Shown: positions 1-64,000 of the stretch, in pieces
Layout: every line of letters starts with the position of its first letter
Position numbering within the stretch: the first letter of the stretch is position 1
Origin: Acetobacteraceae bacterium
GTDB taxonomy: Bacteria; Pseudomonadota; Alphaproteobacteria; Acetobacterales; Acetobacteraceae
Direction: 5' to 3'
Length of the DNA: 64,000 bases
Assembly (NCBI GenBank): GCA_030041375.1
Contig: JASHOA010000019.1
Span: forward strand, 1 to 64,000
Notes under the pieces: model-generated
Told to the model about the DNA's origin: nothing
Seen by the model: the letters and a program-made list of their open reading frames with translations, nothing else
Databases searched by the model: none
Translations under genes and position numbers: made by a program

Positions 1-121
1 TCTCCTCGAGCGTGTCGCCAACCAACCCCCGGATCGGCCGCAACGGATGCTCGACCGGTATCCGTGCCTCCGGTGCGATATAAGAAAACAAGCCAGCCCG
101 ATCTCGGAATCTACCCCGCAT
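1..121 (-). CDS. IS5-family transposase, N-terminal fragment (runs off window)
   Basis: Reading the minus strand from an ATG at 119-121 gives about 40 residues with the look of an IS5-group transposase N-terminus: MRGRFRDRAGLFSYIAPEAR followed by an IPVEHPLRPIRGLV stretch. The LFSY and HPLRPIR elements are characteristic of the start of this DDE transposase group. The rest of the gene, including the catalytic triad, lies before base 1, so whether the element is intact cannot be judged. It transposes its own element. Assignment is from recalled family sequence, not a search. Confidence 0.72.
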   Translation of the reverse strand, partial: MRGRFRDRAGLFSYIAPEARIPVEHPLRPIRGLVGDTLEE

Positions 122-197
122 CACACGCCCCGCGGTTGCCACCGACTTGAATCATTTCGCTCCGCGTCGCAGCAAGGGGTTTTTCAGCAAACTGCTA
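1..197. mobile_element. End of an IS5-type insertion sequence
   Basis: This is the transposase fragment plus about 75 bp of its leader. The leader ends in the stretch 175-197 (ggggtttttcagcaaactgc and following bases), which resembles the terminal repeat of this IS group. The outer boundary near 197 is inferred, because the opposite end and the target duplication are outside the window. Confidence 0.5.
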
Positions 198-448
198 AAT
201 GATTAGCGCCGCCGGATCGAATGGCAGCTATGGGCGCAAACCAGTTGCGAATCTGTGAAGCACCGAAGCTTCCCCCTCGAATTAACAGTCGCCGCCGGCT
301 TCGACCCCTGAGAAGGCGGGCTGGGTCGGGAGCGGCGGGCTCGGCTCGCCCCGGCCGCCAAGCTTCAGAGCACCAAGGACCGGGTGAGAAAACGCCGCCG
401 ACACGACCGCCATGAACCGGCCCAAGCCGATCGGATGCAAGGCCGCCG
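198..448. other. Non-coding stretch between IS end and DUF6295 gene
   Basis: No open frame here has convincing protein character. The stretch lies downstream of the leftward DUF6295 gene and was probably the flank into which the IS inserted. I see no clear terminator, tRNA or other structured RNA. Confidence 0.5.
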
Positions 449-727
449 CTACACTTGCCGCGAGCGCGCGCTTTCTTCCCGCTCGGCTGCTGCGATCGCC
501 CTCGCAAGCGCGGCGCCGAGATCCCTCGCCGATTGCAATGTCAATTCGACCGCGGCGCGCGCGCCGGGCCCGAGGGCAGGGTTCACGAAGTCGATGTTGA
601 TCGCGTCCTCGAGCAGGGCATGGTGCGGGTGGTCGTAGGAAACAACCGCCTTCGTGACAGGAAACCACCCGCCCTCGCCCTTGCCGGCGCCCTCGGCGCC
701 GACGATCTCGACGATCGAGGTGCACAT
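449..727 (-). CDS. DUF6295 family protein
   Basis: A 92-residue protein starting at the ATG at 725-727 (MCTSIVEIVGAEGAGKGEGG). It matches a small family of unknown function whose members read MCT.IVE...GSGKG..GWFPVT..NVSYDHP.H. The central SYDHPHHALLEDAINIDFVN motif is well preserved. A longer frame exists upstream, but its extra residues are antisense-like and overlap the hydrolase gene, so the short start is preferred. It begins 7 bp after the stop of the dienelactone hydrolase gene, so the two are probably co-transcribed. The function is not known. His/Asp-rich motifs suggest metal or small-ligand binding, but that is a guess. Confidence 0.8.
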   Translation of the reverse strand: MCTSIVEIVGAEGAGKGEGGWFPVTKAVVSYDHPHHALLEDAINIDFVNPALGPGARAAVELTLQSARDLGAALARAIAAAEREESARSRQV

Positions 728-734
728 AACCGCG

Positions 735-1481
735 TCAGGCGGCCAGGTGCTTCTGCAGAAATCCAAACACCTTCTTCCACCCGTCGAGCGCCTGTTCGAT
801 ACGGTACATCGGCCGGTCGTAATAGAAGAAGCCGTGGCCGGCACCGTCATAGCGGTGAAATTCGTAGCTCTTGTGGTGCTTCTTCAGCTCGGCCTCGTGC
901 TGATCGACCTGCTCGGGCGTCGGCGCACGGTCCTCATTGCCGAACAGGCCAAGCAGAGGGCACGACAGATCCGTCGTGAACGCGATCGGTGCGACAGGCT
1001 GCTTCGGAGTCAGCTCCTCCTTGCTCATCACCACCCGCCCGCCCCAAAGTTCGCAGGCAGCATCGATGCTCTTCGTGTGGCAGGCGAAGAGAAAAGCCTG
1101 CCGCCCGCCCGAGCAGGTGCCGAACACGCCAACCTTCCCGTTGAGAAACGGCTGCGCGCGCAGCCACGCCACCGCGCCCTCGGTGTCGCCGATCACCTGC
1201 GCGTCCGCCACGCCGCCCTCGGCGCGCACCTTGGCGGCGATATCGTCGGGTTTGCCTTCGCCGGCACGATGGTAGAGGTTGTGGCTGATCGCGGCATAGC
1301 CGTGATGGGCGAATTTGCGGGTGGCCTCGCGGTACCACTCGTCCCACCCGGGCGCGTGATGCAGAAGCACGATGCCCGGGAATGGACCTGGCCCGAGCGG
1401 GCGCGCGACATAGGCCGAGATGAACTCGTGCTTGTCGCCGTTGATTGAGATCGTCTCGGCAATCATGCCTTCATACGCCAT
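735..1481 (-). CDS. Dienelactone hydrolase family protein
   Basis: A 248-residue cytosolic alpha/beta hydrolase of the carboxymethylenebutenolidase family, which opens dienelactone or related lactone/ester substrates. The family's Cys-Asp-His triad is visible: C123 in GTCSGG, D184 in GNEDRAPTPEQ and H216 in GAGHGF. The ATG at 1479-1481 has an AAAGGGGG ribosome site upstream and gives the usual family length. An in-frame start at 1529 would add an unconserved tail. No aromatic ring-cleavage genes adjoin it, so the physiological substrate is open; many such enzymes are generic esterases. It leads a two-gene operon with DUF6295 and is divergent from the amine oxidase. Confidence 0.88.
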   Translation of the reverse strand: MAYEGMIAETISINGDKHEFISAYVARPLGPGPFPGIVLLHHAPGWDEWYREATRKFAHHGYAAISHNLYHRAGEGKPDDIAAKVRAEGGVADAQVIGDTEGAVAWLRAQPFLNGKVGVFGTCSGGRQAFLFACHTKSIDAACELWGGRVVMSKEELTPKQPVAPIAFTTDLSCPLLGLFGNEDRAPTPEQVDQHEAELKKHHKSYEFHRYDGAGHGFFYYDRPMYRIEQALDGWKKVFGFLQKHLAA

Positions 1482-1701
1482 CCTGGCCCCCTTTCCCGTG
1501 CCCTGAAAGCTCATCGCCCGGCTGGCCAATCATCCCGCCTTCGGCCTGACGGCGCAATCGGCGCCCCGGCGCGGTTTCGCAGATTCGCCAAGGGGGATGT
1601 TTTCGCGCGCGTGCCAAGGGAGCATTGCTCTTTCCGGAGCGCCGGCGCCGGGAAGGCCTCTGCCGGCGCGGCGGGTATGAGCGGGACGTGCGGCGGAAGA
1701 G

Positions 1702-2978
1702 ATGATCGATTGCGATGTCGTCGTGGTGGGTGCGGGGGTCGCCGGGCTTGCGGCAGCGCGCACGCTGCAAGCAGCGGGGCAAAGAGCCATTGTCCTTGAA
1801 GCGAGCAATCGGATCGGCGGTCGCGCCTGGACCGCATTTCCCCCCGCTCTCGACGGCACCTGGTTCGACATGGGCGCACAGTGGCTGCATGCGGCGGAAA
1901 CGAACCCGCTGGTTCCGATCGCCGAGGCAGCGGGCGAAACACTGCTCAACGGCGACGCCATCCGGACCGAGCGGACCTTCAGAGGCGCAAGGCCGGCCAA
2001 CGCGGCAGAGCTTGCCGATTACGCCGCCGCCTGGGATCGTTTCAGTGCCAAGGCGGACGAGCTGCTCGAGCCGGGACGGCCGGATGCGAGCCTTGCCGCC
2101 GTCGCGCGCTCTCTTCCCGATGATCCTTGGGCCTTGACGGTCGAGGCGTGGGAGGGCCCGGTGATTGATGCCGCGGATGCCGATGCGATCAGCCTCCGTG
2201 ACTGGCGGGCCAACCAGCTCACCGGCAGCAACCTGGTGCCGGAAGGCGGCATTGGCGCGTTCATTCAACGCCGGCTTGGCGTCGGGCTCGAGATCCGGCT
2301 CGGTGTGCCGGCAAGGCGGGTGCGATGGGACGGCCCAGTCGCGGTGGTGACGAACAGCGGCACCCTCACGGCCGGACATTGCATCGTGACGGTCTCGACG
2401 GGCGTGCTGGCCGAGGGCACGATTGCCTTCGAGCCGGTCTTGCCGGCGGAGACCGCCTCCGCGATTAGCGCCCTGCCGATGGGGCTCGCCCTGAAAGTGG
2501 TGCTGCGGGCGCGCGGCGAAGACAGGCTCGATCTGCCGGCGCATTGTTCTCTGGATCAAAGGCTGGATCGGAGAGGGGAGGCTCTGATGGTCTTCCAGTG
2601 CTGGCCGTACGGGCGGAATTATGTGCAGGGTTGGATCGGCGGTTCGGCGGCGTGGGAGCTTGCGAGAGAAGGAGATCATGCAGCCGGAGAATTCGCGCTG
2701 GCAACTCTCAGAAGCATGTTCGGAGCCCGCGTGGATCGGCTGTTCGCGCCGCTCCCCGCGTTGGTGACGCACTGGGAGGCTGACCCATGGGTGCGCGGCG
2801 CCTATTGCTATGCGCGACCGGGGCAAGCCGGCGCGCGGGCAATCCTCGGCCGGCCGCTCGGGGATGGGCGGCTCGTCTTCGCGGGCGAGGCCTGCCATGA
2901 GCGGCTCGCCGGAACGCTGGGCGGGGCCTTCGAAAGCGGCGTGCACGCGGCACGCGTTTTGCTCGGTGAGGTGAGCTG

Positions 2979-2979
<1 letters not shown>
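1702..2979 (+). CDS. Flavin monoamine oxidase family protein
   Basis: A 425-residue FAD enzyme expected to oxidise primary or secondary amines to imines, releasing hydrogen peroxide. Residues 4-35 form the dinucleotide-binding fold (VVVVGAGVAGLAAARTL, then an acidic strand end LEASNRIGGRAW). The C-terminal LVFAGEACHERLAGTLGGAFESG segment is the second FAD contact typical of the amine oxidase/polyamine oxidase family. There is no signal peptide, so it acts in the cytoplasm. The stop overlaps the next gene's start (TGATG), so it is translationally coupled to the S49 peptidase. The substrate cannot be read from the sequence. The adjacent dialkylglycine decarboxylase-like gene suggests amine or amino-acid catabolism. 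Confidence 0.85.
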
Positions 2980-5089
<2,110 letters not shown>

Positions 5090-5168
5090 GCGCCATTTCG
5101 AACCAACCGGCGCTTCACCGTTCTCCGCGTCAGCGCCAGGCCTTTCCCTGAAGAGCGGCTCGTCGGTA

Positions 5169-6167
5169 TCAGTCCGCGGCGTAGATCTCTCGCAAGGTGC
5201 CGGCATTCCACGCCAGGCCGTTGCGCGCCGACGCTTCCGAAAATATCTGCTCCAGCAGCCATTCGTGCGAATGCCCAGCCAACGAGGCCAGGATCACGAG
5301 GTCGGAATCAACCGGGTGAAGCCCGGCCAACGGATTGATCTCGAGCACCATCGGCTGACCTTCGGCGTCGCTTTTCAGGTCGATCCGGCCGCCATCGCGC
5401 CCGCCGAGAACCCTCCAGGCGGCGAGCGCCGCCCGGCCTGCCGCCATCGCTTCGGCATCTTCCGCCAGCCGGTATCTCACATGGTCCTGGTAGTGCTTCT
5501 TCGTTTCGAACCCGTAAGTAGCGCCGGCCCGGATCTCCATCACGCCGATGATGCGCGCCGATTCGCCGGTGCCAAGCACGCCCACGGTGAATTCGCGTCC
5601 CGGCAGATAGCTCTCGGCCAGCACATCCTGCCGGAACTTTGCAACGAGCCGCGTGACCTGCGCGGCAAGCTCGGCGCGATTGTGGCACACGCTCGCCTCG
5701 CTGATTCCTTTGCCCGTACCTTCCAACACCGGCTTGATGAAAAGGGGAAACGAAAGATCGATCGTGTCGCTTGCGGAGCACAGCACCGCGAAGGGAGCCG
5801 TGGGCACGCCGGCGTCGCGCAAGAGGCGTTTGGTGAAGCCCTTGTGCAGCGCCACCGCAAGCGCCAGCGGATCGCTGAAAGTGTAAGGGATGCGGTACGC
5901 CTCCAGGAGTGCCGGCACCAGAGATTCGCGTCCCGTCCCGTGCCGGCCCTCGCAGATATTGTACACGAGATCCCAGCGCTCGCCTCTCGCTAGGCGTGGC
6001 AGCAGTGCCTGCGCGCGGCCGATCCGTTCGGCGCGATGCCCCCGCAAGGTGAGAAACCGGGCCACCGCCTGGATCGTTTCCGGCTGGTCGAATTCGGCGA
6101 GGTCCTCCGCGTCGAGTCCCTCCCCCGCCCAATCCGTGGTCAGATCGTAGGTCAGGCCGATCCGCAT
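5169..6167 (-). CDS. ATP-grasp ligase, D-alanine-D-alanine ligase-like
   Basis: A 332-residue ATP-grasp protein beginning MRIGLTYDLTTDW at the ATG at 6165-6167 (GAGGAG ribosome site 7 bp upstream). Visible elements: an N-terminal Rossmann-like domain, a KPVLEGTGKGISE stretch where Ddl enzymes have KP..EGSS.G, and metal-binding acidic residues ending in VLEINPLAGLHPVDSD. The Ddl substrate-loop residues (EGSS; NT.PG.T) are replaced, so ordinary D-Ala-D-Ala synthesis is unlikely. The start lies 11 bp after the kamA stop, so the two genes form an operon. Inference: it may ligate the beta-amino acid made by KamA, or a related amine, to another carboxylate. The substrate is unknown. Confidence 0.85.
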   Translation of the reverse strand: MRIGLTYDLTTDWAGEGLDAEDLAEFDQPETIQAVARFLTLRGHRAERIGRAQALLPRLARGERWDLVYNICEGRHGTGRESLVPALLEAYRIPYTFSDPLALAVALHKGFTKRLLRDAGVPTAPFAVLCSASDTIDLSFPLFIKPVLEGTGKGISEASVCHNRAELAAQVTRLVAKFRQDVLAESYLPGREFTVGVLGTGESARIIGVMEIRAGATYGFETKKHYQDHVRYRLAEDAEAMAAGRAALAAWRVLGGRDGGRIDLKSDAEGQPMVLEINPLAGLHPVDSDLVILASLAGHSHEWLLEQIFSEASARNGLAWNAGTLREIYAAD

Positions 6168-6177
6168 CGCCGACTCC

Positions 6178-7455
6178 TCAAGCGTCGGGATAACTGTAGA
6201 TATGGCCTTCGTAGTTGCGCAGGAGAAGCCGGCCTTCACCGCTTTCGACGACGTAGTTCGGCACCAGCGGGACCTTCCCGCCACCACCGGGGGCATCGAT
6301 CACGAAGTGCGGCACGGCATAGCCGCTGGTGTGGCCGCGCAATCCCTCGATGATTTCCAGCCCCTTGGCAACGGGGGTGCGGAAATGCGCGGAACCCGTG
6401 ATCGGATCGCACTGGTAGAGATAATAGGGCTTCACGCGCAGCTTCAGCAACCCATGCATCAGTTCACGCATCACCGGCACGGAATCATTGATGCCCTTGA
6501 GCAGCACGGTCTGGCTGCCGAGCGGAATGCCGGCATCCGCCAGCCGTGCCGTGCTTTCGGCAACCTCCGGCGTCAGTTCGTCAGGATGCGTGAAGTGGAG
6601 ACTCATCCACAGCGGGTGATAGCGGCGCAGCATCCGCGTGAGATCCCGGGTCACTCGCTGCGGCAGCACCACCGGCACCTTGGTGCCGATGCGAAGGAAC
6701 TCGACATGGCGTATGGTGCGTAGCCGCGCCAGCAGCCATTCCAGTTTCTCGGTTGCGATCGTCAGCGGATCTCCGCCGGAGAGCAGTACATCGCGGATTT
6801 CCGTGTGCTGCTCGATATAGGCGATCGCGCGCTCCCACTGGCCGTGGCTGAAAGTGTATTCACCCCCGCCTACCATCCGGCTGCGGGTGCAATAGCGGCA
6901 ATAGGTGCTGCAGAATCCCGTGGCCAGGAACAGCACGCGATCCGGATAGCGGTGCACGAGGCCCGGCACCGCGGAGTCATGATCTTCGCCCAGCGGATCG
7001 TCTGCCTCCCCTTCGGTCCTGAGGTATTCGCCGCCGACCGGGATATGCGTACGGCGGAGCGGCTGATCCGGATCGGTTTCCGAGAGCAGGCTCGCGTAAT
7101 AGGGCGTGATCCCGACCGGAAGCGGCCCCGTATGGCGCGCCACTGCTGCCCGCTCGTCGGCCGAGAGGCGGATCACCCGGGCGAGGCCCGCCAGGTCGCG
7201 GATCCGATGCTGCAGTTGCCAGCGCCAGTCGTTCCAGAGCGAGGACGGGGCATCCGGGAAGAAGCGGCGGCGGAATGCGCGCGAACGTTCGGATTGCGGG
7301 AAGCTTGCGCCGCGCTCTCTTTCCTTGACCGTGGGCGGAAAGAGGCGTGGCGACAGAGAGGATGGAGGATCGGGCGGTTCGGCCGCCTCGGTTTCAGCCG
7401 CGGAGCCCGGCGAATCGGTTCCGGCAAGGGTGGGTCTCTGTTCGTTGTCCATCAT
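6178..7455 (-). CDS. kamA: Lysine 2,3-aminomutase (KamA family radical SAM)
   Basis: A 425-residue radical SAM/PLP enzyme. The cluster motif CSTYCRYC lies at residues 182-189 and the GGDPL SAM motif follows. The lysine 2,3-aminomutase residues recalled from the clostridial enzyme are retained: the aspartate in YQCDPITGSAHFRTPV, the aspartate in IDAPGGGGK and the PLP-binding lysine of GGGGK. It should interconvert L-lysine and L-beta-lysine. The C-terminal zinc-binding cysteine cluster of the clostridial protein is missing; the chain stops shortly after RNYEGHIYSYPDA. The length favours KamA over the shorter EF-P modifying EpmB. Start chosen at the ATG at 7453-7455; a second ATG follows directly. 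It is co-transcribed with the ATP-grasp ligase. Confidence 0.88.
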   Translation of the reverse strand: MMDNEQRPTLAGTDSPGSAAETEAAEPPDPPSSLSPRLFPPTVKERERGASFPQSERSRAFRRRFFPDAPSSLWNDWRWQLQHRIRDLAGLARVIRLSADERAAVARHTGPLPVGITPYYASLLSETDPDQPLRRTHIPVGGEYLRTEGEADDPLGEDHDSAVPGLVHRYPDRVLFLATGFCSTYCRYCTRSRMVGGGEYTFSHGQWERAIAYIEQHTEIRDVLLSGGDPLTIATEKLEWLLARLRTIRHVEFLRIGTKVPVVLPQRVTRDLTRMLRRYHPLWMSLHFTHPDELTPEVAESTARLADAGIPLGSQTVLLKGINDSVPVMRELMHGLLKLRVKPYYLYQCDPITGSAHFRTPVAKGLEIIEGLRGHTSGYAVPHFVIDAPGGGGKVPLVPNYVVESGEGRLLLRNYEGHIYSYPDA

Positions 7456-7986
7456 TGCTGCCTTTGGGCGTTGCCTTCTCTTGCGGCACACCCGGCGCCG
7501 GCGGAGGGAAAATGCGGCAGGTTCCCGGCACGCGAATCCAGCCACGCGACAAGTAAATACACGACCGGAGTGCCTGTTCCACTGTTTCTTGCATCAAAGG
7601 GAGGGGCAATCTTGGGGCGGTTTCCTGGTCAAGCAAGTAAAGAGAGATATATCATCAATAACGGTCGTCATTTTTTCAATATAGATGGCCAATAATCGTG
7701 CCTCCTCCCGGGCCGTGCCGGCACCCCCTGGAATGTGCGCAGCAATCCGCGAAGCACTGCGCCGGGACTTCGCTTCCACTCTCCGAACAGGTCTTTCGTG
7801 CCGGTTTGACGAGATTCACCCACCGTGGCTGAGAGCCCCCAACGATTGCCGGCGGACTTGCCACTCCCCTTGCCGGCCGCGCCCGATCGACCCATGCCAG
7901 CGGCGCAGCACAGCCCCGTCTCCAACCCTCTCTGCTTGCGTGCCGCTCACGCTGCGCTAGACCGACTCGACACGTTGGAACGGCCG
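7456..7986. other. 530-bp gap upstream of kamA and DUF1489
   Basis: The gap is divergent: kamA leaves to the left and the DUF1489 gene to the right. Bases 7640-7690 are markedly A+T-rich (gagatatatcatcaataacg, then a run of six T) and probably hold the kamA promoter. That would imply an untranslated leader of up to about 200 bases. The rest, 7700-7980, is GC-rich with overlapping short frames on both strands, none protein-like. No riboswitch, tRNA or terminator was recognised. Confidence 0.4.
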
Positions 7987-8409
7987 ATGTTGCACCTCGT
8001 AAAGCTCTGCGTCGGTGTTCGCGACCTCGCGCATCTCCGGCGCCTCCAGCAGGCGCGGCTCGAGACCGACCCGCCGCTTCGGCATCGCACGCGCAATTTC
8101 CCGCGGCGAAGCCCGGAGCTGCTGGCCGGCGGTTCACTCTACTGGGTGATTTCGGGCACGCTGAGAGCGCGGCAGAAGCTCATCGATATCGTCGAGGTGC
8201 CGGCCGCGGACGGCGGTCCTGCCTGCGCACTGATCCTCGACCCTGACCTGGTGGCGGTCGAGGCACGCCAGGTAAAGCCGTTCCAGGGCTGGCGCTACCT
8301 GGAGCCGTCCGCTGCACCGGCGGATCTCTCGATGCGCCGCCCCGCCACCGGCGTCGGGCGGCTTCCCGAACCGCTACGCGAAGCTCTGGCAGCTCTCTGC
8401 CTCCTTTGA
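7987..8409 (+). CDS. DUF1489 family protein
   Basis: A 140-residue protein starting MLHLVKLCVGVRDLAHL. It belongs to an alphaproteobacterial family of unknown function with a conserved N-terminal HL.KLCVG motif and a central GGSLYWVI.G..RARQ.I element. The longer in-frame start at 7825 would add low-complexity Pro/Ala residues with no family support. The stop overlaps a possible TTG start of hldE and is 14 bp before its ATG, so the two may be co-transcribed. Function not known. Confidence 0.88.
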   Translation: MLHLVKLCVGVRDLAHLRRLQQARLETDPPLRHRTRNFPRRSPELLAGGSLYWVISGTLRARQKLIDIVEVPAADGGPACALILDPDLVAVEARQVKPFQGWRYLEPSAAPADLSMRRPATGVGRLPEPLREALAALCLL

Positions 8410-8423
8410 TACCACCTCACCCG

Positions 8424-9911
8424 ATGGAAAACAGGCGTGCACCTTCCGCCGGCTCGACGCCGGCACAGGCCGAACTGGCTCAGGCCGTTCCCGAACTCAA
8501 GCGCGGCAGCGTCACCGTCATCGGTGATGTCATGCTCGACCGCTTCATCTACGGCACGGTCCGGCGGATCAGCCCCGAGGCGCCGGTGCCGGTCCTCGCG
8601 GTGGAGCGCGAAGCCGTCATGCCCGGCGGCGCCGGCAACGTCGTCCGCAACCTCACCACTCTCGGTTGTGCCTCGGCGTTCGTTTCGGTCGTCGGCGATG
8701 ACGCCGCAGGCGCCGAACTGACCGGCCTGATCGGCGGCCAGCCTGGTGTCGAACCCTGGCTCCTGGTCGAGGGCGGGCGCACCACGACGCGCAAGGTTCG
8801 CTACATCGCGGCAGGCCAGCAACTGCTGCGCGCGGACCACGAAGAGGCAACCCCGATCGGTGAGAAGCTGGCGGAGCGGCTGGTGCGCATTGCTGCGGAC
8901 ACCATGGCAGCCACCACCATCACCGTCCTCTCCGATTATGCGAAGGGCGTCATCGGCAAGGAAACCGCCGCCGCCCTGATCGCTACCGCACGCCGACTCG
9001 GCCGGCGCGTGATCGTCGATCCCAAGGGAACCGACTATCACCGCTATGCCGGGGCCGACATCATCACACCGAACCGTCGTGAACTGCAGCTTGCGAGCGG
9101 AATGAAGCTGGACTCCGAAGAGGCGCTCATCGATGCGGCAGGAAATCTGCGCGCGGCGCACGGATTCGGGGCCGTGCTGGTGACAGAGGCCGAGGACGGG
9201 ATGACGCTCGTCGACGCCGCTGGCGCACAGCACTTCCCCGCCGAGGCCGCAGAAGTGTTCGATGTCTCGGGGGCCGGCGATACCGTGCTCGCCACGCTCG
9301 CCGCCGGGCTCGCCGCCGGGCTCTCGCTGCCCGTTGCGACACGGCTTGCTAACATCGCAGCCGGCATCGTCGTCGGCAAGGTGGGAACCGCCGCGGCGCG
9401 GCCCGAGGAACTGCTGGCCGCGCTCACCGCATCCGGCAGCGCGCTCCGCAAGATCGTCAGCCGTGAGGCCGCCGCGGAGCAGGTCGAGCGCTGGCGGCGC
9501 AAGGGCTGGCGGATCGGCTTCACCAACGGCTGCTTCGATCTGCTGCACCCGGGGCATGTCCATCTCCTCGAGCAGGCGCGCACCGCCTGCGATCGGCTGG
9601 TTGTCGGCCTCAACAGCGATGTCAGCGTGCGGCGGCTGAAGGGACCGGCACGCCCGGTGCAGCCGGAGGCGGCACGCGCGGCGGTGCTGGCAAGCCTCGC
9701 CGCGGTCGATCTCGTTTCGATCTTCGAAGAAGACACACCGCTTGCCCTGCTCGAATCGCTGCATCCCGATCTTCTCATCAAGGGTGCCGATTACACGCAC
9801 GCGACGGTGGTCGGCGCGGCGGAGGTCGAGGGCTGGGGCGGGCGGGTGATGCTGGCCGGGCTCTTGCCCGGCTATTCGACCACGGCAACGGTGGCCCGCC
9901 TGCGCGGCTGA
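8424..9911 (+). CDS. hldE: Bifunctional heptose-7-phosphate kinase / heptose-1-phosphate adenylyltransferase
   Basis: A two-domain enzyme of ADP-heptose synthesis for the lipopolysaccharide inner core. Residues about 25-320 are a PfkB/ribokinase-type kinase: VIGDVMLDRFIYG, PGGAGNVVRNL, and the anion-hole and base motif VFDVSGAGDTV. Residues about 350-495 are a nucleotidyltransferase with GFTNGCFDLLHPGHVHLLEQ, the HxGH-type active site. The order kinase then adenylyltransferase is that of HldE (RfaE). The ATG at 8424 is chosen; a TTG at 8406 overlapping the DUF1489 stop is an alternative, and neither has a strong ribosome site. The other ADP-heptose genes are not in the window. Confidence 0.93.
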   Translation: MENRRAPSAGSTPAQAELAQAVPELKRGSVTVIGDVMLDRFIYGTVRRISPEAPVPVLAVEREAVMPGGAGNVVRNLTTLGCASAFVSVVGDDAAGAELTGLIGGQPGVEPWLLVEGGRTTTRKVRYIAAGQQLLRADHEEATPIGEKLAERLVRIAADTMAATTITVLSDYAKGVIGKETAAALIATARRLGRRVIVDPKGTDYHRYAGADIITPNRRELQLASGMKLDSEEALIDAAGNLRAAHGFGAVLVTEAEDGMTLVDAAGAQHFPAEAAEVFDVSGAGDTVLATLAAGLAAGLSLPVATRLANIAAGIVVGKVGTAAARPEELLAALTASGSALRKIVSREAAAEQVERWRRKGWRIGFTNGCFDLLHPGHVHLLEQARTACDRLVVGLNSDVSVRRLKGPARPVQPEAARAAVLASLAAVDLVSIFEEDTPLALLESLHPDLLIKGADYTHATVVGAAEVEGWGGRVMLAGLLPGYSTTATVARLRG

Positions 9912-9921
9912 GCGAGGCCGC

Positions 9922-10221
9922 CTAAGCGCGGCCGGCGAGCAGAGAATCGATGGCGCCGGCCAGTTTCGCGTCCCGTTCCGTCAACCCACCCGCATCGTGG
10001 GTCGAGAGCGTGATCTCCACGCGGTTCCAGACATTCGACCACTCCGGGTGATGTCCGTGCTGTTCGGCCAGCAAGGCCACCCGGCTCATGAAGCCCCAGG
10101 CTGCCGAGAAATCGGCGAACCGGAAGCTCCGCTGAATGGCGTCCCGACCGGTGACGTTCCGCCATTGCGGACAATCTCTGGCCAGCTTCTCGCGGGCGAT
10201 GATATTCAACGTTTCCGTCAT
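9922..10221 (-). CDS. phhB: 4a-hydroxytetrahydrobiopterin dehydratase
   Basis: A 99-residue pterin-4a-carbinolamine dehydratase (PCD/DCoH fold), which dehydrates 4a-hydroxytetrahydrobiopterin so that the cofactor of aromatic amino-acid hydroxylases is recycled. The family's [14 protein letters not shown] segment with paired histidines, and the later [11 protein letters not shown] histidine, are present. The ATG at 10219-10221 has an AAGGAGG ribosome site at ideal spacing. Its end converges on hldE with a 10-bp gap. No phenylalanine hydroxylase gene is seen here, so its partner is elsewhere or it has a pterin-repair role. Confidence 0.92.
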
Positions 10222-10267
10222 CGATTTCCTCCTTGACGTTCGCGACGGGGGCTGCCCCGATGCGGCC

Positions 10268-10687
10268 ATGCCCGCCCCTCGTTCCTTTACCACGCCCCCT
10301 TCCCTCGAGGACCTGACCCGTCTCGCGGAAGCGGCGCTGGCTGCGATCCCGGCGCGTCTCGCCCGGCATCTCGAGGGCGTCGGCATCATGGTCGAAGAGC
10401 AGGCCGACGAGACGACCCTCGACGAAATGGACCTCGAGTCCCCGTGGGATCTGACCGGCCTTTACAGGGGCACGCCGCTCGGCAGCCGCAGCATCTCGGA
10501 TCCGGCGCGAATGCCGGATACGATTTTTCTCTATCGCGAGCCGATCCTGCTCGAATGGATCGAGACCGGGGTCGACCTAGCGGCCTTGGTGCGCAACGTG
10601 CTGGTGCACGAGGTCGCGCATCATTTCGGCTTCAGCGACGCGGAAATTGCCGCGCTCGAGCAGGAGATCGAGCGCGGCGAGAGCTGA
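10268..10687 (+). CDS. Metallopeptidase-like (zincin) family protein
   Basis: A 139-residue protein of the short bacterial zincin-like family, often annotated 'metallopeptidase family protein'. It contains HEVAHHFG (HExxH) near residues 115-122, preceded by [13 protein letters not shown]. These proteins are far smaller than true peptidases, and their biological role is poorly known. Start chosen at the ATG at 10268, beginning [16 protein letters not shown]; the longer frame reads into the phhB leader. It is divergent from phhB and about 107 bp before putA on the same strand. Confidence 0.85.
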
Positions 10688-10794
10688 ATCGCGGCGCCAT
10701 CGAGGCCGGGGCCGACGACGACCCCGCTTTGCAGCCGGAATCTGTGCCGCGGCCACCCCTCTCCCGCACCTGCCCCACGTGGCAGAATAGGCAG

Positions 10795-13700
10795 GTGCCC
10801 GACGCCCCGATAAAGCTGAGGCCGGACGATCGCAGCGCGCTGCGCGCGCTTCATCGCGCGCCGGAGGCGGAGGTCCTGGCGCCGCTTCTTGCGGCAGCGA
10901 GTGCGCCACCCGAGGAGGCCGGGCGCATCGCAGCGCGTGCGAAGAGCCTGGTGCGGGCCGCACGCGCAGCCTATCGGCCGGGCGCGGACGTCAGCGGATT
11001 CCTCAGGGAATTCGGACTCGGCACCGCCGAAGGCGTGGCGCTGCTCTGCCTCGCCGAAGCCCTGCTCCGCATCCCCGATGCGGCGACCGCCGACCGGTTG
11101 ATCGAAGACCGGATCGGTGGCGGGGACTGGCAGGCGCATCTCGGCCGCGCCGACAGCCTGGCCGTCAATGCCTCCGCCTTCGCCTTCATGCTGACCGGGC
11201 GTGTTCTTGGCCTCGAAGGAACCGAGCGGAACAGCATGCCGGCGGCAATCGGGCGCGTCGTGCGCCGGCTCGGCGAGCCGGTGATCCGCGCCGCACTGAG
11301 GCGCGGCATGCGCGTGCTGGCGCGGCAGTTCGTGCTCGGCCGCACCATCGAGGAGGCGCTGGAGCGAGCCGAAACGGGCGAGGGCAGGCGCTGGCGCTAC
11401 AGCTTCGACATGTTGGGCGAGGCGGCCAGGACGATCGCCGACGCCGAGCGCTATCAGGACGCCTATACCAATGCGATCGGCGCCATCGGGCGGGTCGCGG
11501 CCGGCCGCGGGCCGGTCCAGGGGCCCGGCATTTCCGTCAAGCTTTCGGCCCTCCATCCGCGCTACGAGCCGCTGCAGGAAGGTCGTTGCGTGCCGGCCTT
11601 GATCGCTTCGCTCGGCGCGCTCGCGCACGCAGCGCGCGCGGCCGGCATTGGCCTCACCATGGATGCCGAGGAGGCGGAGCGCCTCGAGATCAGCCTCGAC
11701 ATATTTGCCGCCGTCCTCGCCGATCCAACGCTCGCCGGATGGGACGGCCTCGGGCTCGCCGTGCAGGCCTATCAGAAGCGCGCCCCGGCAGTGATCGACT
11801 GGGTGAGCGGCATCGCCGGGACCCACCGCGTGCCGGTGCGACTGGTCAAGGGCGCCTATTGGGACACCGAGATCAAGCTCGCCCAGCTTCAGGGCCATCC
11901 CGACTATCCGGTGTTCACGCGCAAGGCCGCAACCGATGTCTCGTGGCTCGCCGCAGCACGGCAGATGCTCGCCCGCCCAACGCTCATGCCGGCCTTCGCC
12001 ACCCACAACGCTCATTCGCTCGCCTCGATCCTCGAATTGGCGGCGCCCGGCTCTTTCGAGATGCAGCGCCTGCACGGCATGGGCGAATCGCTCTATGCGG
12101 GCGTGGTCGGCCCGGATTGCCCGGTCCGGGTCTATGCGCCGGTCGGCACGCACGAAGACCTCCTGGCCTATCTCGTGCGCCGCCTGCTCGAGAACGGCGC
12201 CAACACCAGTTTCGTGCATCGCCTCGTGGATCCTGCCGTCTCGGAAGAGGCGGTGATCGCCGATCCCGTGGCGCGACTCGCAACTGTCGGGCCCACGCCC
12301 AACCCACGCATCAGGCTGCCGCGCGACCTCTATCCGGACCGGCGCAATTCGGCCGGTCTCGATCTTGCCGACCGCGCCGTCGCTCCGGCCATCATCGAGG
12401 ACATCAGGCTCCTGGCCGGCAGCGATTTCTCCCTCCCGGGCGCCGGCACCCCGCGCGAAATCAGAAGCCCGGCCGACCGGCGCCTGCTGGTCGGCATCGC
12501 GCACGACGCAACCGCCGGCGAAATGGAGGGTGCGCTGTCCCGCCTCGCCGGCGGCTGGCGCGAATGGGACCGCGCGGGCGGAACGGCGCGTGCTGCTCTT
12601 CTCGAAGCGGCGGCGGATCGCATCGAGGCTGACCGCGAAGCGTTGCTCTTCCTGCTCGCTCGCGAGGCCGGCCGCACGCTCGCCGACGGGATTGCCGAAA
12701 TTCGCGAAGCGGCCGACTTTCTTCGCTATTACGCGCTCCAGGCGCGCGCCGATTTCGCCGCTCCGCGCATTCTTCCCGGCGCCACCGGTGAACGCAACAC
12801 CTGGCAACTCGGCGGGCGCGGCGTCTTTGCTGCGATCTCGCCCTGGAACTTTCCGCTCTCGATCTTCACCGGCCAGATCGCGGCTGCGCTCGCGGCCGGC
12901 AACACGGTGGCCGCCAAACCGGCCGAACAGACGCCTCTCGTCGCCGCGCGCGCCGTTTCGCACTTGCACCAGGCCGGCGTGCCGGAAAGCGCGCTCGCAC
13001 TCCTCTGCGGCGACGGGCCAAGCGTCGGGGCGGCGCTGATCGGCGATGCGCGGATCGCCGGCGTCGCCTTTACCGGCGGCACCGACACCGCGCGCGCCAT
13101 CGCCACCCAACTCGCCGCGCGGCCGGGCCCGATCGTGCCCTTCATCGCCGAAACCGGCGGCGTGAATGCCATGCTGGTCGACAGCTCCGCCCTCGCCGAA
13201 CAGGTGGTCGCGGACGTGCTGGCAAGCGCCTTCGGCTCGGCCGGGCAACGCTGCTCCGCACTCCGCCTGCTCTGCCTCCAGGAGGAAATCGCGGAGCGCG
13301 TGCTCACCATGCTCGCCGGCGCGGCCGAGATGCTGGTGATCGGCGATCCGCTCGACCCGGCAACTGACATCGGACCCGTGATCGATGAAGCGGCGCGCGA
13401 AGGCCTTTCCGCCTATGCAGCAACCATGGGCGCGCCGCTTTTTGCGCTCTCCCTGCCGCCGGCTACCGAACACGGCCTCTTCTTCGCGCCGCGCGCCTTT
13501 GCCCTCGGCGACGCTGCCTCCCTCGAGCGCGAGGTCTTCGGCCCGGTCCTGCACGTCGTGCGCTACGCTGCGGACCGCCTGGACGAGGTGCTGGATGCGA
13601 TCGCCGGCAACGGCTACGGATTGACGCTCGGCGTGCACAGCCGGATCGAGAGTGTACAGCGGCACATCGTCGAGCGGCTGTCGGTGGGCAACGCCTACGT

Positions 13701-13884
13701 GAACCGCAACCAGATCGGCGCCGTGGTCGGAGTGCAGCCGTTCGGTGGCCACGGGCTTTCCGGAACCGGTCCCAAGGCGGGCGGGCCGATCACCCTCTAT
13801 CGCTTCGCGGAAGAACGCTCTCTATCCGTGAACACGGCCGCCGCCGGCGGCAATGCGGCCTTGTTCGCCGCCGACGAGGCTTAG
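10795..13884 (+). CDS. putA: Bifunctional proline dehydrogenase / glutamate semialdehyde dehydrogenase
   Basis: A 1029-residue PutA, which oxidises proline to glutamate in two FAD- and NAD-linked steps with channelling. Residues about 150-480 are the PRODH barrel (VRLVKGAYWDTEIKLAQ, QRLHGMGESLY). Residues about 560-1010 are the aldehyde dehydrogenase (AISPWNFPLSIFTGQIAAAL, AETGGVNAMLVD). The catalytic cysteine is C820 in FGSAGQRCSALR. No N-terminal ribbon-helix-helix is present, so it should not repress its own gene. A GTG start at 10795 gives normal length; the in-frame extension upstream overlaps the zincin gene and is not conserved-looking. A dedicated regulator is not adjacent. Confidence 0.95.
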   Translation: MPDAPIKLRPDDRSALRALHRAPEAEVLAPLLAAASAPPEEAGRIAARAKSLVRAARAAYRPGADVSGFLREFGLGTAEGVALLCLAEALLRIPDAATADRLIEDRIGGGDWQAHLGRADSLAVNASAFAFMLTGRVLGLEGTERNSMPAAIGRVVRRLGEPVIRAALRRGMRVLARQFVLGRTIEEALERAETGEGRRWRYSFDMLGEAARTIADAERYQDAYTNAIGAIGRVAAGRGPVQGPGISVKLSALHPRYEPLQEGRCVPALIASLGALAHAARAAGIGLTMDAEEAERLEISLDIFAAVLADPTLAGWDGLGLAVQAYQKRAPAVIDWVSGIAGTHRVPVRLVKGAYWDTEIKLAQLQGHPDYPVFTRKAATDVSWLAAARQMLARPTLMPAFATHNAHSLASILELAAPGSFEMQRLHGMGESLYAGVVGPDCPVRVYAPVGTHEDLLAYLVRRLLENGANTSFVHRLVDPAVSEEAVIADPVARLATVGPTPNPRIRLPRDLYPDRRNSAGLDLADRAVAPAIIEDIRLLAGSDFSLPGAGTPREIRSPADRRLLVGIAHDATAGEMEGALSRLAGGWREWDRAGGTARAALLEAAADRIEADREALLFLLAREAGRTLADGIAEIREAADFLRYYALQARADFAAPRILPGATGERNTWQLGGRGVFAAISPWNFPLSIFTGQIAAALAAGNTVAAKPAEQTPLVAARAVSHLHQAGVPESALALLCGDGPSVGAALIGDARIAGVAFTGGTDTARAIATQLAARPGPIVPFIAETGGVNAMLVDSSALAEQVVADVLASAFGSAGQRCSALRLLCLQEEIAERVLTMLAGAAEMLVIGDPLDPATDIGPVIDEAAREGLSAYAATMGAPLFALSLPPATEHGLFFAPRAFALGDAASLEREVFGPVLHVVRYAADRLDEVLDAIAGNGYGLTLGVHSRIESVQRHIVERLSVGNAYVNRNQIGAVVGVQPFGGHGLSGTGPKAGGPITLYRFAEERSLSVNTAAAGGNAALFAADEA

Positions 13885-13992
13885 CGATGCCCCGCCCCGG
13901 TGGCCCGCTACACCCTCTCGTGGGTATGAAGGAAACTCTGGCGTGCCGGCACAATATCTTCCGCTGAGCGCGACCTCTGGGAGACCGACACG

Positions 13993-14211
13993 ATGATCCA
14001 GCTTGTCCTCACCTTCTGCCTGGCCGCTTCGGGCAACACCTGCATGACCGTGCGCCCACCGTTCGAACAGGGTTACCCTTCGCTCATAAGCTGCATGGCT
14101 GCCGCCGAAGTCATCGCCGCCGACATGTTGCGCGACCGGCTCGATTTGCAGGGCTATCGGCTGGCTCGCTGGCGCTGCGGCCCCGCCGGCCCGCCCGGCA
14201 CCTCGCTCTGA
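13993..14211 (+). CDS. Conserved small hypothetical protein (Cys/Trp motif)
   Basis: A 72-residue protein beginning MIQLVLTFCLAASGNTCMTV and containing a third Cys at about 34 and a C-terminal RLARWRCG motif. Small alphaproteobacterial proteins with the same layout (MIELV...CLI...C ... QC ... W...RWTCG) are familiar as conserved hypotheticals. This spacing of four cysteines suggests disulfides or metal binding. GGGAG lies 9 bp before the ATG. The function is unknown. The similarity is from pattern memory and should be treated as probable. Confidence 0.65.
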   Translation: MIQLVLTFCLAASGNTCMTVRPPFEQGYPSLISCMAAAEVIAADMLRDRLDLQGYRLARWRCGPAGPPGTSL

Positions 14212-14295
14212 ACGATCCGCCCCAGGGAAATTGACGCAGGAATTGACCGCCGGCACCTCGCCGGCCCAGAACAGCGCGCGGCCGAGGAAGGGGAA

Positions 14296-14829
14296 ATGAT
14301 GGACGCGGCCACGCTGCGCAGCCTGCAGGCTCCTCTCAAGGCGCGCTACCGCGAGGCAGCGGAGAGCGCACGCGTGCCGGCCCGGGCCGAGGCCACTCTC
14401 GATCCAGAAACCCTCTCCTGCCTCGTCTCTGCCGCGGGAAGGGCGATCGAGGCTGGCCTGCACCCTGCCACCGGCGGAGACGGCAGCCTTGCCTGCTCGG
14501 CAGACATGCTGATGCAGGCGCTGGCCGCCTGCGCCGGGGTCACGCTGACCGCCGTTGCAACGGCGATGGGAATCGTACTCCGCCATGGCCGGATCATCGC
14601 CGAAGGGGAATGGGACGCACGCGGTACTCTCGGAGTGGACCGGGCGGTGCCGGTAGGCCTGACAGAAGTGCGCCTCACCTTCGAACTCGATACGGATGCC
14701 GAGACGCCTGTCCTCGAGCGCCTGTTGGCGACAACCGAGCGCTATTGCGTGATCCTCCAGACGCTGCGCACTCCGCCGCGCCTCTCATTGGCGCTCAACC
14801 GCGTATCGACTGCGGCCAATCCGGGTTAA
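14296..14829 (+). CDS. OsmC family protein
   Basis: A 177-residue OsmC/Ohr-superfamily protein; such proteins reduce organic hydroperoxides with two cysteines. The first Cys lies in QALAACAGVTLTAVA (about residue 79) and the second in TTERYCVILQTL (about 155), matching the expected pair. The N-terminal 45 residues are an extra helical region seen in some OsmC subfamilies. AAGGGG precedes two tandem ATGs. No redox regulator such as OhrR adjoins it. Confidence 0.85.
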   Translation: MMDAATLRSLQAPLKARYREAAESARVPARAEATLDPETLSCLVSAAGRAIEAGLHPATGGDGSLACSADMLMQALAACAGVTLTAVATAMGIVLRHGRIIAEGEWDARGTLGVDRAVPVGLTEVRLTFELDTDAETPVLERLLATTERYCVILQTLRTPPRLSLALNRVSTAANPG

Positions 14830-14909
14830 CCCCCGGTTCACCAACATCCGCTTAATCTCGCCCCGAAGCCAGACCGCCCTTCGTGAGCCGTGTCCAGCCG
14901 TAAGGGAAC

Positions 14910-16856
14910 ATGACCGCGCCTTTTCCCCGGCCCCTCCGCGCTCGCCCCGCCGTTTCGCTGAGCGCGAATCCGGTGCTCCACCCGCGACTTGCCCGCCAGC
15001 TTGCGGCCGCCACCACGGCTGAAGGAGAGGTCGACCTCGCGGCGCTGGCCCACGCCGTAAGCATCGCCTACAGGCGGATCGACCGCATGAAAACCCGTGC
15101 GCTCGCGCGCGAACGACGGATGACCAGCGAGCGCGCCGCGCGCAACAAGGAGGTCGGAAAGCTCGTGGCCGAACTCGAAGAGCAAAACGCGCGCTTCCTC
15201 GCCGCGCTCGAGAACATGAGCCAGGGGCTCTGCTTTTTCGACGGCGCGCAGCGGCTTATCATCTCCAACCGCCGCTATGCCGAGATGTATCGGATCTCAC
15301 CCGAAGATCTGAAGCCGGGCACGCATCTTTGCGAAATCGTCGACCGCCGCTTCGCAGCCGGCAGCTTTCCGGCGATGACCCGCGCCGAATATCTTGCCTG
15401 GCGCGAGAAGGTCGCGGTCAGCAATATACCGAACGACTCCGTGGTGGAGCTCCGCGATGGCCGCACCTTCGCCATCCGCCATCAACCGATGCCGGACGGC
15501 GGCTGGGTCTCCACCCACGATGACATCACCGAGCAGCGCCGTACGGAGACCCGCATCGCGCACATGGCCCGCCATGACGCGCTCACCGGCCTTGCCAACC
15601 GTGTGCTGCTGCACGAGCGGCTGGAGGACGCGCTGGCACGCGCCAAGCGCGCCGATCCCTGTGCCGTGCTTTTCCTCGACCTCGACCATTTCAAAGCCAT
15701 CAACGATTCCCTGGGCCATCCGGCCGGAGACCGGCTGCTCCGCGCGGTCGCCATCCGCATGCGCCAGCTCGTGCGCGAGACCGACACGATTGCCCGTCTC
15801 GGGGGCGATGAGTTCGCGATCATCCAGGAAAGCGTCCGCCAGCCGGCCGACGCAACGGCGCTCGCCGCGCGCCTGATTGAAGAACTTTCCCGCCCCTTCG
15901 AGCTCGACGCCCAGCAGATCACGGTCGCGGTCAGCATCGGCATTGCCGTCGCACCCCAGGATGGCACTGATGCCGATACGCTGCTGAAGAATGCCGATAT
16001 CGCCCTCTATCGCGCCAAGGCCGAAGGCCGCTGCCGTTACCGGTTCTTCGAGCCCGCAATGGACGCCCTGATCGAGCGGCGCCGTACTCTCGAGCGCGAC
16101 CTGCGCCGCGCCATTTCCGCCGGAGAGTTCGTGCTGCACTACCAGCCGGTGATCCGTCTCGAGACCCGCACCGTGAGCGGCTTCGAGGCGCTGATCCGCT
16201 GGAATCACCCGACACGCGGTCTCGTCTCGCCGGCCGAGTTCATCCCTTTCGCCGAGGAAACCGGCCTGATCACCGAAATCGATGAGTGGGTGCTTGAGAC
16301 CGCATGCCGCGAGGCCGCCGCCTGGCCGGACACACTGGCCGTCGCCGTCAACCTCTCCCCCGCCCATTTCCTGAGCGGCGGCGTCGTCCCCGCCGTCTCC
16401 GGTGCCTTGGCCGAAGCTGGCCTCGCGCCAGGGCGGCTTGAGATCGAAATCACCGAATCCCTGATGATCGAGAACAGCGAAGCAACCCTCAGCTCGCTGC
16501 GCCGCCTCCGTGCACTCGGCGTCAGCATCTCGATGGATGATTTCGGGACCGGCTATTCGTCCCTCGGTTATCTCCGGAATTTCCGTTTCGACAAAATCAA
16601 GATCGACCAATCCTTCATCCGCGAGCTTTCCTGCCGCGCGGACAGCATCGCCATCGTGCGCGCGGTCACCGGCCTCTGCACCAGCCTGGGCATGACAACC
16701 ATCGCCGAAGGGGTCGAGACCGAGGAGCAACTGGCTGCGCTCTCGGCGGAGAAATGCACGGAAGTGCAAGGCTATCTCTTCAGCCGGCCGCGACCGGCGA
16801 GCGATGTTCCGGCGCTCCTTTCTCTTTTCGATCCGGCGCTCGCCACCGCGGCCTGA
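14910..16856 (+). CDS. PAS-GGDEF-EAL c-di-GMP signalling protein
   Basis: A 648-residue cytosolic protein with no membrane helices. Layout: N-terminal region and a coiled coil at about 60-95; a PAS domain at about 95-205 (LENMSQGLCFFDG, then WVSTHDDITEQR); GGDEF at about 215-375; EAL at about 390-640. The cyclase site is an intact GGDEF. RETD lies five residues before it, matching the RxxD product-inhibition site. The phosphodiesterase half begins with EALIRW and keeps ESLMIEN, DDFGTGYSSLGYL and KIDQSFI, so both activities could be real. The PAS class is common in alphaproteobacterial dual proteins. The signal is unknown. Confidence 0.93.
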   Translation: MTAPFPRPLRARPAVSLSANPVLHPRLARQLAAATTAEGEVDLAALAHAVSIAYRRIDRMKTRALARERRMTSERAARNKEVGKLVAELEEQNARFLAALENMSQGLCFFDGAQRLIISNRRYAEMYRISPEDLKPGTHLCEIVDRRFAAGSFPAMTRAEYLAWREKVAVSNIPNDSVVELRDGRTFAIRHQPMPDGGWVSTHDDITEQRRTETRIAHMARHDALTGLANRVLLHERLEDALARAKRADPCAVLFLDLDHFKAINDSLGHPAGDRLLRAVAIRMRQLVRETDTIARLGGDEFAIIQESVRQPADATALAARLIEELSRPFELDAQQITVAVSIGIAVAPQDGTDADTLLKNADIALYRAKAEGRCRYRFFEPAMDALIERRRTLERDLRRAISAGEFVLHYQPVIRLETRTVSGFEALIRWNHPTRGLVSPAEFIPFAEETGLITEIDEWVLETACREAAAWPDTLAVAVNLSPAHFLSGGVVPAVSGALAEAGLAPGRLEIEITESLMIENSEATLSSLRRLRALGVSISMDDFGTGYSSLGYLRNFRFDKIKIDQSFIRELSCRADSIAIVRAVTGLCTSLGMTTIAEGVETEEQLAALSAEKCTEVQGYLFSRPRPASDVPALLSLFDPALATAA

Positions 16857-16862
16857 AACGAA

Positions 16863-18341
16863 TCACGCCCGCCCGGTCAGCATGCGGCGGGCGGCGGCCA
16901 ATGCCCGCTCGATGGCAGGGCGCCGGTAATCCCAGCGCGGATCGGCGTCCGGCGGCACGATCGCCATCGCCGCATTGGCCTCGAACAGGAGCACCTCCCC
17001 GCCCGGCCCGAGCGTAAAATCCACGCCGGCGTAATCCAGGCCAAGACGATCCCGAAGAGCGGTCAGTGCAGCCATGGCGAGCGGGCCGAAAACCGCTCTC
17101 ATGTCGGCAAGGAACCGCGCCTCCTCCGCGCGAAACGCGGCATTCCCGGCCATCTCCGCGGTGAAATAGTGCACCTTCCAGTGCCGCGAAATCGCGAGAT
17201 GCAGCGGATGGAACTGGCCGTCGATCATCATGACCCGATATTTGCGGAAGAGGCCGTCGGCACCCCTTGCATCGAGAAGGCGAATCGCCAGCAGCGCCTC
17301 GCCTGTCAGCGCCGCAACGGCAGGAGCAAGCTCGCTCGGCGTCTCGATGCGCAGAAAATGCCGGCCGGTATGGAAGCCGGGTGCACGCAGCAGCAGCGGG
17401 AATGCGAATCCGCGCGCGCGAAGCCCGGCCTCTCCGTCCGGACCGGCAAGTTCGGCGCGCGGTATTCGTGCGGTCGAAGGAACGCGGAGCCCGGCAATGT
17501 CGCCGAGCGATGCCGCCGTCTCGAGCCGACCCGTGGCAGCCACCTGCGCCGGCGGATTGATCAACGGCGCCGATGAGGCGCGCACGATCCGCTCCGCCGC
17601 GGCAAGTGCGGGGCGGCACCGATCTGCGTCGCCGATCGCGTGAAGAATGACATCGTGCGGCGGCAGCGCCCGGTCCGGTTCGAAGAACTCGGCGGCCAGC
17701 GCTGTCATTTCGAAAATTGTGTCATCGAGGAAGGAAGCGGTCGGGATATTGCCGCCCGCCGCCGAGATGACGAGGAGCACGCGCACCGGGGGGCCGATGC
17801 CGCGATAAGGCCGCGCCACCACCGCGTGCCCACGCCAGCCCTGCTCGCGATGAAAGCGTGCCGCCCCGTCCTCGCCAAGGTCGTCGAGCAGGTTGGCAAG
17901 CCCCTGATGAGCCTCGACCAGCGCGGGAGAGAGCGCCAGCGCTGTTTCGTAATGCCGGCGCGCCGCAAGAAGTTCGCCCGCTTCGTGCAGAAGATGGGCA
18001 AGATTGACATGCCCGGCCGGCCGTGTCGGATGCTGCCGCACCGCCTCGGCATAGAGCAGGCGGGCGGCGCGTCGATAGCCGCGGCGGCGGAGCAGGGAAC
18101 CGAGGTTGATCAGCGCGTCCGCGTGAATGGGCAGAGCCCGCAGGAGATCGAGATAGGCGACCTGTGCTTCTTCGGCACGGCCAAGCCGATCGAGCAGGGC
18201 AGCCCTTTCGAACAGAAGCGTCGCATCGCCGGGCGCATTCGCCAGGCCGGCCTCGGTGGCGGCCAAAGCGGCTTCGCGCTTTTTGCGCGGCAACGGACAC
18301 GCACCTTGTCCGTACGGCGGCATCGCATGCAGACGGTGCAT
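16863..18341 (-). CDS. TPR protein with C-terminal ATP-grasp-like domain
   Basis: A 492-residue protein. Residues about 23-155 are four to five tetratricopeptide repeats (for example ALINLGSLLRRRGYRRAARL and HVNLAHLLHEAGELLAARRH). After a linker, VRVLLVISAAGGNIPTASFLD opens an ATP-grasp-like part. This part has a lysine/arginine-poor FPLLLRAPGFHTGRHF segment, RVMMIDGQFHPLHLAISRHW, and the closing VDFTLGPGGEVLLFEANAAM, where the Asp and the Glu-Ala-Asn correspond to metal-binding ATP-grasp residues. The reaction and substrate are unknown; TPRs may recruit a protein partner. The start is uncertain (ATG at 18339-18341 or 18 bp inside). The gene is divergent from the MFS gene and convergent with the c-di-GMP gene. 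Confidence 0.75.
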   Translation of the reverse strand: MHRLHAMPPYGQGACPLPRKKREAALAATEAGLANAPGDATLLFERAALLDRLGRAEEAQVAYLDLLRALPIHADALINLGSLLRRRGYRRAARLLYAEAVRQHPTRPAGHVNLAHLLHEAGELLAARRHYETALALSPALVEAHQGLANLLDDLGEDGAARFHREQGWRGHAVVARPYRGIGPPVRVLLVISAAGGNIPTASFLDDTIFEMTALAAEFFEPDRALPPHDVILHAIGDADRCRPALAAAERIVRASSAPLINPPAQVAATGRLETAASLGDIAGLRVPSTARIPRAELAGPDGEAGLRARGFAFPLLLRAPGFHTGRHFLRIETPSELAPAVAALTGEALLAIRLLDARGADGLFRKYRVMMIDGQFHPLHLAISRHWKVHYFTAEMAGNAAFRAEEARFLADMRAVFGPLAMAALTALRDRLGLDYAGVDFTLGPGGEVLLFEANAAMAIVPPDADPRWDYRRPAIERALAAARRMLTGRA

Positions 18342-18529
18342 CAGCGGGCGGATGGTTCTCAGTCCCGGCGGCCTCGTATCCGCCGGTCATGACACAGCCT
18401 GATTGCATCTCCGTAAACGCCCGCTCACGCGCTCAAAGAGGCACGCCGCATCGGCCGGCGCCGCACCGAATTGGACAACCTCGGCGTCGGCGCTCAATCT
18501 TGTGCCCTGCAGGCGATCGGGAATTTTGC

Positions 18530-19789
18530 ATGGAGCAGAACGAAAACACTGCCCGAGCACGCCAGCCCGAAACCGGCGCACCGGAGAGCGCTCCCCCCCA
18601 TATCGTACCCGGCACGGCGCTCTTCCTGCGCAGCAATCTCGGCCTCTTCGCCGCCGGTTTCGCGACCATCGCCTTGCTCTACACGGTGCAGCCGATCCTG
18701 CCGCTGTTCTCGGTAGAGTTCCACGTCGGCCCGGCCGAAAGCAGCCTCGCGCTCTCTCTCACCACGCTCGTGCTGGCGATCATGATGCTGCTCATGAGCG
18801 GGCTTTCCGAATCCCTCGGCCGCAAGCCGGTGATGATGGCCTCCATCTTCGCAGCCTCGATGCTCACGCTGGCGATGGCCGCCGCGCCGACATGGCCGCG
18901 ACTTCTGCTCCTCCGCACCTTGATGGGGATCGCGCTGAGCGGGCTGCCGGCGGTTGCGATGGCCTATGTCGGAGAGGAGATGGAACCTCGTTCCATCGGG
19001 CTTTCGATGGGCCTCTTCGTTGCCGGCACCGGCATCGGCGGCATGGCGGGACGGCTGATCACCGGCGTGCTTGCCGACTTTTACGGCTGGCGGATCGCCG
19101 TTGCCCTCGTTGCCTGCCTCGGCATCTGCTGCGGACTCGCCTTCGCAGCCTTGCTTCCCCCATCGCGCCACTTCCGGCCGCGGCCGCTCGCCCTTGGCTC
19201 GCTTCTCGACGCCTACCGCTGGCACCTCAAGGATGCCGTCCTGCCCTGGCTCTTCGTCGAGGGCTTCCTGCTGATGGGCAGTTTCGTTGCGATTTACAAC
19301 TATATCGGCTACCGGCTGCTCGCCCCGCCGTTCTCTCTGAGCCAGGCCGAAGTCGGGCTCATCTTCGCCGTCTATCTCGCCGGCGTCTTCGGCTCTGCCA
19401 CGATGGGCGAAATGGCCGCGCGCGCCGGCCGGCCGCGCATCTTTCGCGCAGCGCTCATGATTGATCTGGCAGGGATCGTGCTGACACTGTCTTCGCAGCT
19501 CGAGATCGTCATTCTCGGAATCGCGGTCCTGACGTTCGGCTTTTTTGCCGCCCATGCGGTTGCCAGCGGCTGGGTCGGCATGCGGGCCGGCCACGCCAAG
19601 GCACAGGCCTCCGCGCTTTATCTTTTTCTCTATTACCTGGGCTCGAGCGTTGTCGGTTCGGTCGGCGGCCTGTTCTGGGCCGGCGCGGGCTGGCAGGGCG
19701 TGGTCGGGCTGACCGCAGGGTTGATCGTGCTCGGCATCCTGCTCGCCCTCGGCCTTTCGCGGATCGAGGCAAGAGCGGCCGGCGAATGA
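18530..19789 (+). CDS. MFS transporter
   Basis: A 419-residue major facilitator with about 12 hydrophobic segments, starting at the ATG at 18530. The loop 2-3 signature GLSESLGRKPVMM and the equivalent in the second half (GEMAARAGRPRIFRA) are present. The first helix carries the ALLYTVQPILPLFSVEF pattern seen in YnfM-type drug/arabinose efflux proteins. The substrate is undetermined; export of a small hydrophobic compound is the family's usual role. The longer upstream frame overlaps the divergent TPR gene and is rejected. No adjacent regulator is seen. Confidence 0.88.
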   Translation: MEQNENTARARQPETGAPESAPPHIVPGTALFLRSNLGLFAAGFATIALLYTVQPILPLFSVEFHVGPAESSLALSLTTLVLAIMMLLMSGLSESLGRKPVMMASIFAASMLTLAMAAAPTWPRLLLLRTLMGIALSGLPAVAMAYVGEEMEPRSIGLSMGLFVAGTGIGGMAGRLITGVLADFYGWRIAVALVACLGICCGLAFAALLPPSRHFRPRPLALGSLLDAYRWHLKDAVLPWLFVEGFLLMGSFVAIYNYIGYRLLAPPFSLSQAEVGLIFAVYLAGVFGSATMGEMAARAGRPRIFRAALMIDLAGIVLTLSSQLEIVILGIAVLTFGFFAAHAVASGWVGMRAGHAKAQASALYLFLYYLGSSVVGSVGGLFWAGAGWQGVVGLTAGLIVLGILLALGLSRIEARAAGE

Positions 19790-19799
19790 ATCCTCCCGC

Positions 19800-21248
19800 T
19801 CATTCCACGAGAGGCAATCTCTCCTGGCGTGACCCCGGGGGGCGGGCGGCCCTTGCCGCCACTGTTCCGTCTGCGAAGCGAATGGCCAGCGCCGACCCGG
19901 GCTTAATCCCACTCGCCCGGGCGAGGAGATGCCCGGACGCGTCGAACACGAGCGCGTAGCCGCGGGCGAGCACGGCATCGGGGGATAGGGAAGCAAGCCT
20001 CGCACCCGCGCCCTCGAGCCGTGCCCGTGCTTCGCGCAGGCGCGAATCGAAGAGGGCTGGCGAGAGCCGCCACGAGAGGCTTCTGGCGCCGCCGCGGCTC
20101 GCCGCCAGCACGCGTTCGAGGCCGGCCCCGAGGCGCAGGAAGAACTGCGCGAGCCGGGCGTCGTTGGCGGCGAGTGCGGCGCGCGGATCCGGCAAACGCA
20201 CCGCCCAGCCGTGCAGAGCGGCACGCCGCGCCTCGCGAATCGCGCGGAGCGCGAGCCAGAGCCGTTCGCCACGATCATCGAGCCGCTGTCGCATCATTCC
20301 GGCCAGGCCAGGCAAATCCGGCAGGGCGCGCGCGGCGCGTTCCAGGCGAAGGCGCGATTCCTGCACCAGCCGTCCGAGCGCGCTGTCGAGCCGCACACCC
20401 CACTGTGCGAGATCGGCAACCAGCTCGGTGCGCACCGGAACCGCCATCTCCGCCGCCGCCGTCGGTGTCGGCGCACGCTGGTCGGCAGCAAAATCGATCA
20501 GCGTCATGTCGCTCTCGTGGCCGACGGCCGAGATCAGCGGTATCGGGCTTGCCGCGGCGGCACGCACCACGCCTTCGTCGTTGAAGGCCATCAGGTCCTC
20601 GAGGCTGCCGCCGCCCCGGGCGACGATCAGCACCTCGGGACGAGCGATCGGGCCCGCGGCGGGCAGTGCCCCGAAGCCGGCGATCGCGGCGGCGATTCGC
20701 CGCGCCGCGCCCTCGCCCTGAACGGGGACCGGCCAGAGCAAAATCGGGCGCGGGAAGCGACGCTTGATCGTGGTGCGGATATCCTGGATCACCGCGCCCT
20801 GTTCCGACGTGATCACGCCGATCACGCGTGGCAGCAGGGGCAGAGCGCGTTTCCTTGCCGAATCGAACAGGCCTTCCTCGGCCAGCCGCCGGCGCAGCGC
20901 CTCGATCCGCGCCAGCAACGCCCCCTCGCCCGCATAATCGAGGCGTTCGACGATGAGCTGGTAGGTCGAACGCTCCCCGTAGGCCGTGATGCGCCCGGTT
21001 GCGATCACCGCCAAGCCGTTCTCGGGCATCACGCCAAGCCGCGCCACGGCCGGCTTCCAGGCAACTGCCGCCAGCTTTCCCCCCTCGTCCTTGAGAGAGA
21101 AATAGAGATGCCCCGAGGGATAACGCCGGACCTCCGTGATTTCGCCGGCCACGCGCACCCTGCCGAATGCGGTTTCCAGTGTCAGTTTCACGGCCCCGGA
21201 GATTTCGCTCACGGTGTATTCGGGGATGTTGGCAACGATCTCGGCCAT
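19800..21248 (-). CDS. xseA: Exodeoxyribonuclease VII large subunit
   Basis: A 482-residue nuclease subunit starting MAEIVANIPEYTVSEISGAV; six codons more are possible from 21266. The N-terminal OB fold (residues about 10-110; VAGEITEVRRYPSGHLYFSLKD) binds single-stranded DNA. The catalytic region carries IVARGGGSLEDLMAFNDE and SAVGHESD, hallmark XseA motifs. The C-terminal half is a long Arg/Leu-rich coiled region that binds the small subunit XseB, encoded elsewhere. It degrades single-stranded DNA in mismatch repair and recombination. It is divergent from purD with a 53-bp gap. Confidence 0.95.
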   Translation of the reverse strand: MAEIVANIPEYTVSEISGAVKLTLETAFGRVRVAGEITEVRRYPSGHLYFSLKDEGGKLAAVAWKPAVARLGVMPENGLAVIATGRITAYGERSTYQLIVERLDYAGEGALLARIEALRRRLAEEGLFDSARKRALPLLPRVIGVITSEQGAVIQDIRTTIKRRFPRPILLWPVPVQGEGAARRIAAAIAGFGALPAAGPIARPEVLIVARGGGSLEDLMAFNDEGVVRAAAASPIPLISAVGHESDMTLIDFAADQRAPTPTAAAEMAVPVRTELVADLAQWGVRLDSALGRLVQESRLRLERAARALPDLPGLAGMMRQRLDDRGERLWLALRAIREARRAALHGWAVRLPDPRAALAANDARLAQFFLRLGAGLERVLAASRGGARSLSWRLSPALFDSRLREARARLEGAGARLASLSPDAVLARGYALVFDASGHLLARASGIKPGSALAIRFADGTVAARAARPPGSRQERLPLVE

Positions 21249-21301
21249 GCCGGCACGATAGGCCACTATGGCCGGGCACGGAATCGGCGAGGAGGAACTT
21301 C

Positions 21302-22585
21302 ATGCGGGTCCTGGTAGTGGGATCGGGGGCACGCGAGCACGCGCTCTGCTGGGCGCTGGCGGCAAGCCCGATCCTGGGGAAACTCTGGTGTGCGCCGGGC
21401 AATCCCGGCACCGCCTCGGTCGCCGAAAACATCCCGATCGCCACGCTCGATACGGCGGCGATCGTTTCCTTCGCGCGCGCCAACGCGGTCGATCTCGTCG
21501 TCCCCGGGCCCGAGGCGCCACTCGTCGCCGGGCTCGCCGATGCGCTCCTCGCGGCGGGGATTCGCGCCGCCGGCCCGCTCAAGGCGGCGGCGCGCCTGGA
21601 GGGGGAAAAGAGCTTCACCAAGGAGATCGCAGAGGCCGCCGGCATTCCGACCGCGCGCTTTGCCCGCTTCGACGACCCCGCCGCCGCCCGCGCCTGGTGT
21701 CGCCGGCAAGGCGCCCCACTGGTCATCAAGGCGGATGGACTGGCCGCCGGCAAAGGCGTGGTGGTGGCCACCAGCATCGCCGAGGCCGAGGGGACGATTG
21801 CAGAGTTCATGGAGGCCGGGCGGCTGGGCGAGGCAGGGCGGGTGGTCCTGGTCGAGGAGTGCCTCACCGGCCCGGAGGTCTCGCTCTTCGCACTCTCGGA
21901 CGGCGCGCATGTCGTGCCGCTCGGCGCTGCCACCGACTACAAGCGTGCCGGCGAAGGTGACCGCGGCCCGAACACCGGCGGCATGGGTGCCGTCGCTCCT
22001 GCCCTGGCGCTGACGCCCGCGCTCGCCGAGGCTGCGATGCAGCGGATCGTGCGCCCGGCGCTGGCCGAACTGGCAAAGCGTGGCACGCCGTTCCGCGGCA
22101 TCCTGTTCGCCGGGCTGATGATGACCGAAGAGGGGCCGAAGCTGATCGAATTCAATGTCCGCTTCGGGGATCCCGAGTGCCAGGCCCTGTTGCCGCTCTT
22201 GGCCTCGGACCTGCTCGCAGCACTGCTCGCGGCCTGTGACGGAGAACTCGGCGATTTCGATCTGCGCTGGCGAACGGGCGCGTCAGTGGCGGTGGTACTC
22301 GCCGCACGCGGCTATCCCGAGGCACCAGCGCCCGAAGGCGAGCTTCGCGGCATTGAACAAGCGGCCCTCTTGCCCGGCGTCCAGCTCTTCCATGCGGCGA
22401 CGCGCCGCGTCGAAAACCGGCTCCTGCCGGCCGGCGGCCGCGTGCTCACGGTTTCGGCCACCGGTGCAGACCTCGCCGAGGCACAGAGGCGCGCCTACGC
22501 GGCGGTACGCACGATCGACTGGCCGGAGGGAATTTCCCGGCGCGACATCGGCGGCCCGCCCCTTCCGTGCCCGTTCCTTCCGTAA
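21302..22585 (+). CDS. purD: Phosphoribosylamine-glycine ligase
   Basis: A 427-residue ATP-grasp enzyme that joins phosphoribosylamine and glycine to give GAR, the second step of purine synthesis. Visible: MRVLVVGSGAREHALCWALA, the KADGLAAGKGVVVA ATP loop, GPEVSLFALSDG, DYKRAGEGDRGPNTGGMGA and NVRFGDPECQ. The ATG at 21302 has AGGAGG 8 bp upstream; the longer frame into xseA is spurious. It stands apart from the purCSQL run at 54312. Confidence 0.96.
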   Translation: MRVLVVGSGAREHALCWALAASPILGKLWCAPGNPGTASVAENIPIATLDTAAIVSFARANAVDLVVPGPEAPLVAGLADALLAAGIRAAGPLKAAARLEGEKSFTKEIAEAAGIPTARFARFDDPAAARAWCRRQGAPLVIKADGLAAGKGVVVATSIAEAEGTIAEFMEAGRLGEAGRVVLVEECLTGPEVSLFALSDGAHVVPLGAATDYKRAGEGDRGPNTGGMGAVAPALALTPALAEAAMQRIVRPALAELAKRGTPFRGILFAGLMMTEEGPKLIEFNVRFGDPECQALLPLLASDLLAALLAACDGELGDFDLRWRTGASVAVVLAARGYPEAPAPEGELRGIEQAALLPGVQLFHAATRRVENRLLPAGGRVLTVSATGADLAEAQRRAYAAVRTIDWPEGISRRDIGGPPLPCPFLP

Positions 22586-22620
22586 CGGTGCGGGGCGCGC
22601 CATTTTGTTACAATATCGCA

Positions 22621-23649
22621 TCATGCAAACCACGTATCGGGAAGGGTGAATCCTTCCGGGAACGGGTCTGCCGGGTCGAGGCCGTACTGGCCGATGCTGG
22701 TGACGAAGCCGCGTCCAGAGATGCTGACCGTCACTGCCGGCACGTCTCCGGCATGCGTCGTTCCCTCCACCATGCCCAGGAAGTGCGTGCCGATGATCGA
22801 GACGTGATCCAGCGTTTCGCCTTCCCTGATCTCGCCGCGTGCGTGCAGCAACGCGAGGCGGGCAGAGGTGCCGGTTCCGCAAGGCGAACGATCGATCCGC
22901 CCGGGTGAGATGATCACGGCGTTGCGGGCCGTTTTCCCCTCCGCTGTTGCAGAGATCGGTCCGGCAAACAGCGTCTGGTTGACGGTATGGATCTCGGCAT
23001 TCTCCGGATGCACGGAAGGAAGCTGCTCGGCCGCCGCCGCCTTGATCCACTCGCCCACGGCCACCAGGTCGCGTGCCTCGCCGGGTACGATCGCGAAGCC
23101 GAGCGGGGCCGCATCGACGATCGCATAGAGCATGCCGCCGTAAGCGACATCGACCCGGACGGTGCCAAGCCCGGCAACTTCGACCGTGCGGTCGCGATGC
23201 AACACGAAGGAAGGCACGTTGCGGAACGTCACGCGCTCACAACGTCCGTTGCGGCAACTCGCCGTGACGGGCACGAGCCCGCCCGGCGTCTCCAGCACCA
23301 GCCGTGTCTCTGGCTCCTGCATCGGCAGGATGCCGGTTTCGAGCACCGCCGTCACGGCGCAAATCGTGTTCGAGCCGGACATCGGCACGTAGTAGCGAGA
23401 CTCCATGATGATGAGGCCAAGATCAGCCTCCGGCGAGCAGGGCGGCGTGATCAGGTTGAGCGAATGATTCGCAGCACCACGCGGCTCGAAAAGCAGCAGG
23501 CGGCGCAGCGAATCGTCCGCATCGCGCAAGTGCGCCATCCGCTCGAACATCGTCTTTCCCGGCGGCGGCAGCACGCCGCCGGTGATCACCCGGCCGACCT
23601 CGCCTTCGGCATGCACACCGACCACTGTGATGCTCCGGCTCCAGTGCAT
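22621..23649 (-). CDS. Proline racemase superfamily protein, 4-hydroxyproline epimerase type
   Basis: A 342-residue member of the proline racemase / hydroxyproline epimerase / 3-hydroxyproline dehydratase superfamily. The first catalytic position is serine, not cysteine: S91 in VPMSGSNTIC, where racemases have MCGHGT. The second is C257 in DRSPCGTGTSAR. Ser/Cys members are known and act on hydroxyprolines rather than proline. It should therefore epimerise 4-hydroxyproline or act on 3-hydroxyproline. It follows an FAD oxidoreductase gene by 3 bp and a GntR regulator, the usual layout of hydroxyproline catabolism operons, in which the D-isomer is oxidised next. The downstream dehydratase and deaminase genes are absent here. 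Confidence 0.85.
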   Translation of the reverse strand: MHWSRSITVVGVHAEGEVGRVITGGVLPPPGKTMFERMAHLRDADDSLRRLLLFEPRGAANHSLNLITPPCSPEADLGLIIMESRYYVPMSGSNTICAVTAVLETGILPMQEPETRLVLETPGGLVPVTASCRNGRCERVTFRNVPSFVLHRDRTVEVAGLGTVRVDVAYGGMLYAIVDAAPLGFAIVPGEARDLVAVGEWIKAAAAEQLPSVHPENAEIHTVNQTLFAGPISATAEGKTARNAVIISPGRIDRSPCGTGTSARLALLHARGEIREGETLDHVSIIGTHFLGMVEGTTHAGDVPAVTVSISGRGFVTSIGQYGLDPADPFPEGFTLPDTWFA

Positions 23650-23652
23650 CGG

Positions 23653-24966
23653 CTAACTCCTTCGCTTCACGAGGCGCTCGTCCCGCCGGTCGAGCAAGAG
23701 GTGCCACGGACGGACCAGGCGCGCGCCCAGCACCTGGATGCCGTGCGCAGGGATGGCGCGCAGGCTCGTCACCGGCAAGGGGAGATCCGCTTCGGCGATG
23801 GCGCCGGCGAGAAATTGCCCGAGCCGGCGTCCGAGTGCCGAGCCGAGCGCCACGCCACGGCCGGAGTAGGCGCCGCAGAAAAGGACACCCGGAGCCAGCC
23901 GCATCAGCCGCGGCAGCCGATCGGGCGTCACCCCGACGATTCCTTCCCAATAGTCCTCGACCGCGATCTCGCCGATGACCGGAAAAGTGGCGGCAATCCC
24001 GTTCCGGACCGCCCTTCGCCCGCGTTCGGCTGCGTCCTGCCAGAACATCATCCGCCCGCCGCTGATCAGCCGCCCGTCGCGATCGTAATGAAAGGCGCGG
24101 ATCTCCCGCCGCAGATCCGAAAATCCGACATTCCCGGGCAGGATCGTTCGCCTCAGATTGTCCGAAAGCGGGCTGGACGCCGTCTGATAGAGCTTGACGG
24201 GAATCATCGTCCTGATCAGCCCGGGCCATAGCGCGGCTCCGAGTGCGTTGGTCGCGATCAGGACCGTCCTGGCACGCACCACCCCGCCCGTGGCCTCGAT
24301 CCGCCAATAACTCCCATCCCGCCTGAGCCCCCGGACGCGTGCATTGACGAGCAAGCGGGCTCCCGCCCGGATGGCCGCACGCGCGAGACCCTGGGTCAGG
24401 GGATAGGGATTGATGTGCCCGCCCTCGAGGGCCTGCCAGCCACCGAGATAGCCGGGTGCGCCGAGGCGAGCTGCAAGCTCGGCTGCGTCGAACCAGGCAA
24501 CCGCTGCGCCGAACGCCTTCCATTCCGCGTGAATGATCCGCGCCTGCGCCAGGGTTGCCTCGGAGTGGGCGGGCTGGATCCAGCCCTGCTGCACGGCATC
24601 GCAATCGATGCCGTGCCGACGGATCAGCGAAAAGAGTTCCGCCGCCGCGCCGGCAACCATCGCATTGTAGCGCGGCCCGAACGCGCTTCCGAGCGCGCGC
24701 TCGACGATCGCCGGGTTGGCACGCGAATGCTGCGGCACCACCATTCCGTTGTTGCGCCCGGAGGCGCCGGCGCCGATATATTCCGCTTCGAGCAACAGCA
24801 CGCTGCTGCCCGCCTCCGCTGCGGCCAGTGCAGCCGAAAGGCCGGTAAAGCCGCCGCCAACGACAACGATATCGGCCTCTGCGTCGCCGGCGAGCGGCTC
24901 AGTCCCGGTTTCCGGCTCGCGGGAGATTTGGCGCCAATGATGGCGCCTGGCGGTATCGACCCGCAT
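23653..24966 (-). CDS. FAD-dependent amino-acid oxidoreductase (DadA/PuuB type)
   Basis: A 437-residue flavoprotein. Residues about 32-65 form the FAD-binding fold (IVVVGGGFTGLSAALAAAEAG, then an acidic LLEAEYIGAGASGRNNG). The C-terminal LFCGAYSGRGVALGSALGRRLG completes the site. It belongs to the DAO superfamily with D-amino-acid dehydrogenases and gamma-glutamylputrescine oxidase. Its position between a GntR regulator and a hydroxyproline-epimerase-type gene suggests oxidation of cis-4-hydroxy-D-proline or a related imino acid. That is inference from context; the protein alone would also fit polyamine or sarcosine-type oxidation. Confidence 0.85.
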   Translation of the reverse strand: MRVDTARRHHWRQISREPETGTEPLAGDAEADIVVVGGGFTGLSAALAAAEAGSSVLLLEAEYIGAGASGRNNGMVVPQHSRANPAIVERALGSAFGPRYNAMVAGAAAELFSLIRRHGIDCDAVQQGWIQPAHSEATLAQARIIHAEWKAFGAAVAWFDAAELAARLGAPGYLGGWQALEGGHINPYPLTQGLARAAIRAGARLLVNARVRGLRRDGSYWRIEATGGVVRARTVLIATNALGAALWPGLIRTMIPVKLYQTASSPLSDNLRRTILPGNVGFSDLRREIRAFHYDRDGRLISGGRMMFWQDAAERGRRAVRNGIAATFPVIGEIAVEDYWEGIVGVTPDRLPRLMRLAPGVLFCGAYSGRGVALGSALGRRLGQFLAGAIAEADLPLPVTSLRAIPAHGIQVLGARLVRPWHLLLDRRDERLVKRRS

Positions 24967-24999
24967 ACTCTCCTCAAGACAACGGCCGAAAAGGAAGCG

Positions 25000-25746
25000 T
25001 CAGGCAGCGCGGCGGCCGAGCGGAGCCGGCTCGGTTACATAGAGGCGGAACAGCGCTTCCTTCAAGACGAGCCTGGCATCTTCGACCGAGAGCGCAATGT
25101 GCTGCGCCAGGATGCGCGCGCCGAGTTCGGCGTTGCGCGCCTTGAGGGCGGCAACGATGCGACTATGCTCGGCGATCCTGCGCGGCTCCGGCGGATCGTG
25201 GCTGATGCGGCGTACGAAGCGGATGCGGGCATGAATGGCAGTGATCCGGCGCACGATCTCGGAATTTCCGGATAGCTCGGCAAGCTGGTGATGAAACGCT
25301 TCATCCAGGCTCAGCAGTTCATCCGGGTCACCGCGACGAAAGCGGATCAGCGCCTCCCCCCAGAAGCGCGCCAGCGCCGCGATGCCGGCGTTCGAGGCGC
25401 GCTGGCACGCCAGCTCGAAGCTGCCCCGTTCGAGAATGGAACGCACCTCGTAAACCGCAACCAGATCTGCGATATCGAGCGAGCGGCAGAAGAAACCGCG
25501 GTTCGGCGTGAACACCAGGAAGCCTTCGCTCGCCAGCCGGTTCAGCGCCTCGCGCACCGGGGTGCGGCTCAGAGACAGGGCTTCTGCGAGCTTGAGTTCG
25601 TTCACCCGCTGTTGAGGCTTCAGCTTGAATTCGATGATCCATTGCCGGATCGCCGCATAGGCGCGCCCGGCACTGTCTGCCGCTCGTCGCGGCACGGCCC
25701 GCCGGCTTCCCGGCCGCCTCGTCGCACTGGCTGCCATGCCCGTCAT
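25000..25746 (-). CDS. GntR family (FCD-type) transcriptional regulator
   Basis: A 248-residue FadR-like repressor. The N-terminal winged helix spans about 25-95 (AYAAIRQWIIEFKLKPQQRV, LSLSRTPVREALNRLASEGF). The C-terminal FCD ligand domain keeps metal-binding residues in DEAFHHQLAELSGN and the later HSRIVAALKARNAE histidine. It lies 33 bp upstream of the FAD oxidoreductase gene in the same direction and probably controls that operon, with an amino or imino acid as inducer. Start at 25746; an ATG three codons in is equally possible. Confidence 0.88.
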   Translation of the reverse strand: MTGMAASATRRPGSRRAVPRRAADSAGRAYAAIRQWIIEFKLKPQQRVNELKLAEALSLSRTPVREALNRLASEGFLVFTPNRGFFCRSLDIADLVAVYEVRSILERGSFELACQRASNAGIAALARFWGEALIRFRRGDPDELLSLDEAFHHQLAELSGNSEIVRRITAIHARIRFVRRISHDPPEPRRIAEHSRIVAALKARNAELGARILAQHIALSVEDARLVLKEALFRLYVTEPAPLGRRAA

Positions 25747-25851
25747 TCCAGAATTGCGGAAGCAGTCAATCCGCCCCGTGAGGCCCGGTCAAGCACGCGG
25801 TTGCGGCTATTTTGGGCACGGAAGGACCCGGTCTCGACCCTGCTTCCCCGA

Positions 25852-26340
25852 TCAGACAGGTTTCACTTTGAAAACAGTGGCGGCCTCGATCGCCGCAACA
25901 TCTGCCGGGCGCGGGAACGGCGCCGGCGTGGACTCTCCTTCCCGGCGCGGGCGGCCGATGGCGGCAAAGAACTCGGCCAGGCCGTGCGGAGCCATGACCC
26001 AGACCAACGCGAGCTCCTCGTCGGCATCGTTGATGAAGCCGTGCTCGACGTTCCGCGGCAGGCCGATCGTGCTGCCGGGTCCGATCCGATGTTCGGCGCC
26101 GCCGACCAGCGCACGGCCATGGCCTTGCCAGACGAAAATCGCCTCGTCATGGCGATCGTGGGTATGCGTGCGGATAGAGGAGCGGGGCGCCACCACCTGC
26201 ACGCCCATCGAGAAGGAGCCATCCCAGCTCTCGGGAGAGAGCTTGATGGCTGCATAGCCATTGGCCGGCACCGGCTGCCAGAAGGACTTTCCCTCCCCCG
26301 CTGCCAGCACCACCCCACCCGCCTCATCTGCTACGGACAT
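25852..26340 (-). CDS. Cupin domain-containing protein
   Basis: A 162-residue single-domain cupin starting MSVADEAGGVVLAAGEG. Conserved barrel motif 1 is THTHDRHDEAIFVWQGHG, supplying a likely His/His/Glu metal set. Motif 2 is GLPRNVEHGFIN. The C-terminal third (RRREGESTPAPFPRP) is outside the barrel. AAGGAGAG precedes the ATG. The ligand and reaction are unknown; such proteins are often dioxygenases, isomerases or sensors. It is divergent from the FAD dehydrogenase with a 75-bp shared promoter region, so it might act with it. The longer frame to 27171 is antisense to that gene and rejected. Confidence 0.85.
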   Translation of the reverse strand: MSVADEAGGVVLAAGEGKSFWQPVPANGYAAIKLSPESWDGSFSMGVQVVAPRSSIRTHTHDRHDEAIFVWQGHGRALVGGAEHRIGPGSTIGLPRNVEHGFINDADEELALVWVMAPHGLAEFFAAIGRPRREGESTPAPFPRPADVAAIEAATVFKVKPV

Positions 26341-26415
26341 CCGGCCCTCTCCTTTCGCATCGCCACGCCGTCCCGGCCGCAGGCCCTTGCCTGGGCGGCC
26401 ACCGGGGCTTAACTC

Positions 26416-28173
26416 GTGCTTTCCGGCGGCGGCTCTGGCAGGGTGGACGAAGCGGGCGAGACTGTCGATGTGGTGATCGCCGGGTCCGGCGCTGCGGCAC
26501 TGACCGCCGCGCTGACCGCTGCGGTCGGCGGGCTCGGCGTTCTGATCCTCGAGAAAACCGGCCGCATCGGCGGCACCAGCGCGATGTCCGGTGCGGGTAC
26601 CTGGATTCCTGCGAACCATCATGCCCGGGCCGCCGGAATCGCCGATTCGGAAGCGCAGGCGCTCGCCTACCTGCGGGCCGCCTCGCCGGCCGGCTGGGCC
26701 GAGACGGAAGATGCGCTCTGGCAACGTTTCGTCACCGAGGCACCGCGCATGCTCGCCTTTGTCGAGCGGCATACTCCCTTGCGCTATGGCCTGACGGGCG
26801 AGCCAGACCCGAAGGCAGAGGCGCCGGGCGGCATGCAAGGCGGGCGCATGCTGTCCCCGCATCCGCTGCGCCGGAGTCTTGTCGGGCCCTATGGCCGCTG
26901 CATCCGGCGCTCCACCCTCCCGCACCGGTTCAGCTACCTCGAGATGCAGCGTTTCGACCTCTATCACGAGCCGATCCGGACAGCGGTGAAACTCGCACCG
27001 CTGCTCTTCTGGCGCCTTCTGACCGGCGCTGCCGGCCAGGGCAATGCGCTGGTTGTCGGTTTGCTGAAAGGCTGCCTGGACCATGGCTGCCGCATCGCCC
27101 TCGATCATCGTGTGGTTTCGCTTCTGACCGACGCGGCCGACGGCTCGGTCAGCGGCGTTGCCGTGGAGCACCAGGGCACGCGCCGTCGCATTCTCGCGCG
27201 CTCGGGAGTGGTGCTGGCCACCGGAGGCTTCGAATGGGACCCGGATCTGCGGGAACGATACTTCCCGGGCCCGCTCGATCGCCTGGGCAGCCCGTCAGGC
27301 AATACCGGCGATGGGCAACGGCTGGCGGCGAGTGTCGGAGCGAGGCTTGAGCGGATGGACCAGGCAAACATCTATCCGACCCTCCCCACCCGGTACGAAG
27401 GCCGGCCGCACGCCCTGCCGGCGATTTTCCAGGCCGAGCCGCACGCCATCGTGGTCAACCGGGAGGGGCGGCGGTTCGTCTCGGAATACGATTACAACAT
27501 CGGCGAGGCGCTCGATTCCCGCGACCCGGCGAGCGGCCAGCCGAGGCACCTGCCGGCCTGGGTCATTGCCGACCGCCGCTTCCTCCGCCGCTCCCTGCTG
27601 TTCCGTTATTACGCAACAAAAGAGCCCGGATGGATCCGCCGGGCGCCTGATCTTGGCCGCCTGGCGCGGCTCGCCGGGTTGCCGGAGAGAGCGCTCGCCG
27701 CCACGGTCGCACGCTTCAACGGATTTTGCCGCATCGGAAGGGATACAGATTTCCACCGCGGAGAAAGTGCATGGGAACGGAGCAAGGCCGGGCCCGGCGG
27801 CGGTGCCGGCAACCCCACGCTCGGCCCGATCGAAGAGCCGCCCTTCCTGGCCATTCCGCTCAACCGCTCGATCCTCGGTACCAAGGGCGGGGCGCGCACC
27901 GACCCGAACGGCCAGGTACTGCGGGCGGACGGGAGCCTCATCGGCCGGCTTTACTGTGCCGGCAACGCAATGGCAAATCCGATCGGCACGCGCGCACTCG
28001 GCGCCGGTACGACCATCGGTCCCTGCATGACCTGGGGCTATATCTGCGGCAACGCGCTTCTGAATGCAAACCGCCGCGGCGACCCCGCGGGTAGTTCCAT
28101 AATCGAATCGTTATCGGCATCCATGCCGGGCCAGGCCTTAAGCGACGCTCTGCGCGCGGCGCCGGAAAGTTGA
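26416..28173 (+). CDS. FAD-binding dehydrogenase (3-ketosteroid dehydrogenase / fumarate reductase type)
   Basis: A 585-residue flavoprotein of the succinate dehydrogenase/fumarate reductase-like superfamily. Residues about 17-50 hold the FAD motif VVIAGSGAAALTAALTAAVGG followed by LILEKTGRIGGTSAMSGAG. The C-terminal LYCAGNAMANPIGTRALGAGTTIGPCMTWG matches 3-ketosteroid-delta-1-dehydrogenase-like proteins, which desaturate ring ketones. A GTG start at 26416 is used; a GTG nine codons later is possible. No other steroid genes adjoin it except, loosely, the acyl-CoA dehydrogenase-type gene at 29627, so the substrate is open. Confidence 0.85.
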   Translation: MLSGGGSGRVDEAGETVDVVIAGSGAAALTAALTAAVGGLGVLILEKTGRIGGTSAMSGAGTWIPANHHARAAGIADSEAQALAYLRAASPAGWAETEDALWQRFVTEAPRMLAFVERHTPLRYGLTGEPDPKAEAPGGMQGGRMLSPHPLRRSLVGPYGRCIRRSTLPHRFSYLEMQRFDLYHEPIRTAVKLAPLLFWRLLTGAAGQGNALVVGLLKGCLDHGCRIALDHRVVSLLTDAADGSVSGVAVEHQGTRRRILARSGVVLATGGFEWDPDLRERYFPGPLDRLGSPSGNTGDGQRLAASVGARLERMDQANIYPTLPTRYEGRPHALPAIFQAEPHAIVVNREGRRFVSEYDYNIGEALDSRDPASGQPRHLPAWVIADRRFLRRSLLFRYYATKEPGWIRRAPDLGRLARLAGLPERALAATVARFNGFCRIGRDTDFHRGESAWERSKAGPGGGAGNPTLGPIEEPPFLAIPLNRSILGTKGGARTDPNGQVLRADGSLIGRLYCAGNAMANPIGTRALGAGTTIGPCMTWGYICGNALLNANRRGDPAGSSIIESLSASMPGQALSDALRAAPES

Positions 28174-28301
28174 CACTTTTGCGGGCGGATCGCTATTCTG
28201 AGACCAATCGATCGGAAGTCTGGGGCGGCGACCATGTTGAAGCTTAAATTCGGAGATGGGCCAAGCATTTTTTCTCGGCCGGCCGGCTAGGATACGCAAC
28301 G

Positions 28302-29228
28302 ATGGTGATGACGCGGGCGATCAGCAAGGCCTTCTTCAACGCCTACAGCGAGAACCAACCCATCAGGGCGCGACTGGAAGGGGTCGCCGACCTGATGCGG
28401 CACGGCTACATCGACAATGCGTGGGAGATCATCCAGAGCCTCAACCAGACACAGGGCCAGTTGCAACCACTCGAGTGGCTGTCCTGGGCCTGCGACCGCC
28501 TGGAGATTCTGCGCCCGCCGCCGTACGACGATCCTAATGATATCGAAACGATAGCCGTGGATGGCCTTTCGCGCGGCGTGCCCGTCCGGCCTCCGACGGA
28601 CGTGATGATCGCCCGCTCCTGGGCGGCGACGCGGGTCATCGTCGCCTTCGGCGGCGTCGGCGAGGCTTTCTGGTCGGTGCCGCCGTTCCTCGAGGTGCCG
28701 AACTGCCATCTTGTCATGCTGCGCGATACGACCCGGCTGTTCCACGTCGCCGGCATCGAGGGGCTGGGCGGTAGCTACGCAGACTGCGTGGCCGGGCTGC
28801 GCAGGGTCATCAAGAAGCTCGGCGCGACCCAGGTCTTCGTCAGCGGCAACTCGAGCGGCGGTTATGCCGCCCTTCGCTACGCGCTCGATATCGAAGCGCG
28901 CGGGGTCCTGGCGTTCAGCCCCTTCACCCGGCTCAACGCCAGCGAGGAGGAACTGGCAAAATTCCCGGCCGTGCGCCCGCTTTCACGCAGCCGCCCCGAG
29001 ATGATGGAAGACCTGCTGCCCCTCTATCAGAGCCATCCGAACCCGCCCAAGGTCATCATCGTCTATGGCGACAAGCATCCCGTGGACACGGAACATGCAC
29101 TGCGCATGAAAGATCTGCCGAACGTCGCCCTGGAACCGGTGCACGGCTATGACGGGCATCATGCCTGGGCAAAGCTCCTGGAAGAGAACAAGTTCCGCCC
29201 GCTCCTGAAACAGCTCCTCGCGTTCTGA
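28302..29228 (+). CDS. Alpha/beta-fold hydrolase-like protein of unknown function
   Basis: A 308-residue protein. The first 90 residues are helical (ISKAFFNAYSENQPIRARL, then DNAWEIIQSLNQTQGQL). The rest is a hydrolase fold with nucleophile S184 in FVSGNSSGGYAALRYAL, a probable acid in IIVYGDKHPVDTEHALRM and a histidine in GYDGHHAWAKLLEENKF. Similar proteins occur beside polysaccharide or glycan loci in alphaproteobacteria, but I cannot name a substrate. It is a single gene with about 130 bp upstream and 74 bp before clpS. Confidence 0.7.
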   Translation: MVMTRAISKAFFNAYSENQPIRARLEGVADLMRHGYIDNAWEIIQSLNQTQGQLQPLEWLSWACDRLEILRPPPYDDPNDIETIAVDGLSRGVPVRPPTDVMIARSWAATRVIVAFGGVGEAFWSVPPFLEVPNCHLVMLRDTTRLFHVAGIEGLGGSYADCVAGLRRVIKKLGATQVFVSGNSSGGYAALRYALDIEARGVLAFSPFTRLNASEEELAKFPAVRPLSRSRPEMMEDLLPLYQSHPNPPKVIIVYGDKHPVDTEHALRMKDLPNVALEPVHGYDGHHAWAKLLEENKFRPLLKQLLAF

Positions 29229-29302
29229 CCGCCGCATGAACGCCTCGTCCACGCCATGCCAACCTCAGACTCAGTGAGCCATCATCGTGAGGAGGTCCTC
29301 CG

Positions 29303-29608
29303 ATGACCAACATCACCGTCACGCCAGAGACGAAGGTCCGGCCGGCCATCGAACGGCCGCGCCTGCACAAGGTGATCCTGCTCAACGATGATTACACGCC
29401 GCGCGAATTCGTCGTCACCGTGCTGAAGGGCGAGTTCCGGATGAGCGAGGAGCAGGCGCATCGCGTCATGATGACCGCGCATAGGCGCGGCGCCTGTGTC
29501 GTCGCCGTCTACACGAGGGATGTCGCCGAGGCCAAGGCGACGCACGGCACGGAAGCCGGCCGCCGCAAGGGCTATCCGCTTCTCTTCACGACCGAGCCGG
29601 AAGAATAG
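29303..29608 (+). CDS. clpS: ATP-dependent Clp protease adaptor ClpS
   Basis: A 101-residue N-recognin adaptor that delivers proteins with bulky hydrophobic N-termini to ClpAP. The signature HKVILLNDDYTPREFVVTVL forms the N-degron pocket (Asn-Asp-Asp) and is followed by the conserved AHRVMMTAHRRGACVVAVYTRDVAEAK. A GAGGAGG-like ribosome site (gaggaggtcctcc) precedes the ATG. clpA is not adjacent, although it often is. Alphaproteobacteria frequently carry two clpS copies, so this may be ClpS1 or ClpS2. Confidence 0.95.
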   Translation: MTNITVTPETKVRPAIERPRLHKVILLNDDYTPREFVVTVLKGEFRMSEEQAHRVMMTAHRRGACVVAVYTRDVAEAKATHGTEAGRRKGYPLLFTTEPEE

Positions 29609-29626
29609 GACCGCTGTCAGGGGCTG

Positions 29627-30832
29627 TCAGAGGAACGAGGTATCCGCCTCCTGCCCGAGCATGAGTTGGCCCACCGTCTCGAAATGCGATGCCCGGCCCT
29701 GCAATTGCTGCGCCACCGCATGGATGTCGCGAAAGCGCCGTTCGAACGGGCTCGTTTCGAAGATCGCCGTCGCACCAGCCCAGTGATAGGCGAAGTCGGC
29801 GACGGCCATCGCCTCGTGGATCACGTGCGTGGCGGCAAGCCGGATCGCCGCCCGCTCCTCGAGCGCGAGGCGCCCGGTGCGCAGCACCGACTGCCAGACC
29901 TCGGAAACGGTACCGAAGAGATACATGCGTGCCGCGCGCATGCGCGCCTCCGCACGGGCGATCTCGTACTGGCTCACCGGGCTCGCGCGCATGCTGGTTT
30001 TGAGTGCGCGTGGCGTTTTCTCCCGCGCCAGCGCAATCAGCGCCTCGAGCATGGCGCGCGCGATACCCGCCGCGACCGCCGCGAACCCCGAGCCGTAGAG
30101 GCTGTTGCTGGGATAGAGATAAAGGGGTGCGGGATGGCGCCGCTCCGCCGGATCATCGCGAGAGATCGAATGCGCCTCGGGAACGAACAGATTCTCGATC
30201 GTATAAGCGTCACTGCCGGTACCGCGCAGCCCGATCACGCGCCAGATATCAACGAGCCTGGTCGAGTCCGCCGGGAACAGCATCGTGCGCGTGACCACGG
30301 CGCCATCCGGCCCACGCCGCTCCTGCCCGCCGTCGGTGACGATGCAGTGCCCGCCGAGCCAGTTCGCGTGGTGCCCGCCACTGGCGAAGGACCACTTGCC
30401 GCTGACCCGATAGCCGCCGGGAACGGCTTCGGCCCGGCCACCGAAGCCGGCGCCCCAGGCGATGACGGTCGGACTGCCCCGGCCGAAAATTTCCTGCGCC
30501 GCTTCGGGTGCCAGAAACGCAGCCACCGAGTTGCACACATTGGTCTGGGCGAGGCACCACGCGGTGCTGGCATCGATCCCCGCGATCGCCTCCAGGATGG
30601 CACCGAACGTCGGCGGGTCCAGCTCGGCACCTCCCAGGCTGTTCGGTACTAAAAGGCCGAAAAATCCGGCCGCTTTGAGTTCCGTCACCAGGCGCTCGGG
30701 AAGCCTTCTCTCGCGTTCGATCTCGGCCGCCGCGGCAGCGATCGAGGGCAGGATCACCCGGGTGCGCTCGAGCCAGTCTGTACGCGGGACATCGGCGGGC
30801 CGCGCCCCCGCTCTCAAGGCTTCCTCAGGCAT
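29627..30832 (-). CDS. Acyl-CoA dehydrogenase family protein (flavin monooxygenase-like)
   Basis: A 401-residue protein of the group D acyl-CoA dehydrogenase fold that includes HsaA, DszC and p-hydroxyphenylacetate hydroxylase oxygenase subunits. Visible: SLGGAELDPPTFGAILEAIA, DASTAWCLAQTNVCN, YRVSGKWSFASGGHHANWLG and RGTGSDAYTIENLFVPE. The usual acyl-CoA dehydrogenase catalytic Glu region is not conserved in this subgroup. A monooxygenase role using reduced flavin is therefore more likely than beta-oxidation. No flavin reductase is adjacent. Start at the ATG 30830-30832; a TTG one codon earlier is in frame. It converges on clpS. Confidence 0.82.
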   Translation of the reverse strand: MPEEALRAGARPADVPRTDWLERTRVILPSIAAAAAEIERERRLPERLVTELKAAGFFGLLVPNSLGGAELDPPTFGAILEAIAGIDASTAWCLAQTNVCNSVAAFLAPEAAQEIFGRGSPTVIAWGAGFGGRAEAVPGGYRVSGKWSFASGGHHANWLGGHCIVTDGGQERRGPDGAVVTRTMLFPADSTRLVDIWRVIGLRGTGSDAYTIENLFVPEAHSISRDDPAERRHPAPLYLYPSNSLYGSGFAAVAAGIARAMLEALIALAREKTPRALKTSMRASPVSQYEIARAEARMRAARMYLFGTVSEVWQSVLRTGRLALEERAAIRLAATHVIHEAMAVADFAYHWAGATAIFETSPFERRFRDIHAVAQQLQGRASHFETVGQLMLGQEADTSFL

Positions 30833-30994
30833 CAACCGGACGCGCCGCCACCCTCGCCCTCCCTCATTTCCATGCTGCTGCGAAAAGCGATCTCAGTTTG
30901 ATCGCTCTGCCCCGCCCTGGCAAGTCATACGGACCTGGCGCGAAGCGTACGAATCTTCGATGCTTTGGATCTGTTCGCGAATGCCGGGAGGCAC

Positions 30995-31822
30995 CTAACG
31001 GATCTTCCGGAAGACAATGTTGTAGTGAGTAAACACGGGCCTGACCCATTGCGGAATGCAGGACTCGATATGAATAAAAGCCTCGCCCAGCTTGAAGTTC
31101 GGCAATGTCCGGTAATAGCGGAGCCGTTCTTTGGCCAATCCATGATCACGAAATTTCTTTATCAGCGCTGCCGGAATGATCACTCGTTCGTGACCCCAGG
31201 GATGCCCCTCGTGAGTGGCGATTGTGGTCGTTCCGCGAAGCCTCAGCAGATTCAACTGCAAGAGGGGATTCCAGGCGTTTGCTTCTGAGACGACCAGCCA
31301 ACCGCCAGTCCGGATCAGTTCGGCCACCTTCGGAACCACTTCGGATCTCGGCTCAAGATGATGGAAAGACTGCTCCATATAAATGATATCGAATGCTCCG
31401 AGATCGTTTGCCGACAAAATGGACTTCTTGAGAAAGCTGCAGTTCAGCCGCCGGCCGCTTTCCGCTTCCAGCCAGCTCTTTCGTTCGTTGGCAACTGCAA
31501 GCAGATGATCCATGATGTCGATGCCGACGACCTGCGCTCCGAGGAGCGCAGCCCAGAGGGATTCCGTGCCGCAGCCACATCCGACCTCCAGGACGGCCGG
31601 GCTGCCAAAAGAACGTATGAGCTCGGTCAGCTCCTCGGTTTGCCGCTCGTACCAGTGCTGCATGTATTTCCCGAAATTCCTTTTATAGCTCGCGTAATAT
31701 CGCTCCAGTACCGCCTGGGACCCTGGGGTCAAGACGGGATTATTCAGCCAGAAAGCGAGAAATTCCGCTATATTGGAGGCGGTCCAGGGAGGTTGCGGCA
31801 CAGTGTCACCCTCGGCAGGCAC
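30995..31822 (-). CDS. Class I SAM-dependent methyltransferase
   Basis: A 275-residue Rossmann methyltransferase. The SAM motif I is AVLEVGCGCGTESLWAALLG (about 77-95), followed by VVGIDIMDHLLAVANE and the post-I acidic loop; motif IV is FDIIYMEQSFHHLEP. A roughly 75-residue N-terminal helical segment and a C-terminal region with RYYRTLPNFKLGEAF lie outside the core. The codon usage and base composition are visibly less GC-rich than the neighbours, suggesting recent acquisition. A repeat and a MITE-like element lie immediately upstream. The substrate is unknown. Confidence 0.85.
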   Translation of the reverse strand: MPAEGDTVPQPPWTASNIAEFLAFWLNNPVLTPGSQAVLERYYASYKRNFGKYMQHWYERQTEELTELIRSFGSPAVLEVGCGCGTESLWAALLGAQVVGIDIMDHLLAVANERKSWLEAESGRRLNCSFLKKSILSANDLGAFDIIYMEQSFHHLEPRSEVVPKVAELIRTGGWLVVSEANAWNPLLQLNLLRLRGTTTIATHEGHPWGHERVIIPAALIKKFRDHGLAKERLRYYRTLPNFKLGEAFIHIESCIPQWVRPVFTHYNIVFRKIR

Positions 31823-31832
31823 GATCGCCTGT

Positions 31833-31937
31833 TAGCCCGCGATCGCCCGAGGCGGAATCGTCGGAGGGCGTGAATCGCGGGCTCGAATAAAGCGCGAGAC
31901 CCGTGTCGGGCTGCACAGTCAGCCCGACACGGGTCTA
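31833..31937. repeat. 105-bp dispersed repeat, copy 1, with 17-bp hairpin
   Basis: Nearly identical to 35878-35982 (three mismatches in 105 bases, same orientation). It ends in a perfect inverted repeat: arm 31897-31913 (AGACCCGTGTCGGGCTG), loop CACAGT, arm 31920-31936. There is no T-tract after the hairpin, so it is not a textbook terminator. It is more like a REP/BIME-type or recombination-associated element. Confidence 0.9.
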
Positions 31938-32068
31938 GTACCCGGAATCACACATGGGTGACACAGGCTCCCTCACCCGGCGCTCCGCGCCGCCCTCTCC
32001 CAGAGGGAGAGGGTAACGTGTTTCGAGGTCATGTGAGTGAGTCACTCATGAGTGAAAGTTGGTACTAG
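31935..32068. mobile_element. MITE-like element with terminal inverted repeats
   Basis: A 134-bp non-coding element bounded by CTAGTACC at 31935 and its reverse complement GGTACTAG at 32061-32068. The imperfect inverted termini extend about 32 bp, with roughly 70 percent matching. The interior holds a second hairpin (CCCTCTCCC-aga-GGGAGAGGG near 32010). It begins exactly where repeat copy 1 ends; copy 2 lacks it, so it probably inserted there. The TA at each edge would fit a TA target duplication of IS630/mariner type. No transposase is inside. Confidence 0.65.
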
Positions 32069-32107
32069 CCTACACGGGGGGGCGCTCCAGCCCAGGAGAA
32101 CAGCCGC

Positions 32108-33082
32108 TCATATGATCTGGTTGCGGAGCATTGTCTCGCCGCGCCAGAGGCGATCGAGATTCTCGAGCAGCAGGTCCAGCACATTGTCTTCGTAAGCCCG
32201 CGTCTCGCCTGCCGTGTGCGGGGTGATCAGCACGTTCGGCATCGTCCAGAGCGGCGAAGCGGGCGCCAGCGGTTCGATCTCGGCGCAATCGAGTGCCGCG
32301 CCGGCAAGCCGCCCCTCCTCGAGGGCTTTGATCAGCGCCGGCTCGTCGACACAGCGGCCGCGCGCGACATTGACGAGAAATGCCGAAGGCCGGAAGCGGG
32401 CAAGCGCGGAGGCGCCGATCAGTCGCGTGGTTTCCGCGGTCAGCGGGCAGGCAAGCACCACGAAATCCGCCTGCCCGACGAGCCACTCGAGCCGGTCCGG
32501 CGCAAACACCTTGTCCGCCGCGCCGGCCCCCGCGGCCGGATCGCGCCTCGTCGCAAGCACGGTCATCCCGAAGGCCTTGGCAAGCCGCGCCAGACGGTTC
32601 CCGATCCGCCCGAGCCCGACGATCAGCATCGTCTTGCCACCAAGTTCGTCCTCCCGCGCCGACGGATCGCCGATCATCCCGCGCCAGAACTTCCGCGCCT
32701 GGTTGTCGCGCGCTTCCGGAAGCCGCCGCACCAGTGCCAGCATCAGCGCTATCGCGTGCTCCGCCACCGCGTTGGCGTTCGCTCCATGCGCACTCGCCAG
32801 GCGCACACCGTGCCGGGCGAGTGCCTCGCGTCCGTACTGATCGACCCCGGCACTGATCGATTGGATGAAGCGCAGCCGCCCTGCCTTTTCGAGCAGCGCG
32901 TCATCCCAAAGAAGAGAGACCACGAGCACATCGGCCGTACCGATCCGCGCCTCGAGTGCCTCGCGTGTGCGGACCTCGAAGCTCCGGATGCCGGTTCCGC
33001 GCGCCAGGAAGCGCTCCTGCAGCCGATAGGCGACGTGCGCGAAGCAGATCTCCAGATTTTCCCGTCCCGGCAGCAGCGTCAT
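32108..33082 (-). CDS. D-2-hydroxyacid dehydrogenase family protein
   Basis: A 324-residue NAD(P)-dependent dehydrogenase of the D-isomer-specific 2-hydroxyacid family (glyoxylate/hydroxypyruvate reductase-like). Residues about 155-175 are the nucleotide motif TMLIVGLGRIGNRLARLAKAFG. The active-site Arg is in NVARGRCVDEPAL, the Glu in DCAEIEPLAP and the His in LITPHTAGETRAYEDN. The ATG at 33080-33082 has GAGGAG upstream and lies 10 bp after the molybdenum hydroxylase stop, so the two genes are co-transcribed. The substrate is unknown. Confidence 0.9.
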   Translation of the reverse strand: MTLLPGRENLEICFAHVAYRLQERFLARGTGIRSFEVRTREALEARIGTADVLVVSLLWDDALLEKAGRLRFIQSISAGVDQYGREALARHGVRLASAHGANANAVAEHAIALMLALVRRLPEARDNQARKFWRGMIGDPSAREDELGGKTMLIVGLGRIGNRLARLAKAFGMTVLATRRDPAAGAGAADKVFAPDRLEWLVGQADFVVLACPLTAETTRLIGASALARFRPSAFLVNVARGRCVDEPALIKALEEGRLAGAALDCAEIEPLAPASPLWTMPNVLITPHTAGETRAYEDNVLDLLLENLDRLWRGETMLRNQII

Positions 33083-33092
33083 CGCCTGCTCC

Positions 33093-35444
33093 TCATGGTG
33101 TCGAGGTCCGTCTGCCCGCCTGGATCGCCTGCCAGATGCGCTCCGGTGTCGCCGGCATGTCGAGGCTCCTGATGCCCAGTGGAGCGAGCGCATCGAGGAT
33201 CGCGTTCATCACCGTCTGCGGTGCCGCCATTGCGCCCGCCTGCCCGGAGCCCTTGACACCCAGCGGATTGGCCGCGCTCGGCGCTTCCACCAGCGTGATC
33301 TCGAAGGCTGGCAGATCGTCGCTGCGTGGCAGGGCATAGTCGAGCAGGGACCCGCTGAGGAACTGGCCGCTCGCCGGGTCGTAGACGGCCGCTTCGAGCA
33401 GCGCCTGGCCAATCCCTTGCGCCACCCCGCCATGCACCTGGCCGGTCGTGATCAACGGGTTGATCAGGCGCCCGAAATCGTCGGTCGCGCTGTAGCGGAC
33501 CAGCCTGTTCGCTCCGGTTTCCGGGTCGATCTCAACCTCTGCGACATGGCAGCCGTTCGGAAAAGTGAAGATATCGCAACGGTTGAGCGCCCGGGAATCG
33601 AGGCCCGGGGCCATCCCCACGGGCAGTTCGGTTCGCCTTTGTGCAGCCGCCGCAGCATCCAGAAGATCGATGCCGGGAGAGCCTTTCACGCCGCGCAGGC
33701 GAAACGTGCCGTTTGCGAATTCAACCTCGGACGGATCCGCCTGCATGAGATGCGAAGCGACCAGCACGCCCTTCTCGATCACCTGGCGGGCGGCGAGAAC
33801 GAGCGCCGTCCCTCCCATGTGCATGGAGCGTGCGCCGCCATGGCCATGCCCCTCCGGCACGCGCTCGGTATCCGCCTGCACGAAGCGGAACCGCTCGACC
33901 GGCAGCCCGAAAAGATCGGCGGCGATCTGCGCGTAACTGGTTTCGTGGCCCTGCCCGTTCGATTGCGTGCCGAGCAGGAGTTCGACCGTGCCGTCTCCCG
34001 GAAAGCGGATCGCAGCACTCTCCTCGGTTGCCCCGCGCGCCGTCTCCAGGAAACAGGCGATGCCGAGGCCCCTGAGCCGGCCCCTGGAGGCAGCTTCGGC
34101 GCGGCGGGCGGCAAAGCCCTCCCTGCCTCTCTCGACCGCGGCCGCGAGGTTGGCGGCGAACTGTCCTTCTGCGATCACCGTTCCGGCTGCATTGCGATAG
34201 GGAAACGTCGTCACCAGGTTCATCTCTCTCAGCCGCACGGGATCCCGGCCGGTCTCGTGCGCCGCGAGATCGACCAGCCGCTCGATGAGATAGTTTGCCT
34301 CCGGCTTGCCGGCGCCCCGATAAGCATCGACCGGGACCGTGTTGGTGAAAGCGCCACGCACTTCGACCGCGAGTGCCGGAATGGCGTAGACGCCGCCCAT
34401 CGCCGTCATGTTGGTGGGAACGCCGGGCGCGTAGCCGGAGAGATAGGCGCCGAGATTGGCCACCGTCTCGACCGCGAGAGCGAGGAAACGGCCTTCGGAA
34501 TCGAGCGCCAGCCGAGCCGTCGAATGCTGGTCGCGACCTTGCGTGTCGGAGACGAAATCCTCGCTGCGATCGGCTACCCAGCGCACCACACGGCCCAGCC
34601 GCCGCGCCGCCCAGAGTACGAGAATCCATTCCGGATAGAGAGAGTTCTTCATGCCGAACCCGCCGCCCACGTCGGGTGCGAAGAGCCGGATGCGCTCGGC
34701 AGGCAGGTGGAACACGTCCCTGGCGAGTTCCAGGCGAACCTCCTGCACGCCCTGCCCGGTGAGCATCAGGAAAAGCATCCCGGTCTCGGAGCTATAGCGG
34801 CCGATCGCCGCACGCGGCTCGATCGGTGTGGCGAGCACACGGTTATTGACGAGCGCCAGTTCGCTGACATGGGCGGCGGCGCCGAAGGCGGCATCGGTCG
34901 CCGCCCGGTCTCCCGCACGGAAGAGAAAGGCCAGGTTGCCCGGCGCCTCTTCCCAAAGAGTGGGCGCGCCATCGCGAAGCGCTGCCGCCCCGTCGACGAC
35001 GGCGGGAAGAATTCCGTAATCGACGGCAATCATCTCGGCCGCGTCGCGCGCCGCATTCCGGCTGTCGGCAACGACGAACGCCACCGGGTCGCCGACATGG
35101 CGCACCCGCTCCCTCGCCAGCGCGTGGCGCGGCGGCACGACGAGCGGCGTGACCGTCCGCACTTTGGCGACGCAGGGCATCGGGCCAAGTCCGTCGAGAG
35201 CGAGATCGGCCGCGGTGAACACGCCGGCCACCCCGGGCATGTCCCGGGCCCGCGCGGTGTCGATCCGCTCTATCGACGCATGCGCGTGCGGCGAGCGCAC
35301 CACGTAGAGAAAGAGCGCGCCTTCCGCCGGCTCGTCATCGACAAATGATCCTGCACCGGTGAGAAAGCGCACATCTTCGCGGCGCCTCAGCGAACGGCCG
35401 ATCTGTCGCCCCGCTGCCCCGTCCTCTACCGCCTCCCGTTCCAT
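33093..35444 (-). CDS. Xanthine dehydrogenase family molybdopterin-binding subunit (lone large subunit)
   Basis: A 783-residue CoxL/XdhB-type subunit that binds the molybdenum-cytosine-dinucleotide cofactor. Visible: IGRSLRRREDVRFLTGAGSF start, TGQGVQEVRLELARDVF, APDVGGGFGMKNSLYPEW, the AYRGAGKPEANYLIERLVD loop of form II (non-CO) enzymes, and GTQSNGQGHETSYAQI. The catalytic glutamate expected in VKG.GE.G is glutamine (Q735 in GVKGSGQAGAMAAP). The FAD and 2Fe-2S subunits are not adjacent. It forms an operon with the 2-hydroxyacid dehydrogenase. The substrate is unknown; it is not predicted to be a CO dehydrogenase. Confidence 0.9.
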   Translation of the reverse strand: MEREAVEDGAAGRQIGRSLRRREDVRFLTGAGSFVDDEPAEGALFLYVVRSPHAHASIERIDTARARDMPGVAGVFTAADLALDGLGPMPCVAKVRTVTPLVVPPRHALARERVRHVGDPVAFVVADSRNAARDAAEMIAVDYGILPAVVDGAAALRDGAPTLWEEAPGNLAFLFRAGDRAATDAAFGAAAHVSELALVNNRVLATPIEPRAAIGRYSSETGMLFLMLTGQGVQEVRLELARDVFHLPAERIRLFAPDVGGGFGMKNSLYPEWILVLWAARRLGRVVRWVADRSEDFVSDTQGRDQHSTARLALDSEGRFLALAVETVANLGAYLSGYAPGVPTNMTAMGGVYAIPALAVEVRGAFTNTVPVDAYRGAGKPEANYLIERLVDLAAHETGRDPVRLREMNLVTTFPYRNAAGTVIAEGQFAANLAAAVERGREGFAARRAEAASRGRLRGLGIACFLETARGATEESAAIRFPGDGTVELLLGTQSNGQGHETSYAQIAADLFGLPVERFRFVQADTERVPEGHGHGGARSMHMGGTALVLAARQVIEKGVLVASHLMQADPSEVEFANGTFRLRGVKGSPGIDLLDAAAAAQRRTELPVGMAPGLDSRALNRCDIFTFPNGCHVAEVEIDPETGANRLVRYSATDDFGRLINPLITTGQVHGGVAQGIGQALLEAAVYDPASGQFLSGSLLDYALPRSDDLPAFEITLVEAPSAANPLGVKGSGQAGAMAAPQTVMNAILDALAPLGIRSLDMPATPERIWQAIQAGRRTSTP

Positions 35445-35509
35445 CGGCCGATGCTGCCGCGCGCCACGAGCGCGGTCCAGGCGCGGTCGTCACCTCCGGG
35501 AAAATGGTC

Positions 35510-35845
35510 TCAGGCGCCGGCAAGCGGGCCGTACGCCTTGAGCATCGCCTCGGTGCGCGGGACGACCGTGGTGTCGCCGCTCACCTGGTCGCCGAGGGCG
35601 GTGAGGCCGGCACCGACGGCCGCGCCGACCGGGCCGCCGGTGACGAAGCCCTGGGCCGCTGCGCCGAGAATTTGCAGCGGGTGGTCGCCGATGGCCCGGA
35701 AGATCGTGCCGAGCACCGGCACTTGTTGCAGCGGGTCGAGAGTAGCTTGCAGCGTCTGGTCGAAGGTTCCGCCGGAGGTGACCGCCGGCGGAAGCTCGGA
35801 GGGATTGGCATTCGGCGGAGTGAGGGAGGAAACTGCAGTGACCAT
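35510..35845 (-). CDS. Small hypothetical protein with glycine-rich hydrophobic segment
   Basis: A 111-residue protein from the ATG at 35843-35845 with a GGAGG ribosome site. The N-terminal 30 residues are Pro/Ser/Thr-rich. The middle reads LQQVPVLGTIFRAIGDHPLQ. Residues about 60-85 (GAAAQGFVTGGPVGAAVGAG, then LTAL) form a glycine-zipper-like hydrophobic stretch that could insert in membrane or pack in an oligomer. There is no signal peptide. It lies 65 bp upstream of the molybdenum hydroxylase in the same direction and is preceded by repeat copy 2. I do not recognise a family. Confidence 0.6.
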   Translation of the reverse strand: MVTAVSSLTPPNANPSELPPAVTSGGTFDQTLQATLDPLQQVPVLGTIFRAIGDHPLQILGAAAQGFVTGGPVGAAVGAGLTALGDQVSGDTTVVPRTEAMLKAYGPLAGA

Positions 35846-36207
35846 GACACCTCCGGATTCGTTGGCTCGGGCGAAGCTAGCCCGCGATCGCCCGCGGCGG
35901 GATCGTCGGAGGGCGTGAATCGCTGGCTCGAATAAAGCGCGAGACCCGTGTCGGGCTGCACAGTCAGCCCGACACGGGTCTAAGCAACCGGCATGCCAGC
36001 GAAGGTGGCTCCGCCGGCGGGGACAGGGGTATGGTGGGTCGGTTCCGCTTGTCTTGCGCCCGCTCAGCGAATCATGTGCAGTGGGGACCGTCGGCACCCG
36101 GATCGACACCAGGCGGTGGGCCTGCCTTATGGCTATCACTTTTTGGTAGAAGATGGGGCTGGGCGGCCGGGCTCTGACGGTTCGGGCCGACGCAAGGAGG
36201 AACGAAG
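35846..36207. other. Gap between hypothetical gene and response regulator
   Basis: The gap is divergent and contains repeat copy 2 (35878-35982) and about 225 bp of leader before the response regulator. Bases 36120-36160 (tatggctatcactttttggt) are relatively A+T-rich and may hold its promoter. No gene was seen. Confidence 0.5.
35878..35982. repeat. 105-bp dispersed repeat, copy 2, with 17-bp hairpin
   Basis: Same sequence and orientation as 31833-31937, with the hairpin arms at 35942-35958 and 35965-35981 and the same CACAGT loop. In this copy the sequence continues directly into unique DNA (agcaaccggc), with no MITE-like insert. The left edge starts about 32 bp upstream of the hypothetical gene's ATG, so it lies in that gene's leader. 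Confidence 0.9.
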
Positions 36208-36927
36208 ATGGCGGGTGAACGCCCGATTCTGGTCGTCGACGACGATCGCGCATTGCGGGCTACTTTGGCCGAGCAGCTTGCCGTCGAGGGTGAGTTCGCC
36301 GCCGTCGAGGCTGCCACGTTGAGCGAGGCGGAGACCCTGCTTGCTGCCAGGGACGCCCGTTTCGATGCACTGATCCTGGATGTCCGCCTTCCGGACGGCG
36401 ACGGGCGGGATTTCTGCGTCCGCCTACGCCGGCAAGGGCTGAAGATTCCGATCGTGATGCTCACCGGCTCGGACGAGGAAGCCGATGTGGTGCGCGGCCT
36501 CGATTCGGGTGCCAACGACTACATCGCCAAGCCCTTCCGCTTGGCCGAACTGCTGGCCCGCCTGAGAGCACAGCTCCGCATCTTCGAGAACAGCGAGGAT
36601 GCCGTCTTCCTGATCGGTCCCTATGTTTTCCGCCCGGCCGCCAAGATGTTGCAGGAGCCGGTCCGCAACCGCCGCATCCGGCTGACCGAGAAAGAAACGT
36701 CCATTCTCAAGTTCCTTTATCGCTCCGGAAGCCGCCCGGTGGCGCGGCAGGTGCTGCTCAACGAGGTGTGGGGCTACAACTCCGCGGTGACGACGCATAC
36801 TCTGGAGACCCACATCTACCGCCTGCGGCAGAAGATCGAGCCGGATCCAGCGCACGCGCGGCTCTTGATCACCGAAGGCGGCGGCTACCGTCTGGATCCG
36901 CAAGGCCTGCCGCACACCACCTCCTGA
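36208..36927 (+). CDS. OmpR/PhoB-type response regulator
   Basis: A 239-residue two-component regulator. The receiver domain spans 1-120, with the acidic pocket VVDDDRA, phospho-acceptor D58 in ALILDVRLPDGDGRD, T86 in MLTGSDEEADV and K108 in YIAKPFRLAELLARLR. The winged helix at about 140-235 keeps LTEKETSILKFLYRSGSRPVAR, VWGYNSAVTTHTLETHIYRLRQK and LLITEGGGYRL. AAGGAGG precedes the ATG. No histidine kinase gene is adjacent, so it is an orphan in this window. Its targets are unknown. Confidence 0.93.
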   Translation: MAGERPILVVDDDRALRATLAEQLAVEGEFAAVEAATLSEAETLLAARDARFDALILDVRLPDGDGRDFCVRLRRQGLKIPIVMLTGSDEEADVVRGLDSGANDYIAKPFRLAELLARLRAQLRIFENSEDAVFLIGPYVFRPAAKMLQEPVRNRRIRLTEKETSILKFLYRSGSRPVARQVLLNEVWGYNSAVTTHTLETHIYRLRQKIEPDPAHARLLITEGGGYRLDPQGLPHTTS

Positions 36928-36959
36928 ACGCTCCCGGCTCGGACCGCCGGCCGGCTCCC

Positions 36960-37745
36960 TCAGGGGCTCACTGCCTGCGGGAGCAGCGGGACCGGCCCCG
37001 GAGAAGCCGGCCCAGGGGAGACAGGCCCAGGTGAGACAGGCAACGTGCCGAGGATACCCGGCTGAGGCCCCGCCCCCGAGGGCGGGACCGCGGCCGGTGC
37101 GGGCTCTGTGCCAGCCGGCGCAGCAGCAGGTGCGGGCGCCGCACCGGTTGCGCCCGGCGCCGGCAACGGCGCGGTCTCGATGGCGGCGGGGGTCGTCGAG
37201 GATTGCGCCAGCCAATCCCCGAGACTACGCCGAAGCTGGTATTCGAACTCGACATTCATCGTGTTCATCAGCCGCCCTGTCAGGTCGTAGAGCGCCTGGC
37301 GGAGTGCCGCACCCTCGCCGGACGGAGCATGCGCGCCCTGCGCGGCGCGCGCCTCCGCGAAGCCCGCTTTGGTCCCGTCTGCCGAATAGACATCGAGCCT
37401 GACTGCAAACGAGCCGGAAAGCTCCGGGCCGTCGCGCACCAGGGAAGCATCCTCGATCACGAACACCGCCTTGCCCGAGGTGCCATAAGCGCCCAACCGG
37501 TCTTTTGCCATCTGGCGCAGCGCCGCCAGCGGGGTTTCCGGTGCCAGCGATTCAACATGATCCGGCTCGTCCCCCGGCTGCCATTCGTTCTCGATCTCGA
37601 TCGAAGCCACGTTCAGCTTGAGCACCGGCAGATAATTGTAACGGAGCGGCGGAAAATTCTCGCCCCTCGGAGCACCCGTTGCACATCCTGTCACCGCCAC
37701 CGCCAGCAGCATGAGGGCGCGGCGCGGCACCCCGCGGACGGTCAT
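36960..37745 (-). CDS. Probable lipoprotein with proline-rich C-terminus
   Basis: A 261-residue protein starting MTVRGVPRRALMLLAVAVTG. The signal peptide ends in a lipobox with C21, so the mature protein should be lipid-anchored. Residues about 35-185 form a globular domain (LPVLKLNVASIEIENEW, AKDRLGAYGTSGKAVFVIEDASL, then an LGDWL end) resembling small alphaproteobacterial outer-membrane lipoproteins of unknown function. The last 60 residues are Ala/Pro-rich with near-tandem SPGPV units encoded by the short repeats at about 36985-37040. It lies 60 bp downstream of hslO on the same strand. Confidence 0.82.
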   Translation of the reverse strand: MTVRGVPRRALMLLAVAVTGCATGAPRGENFPPLRYNYLPVLKLNVASIEIENEWQPGDEPDHVESLAPETPLAALRQMAKDRLGAYGTSGKAVFVIEDASLVRDGPELSGSFAVRLDVYSADGTKAGFAEARAAQGAHAPSGEGAALRQALYDLTGRLMNTMNVEFEYQLRRSLGDWLAQSSTTPAAIETAPLPAPGATGAAPAPAAAPAGTEPAPAAVPPSGAGPQPGILGTLPVSPGPVSPGPASPGPVPLLPQAVSP

Positions 37746-37805
37746 CTCAGGGGGCTCCTTCCAATCGGTTCGCCCGATCCAGCCTGACGTTCGCCACCGC
37801 AACGG

Positions 37806-38765
37806 TCAATCCGCCCGACCGCGCCCCGTGATCTCCGCACGCGAGAAACGGAAATCGAGATTGCAAAATTCGCAGGTCATGACGATCGCACCGTTGGTGG
37901 TCATCTGGTCGAGATCTTCGATCCCGAACCCTTCGAGGATGCCCGAGAGCCGCGCCCGCGTGCAGCGGCAGCCATACGCAAGCGCACGCGGCGCCTCGGT
38001 GAGCACACCTTCGCTGTGGAAAAGCCGATACAGCAGATGTTCGGAGGCAAGCCGATCGTCGAGCAGTTCCGCATCCGAGAGCGTGGTGGCGAGCGCGGTC
38101 GCCGTTCGCCAGGCCTCCGCCTGGTCCTCGCGATCCCGACCCGGTTCCCGGGACCCGCTTGAGGCAATGCGTTCCAGGATCAGCGCCCCGGCGCGCCAGC
38201 CATCCCTGCCCCGTCCCGCGGCAAGACGCACCAGGCCGGCAAGCTGCATGCTCTCCCGGAAATAAGCGAGCGCCATCTCCTCCAGGCTCTCCCCGCTCAG
38301 CGCCACGATCCCCTGGTGGCGTTCGCGCCCGGCACCCGGATCGACCGTGAATGCGAGATAGCCTTGCCCCAGCAGGTCCGCCGCACTGGGTGCCGGCAGC
38401 GCCTCGAAGAGGGCGGCAAGGCGTGCCGCGTCGCTCCGGATATAGAACCGGAGCGCCCCGGCCTCGGTGCAGTCGGCATGCAGAGGCGAAACCGGACCAT
38501 TCCCCTTGATCTGCAGGCTGAACGAGCCCTGAAACCGCAGCGCCGAAGCCAGGCCTGCCACCAATGCGAGCGCCTCGGCGGCAAGTTGCGCCACGCGCTC
38601 ATGGTGGCGATGCCGCCCCAGCAGCGCCTCGGTCAGCGGGCCGAGCCGCACCAGGCGCCCGCGCACCGGATGGCGGGGAAGGAAGAACGGCAGGATCGCG
38701 CGCGGCACCACGATGTCCGGAACATCCGGTCGCAGGCGGTCGAGGAAGGCCGGCATCTCGGTCAT
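37806..38765 (-). CDS. hslO: Hsp33 family redox-regulated chaperone
   Basis: A 319-residue Hsp33. The C-terminal zinc centre is complete: CRC (in YGCRCTRARLSGIL) and CEFC about 30 residues later. These cysteines release zinc and form disulfides under oxidative stress, turning the holdase on. The N-terminal domain carries LSLQIKGNGPVSPLHADCTEAG-like residues (SLQIKGNGPV). Start at the ATG 38763-38765; a GTG one codon earlier is in frame. Alphaproteobacteria often place hslO near argF/argD; here it lies between a lipoprotein and ygfZ. Confidence 0.95.
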   Translation of the reverse strand: MTEMPAFLDRLRPDVPDIVVPRAILPFFLPRHPVRGRLVRLGPLTEALLGRHRHHERVAQLAAEALALVAGLASALRFQGSFSLQIKGNGPVSPLHADCTEAGALRFYIRSDAARLAALFEALPAPSAADLLGQGYLAFTVDPGAGRERHQGIVALSGESLEEMALAYFRESMQLAGLVRLAAGRGRDGWRAGALILERIASSGSREPGRDREDQAEAWRTATALATTLSDAELLDDRLASEHLLYRLFHSEGVLTEAPRALAYGCRCTRARLSGILEGFGIEDLDQMTTNGAIVMTCEFCNLDFRFSRAEITGRGRAD

Positions 38766-38810
38766 CACACGACTCTAACGGCTAGCGGTCCCACGGGCCA
38801 TGCGCGGCGT

Positions 38811-39626
38811 TCATGGGCGCAACCGCATCCAGGCAGGAACCCGCGGCGTCAGCACCGCCTCCCCGCAGGTCAGCCGCTCGCCGAGCGAGTCGATACGCAG
38901 CGAGGCGAGGCCGAGCGCGCGCCGGCCGGAGCGCATGCTGCCGCGCGCCGCCCCATCGCCTTCGACCGGTGTCGCCGGCAGAGGCAGCGGGCCGGAGACG
39001 ATGACGGGCACCAGCCGGCGCTTGATCAGCCCGCGATAGCGGGTGCGGGCGGTGAGTTCCTGGCCCATGTAACAGCCCTTGCTCCAGGACACGCCCGCAA
39101 GTTCGTCGAATCCGGCTTCGAGCAGGAGCGTCCGCTCCGACTCGAGATCGCGGGATCCATCCGGCAGGCCGAGCGCCAGCCGGTGCAAATCCCAATCTTC
39201 GAAGCTGGCGTTGGCCGCCAGCGGCGCCCGCGAAAGAAGCCGCCACCCGGCCTCCGCCAACCGCGGATCAGGAGCCGAGATCACCTCGGTTGTAAAATCC
39301 GGCTGGCCGCCCCAGGCGGCATAAACAAGGAATTCCGCCGAGGCATCCGCGATCTCGACCTCGGCGCGCAGCCGATAACGCAAGAGCCGGGTCATGAGCA
39401 TCGCCGCGTGCGCCCGCTCGCAATCGACAAGAAGGCGCACCCCGTCGGTCAGGATGAAGAAATCAGCGAGCCATTTCCCCTGCGCGGTCAGGAGTGCGGC
39501 CCACACCGCCCGACCCGGCGCAACCTCCGCCACGTCGTTCGATACCAGGCCTTGCAGGAAGGCCACCTGATCCCTGCCCGCGATGGCCAGCACACCGCGG
39601 TCAGGAAGATGGGCAAGATGAAGCAT
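38811..39626 (-). CDS. ygfZ: YgfZ/CAF17-like folate-binding Fe-S protein maturation factor
   Basis: A 271-residue protein of the YgfZ/GcvT-like family, which uses tetrahydrofolate to help repair or assemble Fe-S clusters in enzymes such as MiaB. The family signature is present as SWSKGCYMGQELTARTRYRG, with the conserved Cys. The N-terminal HLPDRGVLAIAGRDQVAFLQGLVSND is typical. The start is uncertain: the ATG at 39624-39626 is used, while a TTG at 39662 would add twelve residues. The pyrC gene that often neighbours ygfZ in alphaproteobacteria lies two genes away. Confidence 0.9.
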   Translation of the reverse strand: MLHLAHLPDRGVLAIAGRDQVAFLQGLVSNDVAEVAPGRAVWAALLTAQGKWLADFFILTDGVRLLVDCERAHAAMLMTRLLRYRLRAEVEIADASAEFLVYAAWGGQPDFTTEVISAPDPRLAEAGWRLLSRAPLAANASFEDWDLHRLALGLPDGSRDLESERTLLLEAGFDELAGVSWSKGCYMGQELTARTRYRGLIKRRLVPVIVSGPLPLPATPVEGDGAARGSMRSGRRALGLASLRIDSLGERLTCGEAVLTPRVPAWMRLRP

Positions 39627-39794
39627 GCCGGCGAACGTGGGTCCTGGCGCGGATAACGACAAGGCGTGCTAGACTCTGCGTCTCGCGAACCACGACACGG
39701 CCAGGCAATTGGTATCGGCATCCTCGAACGAGCGCTGCCGCGCTGACCGGCGCGGCCCAGGCAACCGGCCTCCCGCTCCGGGGACGCAGCACTG

Positions 39795-41558
39795 ATGTGC
39801 GGCATCGCTGGCCTCATTCTGCGCAACGATGCCCAACCGCCGCCGCCCGAAACGCTGGCCCGGCTCACCCGCGCGCTGGCACATCGCGGACCCGATGGCA
39901 CCGGGCAGACCATGGTGGGCAGAATTGCCTTGATCAGCACGCGCCTTGCCATCATCGACCTGGCAGGCGGCGACCAGCCGCTGTTCGCCGGCGGCGCCGC
40001 GCTGGTCGCGAACGCTGAAATCTACAATTACCGCGAACTCCGCGCGGCCATGCCGGAAGTCCGGTTCGCAACCGGGAGCGATTGCGAACCGGCGCTGCAT
40101 CGTTGGCTCCGCGACGGGTCTGACTACGTGAAAGCGCTTCGCGGCATGTATGCCATCGCCGTGCATGAGCGGGCGGCACGAACCGTCACGCTCTCGCGGG
40201 ATCCGTTCGGCATCAAGCCGCTCTATCTTGCACCGATTGCCGACGGCCTCGCTTTCGCTTCCGAACCGCAGGCGCTGCTCGAAGCGGGGCTCGCCGCACG
40301 CTCGGTGCGAACGGCGGCGCGGGATGAGCTTCTGCAGATGCAGTTCGTCACCGGTCCGGAGACGATCTTCGAAGGTATCAACCGCCTCTTGCCGGGCGAG
40401 ACGCTCGTTTGCGCCGACGGGCACGTGCTGGAAAGGCACCGGATCGCGGCCCTTCCCGATGGCGGGCCGGAAGAGATCACGGAAGAGGCTGCTCTGGCGC
40501 GGCTGGATGCGGCACTCGCGGACAGCATCGAGCTGCATCTGAGAAGCGACGTGCCGTACGGTATGTTCCTTTCCGGCGGCATCGACAGCTCGGCGGTGCT
40601 GGCGATGATGCGCCGCGTGACCAACCAGGAAGTGCTTGCCTTCACCGCCGGTTTCGAGGCGCCCGGCGCCGCCGACGAGCGGAAGGCGGCCAAAGCGGTG
40701 GCAGAGGCGGTCGGGGCGCGTCACGAGACGATCGGCATCACCGAACAGATGGTCTGGCAGCATCTGCCCGAGATCGTCGCCTGCATGGATGACCCCGCCG
40801 CCGATTATGCGATCATCCCAAGCTGGTTCCTCGCCCGTCGGGCGCGCCAGGATGTCAAGGTCGCCTTATCCGGCGAGGGCGGGGACGAAATCTTCGCCGG
40901 TTACGGCCGCTACCGCACGGCCATGCGCCCCTGGTGGCTGGGTGGGCGCGTGATGCGTGCGCGCGGCACCTTCGACCGCCTGGATGTGCTCCGCTCGCGC
41001 CCGGGAACCTGGCGGGACGGGCTTGGCGCGGACGAGGCGGCAGCACTGCAGAACGGCCGCTCGCGCCTCGCCGTGGCGCAGGCCACCGACATCGCCGGCT
41101 GGCTGCCGAACGACCTGCTCCTCAAGCTCGATCGCTGCCTCATGGCGCATGGCATTGAGGGACGTACTCCGCTCCTCGACCCGGCGGTTGCCGCGGCAAC
41201 GTTCTGCCTGCCGGATGCACTCAAGGTACGCAGCGGCCGCGGCAAGTGGCTGCTCAGGCGCTGGCTCGAACGGCATCTTCCGGCGGCCCGGCCGTTCGCA
41301 CCGAAGCAGGGCTTCACCGTCCCGGTCGGGGCCTGGATCGCCGCCGCGGGTGCCAGGCTCGGCGCCCTGGTCGCGGCCTCGCCGGCAATCGAGGAAATCG
41401 CAGAACCTTCGCGCGTGATCGCCCTGTTCCGCGGCGCCGCCGGCCGGCGCGAAGGATTCGCGGCCTGGACACTGCTCTTTTACGCCCTCTGGCACCGTCG
41501 ACATGTCATCGGGCTACCGCCCGCCGGAGATGTGTTCGCAACCCTTGCCGCGCGCTGA
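39795..41558 (+). CDS. asnB: Asparagine synthase (glutamine-hydrolysing)
   Basis: A 587-residue class B asparagine synthetase. The N-terminal nucleophile is Cys2 (MCGIAGL) after Met removal. The glutaminase domain covers about 1-200 (RALAHRGPDGTGQ, NAEIYNYRELRA). The synthetase domain has the PP-loop FLSGGIDSSAVLAMM near residue 260 and ALSGEGGDEIFAGYGRYRT. It converts aspartate to asparagine via beta-aspartyl-AMP. Its length and the XrtA-locus-like C-terminus allow an amidotransferase role in another pathway, but the context (pyrC, argH) is metabolic. The ATG follows the divergent ygfZ. Confidence 0.9.
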   Translation: MCGIAGLILRNDAQPPPPETLARLTRALAHRGPDGTGQTMVGRIALISTRLAIIDLAGGDQPLFAGGAALVANAEIYNYRELRAAMPEVRFATGSDCEPALHRWLRDGSDYVKALRGMYAIAVHERAARTVTLSRDPFGIKPLYLAPIADGLAFASEPQALLEAGLAARSVRTAARDELLQMQFVTGPETIFEGINRLLPGETLVCADGHVLERHRIAALPDGGPEEITEEAALARLDAALADSIELHLRSDVPYGMFLSGGIDSSAVLAMMRRVTNQEVLAFTAGFEAPGAADERKAAKAVAEAVGARHETIGITEQMVWQHLPEIVACMDDPAADYAIIPSWFLARRARQDVKVALSGEGGDEIFAGYGRYRTAMRPWWLGGRVMRARGTFDRLDVLRSRPGTWRDGLGADEAAALQNGRSRLAVAQATDIAGWLPNDLLLKLDRCLMAHGIEGRTPLLDPAVAAATFCLPDALKVRSGRGKWLLRRWLERHLPAARPFAPKQGFTVPVGAWIAAAGARLGALVAASPAIEEIAEPSRVIALFRGAAGRREGFAAWTLLFYALWHRRHVIGLPPAGDVFATLAAR

Positions 41559-41566
41559 TCGATCGC

Positions 41567-42889
41567 ATGCCTGAATTCTACGAGCTCCTCATCCGCGGCG
41601 GCCGCGTGATCCTGCCTTGGGGCGTGGAGGAAACCGACATTGGTATCGCCGGCGGGCGCATCGCGGCCCTCGGCGTCGGCGGCGCGGCGAGCGCAGCCGA
41701 AACGATCGTCGCGCGCGGCCTCGTCGTGCTGCCCGGCCTGATCGACCCGCACGTCCACCTCCGCGATCCGGGAGACCGCTCGGTCGAGAGCATCCCGACC
41801 GGCACCCGCGCCGCCGTGCTGGGCGGGCTCGCCGCGGTGTTCGATATGCCGAACACGACGCCCCCACTCACCGATTCCGGGCAGCTCGCCTGGAAGCAGG
41901 CCTACGCGGAGCGTTCTGCCTGGTGCGATATCGGGCTCTATGTCGGAGCGACGAAGACCAACATCGCCTCTCTCGCGGTGCTGGAGACAGGGCGCGGGGT
42001 GTGCGCGATCAAGGTCTTCGCCGGCAGCTCCACCGGCGAACTCCTGGTCGAGGACGACGCCAGCCTCGAACGCGTGATGCGCGCCGGCAGCCGGCGAATC
42101 GCCTATCACTCGGAAGACGAGTACCGGCTGCGCGCGCGGCGGGCATTTTTCCACGCCGGAGAGCCCTATCGACGGCACATGGAATGGCGCGACGAGGAGA
42201 CCGCCTTCCTAGGCACCCGACGACTGATGGCCCTGGCGCGCCAGACCGGCCGGCCCGCGCACATCCTGCACGTCTCGACCGCCGAGGAGCTTTCATTCCT
42301 CAAAAGCCACAAGGACATCGCCACCGTCGAAGTCCTGGTTAACCATCTCACGCAAGCTGCGCCGGAAGCCTATGACACGCTCGGCGGCTACGCGGTGATG
42401 AACCCCCCGATTCGCGACCGGCGCCACCTCGAGGCCGCCTGGGCCGCGGTTGCCGACGGCACCGTCGACACCGTCGGCTCGGATCATGCCCCGCACAGCC
42501 GCGCCGCCAAGGAAAGACCCTGGCCCGATTGCGCTGCCGGCCTCACCGGCGTGCAGACCATCGTTCCGGTGATGCTCGATCAGGTGAATGCCGGACGGCT
42601 TAGCCTCTCGCGGCTCGCCGATCTAATGTGCGCGGGGCCGGCACGCGTCTATGGCGTTCGCTGCAAGGGCCGGATCGCGGCCGGTTACGATGCCGATTTC
42701 ACCATCGTCGATCTCGATCACCGCCGCCGCGTCGAGGAAAGCTGGCTTGCCTCGCCGTGCGGCTGGAGCCCCTTTACCAGCGCCATGCTCAAGGGCTGGC
42801 CGATCATGACGATCGTGCGCGGCAACGTCGTGATGCGCGAGGACGAGGTGCTCGGCGAGCCACGGGGCAAGCTGGTTTCCTTCGCCTGA
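41567..42889 (+). CDS. pyrC: Dihydroorotase (type I)
   Basis: A 440-residue amidohydrolase that cyclises carbamoyl-aspartate to dihydroorotate. The metal ligands are H62 and H64 in GLIDPHVHLRDPG, the carbamylated lysine K149 in CAIKVFAGSSTG and the aspartate in DTVGSDHAPH. The length and DPHVHLRDPG motif are of the type I (PyrC2/allantoinase-like) class. The gene starts 8 bp after asnB, so the two are co-transcribed. An allantoinase or hydantoinase is the main alternative, but NPPIRD and HAPH context favours dihydroorotase. Confidence 0.9.
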   Translation: MPEFYELLIRGGRVILPWGVEETDIGIAGGRIAALGVGGAASAAETIVARGLVVLPGLIDPHVHLRDPGDRSVESIPTGTRAAVLGGLAAVFDMPNTTPPLTDSGQLAWKQAYAERSAWCDIGLYVGATKTNIASLAVLETGRGVCAIKVFAGSSTGELLVEDDASLERVMRAGSRRIAYHSEDEYRLRARRAFFHAGEPYRRHMEWRDEETAFLGTRRLMALARQTGRPAHILHVSTAEELSFLKSHKDIATVEVLVNHLTQAAPEAYDTLGGYAVMNPPIRDRRHLEAAWAAVADGTVDTVGSDHAPHSRAAKERPWPDCAAGLTGVQTIVPVMLDQVNAGRLSLSRLADLMCAGPARVYGVRCKGRIAAGYDADFTIVDLDHRRRVEESWLASPCGWSPFTSAMLKGWPIMTIVRGNVVMREDEVLGEPRGKLVSFA

Positions 42890-42896
42890 GCGGGCC

Positions 42897-44306
42897 TTAC
42901 CCGGCAAGCCTCCGGCGCCACTCTTCTGCCGCCGCGGCAACGCGCGCCGGCGCCGTGCCGCCGAGCGAGTTGCGCGAGGCGATCGAGGCGGCAATCGAAA
43001 GAACCCCATAGACCGCTTGGGTGATTCCTGGCTCCTCGGCCTGCATCTCCGCGAGCGGCAGTTCGGCCAGGGAAACCCCCCGCCCTTCCGCCTTGGCCAC
43101 CAGCCGGCCGGTCACATGATGCGCGGTACGGAACGGCATACCGAGCGTGCGCACCAGCCAGTCCGCAAGATCCGTCGCGGTCGAAAATCCTTCCGCGGCC
43201 ATACCGCTCATCCGCGCCGCATCGGCTACGAGGTCACGCACCATGCCGACCATTGCCGCGAGCGAGAGCGAGAGCGCATCGGCGGCATCGAACACCGGCT
43301 CCTTGTCCTCCTGCAAATCCTTGCCGTAGGCGAGTGGCAGGCCTTTGAGAACGGTGAGAAGCGCCACCAGGGCACCGTCAATCCGCCCGCTCTTGGCGCG
43401 CACCAGTTCCGCTGCATCGGGGTTGCGTTTCTGCGGCATGATCGAACTTCCGCTCGTATAGGCGTCGGAGAGCCGGATGAACCGGAAGCCCGGGCTCGCC
43501 CAGAGCACGATCTCCTCTGCCAGCCGCGACAGATGCGAGGCGGCCAGCGCCGCGGCCGCCAGGAACTCGAGCGCGAAATCCCGATCCGACACCGCATCGA
43601 GGGAATTGGCGCACGGCCGCGCGAAGCCGAGTGCCTCGGCGGTCATCTGCCGGTCGATCGGAAAGGCAGTGCCGGCCAGGGCGGCAGCACCGAGCGGGCA
43701 TTCATTGAGCCGCCGCCGGCAGTCGGCAAGACGGCCGCGGTCGCGCGCGAACATCTCGACATAAGCCATCAGATGATGCCCGAAGGTAACCGGCTGGGCC
43801 GCCTGCAGATGGGTGAAACCCGGCATCGCCAGGTGAGCATATTCGCCCGCCCGATCGGCGAGTGCCTGCATCAGAGCCGCCACCTGCCCATCCAGCCCGT
43901 CGATCGCCTCGCGCAACCAAAGCCTGAGATCGGTCGCCACCTGGTCATTGCGGCTGCGCGCGGTGTGCAATCGCCGTCCGGGTTCACCGATGCGGGCGAT
44001 CAACTGCGCCTCGAGGTTCGTATGGATGTCTTCGAGCGCAGGATCGAAAACGAATTTTCCCGACTCGATCTCGGCGGCAATCGCCTCCAGGCCTTTGCGA
44101 ATCGCCGTCTCGTCTGCCGCGCTGATGATGCCGACGCGGGCGAGCATGGCGGCGTGTGCAAGCGAACCCTGGATGTCCTGCCGCCAGAGCCTCTGATCGA
44201 AACCGATCGAGGCATTGATCTGCTGCATGACGGACGAGGGGCCTCCGGCAAAGCGGCCGCCCCATTGCAGGTTCGAAGGCAAGGGGGAGCTGTTCGACTT
44301 TTGCAC
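42897..44306 (-). CDS. argH: Argininosuccinate lyase
   Basis: A 469-residue fumarase/aspartase-superfamily enzyme that splits argininosuccinate into arginine and fumarate. Visible: [20 protein letters not shown] start, the [17 protein letters not shown] loop, TGFTHLQ equivalent [18 protein letters not shown], and the signature [22 protein letters not shown] start at 44304-44306 gives normal length; the frame continues upstream without family-like sequence. It converges on pyrC with a 7-bp gap. argG is not in the window. Confidence 0.94.
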
Positions 44307-44379
44307 GATCGCGGTTCCGGTTGCGTCAGGGTCGCGGCCATCTAAGCGCCAACGCTGGCCGCTGCAAACGCACGGCTCC

Positions 44380-44853
44380 CTACGGGATGAGGCCGCCGAA
44401 CGTGACTCTGCCGACCAGCAGGATGAGGGCAGCGATGACCCCGGCCAGAAGATCATCCGCCATCACGCCAAGCGCACCCGGCAGGCGCTCCACCGCCCGG
44501 ATCGGGCCGGGTTTCAGTATGTCGAGCGCCCGGAAAAGAACGAACCCACCGACCAGCGCCGGTACGCTGACATGGGACGTGCCGAGAAGTGCCACCCACT
44601 GCCCGGCAATTTCGTCGATGACCACCGAGGGCGGATCACCGGAAGGAGCAACCTTCGGAACGGCCCAAAGCCCGGCGCCGATGGCAAGCGCCGCTGCCGC
44701 CGCCAGGAGTACGGGCGAGACAGCGATCAGGCCCGCCGCAACCAACGTCGCCGCGGCCGAGGCCACGGTTCCCGGAGCACGCGAAACGCTCCCGCAGCCA
44801 AAACCGCCGGCAAAGAGATGCGCGGGATCAGTCGCGCGCCGAGAGAAAGCCAT
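44380..44853 (-). CDS. pgpA: Phosphatidylglycerophosphatase A
   Basis: A 157-residue membrane protein that dephosphorylates phosphatidylglycerophosphate. The N-terminal [24 protein letters not shown] is the family's opening motif, followed by [16 protein letters not shown] (the catalytic acidic residues) and hydrophobic helices. The start at the ATG 44851-44853 overlaps the last 26 bases of the upstream hydrolase gene, implying coupling. A longer frame to 44988 is antisense-like and rejected. The usual thiL neighbour is absent. Confidence 0.88.
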
Positions 44854-45709
44854 CGAGGGCCGACAAAACGAGAGGTTCGGCAAGCGTCGGGGCATGGCCA
44901 ACGCCCGGGACTTCGACGACCCGGAGGCCAACGTGCATCTCCTGCATCCGTGCCACCGTCGCCGGCAGCAGAATTTCGCTTGAGCCACCGCGTACCAGGA
45001 GAACCGGGAGATGCACGAGCGCGCCGAAGAACGGCCAGAGGTCTGGTACCGGGGCAGCCATCAGTCGTGCGATCTTCACATCCCACATCGGCTGCCAGCG
45101 CCCGTTTCCGTCCGGCGTGTAGGTGAGCCGGGCGAATTCGCGCCAGCCGTCATCGCTCGTGATGCCGAGATGTGGCAACCGCTTACGGAGATGGCACGCT
45201 GCCGCCTCGAGATTTTGCAGCTCTGGCGACTCGGCGAGGAAGCTTTGGATTGCGGCGGTGCCGGCCTGGCCGATCTCGGGGCCGATATCGTTCAGCACGA
45301 CGCCGCCAAGGAGGGCTGGGCGCGCCGCTGCGAGCCCCATCGCGAGTAGTCCGCCGAAACTCGCGCCGATGACCACCACCCGCTCGAGATTGAGCGCACA
45401 CGTAATATCGAGGACATCCTGGATGCACGCCTCCGCCGCATAGCGGCGGACATCGGGGCTTCTCCCCGATTGGCCGCGCCCGGCGTAATCGACTGCGAAA
45501 ACGCGACGCTGTGAAGCAAAGCGCTCGGCCAGGCGCGCAAAATCTCCGCCCGTGCGCACCAGGCCAGGCAAACAGAAGAGCGGCATGACGTCGCAGTCTC
45601 TCGGCCGGCCCCAGGCGCGAACAGAGAGTGGAAGCCCGTCCCAGGCGGTGACGGAGAGAACGCGCTCGCTGCCGTCCCGTTTCCTGCCTTCCGTCAGGGA
45701 CGCAACCAT
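44828..45709 (-). CDS. Alpha/beta hydrolase
   Basis: A 293-residue hydrolase. The oxyanion region is FCLPGLVRTGGDFARLAERF, the nucleophile S117 in VVVIGASFGGLLAMGL, a catalytic acid probably in LLVRGGSSEILLPATV and a histidine in VPGVGHAPTLAEP. The fold is that of haloperoxidase/esterase-type enzymes, and the substrate cannot be read. The start overlaps the end of slt by 16 bp and the end overlaps pgpA by 26 bp, so slt, this gene and pgpA probably form one transcript. Confidence 0.88.
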   Translation of the reverse strand: MVASLTEGRKRDGSERVLSVTAWDGLPLSVRAWGRPRDCDVMPLFCLPGLVRTGGDFARLAERFASQRRVFAVDYAGRGQSGRSPDVRRYAAEACIQDVLDITCALNLERVVVIGASFGGLLAMGLAAARPALLGGVVLNDIGPEIGQAGTAAIQSFLAESPELQNLEAAACHLRKRLPHLGITSDDGWREFARLTYTPDGNGRWQPMWDVKIARLMAAPVPDLWPFFGALVHLPVLLVRGGSSEILLPATVARMQEMHVGLRVVEVPGVGHAPTLAEPLVLSALDGFLSARD

Positions 45710-47637
45710 TGCGCCAGCGGATATGGCTGATCCTCAGCGAGCTTCGCCTGATAAATCGCGATGCTCTCGATCACGCGCTGGACGTAATCGCGCGTTTCGC
45801 CGTACGGGATCAGTTCGATCCAGTCCAGCATGTCGATCGTCCCCTTGCGCGGATCGCCGTTTTCGGCCAGCCAGTTGCTGACATTTTCCGGACCCGCGTT
45901 GTAGGCGGCAAGCGCCAGCGGCAAGCAGCCATCGAAGCGGTCGAGCAACTCGCGCAAATAGGTAGCGCCAAGGGCGATGTTCCGCGAGGGATCGCTCGTC
46001 AGCGCCGCCAGCGTCACCCGCTCTCCGAGGCTGTGCGCCACGTGCTCCGCGGTGGACGGCAGGAGTTGCATCAGCCCAAGCGCACCGCTCGGGCTGGCGG
46101 CGCCCACATCGAAGCTGCTTTCCTGGCGAATGACGCCGAGAACGACCGCCGGATCCACGCCATCGGCAGGTACCTCGACTGGAATCGGCCAGCCGGACTG
46201 CGGCAGCATGTCGCCATAGACGCCGGCCAGCCGGCTCGCGGCCACCGCCTGGTCGGGCAACCCGAAGCCGAGGGCAAGCCGCGCCGCCAGCGAGCGCATG
46301 GCGGGTTCCGGCGCCAACTCCACCAGCTTGAGTACGAATGCGCGCGCCCGGCGAGGCTCGCCCCAGGCCACCAGGAAGGCGGCGGCGCGAGTGACTTCCC
46401 GGCTGGCAAACCGAAGGGCCTGGCCCGGCGTCCACGAGGGATCCCGAAGCGCACGGATGCGGCGATCGAGATCGGCCGAGCTTTCGTCGCGAGCCAGCGC
46501 AGCAAGCTGCCCGTAATAGCTGGTCAGCCATGCCTCCGCCTCCTGGTATTGCCGCGCCGCCGCGGTCTTGTCGCCGGCCGCGGCCGCCGCCCGCCCGAGC
46601 CAGTAGTGCGCGCGGCCCTGCGTAATCACGGCATCGGAGGCATCTGCCAGAGCCTGGAAGTGTGGCGCTGCCTCGGCCGGCGCGTGCAGCCAGCGCAGGG
46701 CGATGAAGCCGGCGAGGAATTGCTGGCTGAGAGCATCTCGCGGGTTGATCGCGGGCGGTGCCGCAACCAGGGCATAGGCCGGCTTCGGCTGGTCAACTTG
46801 CAGCAGGTCGCGGGCCAGGATGTCGCGCTCGTTCCAGAAGGCTGATCGTTCCGACTCGGGTGCAGCCTGCTCGATCGCGTCCCCTTCCTGTTGCCAGAGC
46901 CTGACCGCCCGGTCCCGATACCCCTGCTGTTCGAGCCATCCCGCGGCGGCCAGGAAGAGGCCCGGCTTCTGCCGCTCTGCCGGCGGCAGCGCGGCATAGT
47001 TGTCCCACGCGCCCTCCTTGCCTTGCGCCAAGCCAAGCCATGCGCTGCCGCCCGCCTGGTCAGCGGGCGCCAGCCGCAACAATTGCCGCGCTGCCGCCGC
47101 CGGCGCTTCCCCCGCCAGGTTGGCGAAGCGCTGCCATTGGTCGCCGGCCGTGAAGAGATCACCCCAGCGCGCCAGGATCGCCGCTTCCTCGGCGGGAGAG
47201 AAATCGCCGATGATCCACGCCTTCCGGGCCTCGGCCCCGGCTTGCCCGTTCGCCCCCGCCGCCCGTTCGGCCTCAGCGCACCGAAGGAGGGCGAGTGCGG
47301 CCTGCGGCGGATGGTCGTTGCAGGTTTGCAGCACCACTCCGTCATCGACCTCGGTCTCCAGCGCCAGGTCGAGTCGGTCCCGGAGCAGGGATTGGAACGG
47401 CCAGTCCGGATTTGCCTGAAGGAAGGAAGCAATCTCCGCCGGCCCGGCGGCACCGGGATCGAGCAGGCGGTAGAAGGTGACGAGTTTGGCGGCGACCGGG
47501 TCTGCGTACTGTGCGGCATCCTGCGCTGCTTCCGCCCACAGGTCGGCGCGCACCGCCGGCATCGGATTCTGCGCCGCGGCGGGCCAGGCGGAAAGGAAGA
47601 CGAGCAGCAGCGTCTCTATCGTGAGGCGGCGAAACAT
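45694..47637 (-). CDS. slt: Soluble lytic murein transglycosylase
   Basis: A 647-residue periplasmic enzyme with a signal peptide (residues 1-22, LLLVFLSAWPAAAQ). The long superhelical alpha domain runs to about 470. The SLT catalytic domain follows (about 480-620): catalytic Glu in VIRQESSFDVGAASPSGALG, then LMQLLPSTA, NIALGATYL and LALAAYNAGPENV. It cleaves peptidoglycan glycan strands to 1,6-anhydromuropeptides. It is divergent from dapA, an arrangement common in alphaproteobacteria. Confidence 0.93.
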   Translation of the reverse strand: MFRRLTIETLLLVFLSAWPAAAQNPMPAVRADLWAEAAQDAAQYADPVAAKLVTFYRLLDPGAAGPAEIASFLQANPDWPFQSLLRDRLDLALETEVDDGVVLQTCNDHPPQAALALLRCAEAERAAGANGQAGAEARKAWIIGDFSPAEEAAILARWGDLFTAGDQWQRFANLAGEAPAAAARQLLRLAPADQAGGSAWLGLAQGKEGAWDNYAALPPAERQKPGLFLAAAGWLEQQGYRDRAVRLWQQEGDAIEQAAPESERSAFWNERDILARDLLQVDQPKPAYALVAAPPAINPRDALSQQFLAGFIALRWLHAPAEAAPHFQALADASDAVITQGRAHYWLGRAAAAAGDKTAAARQYQEAEAWLTSYYGQLAALARDESSADLDRRIRALRDPSWTPGQALRFASREVTRAAAFLVAWGEPRRARAFVLKLVELAPEPAMRSLAARLALGFGLPDQAVAASRLAGVYGDMLPQSGWPIPVEVPADGVDPAVVLGVIRQESSFDVGAASPSGALGLMQLLPSTAEHVAHSLGERVTLAALTSDPSRNIALGATYLRELLDRFDGCLPLALAAYNAGPENVSNWLAENGDPRKGTIDMLDWIELIPYGETRDYVQRVIESIAIYQAKLAEDQPYPLAQWLRP

Positions 47638-47680
47638 TGGCAGTCTATATCACGCGGACCGTCTTGCGGCGTATCCCCCG

Positions 47681-47710
47681 CCAGCCTAGCGTTGACCAGC
47701 CTAGCGTTGA
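47681..47710. repeat. 15-bp tandem duplication in slt/dapA promoter region
   Basis: The 15-mer ccagcctagcgttga occurs twice in perfect tandem (47681-47695 and 47696-47710), 30 bp before the dapA ATG. It is either a recent slippage duplication or a paired regulatory site. Confidence 0.85.
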
Positions 47711-47740
47711 TATGTCGGCTTCGGAGCCGCGGAGGACGCC

Positions 47741-48619
47741 ATGTTCAAGGGGTCTCTGGTCGCCCTGATCACGCCCATGCGCAGCGATGGCGCCATGGAC
47801 GAGAAGGCTTACGAGGAGTTCGTCGACTGGCAGATCGGCGAAGGAACGGAAGGCGTGCTCTCGATGGGCACCACCGGCGAGTCGCCGACCCTGAGCCATG
47901 CCGAGCACAAACGTGCGGTGGATATCGCCATCAGCGTCGCCAGGGGCCGGGTGCCGGTGATCGCCGGCACCGGTTCGAACAGCACGACCGAGGCAACGGA
48001 TCTCACGCGCCACGCCAAAGAGGCGGGCGCCGACGCCGCTCTCATCGTCACCCCCTACTACAACAAGCCGACCCAGGAGGGGCTCTATCTGCACTTCAAG
48101 GCGATTGCCGACGCGGTCGATCTGCCGATCATCATCTACAACATTCCCTCCCGTTCCGTGATCGACATGAGCGTCGAGACCATGGCGCGGCTGGCCAAGC
48201 ACCCGAACATCGTCGGCGTGAAGGATGCGACCGCCAACCTCGCGCGACCGCTGCATACCCGTCGCGCCTGCGGAATGTCCTTCTGCCAGCTTTCCGGCGA
48301 AGATCATACCGCGGTCGCCTTCCTCGCCGCCGGCGGAGACGGCTGCCTCAGCGTCACCGCCAATGTGGCACCGAGGCTCTGCAGCACGATGCATGCCGCC
48401 TGGCGCGAGGGCCGCGTGGAAGACGCGATCGGCATGCAGGACCGGCTGCTGCCGCTGCATGATGCGCTGTTCGCGGAGACCAGTCCCGGGCCCGTCAAGT
48501 ACGCCGCATCTCTGCTCGGCCGCAGCAGCGAATTCTGCCGTCTGCCGCTCGCACCTTTGGCAGAAGCCACCCGCGCCAAGGTGCGTCAGGCGATGACCGA
48601 GGTCGGGCTGCTCAACTGA
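47741..48619 (+). CDS. dapA: 4-hydroxy-tetrahydrodipicolinate synthase
   Basis: A 292-residue class I aldolase that condenses pyruvate with aspartate semialdehyde, the first step of the lysine/diaminopimelate branch. The Schiff-base lysine is K161 (IVGVKDATANLARP), with Y133 (IIYNIPSRSV) and T44/T45 (SMGTTGESPT) at the same positions as in E. coli DapA. The length is normal. smpB follows 7 bp after the stop, so the pair is probably an operon. Confidence 0.96.
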   Translation: MFKGSLVALITPMRSDGAMDEKAYEEFVDWQIGEGTEGVLSMGTTGESPTLSHAEHKRAVDIAISVARGRVPVIAGTGSNSTTEATDLTRHAKEAGADAALIVTPYYNKPTQEGLYLHFKAIADAVDLPIIIYNIPSRSVIDMSVETMARLAKHPNIVGVKDATANLARPLHTRRACGMSFCQLSGEDHTAVAFLAAGGDGCLSVTANVAPRLCSTMHAAWREGRVEDAIGMQDRLLPLHDALFAETSPGPVKYAASLLGRSSEFCRLPLAPLAEATRAKVRQAMTEVGLLN

Positions 48620-48626
48620 GTGCGAT

Positions 48627-49112
48627 GTGGCGGCGCGCCGGAAAAGCCAGGGTCTGATCGCGCACGGCGTGGTCGCCCAGAACCGCAAGGCGCGGTTCAA
48701 CTATACGATCCGCGAAACCCTGGAAGCGGGCCTGGTGCTGAAAGGCCCGGAGGTGAAGTCGCTTCGTCTCGGCCGTGCAACGCTCGGCGATGCCTGGGCG
48801 GGCGAGCGGGCGGGCGAACTCTGGCTCTTCAACGCCTACATCCCGGAATATCAGGGCGGCGTGCTGTCGCGCTTCGAGCCGCGCGCGCCGCGCAAGCTCC
48901 TGCTCGGCAAGCGCCAGATCGCGAGCCTGGTCGGTGCCATCACGCGCGAGGGCGCGAGCCTCGTGCCGCTCGACATCCACTTCAACGAGCGCGGCCGGGC
49001 CAAGGTTCAACTCGCGCTCGCCGAGGGGCGGAAGAAGGAAGACAAACGCCGCGCCATCGCCGAGCGTGACTGGCAACGCGACAAGGCGCGGCTGATGCGC
49101 GCCAAGGGATGA
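48627..49112 (+). CDS. smpB: SsrA-binding protein
   Basis: A 161-residue tmRNA-binding protein for rescue of stalled ribosomes. The signature ARFNYTIRETLEAGLVLKGPEVKSLR and the basic tail KRRAIAERDWQRDKARLMRAKG are present. The start is a GTG at 48627 (reading M-A-A-R-R-K). dapA-smpB linkage is typical for alphaproteobacteria. The tmRNA gene was not found nearby. Confidence 0.96.
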   Translation: MAARRKSQGLIAHGVVAQNRKARFNYTIRETLEAGLVLKGPEVKSLRLGRATLGDAWAGERAGELWLFNAYIPEYQGGVLSRFEPRAPRKLLLGKRQIASLVGAITREGASLVPLDIHFNERGRAKVQLALAEGRKKEDKRRAIAERDWQRDKARLMRAKG

Positions 49113-49234
49113 AAGGCCCCGCGCAGAAGCACCGCCCGCAATGCAGCGGCAACGCATCGATCTTCAGTCCCCTCGCACCATCCGCAACCCCGCCGTGATT
49201 CGCCCTGCCTTCCTGCGCTTTCGACCAAAACCAT

Positions 49235-49390
49235 CTGGCGCCTTTTCCCCCTCATCGCGAGAGCCTGCGGCGAGCCCGCGCAGCGGGCCTGGCCGAGCAC
49301 CGTGCGCCAGCCGGCGCACGGTCCCATTTTCCCTGTCATCGCGAGGAGCACCGTGCGCCAGCCGGCGCGCGGTGCGACGTGGCGATCTCC
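49235..49390. repeat. Palindromic intergenic repeats
   Basis: Two related units, each starting tcatcgcga and containing the palindrome-like core accgtgcgccagccggcgc (about 49299 and 49350). The second unit (49335-49390) ends gacgtggcgatctcc. This begin/end pairing matches the common proteobacterial GC-rich repeat (gtcattgcgaggagcg ... gtggcaatctcc). No open frame of interest runs across it. Confidence 0.65.
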
Positions 49391-49451
49391 AGCGGGCTTG
49401 GCCTCAGGCCGCACCACGCTGGGCGAGGCCTGGGCGGGAGAGAACAGGAGC

Positions 49452-49577
49452 CCGGGTCCGGCGAAGCAGGCCAACTGGCTACCCGCGCCGAACGGCCCAT
49501 TCAACCTGAGTATGCGCATCTATGCGCCGAGGCAAAATGTGCTCATCGGCAAGTGGAACCCGCCGGCGGTAACGTGA
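49452..49577 (+). pseudogene. DUF1214-domain gene, 3' remnant
   Basis: About 41 codons remain ([20 protein letters not shown], then [20 protein letters not shown] and a stop). This matches the C-terminal end of DUF1254/DUF1214 proteins, which close with NWLP.P.GPF...LR.Y.P...L.G.W.PPAV. The rest of the gene is gone, replaced upstream by the palindromic repeats. It is a decayed fragment, not a functional protein. Recognition is by motif memory. Confidence 0.6.
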
Positions 49578-49674
49578 GCGCAATGATTCGCGATCATCGC
49601 GCCCCGGATCAATTCCCCGCTGCCTCCATAGCCCTGGCGGATCGCTCCACGATTCCGCCAGTCATCCTTTCGAA

Positions 49675-50154
49675 CTATTGCGGATCCGGCGCCAGCGAGC
49701 GGATCAGTTCGAACACGCGCTTGCGCACCGCCGCATCGGAAATGCGATAATAGGCGCGCAGAAGGTCGATCGTTTCGCGGCGGTTCATAACCGAATCCGA
49801 ACCGAATCCCTCCTGCGCCTCGGCCATGCCGCCGAACCCGGCCGGGGCCAGGTTCGGCGCGTGGGAGCCAAGCGGTTCAGGCATATCATCGAAAAAGAAG
49901 CTGATCGGCACATCGAGCACGCGCGCCAGGTCGAACAACCTGGACGCGCCCACCCGGTTGATGCCGCGCTCATATTTCTGGACCTGCTGAAATGTCAGGC
50001 CAAGCGCATCGCCCAGCCGTTCCTGGGACAGACCCAGGAGAGTCCGGCGGAGGCGAATGCGGGAGCCCACATGCGCGTCAATCGGGCTGGCGCGACTTTC
50101 GCGGTCGGTCCGCCCGTTGTCTTCTGCGGCGGGTCCACTGTTCCAGCCGCTCAT
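49675..50154 (-). CDS. XRE family transcriptional regulator
   Basis: A 159-residue cytosolic regulator. The helix-turn-helix spans about 30-85 (IRLRRTLLGLSQERLGDALG, LTFQQVQKYERGINRVGASR), followed by LFDLARVLDVPISFFFDDM. The C-terminal region ends with RRETIDLLRAYYRISDAAVRKRVFELIRSLA. It belongs to a widespread alphaproteobacterial family with this same HTH-helix-FFFDD layout, some members of which control motility, cell surface or stress genes. The promoter lies 110-140 bp upstream (separate entry), with paired CTCACT elements between it and the gene that may mediate autoregulation. Confidence 0.9.
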   Translation of the reverse strand: MSGWNSGPAAEDNGRTDRESRASPIDAHVGSRIRLRRTLLGLSQERLGDALGLTFQQVQKYERGINRVGASRLFDLARVLDVPISFFFDDMPEPLGSHAPNLAPAGFGGMAEAQEGFGSDSVMNRRETIDLLRAYYRISDAAVRKRVFELIRSLAPDPQ

Positions 50155-50225
50155 GGGCTGACCTGGCTTATGTTGGCCATCTACTCTTCAACCATTCGTT
50201 AAACAGCCGTGAACTCACCCTTTTG

Positions 50226-50290
50226 AGTGAGAAACGATAACACTCGCTTTCCTAGTGAGCACATCTTATCCCCACAACCCGGAGTGTCAA
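50226..50290 (-). promoter_or_regulatory. Promoter and candidate operator of the XRE regulator gene
   Basis: On the minus strand, TTGACA (50285-50290) and TAAGAT (50263-50268) are separated by 16 bp, a near-consensus sigma-70 promoter. Just downstream, CTCACT occurs twice on that strand (50254-50259 and 50226-50231), 28 bp apart, each within an inverted repeat (for example CTCAC-N8-GTGAG). The position at and after +1 suits repressor binding, possibly by the XRE protein itself. The region is much richer in A+T than its surroundings. Confidence 0.55.
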
Positions 50291-50336
50291 TAAGATCGTA
50301 AATTTCGCGGATAAATCTACCGTGAAGAGACTATTA

Positions 50337-51917
50337 TTAACTTTTTTTCAATCCGAGGGCCATTCCGGCGACAGCCCCACCCGCCAGCACCAGAACCGCG
50401 AGCAAGGCCGGGATCGCCAATCCAAACCGGGCGTAGAGAGTGGGCGGCAATGCGCCGGGCAGCCGCACCATCAGAAGACCGCGCCGGCCCCACCCCAGCC
50501 GGCCGTCGGGCCTTCCACGCGCCGTGAATGCCGCCGAAATGCCGGTGTTGGCCGCCCTGACCAGCGGCAGCCCTTCTTCGACCGCGCGCAGGCGGGCGGC
50601 TGCCAGATGCTGGCGCGGCCCCGCCGTGTCGCCGAACCAGGCGTCGTTCGTGATGTTGACCAGCCAGTCCGGCCGCTTCCCGCGGACGATCCGGCCCGAA
50701 AAGATCGCCTCGTAACAGATCAGCGGCCCGAACGGCGGCAGCCCGGCCACCGCAATCGTGCGCGGGCCGGGTCCGGCACTGAAGCCGCCGCCCGGCACTA
50801 CTTCGATCGGCAGCGGCAGCCACGCCGGCTGGTACTCACCGAACGGAACCAGATGCCATTTGTCATAAATGGCCGCCGGCGGGCCCGGCCCGTCCACCAC
50901 GATCAGGCTGTTGCGCGGCCGCCCGTCCTGATCGAAGCGGATGGAGCCGGCCAGCACCGGCACACCCGGCCCGGCCGCGGCGGCAATGGCGGCCCGCGCC
51001 GCGCCGTCCGTCTCCAAGAGATACGGGCTCGCTGTCTCCGGCCACACGATCGCGAGCGGATGTCCGCCGGCCTCCGCCGCGGCCTGGCGGGTCAGGCCGA
51101 GATAGATGTCGAAGATGCGCAGCGCACGGGCCTGATCGAATTTCATTGTCTCGGCGATATCGCCCTGCAGGAGCGCCACCCTGAGCGGCGCGGGCGGCGG
51201 CAACGGCGCATCCAGCCGCGCCGCCCCGGCCCCCGCCCAGAGCAGCAGGATGGCCGCCGTCGCGGCCCACCCTCGCGGCCCGAGCGTCGGCAGGGCCGCC
51301 ACCAGGACCGTCGCCAGCGTCAGGCCATAGACCCCGATACACGCCGCCGGCTGGATGAAGAGGTCTCCGGAGAGCCCCGGCAATACCCAGGCGCTGCCCC
51401 AGAGGTTCCAGGGGAATCCGGTCAGCACGAAACCCCGCGCCAGCTCGCTCAGGGTGAAGAGGCCGGCAAACCCGAGCACACGCGCCAGCCCCGCCGGGAA
51501 GAACCGGGAGAGGCCGGCCGGAGCGGCGATGAAGATGGCAAGCCCGAGCGCCGTCAGCGGCACGGCGAGTGGCACCAGCCACCAGAACGCGGCTGCCCGC
51601 ACCAGGATCGCGTCGGTAATCCAGTACAGCCCGAGCGCGAAATAGCCGCAGCCGAACCAGTAGCCCCGGCGCGCTGCGCGCCGCACACCCCGCCACCCGG
51701 GCGGGCTCGCATCGATCAGCACAAAAAGTCCGGCCACCGCCGCCGTCAGCAGCGGCACCAGGTGCCAGGGCGGCAGGCTGAGCGCGGCCAGCGCCCCCAG
51801 GAGGATCGCCGCCAGATCCGCCCGGTACCCGCTCAGGCCTTCCAACCAACGCCGGCTTCGCCATCTGCCGGGCGGCTCCGGCCGCGCATCCCGAGCCCCG
51901 GTGGTACAGGCTGGCAA
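50337..51917 (-). CDS. lnt: Apolipoprotein N-acyltransferase
   Basis: A 526-residue inner-membrane enzyme that adds the third acyl chain to lipoproteins. The first ~220 residues contain about six to seven hydrophobic helices. The nitrilase-like periplasmic domain follows, with the catalytic Glu in AIVWPETASPYLL, Lys in YDKWHLVPFGEYQP and Cys in LICYEAIFSGRIV. A final helix closes the chain (LLAVLVLAGGAVAGMALG). It ends 183 bp upstream of the XRE gene. Start at the ATG 51917; internal alternatives are possible because the first 25 residues are polar. Confidence 0.93.
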   Translation of the reverse strand: MPACTTGARDARPEPPGRWRSRRWLEGLSGYRADLAAILLGALAALSLPPWHLVPLLTAAVAGLFVLIDASPPGWRGVRRAARRGYWFGCGYFALGLYWITDAILVRAAAFWWLVPLAVPLTALGLAIFIAAPAGLSRFFPAGLARVLGFAGLFTLSELARGFVLTGFPWNLWGSAWVLPGLSGDLFIQPAACIGVYGLTLATVLVAALPTLGPRGWAATAAILLLWAGAGAARLDAPLPPPAPLRVALLQGDIAETMKFDQARALRIFDIYLGLTRQAAAEAGGHPLAIVWPETASPYLLETDGAARAAIAAAAGPGVPVLAGSIRFDQDGRPRNSLIVVDGPGPPAAIYDKWHLVPFGEYQPAWLPLPIEVVPGGGFSAGPGPRTIAVAGLPPFGPLICYEAIFSGRIVRGKRPDWLVNITNDAWFGDTAGPRQHLAAARLRAVEEGLPLVRAANTGISAAFTARGRPDGRLGWGRRGLLMVRLPGALPPTLYARFGLAIPALLAVLVLAGGAVAGMALGLKKS

Positions 51918-51973
51918 TTCAGCCGGCAGAACGCGGCGTTCCCATTGAGCCCTCCAGGCGCCCTCGGCTCGGC

Positions 51974-52819
51974 TCAGGAATCGGGCTCGTCATCGAGGGC
52001 GTCGCGAAGCTGCCGTTCATAGTGGCGATAGTATTTGTCCGTGACGAGGTCCGTCTTCACCACCATCGCCACGTCGGTGGTGTTGAAATCCCTGTCGATC
52101 ACCGCTCCGTCGCCCACGAAACCGCCCAGCCTGAGATACCCCTTGATCAGCGGTGGCAGCCGGTTGAGGACCCAGCGCCGGTCGAGCGAATCAAGATCGA
52201 GCCGGCGCATCTCGACATGCCGGTCGGCCAGCGCCACCGGGCGGATGCCAGGCGGGGCAAGGTGATGGTGGTAGAGATAGGTCAGCTCGGGCGCCACGGC
52301 ATCGGGCTCCGTGCCCGGCAGGCTCGCGCAGCCGAACATCAGGTCGATCCGGTGCTCGAAGACATAAGCGGCGATGCCCCGCCACAGAAGCTGCACCACC
52401 ATCTTGTTGCGGTGCTCCGCATCGACGCACGAGCGGCCGAGCTCGAGCAGCCGGCCGCGAAAGGCCAGGAGGCGCGTGATGTCGAACTCGCCGGCGGTGT
52501 AGAAGCGCCCCGCACGTTGGGCAGCCGCGCGCTGGATCAGCCGATACGTGCCAACCACGCTCTCCGGGCCGGAGCCGAGTGCGTAGTCGATCACCAGGAG
52601 ATGGTCGGCAACGGCATCGAGGTCGTCCTGGTCGCGCCGGGTCCGCAACGCAAGCCGGCTCGGAGTGGCCCGCATCTCATCGTAAAAAACACGGTAGCGA
52701 AGGGCCTGCACGGCATCGATCTCGGCCGTGCTCTGGGCGAGGCGAACGCCGAGATTGCCGAAGCGGAGTTCGGCGAATCCGACCTCCGCCGTCAGGCCAA
52801 TGGGCTTTTCGGCAGTCAT
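51974..52819 (-). CDS. olsB: L-ornithine N-alpha-acyltransferase (ornithine-lipid synthesis)
   Basis: A 281-residue GNAT-fold acyltransferase of the OlsB type. It links a 3-hydroxyacyl chain from ACP to ornithine to form lyso-ornithine lipid. Visible: VRLAQSTAEIDAVQALRYRV, FYDEM, ITRLLAF, ELGRSCVDAEHRN, LLWRGIAAYV and MFGCASLPGTEP, all family landmarks. Its start overlaps the fur stop (ATGA), so it is coupled to the Fur regulator, which might control it. The O-acyltransferase partner olsA is not in the window. Confidence 0.85.
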   Translation of the reverse strand: MTAEKPIGLTAEVGFAELRFGNLGVRLAQSTAEIDAVQALRYRVFYDEMRATPSRLALRTRRDQDDLDAVADHLLVIDYALGSGPESVVGTYRLIQRAAAQRAGRFYTAGEFDITRLLAFRGRLLELGRSCVDAEHRNKMVVQLLWRGIAAYVFEHRIDLMFGCASLPGTEPDAVAPELTYLYHHHLAPPGIRPVALADRHVEMRRLDLDSLDRRWVLNRLPPLIKGYLRLGGFVGDGAVIDRDFNTTDVAMVVKTDLVTDKYYRHYERQLRDALDDEPDS

Positions 52820-53331
52820 TTTTTACCTCCTGGCCGCTCGGCCTCGTCCCGCTCCGGGACATTGCGTCGGCCGAACAGCTCGAGCCGGACAGAGACAAGG
52901 GTGAAGCCCAGCCGTTCCGCGATCGCCTGCAGCAACGCCTCCTGCCCGCCCTCGGAGAATTCGATCACCCGCCCCGTATCGACGTCGATCAGGTGATAGT
53001 GGTGGCCATGTTCCGAGGGTTCATAGCGGGCGCGCCCGCCCCCGAAATCCCGCCGCTCCAGGATGCCCTTCTCCTCCAGGAGCCGGACCGTTCGATAGAC
53101 CGTCGCGATGGAGATGCGCGAATCGAGCCTGGCGGCACGACGATAGACCTCCTCGACATCCGGGTGATCCAATGCCTCGGAAAGTACCCGGGCAATGACG
53201 CGACGCTGCCCGGTCATCTTCAGGCCCCTGGCAACGCACGCGCGCTCGATCGCCGATCCTGCCTGCCTCCGGCGGGCGGGCACCTGGCGGTGTGGCGGCG
53301 CTTCCTGGTGCCCGGCTTCAGGATGCGTCAT
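52816..53331 (-). CDS. fur: Fur/Mur family metalloregulator
   Basis: A 171-residue repressor of the Fur superfamily. The winged helix is at about 30-90 (LKMTGQRRVIARVLSEALDH, SIATVYRTVRLLEEKGIL). The metal site is in HGHHYHLIDVDTGRVIEFSE. The second zinc CxxC of E. coli Fur is replaced by DVDTG, as in alphaproteobacterial Fur/Mur proteins, so manganese as well as iron sensing is possible. The ATG at 53329-53331 is used; a longer frame to 53394 looks unsupported. It overlaps olsB by 4 bp. Confidence 0.88.
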   Translation of the reverse strand: MTHPEAGHQEAPPHRQVPARRRQAGSAIERACVARGLKMTGQRRVIARVLSEALDHPDVEEVYRRAARLDSRISIATVYRTVRLLEEKGILERRDFGGGRARYEPSEHGHHYHLIDVDTGRVIEFSEGGQEALLQAIAERLGFTLVSVRLELFGRRNVPERDEAERPGGKK

Positions 53332-53439
53332 GCGTGAGGCTCGCCCTTCCCGATTCGCCGCCGGCACCCTGCCGCCGTCCGCTGGACCGATCAAGTGCTC
53401 CGACCCACATCCGATTCCCCGCCCCTCAGGGCAAGCCGG

Positions 53440-53850
53440 TCAGCGGCGGGCACGTGCCTTGGTGCCAAGCCCGATCTTCTTGGCCAGCGATGAACGGTGC
53501 CGCGTGTAGTTCGGGGCCACGATCGGATAATCGGCCGGCAGCCCCCAGCGTTCGCGATACTGCTCGGGGGACATGTTGTACGCAGTCTTCAGATGCCGTT
53601 TCAGCATCTTCAGCTTCTTCCCGTCTTCCAGGCAGATAATATAGTCAGGAAATACTGAGCGCTTCACCGGCACCGCAGGCTGCGGCTTCTCGGCCGCCGG
53701 GCTTTCCTTGCCCACACCCGCGAGCGTACGATAAACGTCCTGGATCAGCGCCGGCAGGGCGTCCGGCGCAACTGAATTATTGGAAACGTGAGCGGAGACG
53801 ATTTGCGCCGTCAGTCCAAGGACATCCGGGGTTCCCGCTGGATCGGCCAT
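53440..53850 (-). CDS. mucR: MucR/Ros family transcriptional regulator
   Basis: A 136-residue zinc-finger regulator. The N-terminal half mediates oligomerisation (LGLTAQIVSAHVSNNSVAPD, LPALIQDVYRTLAGVG). The C-terminal Ros-type finger is in YIICLEDGKKLKMLKRHLKTAYNMSPEQYRERWG, followed by ADYPIVAPNYTRHRSSLAKK. The first finger Cys is present and the second position is replaced, a variation seen in MucR. MucR proteins bind AT-rich promoters and control exopolysaccharide, motility or symbiosis genes. It shares an AT-rich divergent region with tusA. Confidence 0.93.
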   Translation of the reverse strand: MADPAGTPDVLGLTAQIVSAHVSNNSVAPDALPALIQDVYRTLAGVGKESPAAEKPQPAVPVKRSVFPDYIICLEDGKKLKMLKRHLKTAYNMSPEQYRERWGLPADYPIVAPNYTRHRSSLAKKIGLGTKARARR

Positions 53851-53941
53851 GCCCTTTCCTCATCGCATACGACCTTCCATTATATAATTAGTGATCCACG
53901 ATTCCGGCAACCGTTGTTTGTTTCCGGACGAGGAAATTACT
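53851..53941. promoter_or_regulatory. AT-rich divergent mucR / tusA-like promoter region
   Basis: The palindrome attatataat at 53879-53888 gives a perfect TATAAT on both strands, so each divergent gene could use it as a -10 box. A good -35 is not seen for either. AT-rich TpA-containing sites of this kind are the known targets of MucR, so autoregulation is plausible. Confidence 0.4.
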
Positions 53942-54190
53942 ATGAGAACTCATGTAAAGCCTGATCTCGAACTCGATATCACCCGCGAAACCTGCCCCAT
54001 GACTTACGTCCGCACGCGCCTTGCCCTGGATCGGCTTGCGCCTGGCCAGCTCCTCCTCGTCCATCTGCGCGGCGCCGAGCCGCTGCGGAATGTGCCTGCC
54101 ACCGCCCGGGAACAAGGCCACGCGATACTTGGCCTGGAGACCGATGTGGCAGGTGTCAGCCACCTTCTCCTCGAGCGGGGGCCGGGCTGA
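53942..54190 (+). CDS. TusA-like sulfurtransferase family protein with variant CPxP motif
   Basis: An 82-residue protein starting [20 protein letters not shown]. The fold and position match TusA/SirA proteins, which carry sulfur on the Cys of a CPxP motif. Here the motif reads CPMT, so the second proline is lost; the cysteine remains. [20 protein letters not shown] follows as in the family. Alphaproteobacterial members with CPMT are familiar, so this is probably a subfamily rather than a defect. Role in sulfur relay is unproven. A GAGGAAA site precedes the ATG. Confidence 0.75.
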
Positions 54191-54223
54191 GGCACCCGGG
54201 CGCCCCGCTCCGGGCGGGGTGCC
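54191..54223 (+). terminator. GC-rich inverted repeat after the TusA-like gene
   Basis: Directly after the stop, GGCACCC (54191-54197) pairs with GGGTGCC (54217-54223), and an inner CCCCGC-TCCGG-GCGGGG hairpin (54203-54219) is possible. No T-run follows, so it may attenuate rather than terminate, or separate this gene from purC. Confidence 0.35.
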
Positions 54224-54311
54224 ATGGCCGAAGCGCCGGGGGCTTGCTATACCCCCTCGCCAGCCCCACTACCCGTGCCGCGGTGCAGCAGAAAGCGCGA
54301 GGGAACCCGTC

Positions 54312-55076
54312 ATGGCCCGCCGCCGCCAGCTTTACGAGGGAAAGGCGAAGATCCTGTTCGAGGGGCCCGAACCAGGCACCCTCGTTCAGTACTTCAAGGA
54401 CGATGCCACCGCGTTCAATGCGCAGAAAAGGGGTATCATCACCGGCAAGGGCGTCCTCAATAACCGCATCAGCGAATACCTGATGCTCCGCCTGTCCGAA
54501 GTCGGCGTCCCGACCCACTTCGTGCGCCGGCTCAATATGCGCGAGCAGCTCATCCGCGAGGTCGAAATCATCCCGATCGAGGTCGTGGTCCGCAACATCG
54601 CCGCCGGCAGTCTCTCGAAACGGATGGGCATCCCGGAGGGCAAGCGGCTGCCGCGCAGTATCATCGAATATTATTACAAGAACGACGAGCTCGGCGATCC
54701 GATGGTGGGCGAGGAGCACATCAGCGCCTTCGGCTGGGCCAGCCCCCAGGACATGGACGACATCGTTTCGCTCTCGCTCCGCGTCAACGATTTCCTGACC
54801 GGCCTCTTCCTCGGCGTCGGCATCACGCTGGTCGATTTCAAGCTCGAGTTCGGCCGGCTCTGGGAGAACGACGAGATGCGGATCGTCCTGGCCGACGAAA
54901 TCTCGCCCGACAACTGCCGGCTCTGGGACACCAAGACCAACGAAAAAATGGACAAGGACCGGTTCCGGCGCGATCTCGGCAAGGTCGAAGAGGCGTACCA
55001 GGAAGTGGCCAAGCGGCTCGGCATCCTGCCGGAGGCCGGCACGCGTGACACCAAAGGTCCGGAGATCATGCAGTGA
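54312..55076 (+). CDS. purC: Phosphoribosylaminoimidazole-succinocarboxamide synthase
   Basis: A 254-residue SAICAR synthetase. It carries [20 protein letters not shown], the [20 protein letters not shown] loop, [23 protein letters not shown] and [12 protein letters not shown]. The ATG at 54312 is in the context cccgtcATG. It is the first gene of the purC-purS-purQ-purL run with 28 bp to purS. Confidence 0.96.
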
Positions 55077-55080
55077 CGGG

Positions 55081-55098
55081 ACGACCCCGACCGGGGTC
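55081..55098. promoter_or_regulatory. Small hairpin in the purC-purS gap
   Basis: CGACCCC and GGGGTCG (7-bp arms with a GACC loop) lie 6 bp before the purS ATG and would overlap its ribosome-binding region. It could tune purS translation relative to purC, but may be fortuitous in GC-rich DNA. Confidence 0.35.
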
Positions 55099-55104
55099 GC
55101 CACC

Positions 55105-55344
55105 ATGAAGGCGATCGTCAGGGTGATGCCGAAACCCGGTGTGCTTGACCCGCAGGGAAAGGCGATCGCGCGCGCGCTCGGCCATCTCGGATTCGAAGGA
55201 ATCGGCGAAGTCAGGGCCGGCAAGCTGATCGAGGTGGAGCTTGCCACCGCCGACGCCGAGGCGGCGCGTCAGGCTGCCGCGGCCATGGCGGAGGCACTGC
55301 TCGCCAACACCGTCATCGAAAGCTTCTCGGTGGAGATTGCCTGA
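55105..55344 (+). CDS. purS: Phosphoribosylformylglycinamidine synthase subunit PurS
   Basis: A 79-residue subunit, starting [20 protein letters not shown], that joins PurQ and PurL into the FGAM synthase complex. The LEVELA-like core and [13 protein letters not shown] segment are typical. The start inside the longer frame is set by family length. The stop is 2 bp before the purQ GTG. Confidence 0.95.
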
Positions 55345-55346
55345 AC

Positions 55347-56035
55347 GTGCGCGCCGGCATCACGATCTTTCCCGGCATCAACCGCGAGCGCGACATGGCG
55401 ATCGCGTTCCGGAAAGTCACCGGCAAGCCACCCCGCATGCTCTGGCATCAGGAGACGGATCTCTCCGGCCTCGATCTCATCGTGATTCCGGGTGGATTCT
55501 CCTTCGGGGATTATCTGCGCGCCGGGGCGATGGCCGCGCACTCGCCCATCATGGGCGCGATCCGGCGCCATGCGGAACGCGGCGGATACGTGCTCGGCGC
55601 CTGCAACGGCTTCCAGATTCTCACCGAGGCCGGCCTTCTGCCCGGTGCGCTCTTGCGCAATGCCTCGCTCCGGTTCCTCTCGATGGACTGTCACCTGCGC
55701 GTCGAACGCACGGATACCGTCTTCACCGGCCATTATCAGCGGGGCCAGGTGTTCCGCGCCCCGCTCGCGCACGGTGACGGCAACTATTCCGCAGACGAGG
55801 CAACGCTCGACCGCCTCGAAGGCGAGGGCCTGGTTGCCTTCCGCTATGCAACCGAGGATGGGCACCTTGCCCCGGAAGGCAACCTGAACGGCAGTGCTCG
55901 CGCGATTGCCGGCATCTTCAGCGGAAATCTCCGCATCCTCGGCCTGATGCCGCACGCAGAGGATCGGGTCGATCCGCTCGTCGGCGGCACCGACGGCCTG
56001 CCGCTCTTCGAGGGCCTCGCCGCCGCGCTGGCGGC

Positions 56036-56039
<4 letters not shown>
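55347..56039 (+). CDS. purQ: Phosphoribosylformylglycinamidine synthase subunit PurQ
   Basis: A 230-residue class I glutamine amidotransferase that supplies ammonia to PurL. Catalytic Cys is C86 in [17 protein letters not shown]; the His/Glu pair is in [13 protein letters not shown]. The start is a GTG at 55347, and the stop overlaps the purL ATG (ATGA). Confidence 0.95.
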
Positions 56040-58225
<2,186 letters not shown>

Positions 58226-58242
58226 GCAACAGGAGAGCATCG

Positions 58243-58476
58243 ATGGCGATGGGGCCGGGCGAGATCGAGGCGCTGATCAAGGCCGCGCTCCCCGATGCCG
58301 CCGTGACCATCGAAGATCTCGCCGGCGACGGCGATCACTATGCGGCAACCGTCGTCAGTGCTGCCTTCCGCGGCCTCTCCAGGGTGCGCCAGCACCAGAT
58401 GGTCTATGCTGCGCTGAGCGGGCGAATGGGGGCGGAATTGCACGCGCTTGCGCTGCAGACCAGCGTCCCCGACTAG
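58243..58476 (+). CDS. BolA family protein
   Basis: A 77-residue BolA, starting [20 protein letters not shown] with AGGAGA upstream. [21 protein letters not shown] holds the conserved helix-turn and the invariant histidine. Monothiol glutaredoxin partners act with BolA in Fe-S cluster transfer, and grxD is 158 bp downstream, the expected alphaproteobacterial pairing. The TAG stop lies inside a CTAGTACC sequence that begins a MITE-terminus-like stretch, so the last residues may have been altered by insertion. Confidence 0.93.
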
Positions 58477-58508
58477 TACCGAACGTCACCCATGCGCGAC
58501 TCACTCAT
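58473..58508. repeat. Solo terminus related to the 31935 MITE-like element
   Basis: ctagtaccgaacgtcaccca and the following 16 bases match the right-end inverted repeat of the element at 32031-32068 at about three-quarters of positions. Only one end is recognised. No partner terminus was found before grxD, so it may be a decayed copy. It supplies the bolA stop codon. Confidence 0.55.
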
Positions 58509-58634
58509 CGCACCCCGACGCCGAGAGGCCTTGCACCGTCATGGCACGGACCCAGGCGCGCCACTCGGCGCGCGACGGGACGAAGCAGTCCAGTCCGGCG
58601 AACACCGACACCACGCGAGCCTGAGGAAAAACCA

Positions 58635-58973
58635 ATGACGAATCCTGTTGCCGAACGCATCAAGGGCGAAATCGCCGAGCATCCGGTGATGCTCTACATG
58701 AAGGGAACCGCGATGTTCCCGCAGTGCGGTTTCTCCGCACGGGTCGTCCAGATCCTCACCCACCTCGGCGTGCCGTTCGCCACCGCGAACGTGCTCGAGG
58801 ATCCCGAGCTCCGCGAGGGAATCAAGCAATTCTCGAACTGGCCCACAGTACCGCAGCTTTACGTGCGGGGCGAGTTCGTGGGCGGCTGCGACATCGTCAC
58901 CGAAATGTTCCAGTCGGGCGAACTCGAGGCCCTGCTCAAGGAAAAGAACATCCCCCATCAGGCCGCCGCCTGA
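58635..58973 (+). CDS. grxD: Monothiol glutaredoxin, Grx4 family
   Basis: A 112-residue Grx with the CGFS active site (C31 in [15 protein letters not shown]), [14 protein letters not shown] and [18 protein letters not shown]. It coordinates a 2Fe-2S cluster with glutathione and partners BolA in cluster delivery and iron sensing. Start at the ATG at 58635, preceded by gaggaaaaacca. It follows the pur-bolA genes in the same direction. Confidence 0.95.
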
Positions 58974-59019
58974 TCGTCTGCAAGCCGGCGCGGCATGGTC
59001 TCCGAAGCGTGAATCGCCA

Positions 59020-59895
59020 ATGAGTAGCGCCGCACCGGCTGCCGCCGCCCGCCCGAATGCAGCCCAGATCGAGTACTGGAACCTGGTCGCCGGCCCGCGA
59101 TGGGTCGGCATCGGCGCCGGCCTGGACAATCGCATGGCACGCGTGCACGAGCGCCTGCTCGCCGCGGCCTCTATCGATGCCGGCCACTCGGTCCTCGACG
59201 TCGGCTGCGGAACGGGCACCACCACGCTTGCTTGCGCGGCGCGCGTGGGCAATGCCGGGCGGGTGACCGGCATCGATGTCTCCGCCCCGATGCTCGAAGT
59301 GGCACGAAGGCGAATCGCCGACCGCGGGCTTGCCAACGTCTCTCTGATCGAGGCCGACGCCTCGCTCCATCCGTTCGCCCCCCATGGCTTCGATCGAATC
59401 GTCTCCCGCTTCGGTGTCATGTTCTTTGCCGACCCCGTTTCGGCATTCCGAAACCTCTTTGCTGCCATGCGTACCGACGGCGTTCTTGCTTTCGTCTGCT
59501 GGGCGCCGCTTGCAGACAATCCCTTCTGGCGCATTCCCGTGGAGATCGCCGAGCGTGCGCTCGGCCCGCGCGCACCCGAGCCGGAGCGCGCGCCCGGACC
59601 GATGGCTTTCAGCGACGTAACCTGGGTTCGCTTCATTCTGGAATCGGCCGGCTTCTGCCGGGTCGGCGTGGCCACCGAGGCGGTGTCGATCATCGGGGAA
59701 ACACCGGACGAGGAGGCCGGTTTCGCCTGTCGCATGGGGCCGGCCGCCCGCCTCATCGAAGAGCGCGCGCCGTCCGCCGCGCTCCGCGATTCCATCTGCC
59801 GCGAAATCGCCGCTTCTTTCGCCTCCTTCGCTTCCGCCGGCACCACCCTGTTGCCGGCCACCGTGCACGTCGTCACGGCGGAACGCGCGGCGTGA
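59020..59895 (+). CDS. Class I SAM-dependent methyltransferase
   Basis: A 291-residue methyltransferase of the UbiE/COQ5-like group. Motif I is SVLDVGCGTGTTTLACAARVG (about 57-77), followed by GIDVSAPMLEVARRRIAD and FDRIVSRFGVMFFADPVSAF. The N-terminal AAQIEYWNLVAGPRWVGIG resembles that of methyltransferases active on small aromatic or lipid substrates. The substrate is unknown. It shares the direction of grxD with a 46-bp gap. Confidence 0.85.
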   Translation: MSSAAPAAAARPNAAQIEYWNLVAGPRWVGIGAGLDNRMARVHERLLAAASIDAGHSVLDVGCGTGTTTLACAARVGNAGRVTGIDVSAPMLEVARRRIADRGLANVSLIEADASLHPFAPHGFDRIVSRFGVMFFADPVSAFRNLFAAMRTDGVLAFVCWAPLADNPFWRIPVEIAERALGPRAPEPERAPGPMAFSDVTWVRFILESAGFCRVGVATEAVSIIGETPDEEAGFACRMGPAARLIEERAPSAALRDSICREIAASFASFASAGTTLLPATVHVVTAERAA

Positions 59896-60089
59896 CTCTG
59901 CCCCGGTGCCAGACCCCTCGCGCTATGTTGATGCGCCTGCCTCATGGCATTCGATATGCACACGGCGACCGTGCCTCGGGGGCTATGGAGCGCCGTCCGC
60001 AGTGGCTATATTGAAACTCGCCTCGCGCCCCGGACCGGACGTGTCCGGCAAGCAGGAGAAGCGCGGCAACGGGAAGAAGGCTTGACCGG

Positions 60090-61895
60090 TTGCAACCGAC
60101 CGACATTCGCAATCCTGACTATTTCCACAAGGTCGTCGATTGCCAGTGGGCGTGCCCCGCGCATACGGCGGTTCCGGAGTACATCCGCCTGATCGCGGGC
60201 CGGCGCTACGCCGATGCGTACATGCTCAACTGGCAGTCGAACGTGTTCCCGGGCATTCTCGGACGCACCTGCGATCGTCCGTGCGAGCCTGCCTGCCGGC
60301 GCGGTCGCGTCGAGAAGGAGCCGGTCGCGATCTGTCGGCTCAAGCGCGTTGCCGCGGACTACAAGGGCGACATTCGAAATCGCTTGCCGCGCGCGCCGGC
60401 GCATCGCAACGCCAAGCGGGTGGCACTCATCGGCGCCGGCCCGGCCTCGCTGACGGTGGCAAGAGATCTCGCCCCCGAGGGCTACGAGCTCGTGCTGTTC
60501 GATACCGCTGCCCGCGCCGGCGGGATGATCCGCAGCCAGATCCCGAAGTTCCGCCTGCCCGAACAGGTGATCGACGAAGAGGTCGGCTACATCCTCGATC
60601 TCGGAGTGAAGACCGAGCTCGGCACCACCATCACCAGCATGAAATCGCTGCTGGCGGAAAACTACGATGCCATCTTCGTCGGCTGTGGCGCACCGCGCGG
60701 CCGGGATCTCGATCTGCCGGGCCGGCACGCCGCTCCCGGCCATATCCATCTCGGCCTCGATTGGCTGGCGAGCGTCGCCTTCGGCCATGTGAAAGAGATC
60801 GGCCGCCGCGTCATCGTGCTCGGCGGCGGCAACACGGCGATGGATTGCTGCCGCTCCGCCCGCCGGCTCGGCGGTGAGGAAGTCAGCGTGGTGGTGCGCA
60901 GCGGCTTCGCGGAAATGAAAGCCTCGCCCTGGGAAAAAGAGGAGGCGATGGAGGAAGGGATCCCCATCCTCAATTTCCTCGTCCCCAAGGAGTTCCGGGT
61001 CGACGACGGCACGCTGAAGGGTGTTCTCTTCGAGAAGGTCGCAGCCCAATACGACGCCAATGGGCGGCGGCGTCTGGTGCCGACCGGCGAGCCCGAGGTG
61101 ATGATGCCCTGCGACGACGTGCTGATCGCGGTCGGCCAGGAGAATGCATTTCCCTGGATCGAGCGTGACATCGGCATCACCTTCGATCGGTGGGACATGC
61201 CGATCGTTGACGAAACGACGATGCAATCCACGCATCCCAGGGTGTTCTTCGGCGGCGATGCGGCGTTCGGGGCCAAGAATATCATCTGGGCGGTCGCGCA
61301 CGGCCACGAGGCGGCGATTTCGATCGACCTTTCCTGCCGCGGCGAGGACATCACGAAAAGACCTTCCCCGCTCGTCAATCTCGTCAGCCAGAAGATGGGC
61401 ATTCACGAGTGGAGCTACGACAACGTCGTATCCGACGATCTCCGCTACCGCGTGCCGCACCGCGAGCACGAAATCGCCCTCAGCGATATCGCGGTCGAAG
61501 TCGAAGTCGGGTTCGACGAAGAGACCGCTTTCGCCGAGGCGGAGCGTTGCTTCAACTGCGATGTCCAGACCGTCTTCACCGACCGGCTCTGCATCGAATG
61601 CGACGCCTGCACCGACATCTGCCCGACCGATTGCATCACCTTCACGGCCAACGGCGAGGAGCCCGAGCTGCGCCGCCGGCTGGCCGCGCCGGCGCACGAC
61701 ATCAACCAGGCGCTCTACGTCTCGGGCGGCCTGAAGACCGGCCGGGTGATGGTGAAAGACGAGAATCTCTGCCTGCATTGCGGCCTCTGCGCCGAACGCT
61801 GCCCGACCGGCGCGTGGGACATGCAGCGCTTCCTGCTCGAACCGGCGCTGGCCGGCCATGGATGCAGCCATCGTCCGGAAAAGAGAGCCGCCTGA
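60090..61895 (+). CDS. FAD-dependent oxidoreductase with Fe-S domains (GltD-like, KorC-type)
   Basis: A 601-residue protein. The N-terminal part resembles the 4Fe-4S domain of glutamate synthase small subunit (DCQWACPAHTAVPEYI, RTCDRPCEPACRRG). Two nucleotide-binding folds follow (VALIGAGPASLTVARDLAPE, VIVLGGGNTAMDCCRSARRL). The C-terminus is a two-cluster ferredoxin (CIECDACTDICPTDC and CLHCGLCAERCPTG). Its TGA overlaps the korA ATG. Context and similarity to the third subunit of Thauera/Azoarcus 2-oxoglutarate:NADP+ oxidoreductase suggest it passes electrons from KorAB to NAD(P)+. A TTG start at 60090 is used. Confidence 0.88.
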   Translation: MQPTDIRNPDYFHKVVDCQWACPAHTAVPEYIRLIAGRRYADAYMLNWQSNVFPGILGRTCDRPCEPACRRGRVEKEPVAICRLKRVAADYKGDIRNRLPRAPAHRNAKRVALIGAGPASLTVARDLAPEGYELVLFDTAARAGGMIRSQIPKFRLPEQVIDEEVGYILDLGVKTELGTTITSMKSLLAENYDAIFVGCGAPRGRDLDLPGRHAAPGHIHLGLDWLASVAFGHVKEIGRRVIVLGGGNTAMDCCRSARRLGGEEVSVVVRSGFAEMKASPWEKEEAMEEGIPILNFLVPKEFRVDDGTLKGVLFEKVAAQYDANGRRRLVPTGEPEVMMPCDDVLIAVGQENAFPWIERDIGITFDRWDMPIVDETTMQSTHPRVFFGGDAAFGAKNIIWAVAHGHEAAISIDLSCRGEDITKRPSPLVNLVSQKMGIHEWSYDNVVSDDLRYRVPHREHEIALSDIAVEVEVGFDEETAFAEAERCFNCDVQTVFTDRLCIECDACTDICPTDCITFTANGEEPELRRRLAAPAHDINQALYVSGGLKTGRVMVKDENLCLHCGLCAERCPTGAWDMQRFLLEPALAGHGCSHRPEKRAA

Positions 61896-63745
61896 TGCAA
61901 GGCCAATATCAGCCCCTCGAGCGCTGCAACGACTTCGTCGTCAAGTTCGCGAACGTCAACGGCTCCGGCTCGGCATCCGCCAACCGGCTGTTCACGCGCG
62001 CCGTCCTCAGGATGGGCGTGCCGGCCACCCCGCGCAACGTCTTCCCCTCCAACATCGAGGGCCTGCCCACCTGGTACGAGGTTCGCATCTCCGAGGCCAG
62101 TCACCTCGCCCGGCACGGCGACGTGCATCTCCTGGTGGCGATGAACCCGCAGACCTGGGACAAGGACGTGGCCGAGATCGCCCCCGGCGGCTATCTCCTC
62201 TACGATTCGACGAGGCCGATGCCGCCCGCGAAGCTCCCCCGCGACGTTGTGGTGCTCGGCGTGCCGTTCACCGCCATCTGCAATCGTGAGTACAGCGAGG
62301 CGCGGCAACGCCAGCTCTTCAAGAATATCATGTATATCGGGGCGCTTTCCGCGCTGCTCGATCTCGATCTCGGCGAGATCGAGCGCTTGATCGGCGAGCA
62401 GTTCAAGGGCCGGGAGAAGCTGATTGCAGCCAACCTGCACGCACTCAACCTCGGTCGCACGCACACGCTCGAAACCATCGCCTGCCCGATCGGGCTCAGG
62501 ATCCGCCGCGCCAATGCAGTCGGCGACCGCATCTTCATGGATGGCAACAGCGCCGCCGCACTCGGTGCCGTCTATGGCGGAGCGACGGTTGCCGCCTGGT
62601 ACCCGATCACGCCTTCGACCTCGCTCGCCGAAGCATTCCAGCGCTACTGCGCGCGCTATCGCGTGGAATCCGAGACCGGCCGGCACCGCTATGCGATCGT
62701 CCAGGCCGAGGACGAATTGGCCTCGATCGGGATGGTGGTGGGCGCGGCCTGGAACGGCGCGCGCGCCTTCACGGCGACCTCCGGCCCCGGCATCTCCCTG
62801 ATGCAGGAGACGATCGGGCTTGCCTATTTTGCCGAAATTCCGGCTGTCATTTTCGACGTCCAGCGCGCCGGCCCCTCGACCGGCATGCCGACCCGCACCC
62901 AGCAAGGGGATGTGCTTGCCTGCGCCTACGCCTCGCACGGCGATACCCGCCACGTGCTGCTGTTTCCCGAAGATCCGCACGAATGCTTCCTCTTCGGTGC
63001 AGCGGCTTTCGACCTCGCCGACCGGCTGCAGACGCCGGTATTCGTGATGCTCGATCTCGAGATCGGCATGAACGAGCGACTGACCGCGCCCCTGATGTGG
63101 GACGATCAGAGCCGGATGGACCGTGGCAAGGTGATGACCGCCGCGGCGCTCGAAACGGCTGCGGACTTCGGCCGCTACCTCGATGTGGACGCGGACGGCA
63201 TCACTTGGCGGACCTATCCCGGCACCCACCCGCAACTCGGCTCGTTCTTCACCCGCGGCACCTCGAAGAACGACCATGCCCGCTATACCGAGGAAGGCGC
63301 CGCCTATGTCGAGAACATGCAGCGCCTGCTTCGCAAGTTCCGCACCGCACGCCGGCTGGTCCCGCGCCCGATGGTGGACCTTGCCCGGCGGCCGACCCGC
63401 CGCGCGGCGATCTATTACGGCTCGACCAGCCCGGCCATGCAGGAGGCGCGTGACGTTCTGGCGGAAGACGGGATCGCACTCGATCTGATGCGCATCCGCG
63501 CCTATCCGTTCCAGGACGAGGTGTTCGACTTCATCGCCTCGCACGAGCAGGTGTTCGTGGTCGAGCAGAACCGCGATGCGCAGATGCGGACCCTGCTCAT
63601 CAATGAGGGCGACATCGATCCGGCCAGGCTCTGCCGTATCCTGAGCTACGACGGCACGCCGATCACCAGCCGCTTCATCGTCCGCGCGATCGCGGAGGAA
63701 GCGGGCGGCTCGGAAGTCGTCCCGCTGCGGAAGGCGACCCCATGA
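61895..63745 (+). CDS. korA: 2-oxoacid:acceptor oxidoreductase subunit alpha
   Basis: A 616-residue fused gamma-alpha subunit. The gamma-like domain is at about 1-190 (FVVKFANVNGSGSASANRLF). The pyruvate/2-oxoglutarate ferredoxin oxidoreductase alpha domain is at about 210-600 (DGNSAAALGAVYGGATVAAW, YPITPSTSLAEAF, TATSGPGISLMQE, RAGPSTGMPTRTQQGD). With KorB it oxidatively decarboxylates a 2-oxoacid to an acyl-CoA using TPP and Fe-S clusters. It overlaps korB by 4 bp. 2-oxoglutarate is the likely substrate by family size, not by proof. Confidence 0.92.
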   Translation: MQGQYQPLERCNDFVVKFANVNGSGSASANRLFTRAVLRMGVPATPRNVFPSNIEGLPTWYEVRISEASHLARHGDVHLLVAMNPQTWDKDVAEIAPGGYLLYDSTRPMPPAKLPRDVVVLGVPFTAICNREYSEARQRQLFKNIMYIGALSALLDLDLGEIERLIGEQFKGREKLIAANLHALNLGRTHTLETIACPIGLRIRRANAVGDRIFMDGNSAAALGAVYGGATVAAWYPITPSTSLAEAFQRYCARYRVESETGRHRYAIVQAEDELASIGMVVGAAWNGARAFTATSGPGISLMQETIGLAYFAEIPAVIFDVQRAGPSTGMPTRTQQGDVLACAYASHGDTRHVLLFPEDPHECFLFGAAAFDLADRLQTPVFVMLDLEIGMNERLTAPLMWDDQSRMDRGKVMTAAALETAADFGRYLDVDADGITWRTYPGTHPQLGSFFTRGTSKNDHARYTEEGAAYVENMQRLLRKFRTARRLVPRPMVDLARRPTRRAAIYYGSTSPAMQEARDVLAEDGIALDLMRIRAYPFQDEVFDFIASHEQVFVVEQNRDAQMRTLLINEGDIDPARLCRILSYDGTPITSRFIVRAIAEEAGGSEVVPLRKATP

Positions 63746-64000
63746 CATTCGTCCCCAAGCCGAAGCTCAGCCACCCCGAACTGCCGAAGAACCGTCTCGG
63801 CCTGACCCGGCGCGATTACGAAGGCGCGGTCTCCACTCTGTGCGCCGGATGCGGGCACGATTCGATCAGTGCCGCGATCATCCGCGCGTTCTTCGAACTC
63901 GATTTGCCGCCGCACCGGATCGCCAAGCTTTCCGGGATCGGCTGTTCGTCGAAGACTCCGACCTACTTCCTCGGCCGTGCGCACGGCTTCAACAGCGTGC
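63742..64000 (+). CDS. korB: 2-oxoacid:acceptor oxidoreductase subunit beta (partial)
   Basis: The first 86 codons only, running off the window. It starts MTFVPKPKLSHPELPKNRLG and contains STLCAGCGHDSISAAIIRAF and LSGIGCSSKTPTYFL. The CAGCGH and GIGCSS cysteines bind the Fe-S cluster and lead into the TPP domain of KorB proteins. It is translationally coupled to korA. Confidence 0.93.
   Translation, partial: MTFVPKPKLSHPELPKNRLGLTRRDYEGAVSTLCAGCGHDSISAAIIRAFFELDLPPHRIAKLSGIGCSSKTPTYFLGRAHGFNSV

What the first reader, a model, noticed from the sequence alone, without database searches (positions are those of the whole stretch)
31833..35982. Two 105-bp direct hairpin repeats bracket a metabolic module
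The repeats at 31833-31937 and 35878-35982 differ at only three bases and have the same orientation. Each contains a perfect 17-bp stem with CACAGT loop. They enclose exactly the hypothetical gene, the molybdenum hydroxylase and the 2-hydroxyacid dehydrogenase. This could be a dispersed REP-like family, or it could mark a unit gained or lost by recombination.
Basis: seen in the sequence. Interest (0 to 1): 0.55.

Follow-up and report, generated by a model that had tools for sequence, protein, structure and literature searches.

The report
Jumping hairpin repeats, not a module
The two matching 105-base hairpin repeats are two of about 200 copies of a small mobile DNA element scattered between this bacterium's genes; they most likely landed beside these metabolic genes by chance, and their build hints at how such elements move and why many carry a cell-cycle methylation mark.

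Summary
In detail: two 105-bp direct repeats, 102/105 identical, each with a perfect 17-bp stem and CACAGT loop. The module reading is not supported. The hairpin occurs at 198 places in the genome. In a same-genus genome (G001, about 95% DNA identity) the DNA of the enclosed genes is present and both repeats are absent. Of 22 sites compared, 10 are empty in G001, 9 of them base-exact on both sides. None of 43 full copies checked lies in a called gene.

Copies are TA-[101 bp]-TA in a YTAR target: two hairpins and a linker, with a GANTC (CcrM) site in hairpin 1. That is the published description of alphaproteobacterial CIR repeats, whose mobility was unexplained.

New here: GANTC starts 23 bases from the terminal TA in the repeat, and in the left ends of 15 of 17 alphaproteobacterial IS630 elements of one subgroup, amid otherwise unconserved bases. 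IS630 uses the same YTAR target. Best reading: CIR-type repeats are non-autonomous IS630-type elements. The transposase for this family was not found; methylation control is inference.

The parts
31833..31937 (+). CIR-type element copy 1: TA (31833-31834), 101-bp core (31835-31935), TA (31936-31937)
   Evidence: absent in G001, exact on the left side, right flank noisy with a 1-base length difference
31834..31883 (+). hairpin 1 of copy 1 (element positions 2-51)
   Evidence: folds; over 28 sequences 11 of 19 pairs have changes on both sides and 0 of 500 shuffles reach the covariation score
31855..31859 (+). GAATC (GANTC, CcrM-type site) in the hairpin 1 loop, starting at position 23 from the terminal TA
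   Evidence: GANTC at 23 in 53 of 70 copies of length 105; 15 of 28 sequences across genera
31872..31876 (+). second GAATC, at the foot of hairpin 1 (position 40)
   Evidence: intact in 70 of 70 copies of length 105; 25 of 28 sequences across genera
31897..31936 (+). hairpin 2 of copy 1: 17-bp perfect stem, loop CACAGT
   Evidence: 198 places genome-wide with up to 3 mismatches
31938..32065 (.). a different TA-bounded repeat (128 bp) sharing the TA of copy 1; its ends match both ends of an IS630 type B of this genus
   Evidence: one end 25 of 30 identical; the other 20 of the 28 bases compared
35878..35982 (+). CIR-type element copy 2: TA, 101-bp core (35880-35980), TA; its GANTC at position 23 is lost (GGATC)
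   Evidence: base-exact empty site in G001
35942..35981 (+). hairpin 2 of copy 2
30995..31822 (-). methyltransferase-like gene on the outer side of copy 1 (PF08241), not part of the element
32108..33082 (-). D-2-hydroxyacid dehydrogenase between the copies
33093..35444 (-). molybdopterin hydroxylase large subunit between the copies
35510..35845 (-). 111-aa ORF of unknown function between the copies

Best explanation
The repeats are two copies of a small non-autonomous mobile element of the CIR kind (CcrM-associated intergenic repeat of Alphaproteobacteria). The element is TA-[hairpin 1 with GANTC in its loop - linker - hairpin 2]-TA. Shown: the hairpin is dispersed at about 200 places; the full copies checked lie between genes; they sit in YTAR sites, and where the sister genome lacks a copy it has a single dinucleotide; the 5' end shares the tip-to-GANTC spacing of IS630 left ends. 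Inferred: an IS630-family (Tc1/mariner-like) transposase supplied in trans recognised both ends, moved the element into YTAR sites and duplicated the TA; the GANTC site derives from an IS630 left end, where it lies upstream of the transposase reading frame. The bracketing of the metabolic genes is most likely coincidence: separate insertions after the split from G001 (exact loss in G001 is not formally excluded).
For: 198 hairpin places. Of 22 sites compared with G001, 10 are empty, 9 base-exact on both sides. Of 74 distinct full copies from G000 and G001, 50 have TA at both ends and 19 more have TA at one end and a one-base neighbour of it at the other; the base before is C 55, T 18, A 1 and after is G 60, A 14, a palindromic YTAR target. 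0 of 43 copies in called genes against 84.6% coding (home-made caller). The same hairpin 1 with different stem sequences and compensatory changes occurs in other genera, and similar elements in other families of the class. GANTC at 23 in the left end of 15 of 17 alphaproteobacterial IS630 elements, 0 of 4 others. In the 13 plasmid IS with it, pairwise identity is 31% at positions 7-22, 92% at 23-27 and 32% at 28-40; the base before TA is Y in 30 of 30 plasmid IS ends. The neighbouring repeat at 31938-32065 has an IS630-end pair. The genome encodes CcrM (E 1.1e-144 to chain 6pbd_A).
Against: No IS630 with this family's own tips was found; but all 5 places in this genome lie at contig ends and 11 of the 27 in five relatives are cut, so the search is weak (the motif TAGACCCG occurs once in those loci, inside an IS). 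The two ends of the element are only weakly alike. Its own match to IS630 left ends is the lowest of the seven CIR-type sequences tested (17 of 28; 12 of 603 null sites do as well, though that null still held damaged copies). GANTC at 23 is lost in 17 of 70 copies, copy 2 here included, and is present in only 15 of the 28 sequences across genera, against 25 of 28 for the second GAATC. Only 4 of 10 empty sites in G001 read TA. YTAR sites turn over fast in general (33 of 61 conserved, against 76.6% of other NTAN and 83.7% of all 4-mers), which can explain this, but one site (L008: TT..TA against CT) needs several changes.
Confidence: 0.7

Rival explanations
1. The repeats bracket a genomic unit gained or lost by recombination between them.
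For: Same orientation and near identity would allow it.
Against: G001 has the DNA of the enclosed genes and neither repeat; G002 and G003 have the dehydrogenase and hydroxylase contiguous and their one search matches lie on other contigs; close pairs are expected by density.
Confidence: 0.03
2. A REP/REPIN element moved by a RAYT (Y1 tyrosine transposase).
For: Hairpins, intergenic position, high copy number.
Against: No PF01797 match in this genome (0 of 1; the same search rang in 5 of 14 control genomes); TA at both ends and a symmetric YTAR target.
Confidence: 0.05
3. The same kind of mobile element, but moved by another transposase that uses YTAR or TA targets (for example IS5-type; that such IS use these targets is recalled).
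For: TA duplication and YTAR preference are not unique to IS630 (recalled); no matching IS630 was found.
Against: The GANTC-at-23 spacing and tip resemblance are to IS630. A 4-bp duplication does not fit because the left Y varies (C/T) while the base before the right TA belongs to the element. IS5-type genes were not searched.
Confidence: 0.15
4. A structural RNA or transcription terminator kept by selection and spread as a by-product.
For: Very stable fold, covariation, excess in convergent gaps (14 of 41 against 34 of 203, p = 0.017).
Against: No Rfam family at gathering score in the window; exact presence/absence at YTAR sites in a close relative.
Confidence: 0.07

Closest known systems
CIR, Caulobacter CcrM-associated intergenic repeats (Chen and Shapiro 2003, known to me here only through the review PMC2229807, passages and section 7)
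   Same: About 110 bp; two inverted-repeat arms joined by a linker; GANTC at the terminal loop of one arm; 5'TA3' at the termini; intergenic; abundant; Alphaproteobacteria.
   Different: Stem sequences are its own; direct comparison with CIR1-CIR4 letters was not possible. The review marks target duplication with a question mark; here empty sites and a YTAR target are seen.
RIME (Rhizobium) and Bru-RS (Brucella)
   Same: Intergenic repeats of Alphaproteobacteria (RIME: PMC2573895, passages); Bru-RS is listed at 103-105 bp (PMC2267715, passages). That RIME1 is 106 bp with two palindromes is recalled.
   Different: Their sequences were not compared. S. meliloti pSymB gave one weak model match (E 0.019) without the TA + GANTC-at-23 pattern.
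RUP of Streptococcus pneumoniae
   Same: 107 bp, intergenic, TA targets, proposed to be mobilised by IS630-Spn1 (PMC2229807, passages).
   Different: RUP's terminal inverted repeats are reported to be highly similar to those of its IS; here only tip, target and GANTC spacing match.
IS630 family, ISRm2011-2-like subgroup
   Same: Y before TA at 30 of 30 plasmid IS ends, GANTC at 23 in the left end of 13 of 15.
   Different: The repeat has no transposase gene and its autonomous partner is not identified.
CGTC-tagged palindromic repeats (PMC3733652, abstract start and passages)
   Same: Palindromic repeats that predominate in Alphaproteobacteria and are not associated with transposase genes.
   Different: REPs are described there as small (20-40 bp) and CGTC repeats as missing from Acetobacteraceae; not the same architecture.

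Membership tests
CIR (CcrM-associated intergenic repeat) | two inverted-repeat arms joined by a linker | tested here: met
   covariation of arm 1
CIR (CcrM-associated intergenic repeat) | GANTC at or in the terminal loop of one arm | tested here: met
   GANTC at 23 in the hairpin 1 loop in 53 of 70 copies of length 105; but 15 of 28 across genera
CIR (CcrM-associated intergenic repeat) | 5'TA3' at the termini | tested here: met
   both ends in 50 of 74 copies, one end plus a one-base neighbour in 19
CIR (CcrM-associated intergenic repeat) | intergenic, about 110 bp, many copies | tested here: met
   105 bp, 198 hairpin places, 0 of 43 in called genes (home-made gene caller)
CIR (CcrM-associated intergenic repeat) | sequence homology to CIR1-CIR4 of Caulobacter | not tested
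   the original sequences were not reached; one Caulobacter plasmid accession tried from memory is not held
IS630-type MITE | insertion at TA with TA duplication | tested here: met
   10 empty sites in G001, 9 base-exact; only 4 of 10 read TA in G001
IS630-type MITE | same target preference as the IS | tested here: met
   YTAR in both
IS630-type MITE | terminal inverted repeats matching an autonomous IS of the same genome | tested here: inconclusive
   none found in 5 + 27 places, of which 5 + 11 are cut by contig ends
REP/REPIN (RAYT) | RAYT (Y1_Tnp) gene in the genome | tested here: not met
   0 of 1
Rfam RNA family | match above gathering score | tested here: not met
   0 matches in 64 kb

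The most novel reading that the evidence does not exclude
CIR-type repeats across Alphaproteobacteria are IS630-derived non-autonomous elements. Their name-giving CcrM site is the GANTC that IS630 left ends keep at exactly 23 bases from the terminal TA, upstream of the transposase gene; there CcrM/GcrA methylation gates transposase expression or end recognition to a phase of the cell cycle, as Dam methylation does for IS10 (recalled).
Probability: 0.4. Interest if true: 0.8.

Novelty: new member of a known kind. Interest (0 to 1): 0.55.

Why it matters
A 2007 review (PMC2229807, section 7 read) says that more information is needed on how CIR elements move and that the role of their GANTC has not been determined. 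The empty sites, the YTAR target and the GANTC-to-tip distance shared with IS630 left ends give a concrete answer to test for both, and suggest that a group of insertion sequences may be tied to the alphaproteobacterial cell cycle through DNA methylation. For the window itself it removes a false lead: nothing marks the metabolic genes as a mobile module.

Tried and rejected
Module exchange: not supported by G001-G003. RAYT/REPIN: no Y1_Tnp. Rfam: none. Plasmid DNA relatives of the 105-mer: none. An autonomous partner with matching tips: not found in the IS630 places of this genome or five relatives, a weak search because 5 of 5 and 11 of 27 of these places are cut by contig ends. A reading in which the element carries its own TA into non-TA targets was considered because 6 of 10 empty sites are not TA in G001; YTAR sites turn over fast in general (33 of 61 conserved), so it is not needed, but it is not excluded (site L008). 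G089, a class-wide model match, looks like a chance match inside coding sequence and was set aside. S. meliloti pSymB gave only a weak match that does not fit. The class-wide search scored at most 46 candidates per genome, so 5 of 115 genomes (own included) is a lower bound. Paper searches: searches turned up neither the original CIR nor the RIME paper; searches listed no paper whose title or abstract start claims an IS630-CIR link. Only listings, abstract starts and some passages were seen, so this is no proof that it is unpublished.

The seven CIR-type sequences with GANTC at 23 were representatives picked by me; in the alignment of 28 it is 15 of 28. An earlier count gave the JOPF016 count wrongly as 8. 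The odds were lowered slightly for the second point (0.72 to 0.70 and 0.45 to 0.40).

Full report
Observation. The two repeats are present as described: 31833-31937 and 35878-35982, same strand, 102 of 105 bases identical, each with a perfect 17-bp stem and CACAGT loop. Copy 1 folds into hairpin 1 (positions 2-51), a 13-base linker and hairpin 2 (65-104), z-score -8.4 as DNA and -8.2 as RNA, 0 of 200 shuffles as stable. It begins and ends with TA.

Copy number and placement. In the window's own genome (G000, 4.54 Mb, 95 contigs) the hairpin core is found at 198 places with up to 3 mismatches, 0 for the control pattern read backwards. The 40 best-scored of 321 candidates include many full-length copies 95-100% identical to the query; in fetched stretches of G000 and G001 older copies with up to 19 differences occur as well. 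So at least part of the family spread recently. In 20 stretches of G000 plus the window, 0 of 43 full copies lie inside genes called by a simple codon-usage caller, while 84.6% of the bases are coding. The stretches were chosen around known copies. Convergent gaps are over-represented (14 of 41 against 34 of 203, p = 0.017). At this density about 16 same-strand neighbour pairs within 4045 bp are expected, so the bracketing pair needs no special explanation.

The module. Window 26000-42000 was compared with six relatives. In G001 (same genus; five contig lengths equal those of JASHOF01, 'Acetobacteraceae bacterium isolate JOPF016') the alignment runs through the enclosed genes at about 95% identity and stops at both repeats. 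At base level copy 2 reads gcgaagc-TA-[101]-TA-agcaacc in G000 against gcgaagc-CA-agcaacc in G001. At copy 1, G000 has cctgt-TA-[101]-TA-[128]-TA-gcc and G001 has cctgt-TA-gcc; the left flank is exact, the right flank has several substitutions and a 1-base length difference within about 16 bases. The 128-bp insert (31938-32065) is a different repeat. G002 and G003 also carry the DNA of the dehydrogenase and hydroxylase contiguously, and their one search matches are on other contigs. The simplest reading is that the genes were there first and three small insertions came later; exact loss in G001 is not formally excluded.

Insertion signature. Twenty further G000 copies were tested with joined flanks in G001 (40 of 192 candidates scored). 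Eight are base-exact empty sites (51 to 59 of 60 flank bases identical without a gap), one is a site with a deletion, one holds a different repeat in G001 at the same place, and ten gave no usable orthologous match (one of them a partial match of the left flank only). With the window that is 10 empty sites of 22, 9 of them base-exact. In G001 the dinucleotide there is TA in 4 and something else in 6 (CA twice, TT, CT, TG, TC). YTAR sites are in general poorly conserved between these genomes (CTAG 11 of 20, other YTAR 22 of 41, against 791 of 1032 other NTAN and 83.7% of all 4-mers), so this fits target decay. Over 74 distinct full copies from G000 and G001 the ends are TA/TA in 50, TA at one end with a one-base neighbour at the other in 19, and otherwise in 5; the base before is C 55, T 18, A 1 and after G 60, A 14: a palindromic YTAR target. 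A 4-bp duplication does not fit, because the left Y varies while the base before the right TA belongs to the element.

Family. Seven of 40 genomes searched have matches: own, four of the genus, and two of other genera of the family. Most show the same hairpin 1 with other stem sequences, several with a second hairpin. Over 28 sequences, 86.9% of hairpin 1 cells pair, 11 of 19 pairs have changes on both sides, and 0 of 500 shuffles reach the covariation score. A model of hairpin 1 found matches in 5 of 115 genomes of the class, own included (a lower bound, at most 46 candidates scored per genome). Those in G067, G074 and G086 begin with TA and have a GANTC loop, several with a second hairpin; the one in G089 looks like a chance coding match. 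This is the published description of CIR elements: about 110 bp, two arms and a linker, GANTC at a terminal loop, TA termini, intergenic, mobility unexplained (PMC2229807, passages and section 7). Direct comparison with CIR1-CIR4 letters was not possible.

Link to IS630. The 128-bp neighbour has ends like an IS630 (type B) of this genus: one end identical at 25 of 30 bases, the other at 20 of 28. For the 105-bp family no IS630 with the same tips was found, but all 5 places in G000 lie at contig ends and 11 of 27 in five relatives are cut. IS630 type A of G000 and an IS630 of G019 carry GANTC at the same distance, 23 bases, from the terminal TA as the repeat. I therefore fetched IS630 regions, found with one query (40 of 923 records listed), from 21 alphaproteobacterial and 4 other plasmids. 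Both ends could be recognised in 15 of the 21; ends were chosen by inverted repeat and TA, not by GANTC. GANTC starts at 23 in the left end of 13 of these 15 (the two without are Methylobacterium and Methylorubrum), and of 15 of 17 with the two genomic ones. None of the 4 non-alphaproteobacterial left ends has it there, nor any of the 15 plasmid right ends (three right ends have a GANTC elsewhere, at 8, 8 and 22). In the 13, pairwise identity is 94% at positions 1-6, 31% at 7-22, 92% at 23-27 and 32% at 28-40, and the N of GANTC varies: a kept site in otherwise free sequence, upstream of the first long reading frame. Several of these IS come from the same genera, so they are not 13 independent events. 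The base before TA is Y in 30 of 30 of these ends.

How far the repeats share it. One representative of each of seven CIR-type families, picked by me and including a second 106-bp family of this genome, has GAATC at 23. In the 28-sequence alignment it is 15 of 28; the sequences of G018 lack it, while the second GAATC (position 40) is kept in 25 of 28. Among 70 copies of the 105-bp family GANTC at 23 is present in 53 and the second GAATC in 70; copy 2 of the window has lost the first. Against YTAR-anchored sites of this genome the 105-bp family's own match to IS630 left ends is the weakest of the seven (12 of 603 null sites as good; that null still held damaged copies).

Limits. IS630 type B has its GANTC at 25, and some other IS630 ends have none nearby (read). 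The genome encodes CcrM, but no methylation data exist here. GcrA was not searched. Which transposase moved this family, and whether methylation controls it, is inference; that GcrA prefers methylated GANTC sites at promoters is from PMC3667746 (passages).

Verdict. A dispersed mobile repeat of a known kind at this locus, not a module boundary; but the comparison yields a specific and testable proposal for how CIR-type repeats move and where their CcrM site comes from.

Noticed in passing
window 31938-32065: A second, unrelated TA-bounded repeat abuts copy 1; its ends match both ends of an IS630 type B, so it looks like that IS's non-autonomous derivative.
   Followed up: yes
flanks of copies in L018, L027, L141, L155: A third repeat family beginning TAGTGTCCTGCCCC sits beside several copies; in G001 a repeat of this kind occupies the site of a G000 copy (L146:12862). 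IS630 ends in G002 (L232) begin TAGTGT too.
   Followed up: partly
L155, L139, L146, L153, L166, L172: A second CIR-type family (106 bp, TAGAGCAGATC...), 6 copies in the fetched stretches, some sharing a TA with a 105-bp copy.
   Followed up: partly
G000 C35:18389-18619 (L022, L145): A head-to-tail array in which the first about 63 bases of the element are repeated.
   Followed up: no
G000 against G001 alignments: CTAG and other YTAR sites are conserved far less than other 4-mers (33 of 61 against 83.7%).
   Followed up: partly
L008: A copy with TT at one end and TA at the other, where G001 reads CT: several changes are needed under simple TA duplication.
   Followed up: no
plasmid loci L277-L299: In 8 of the 13 IS630 left ends with GANTC at 23 a second GANTC follows at 30-36.
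   Followed up: partly
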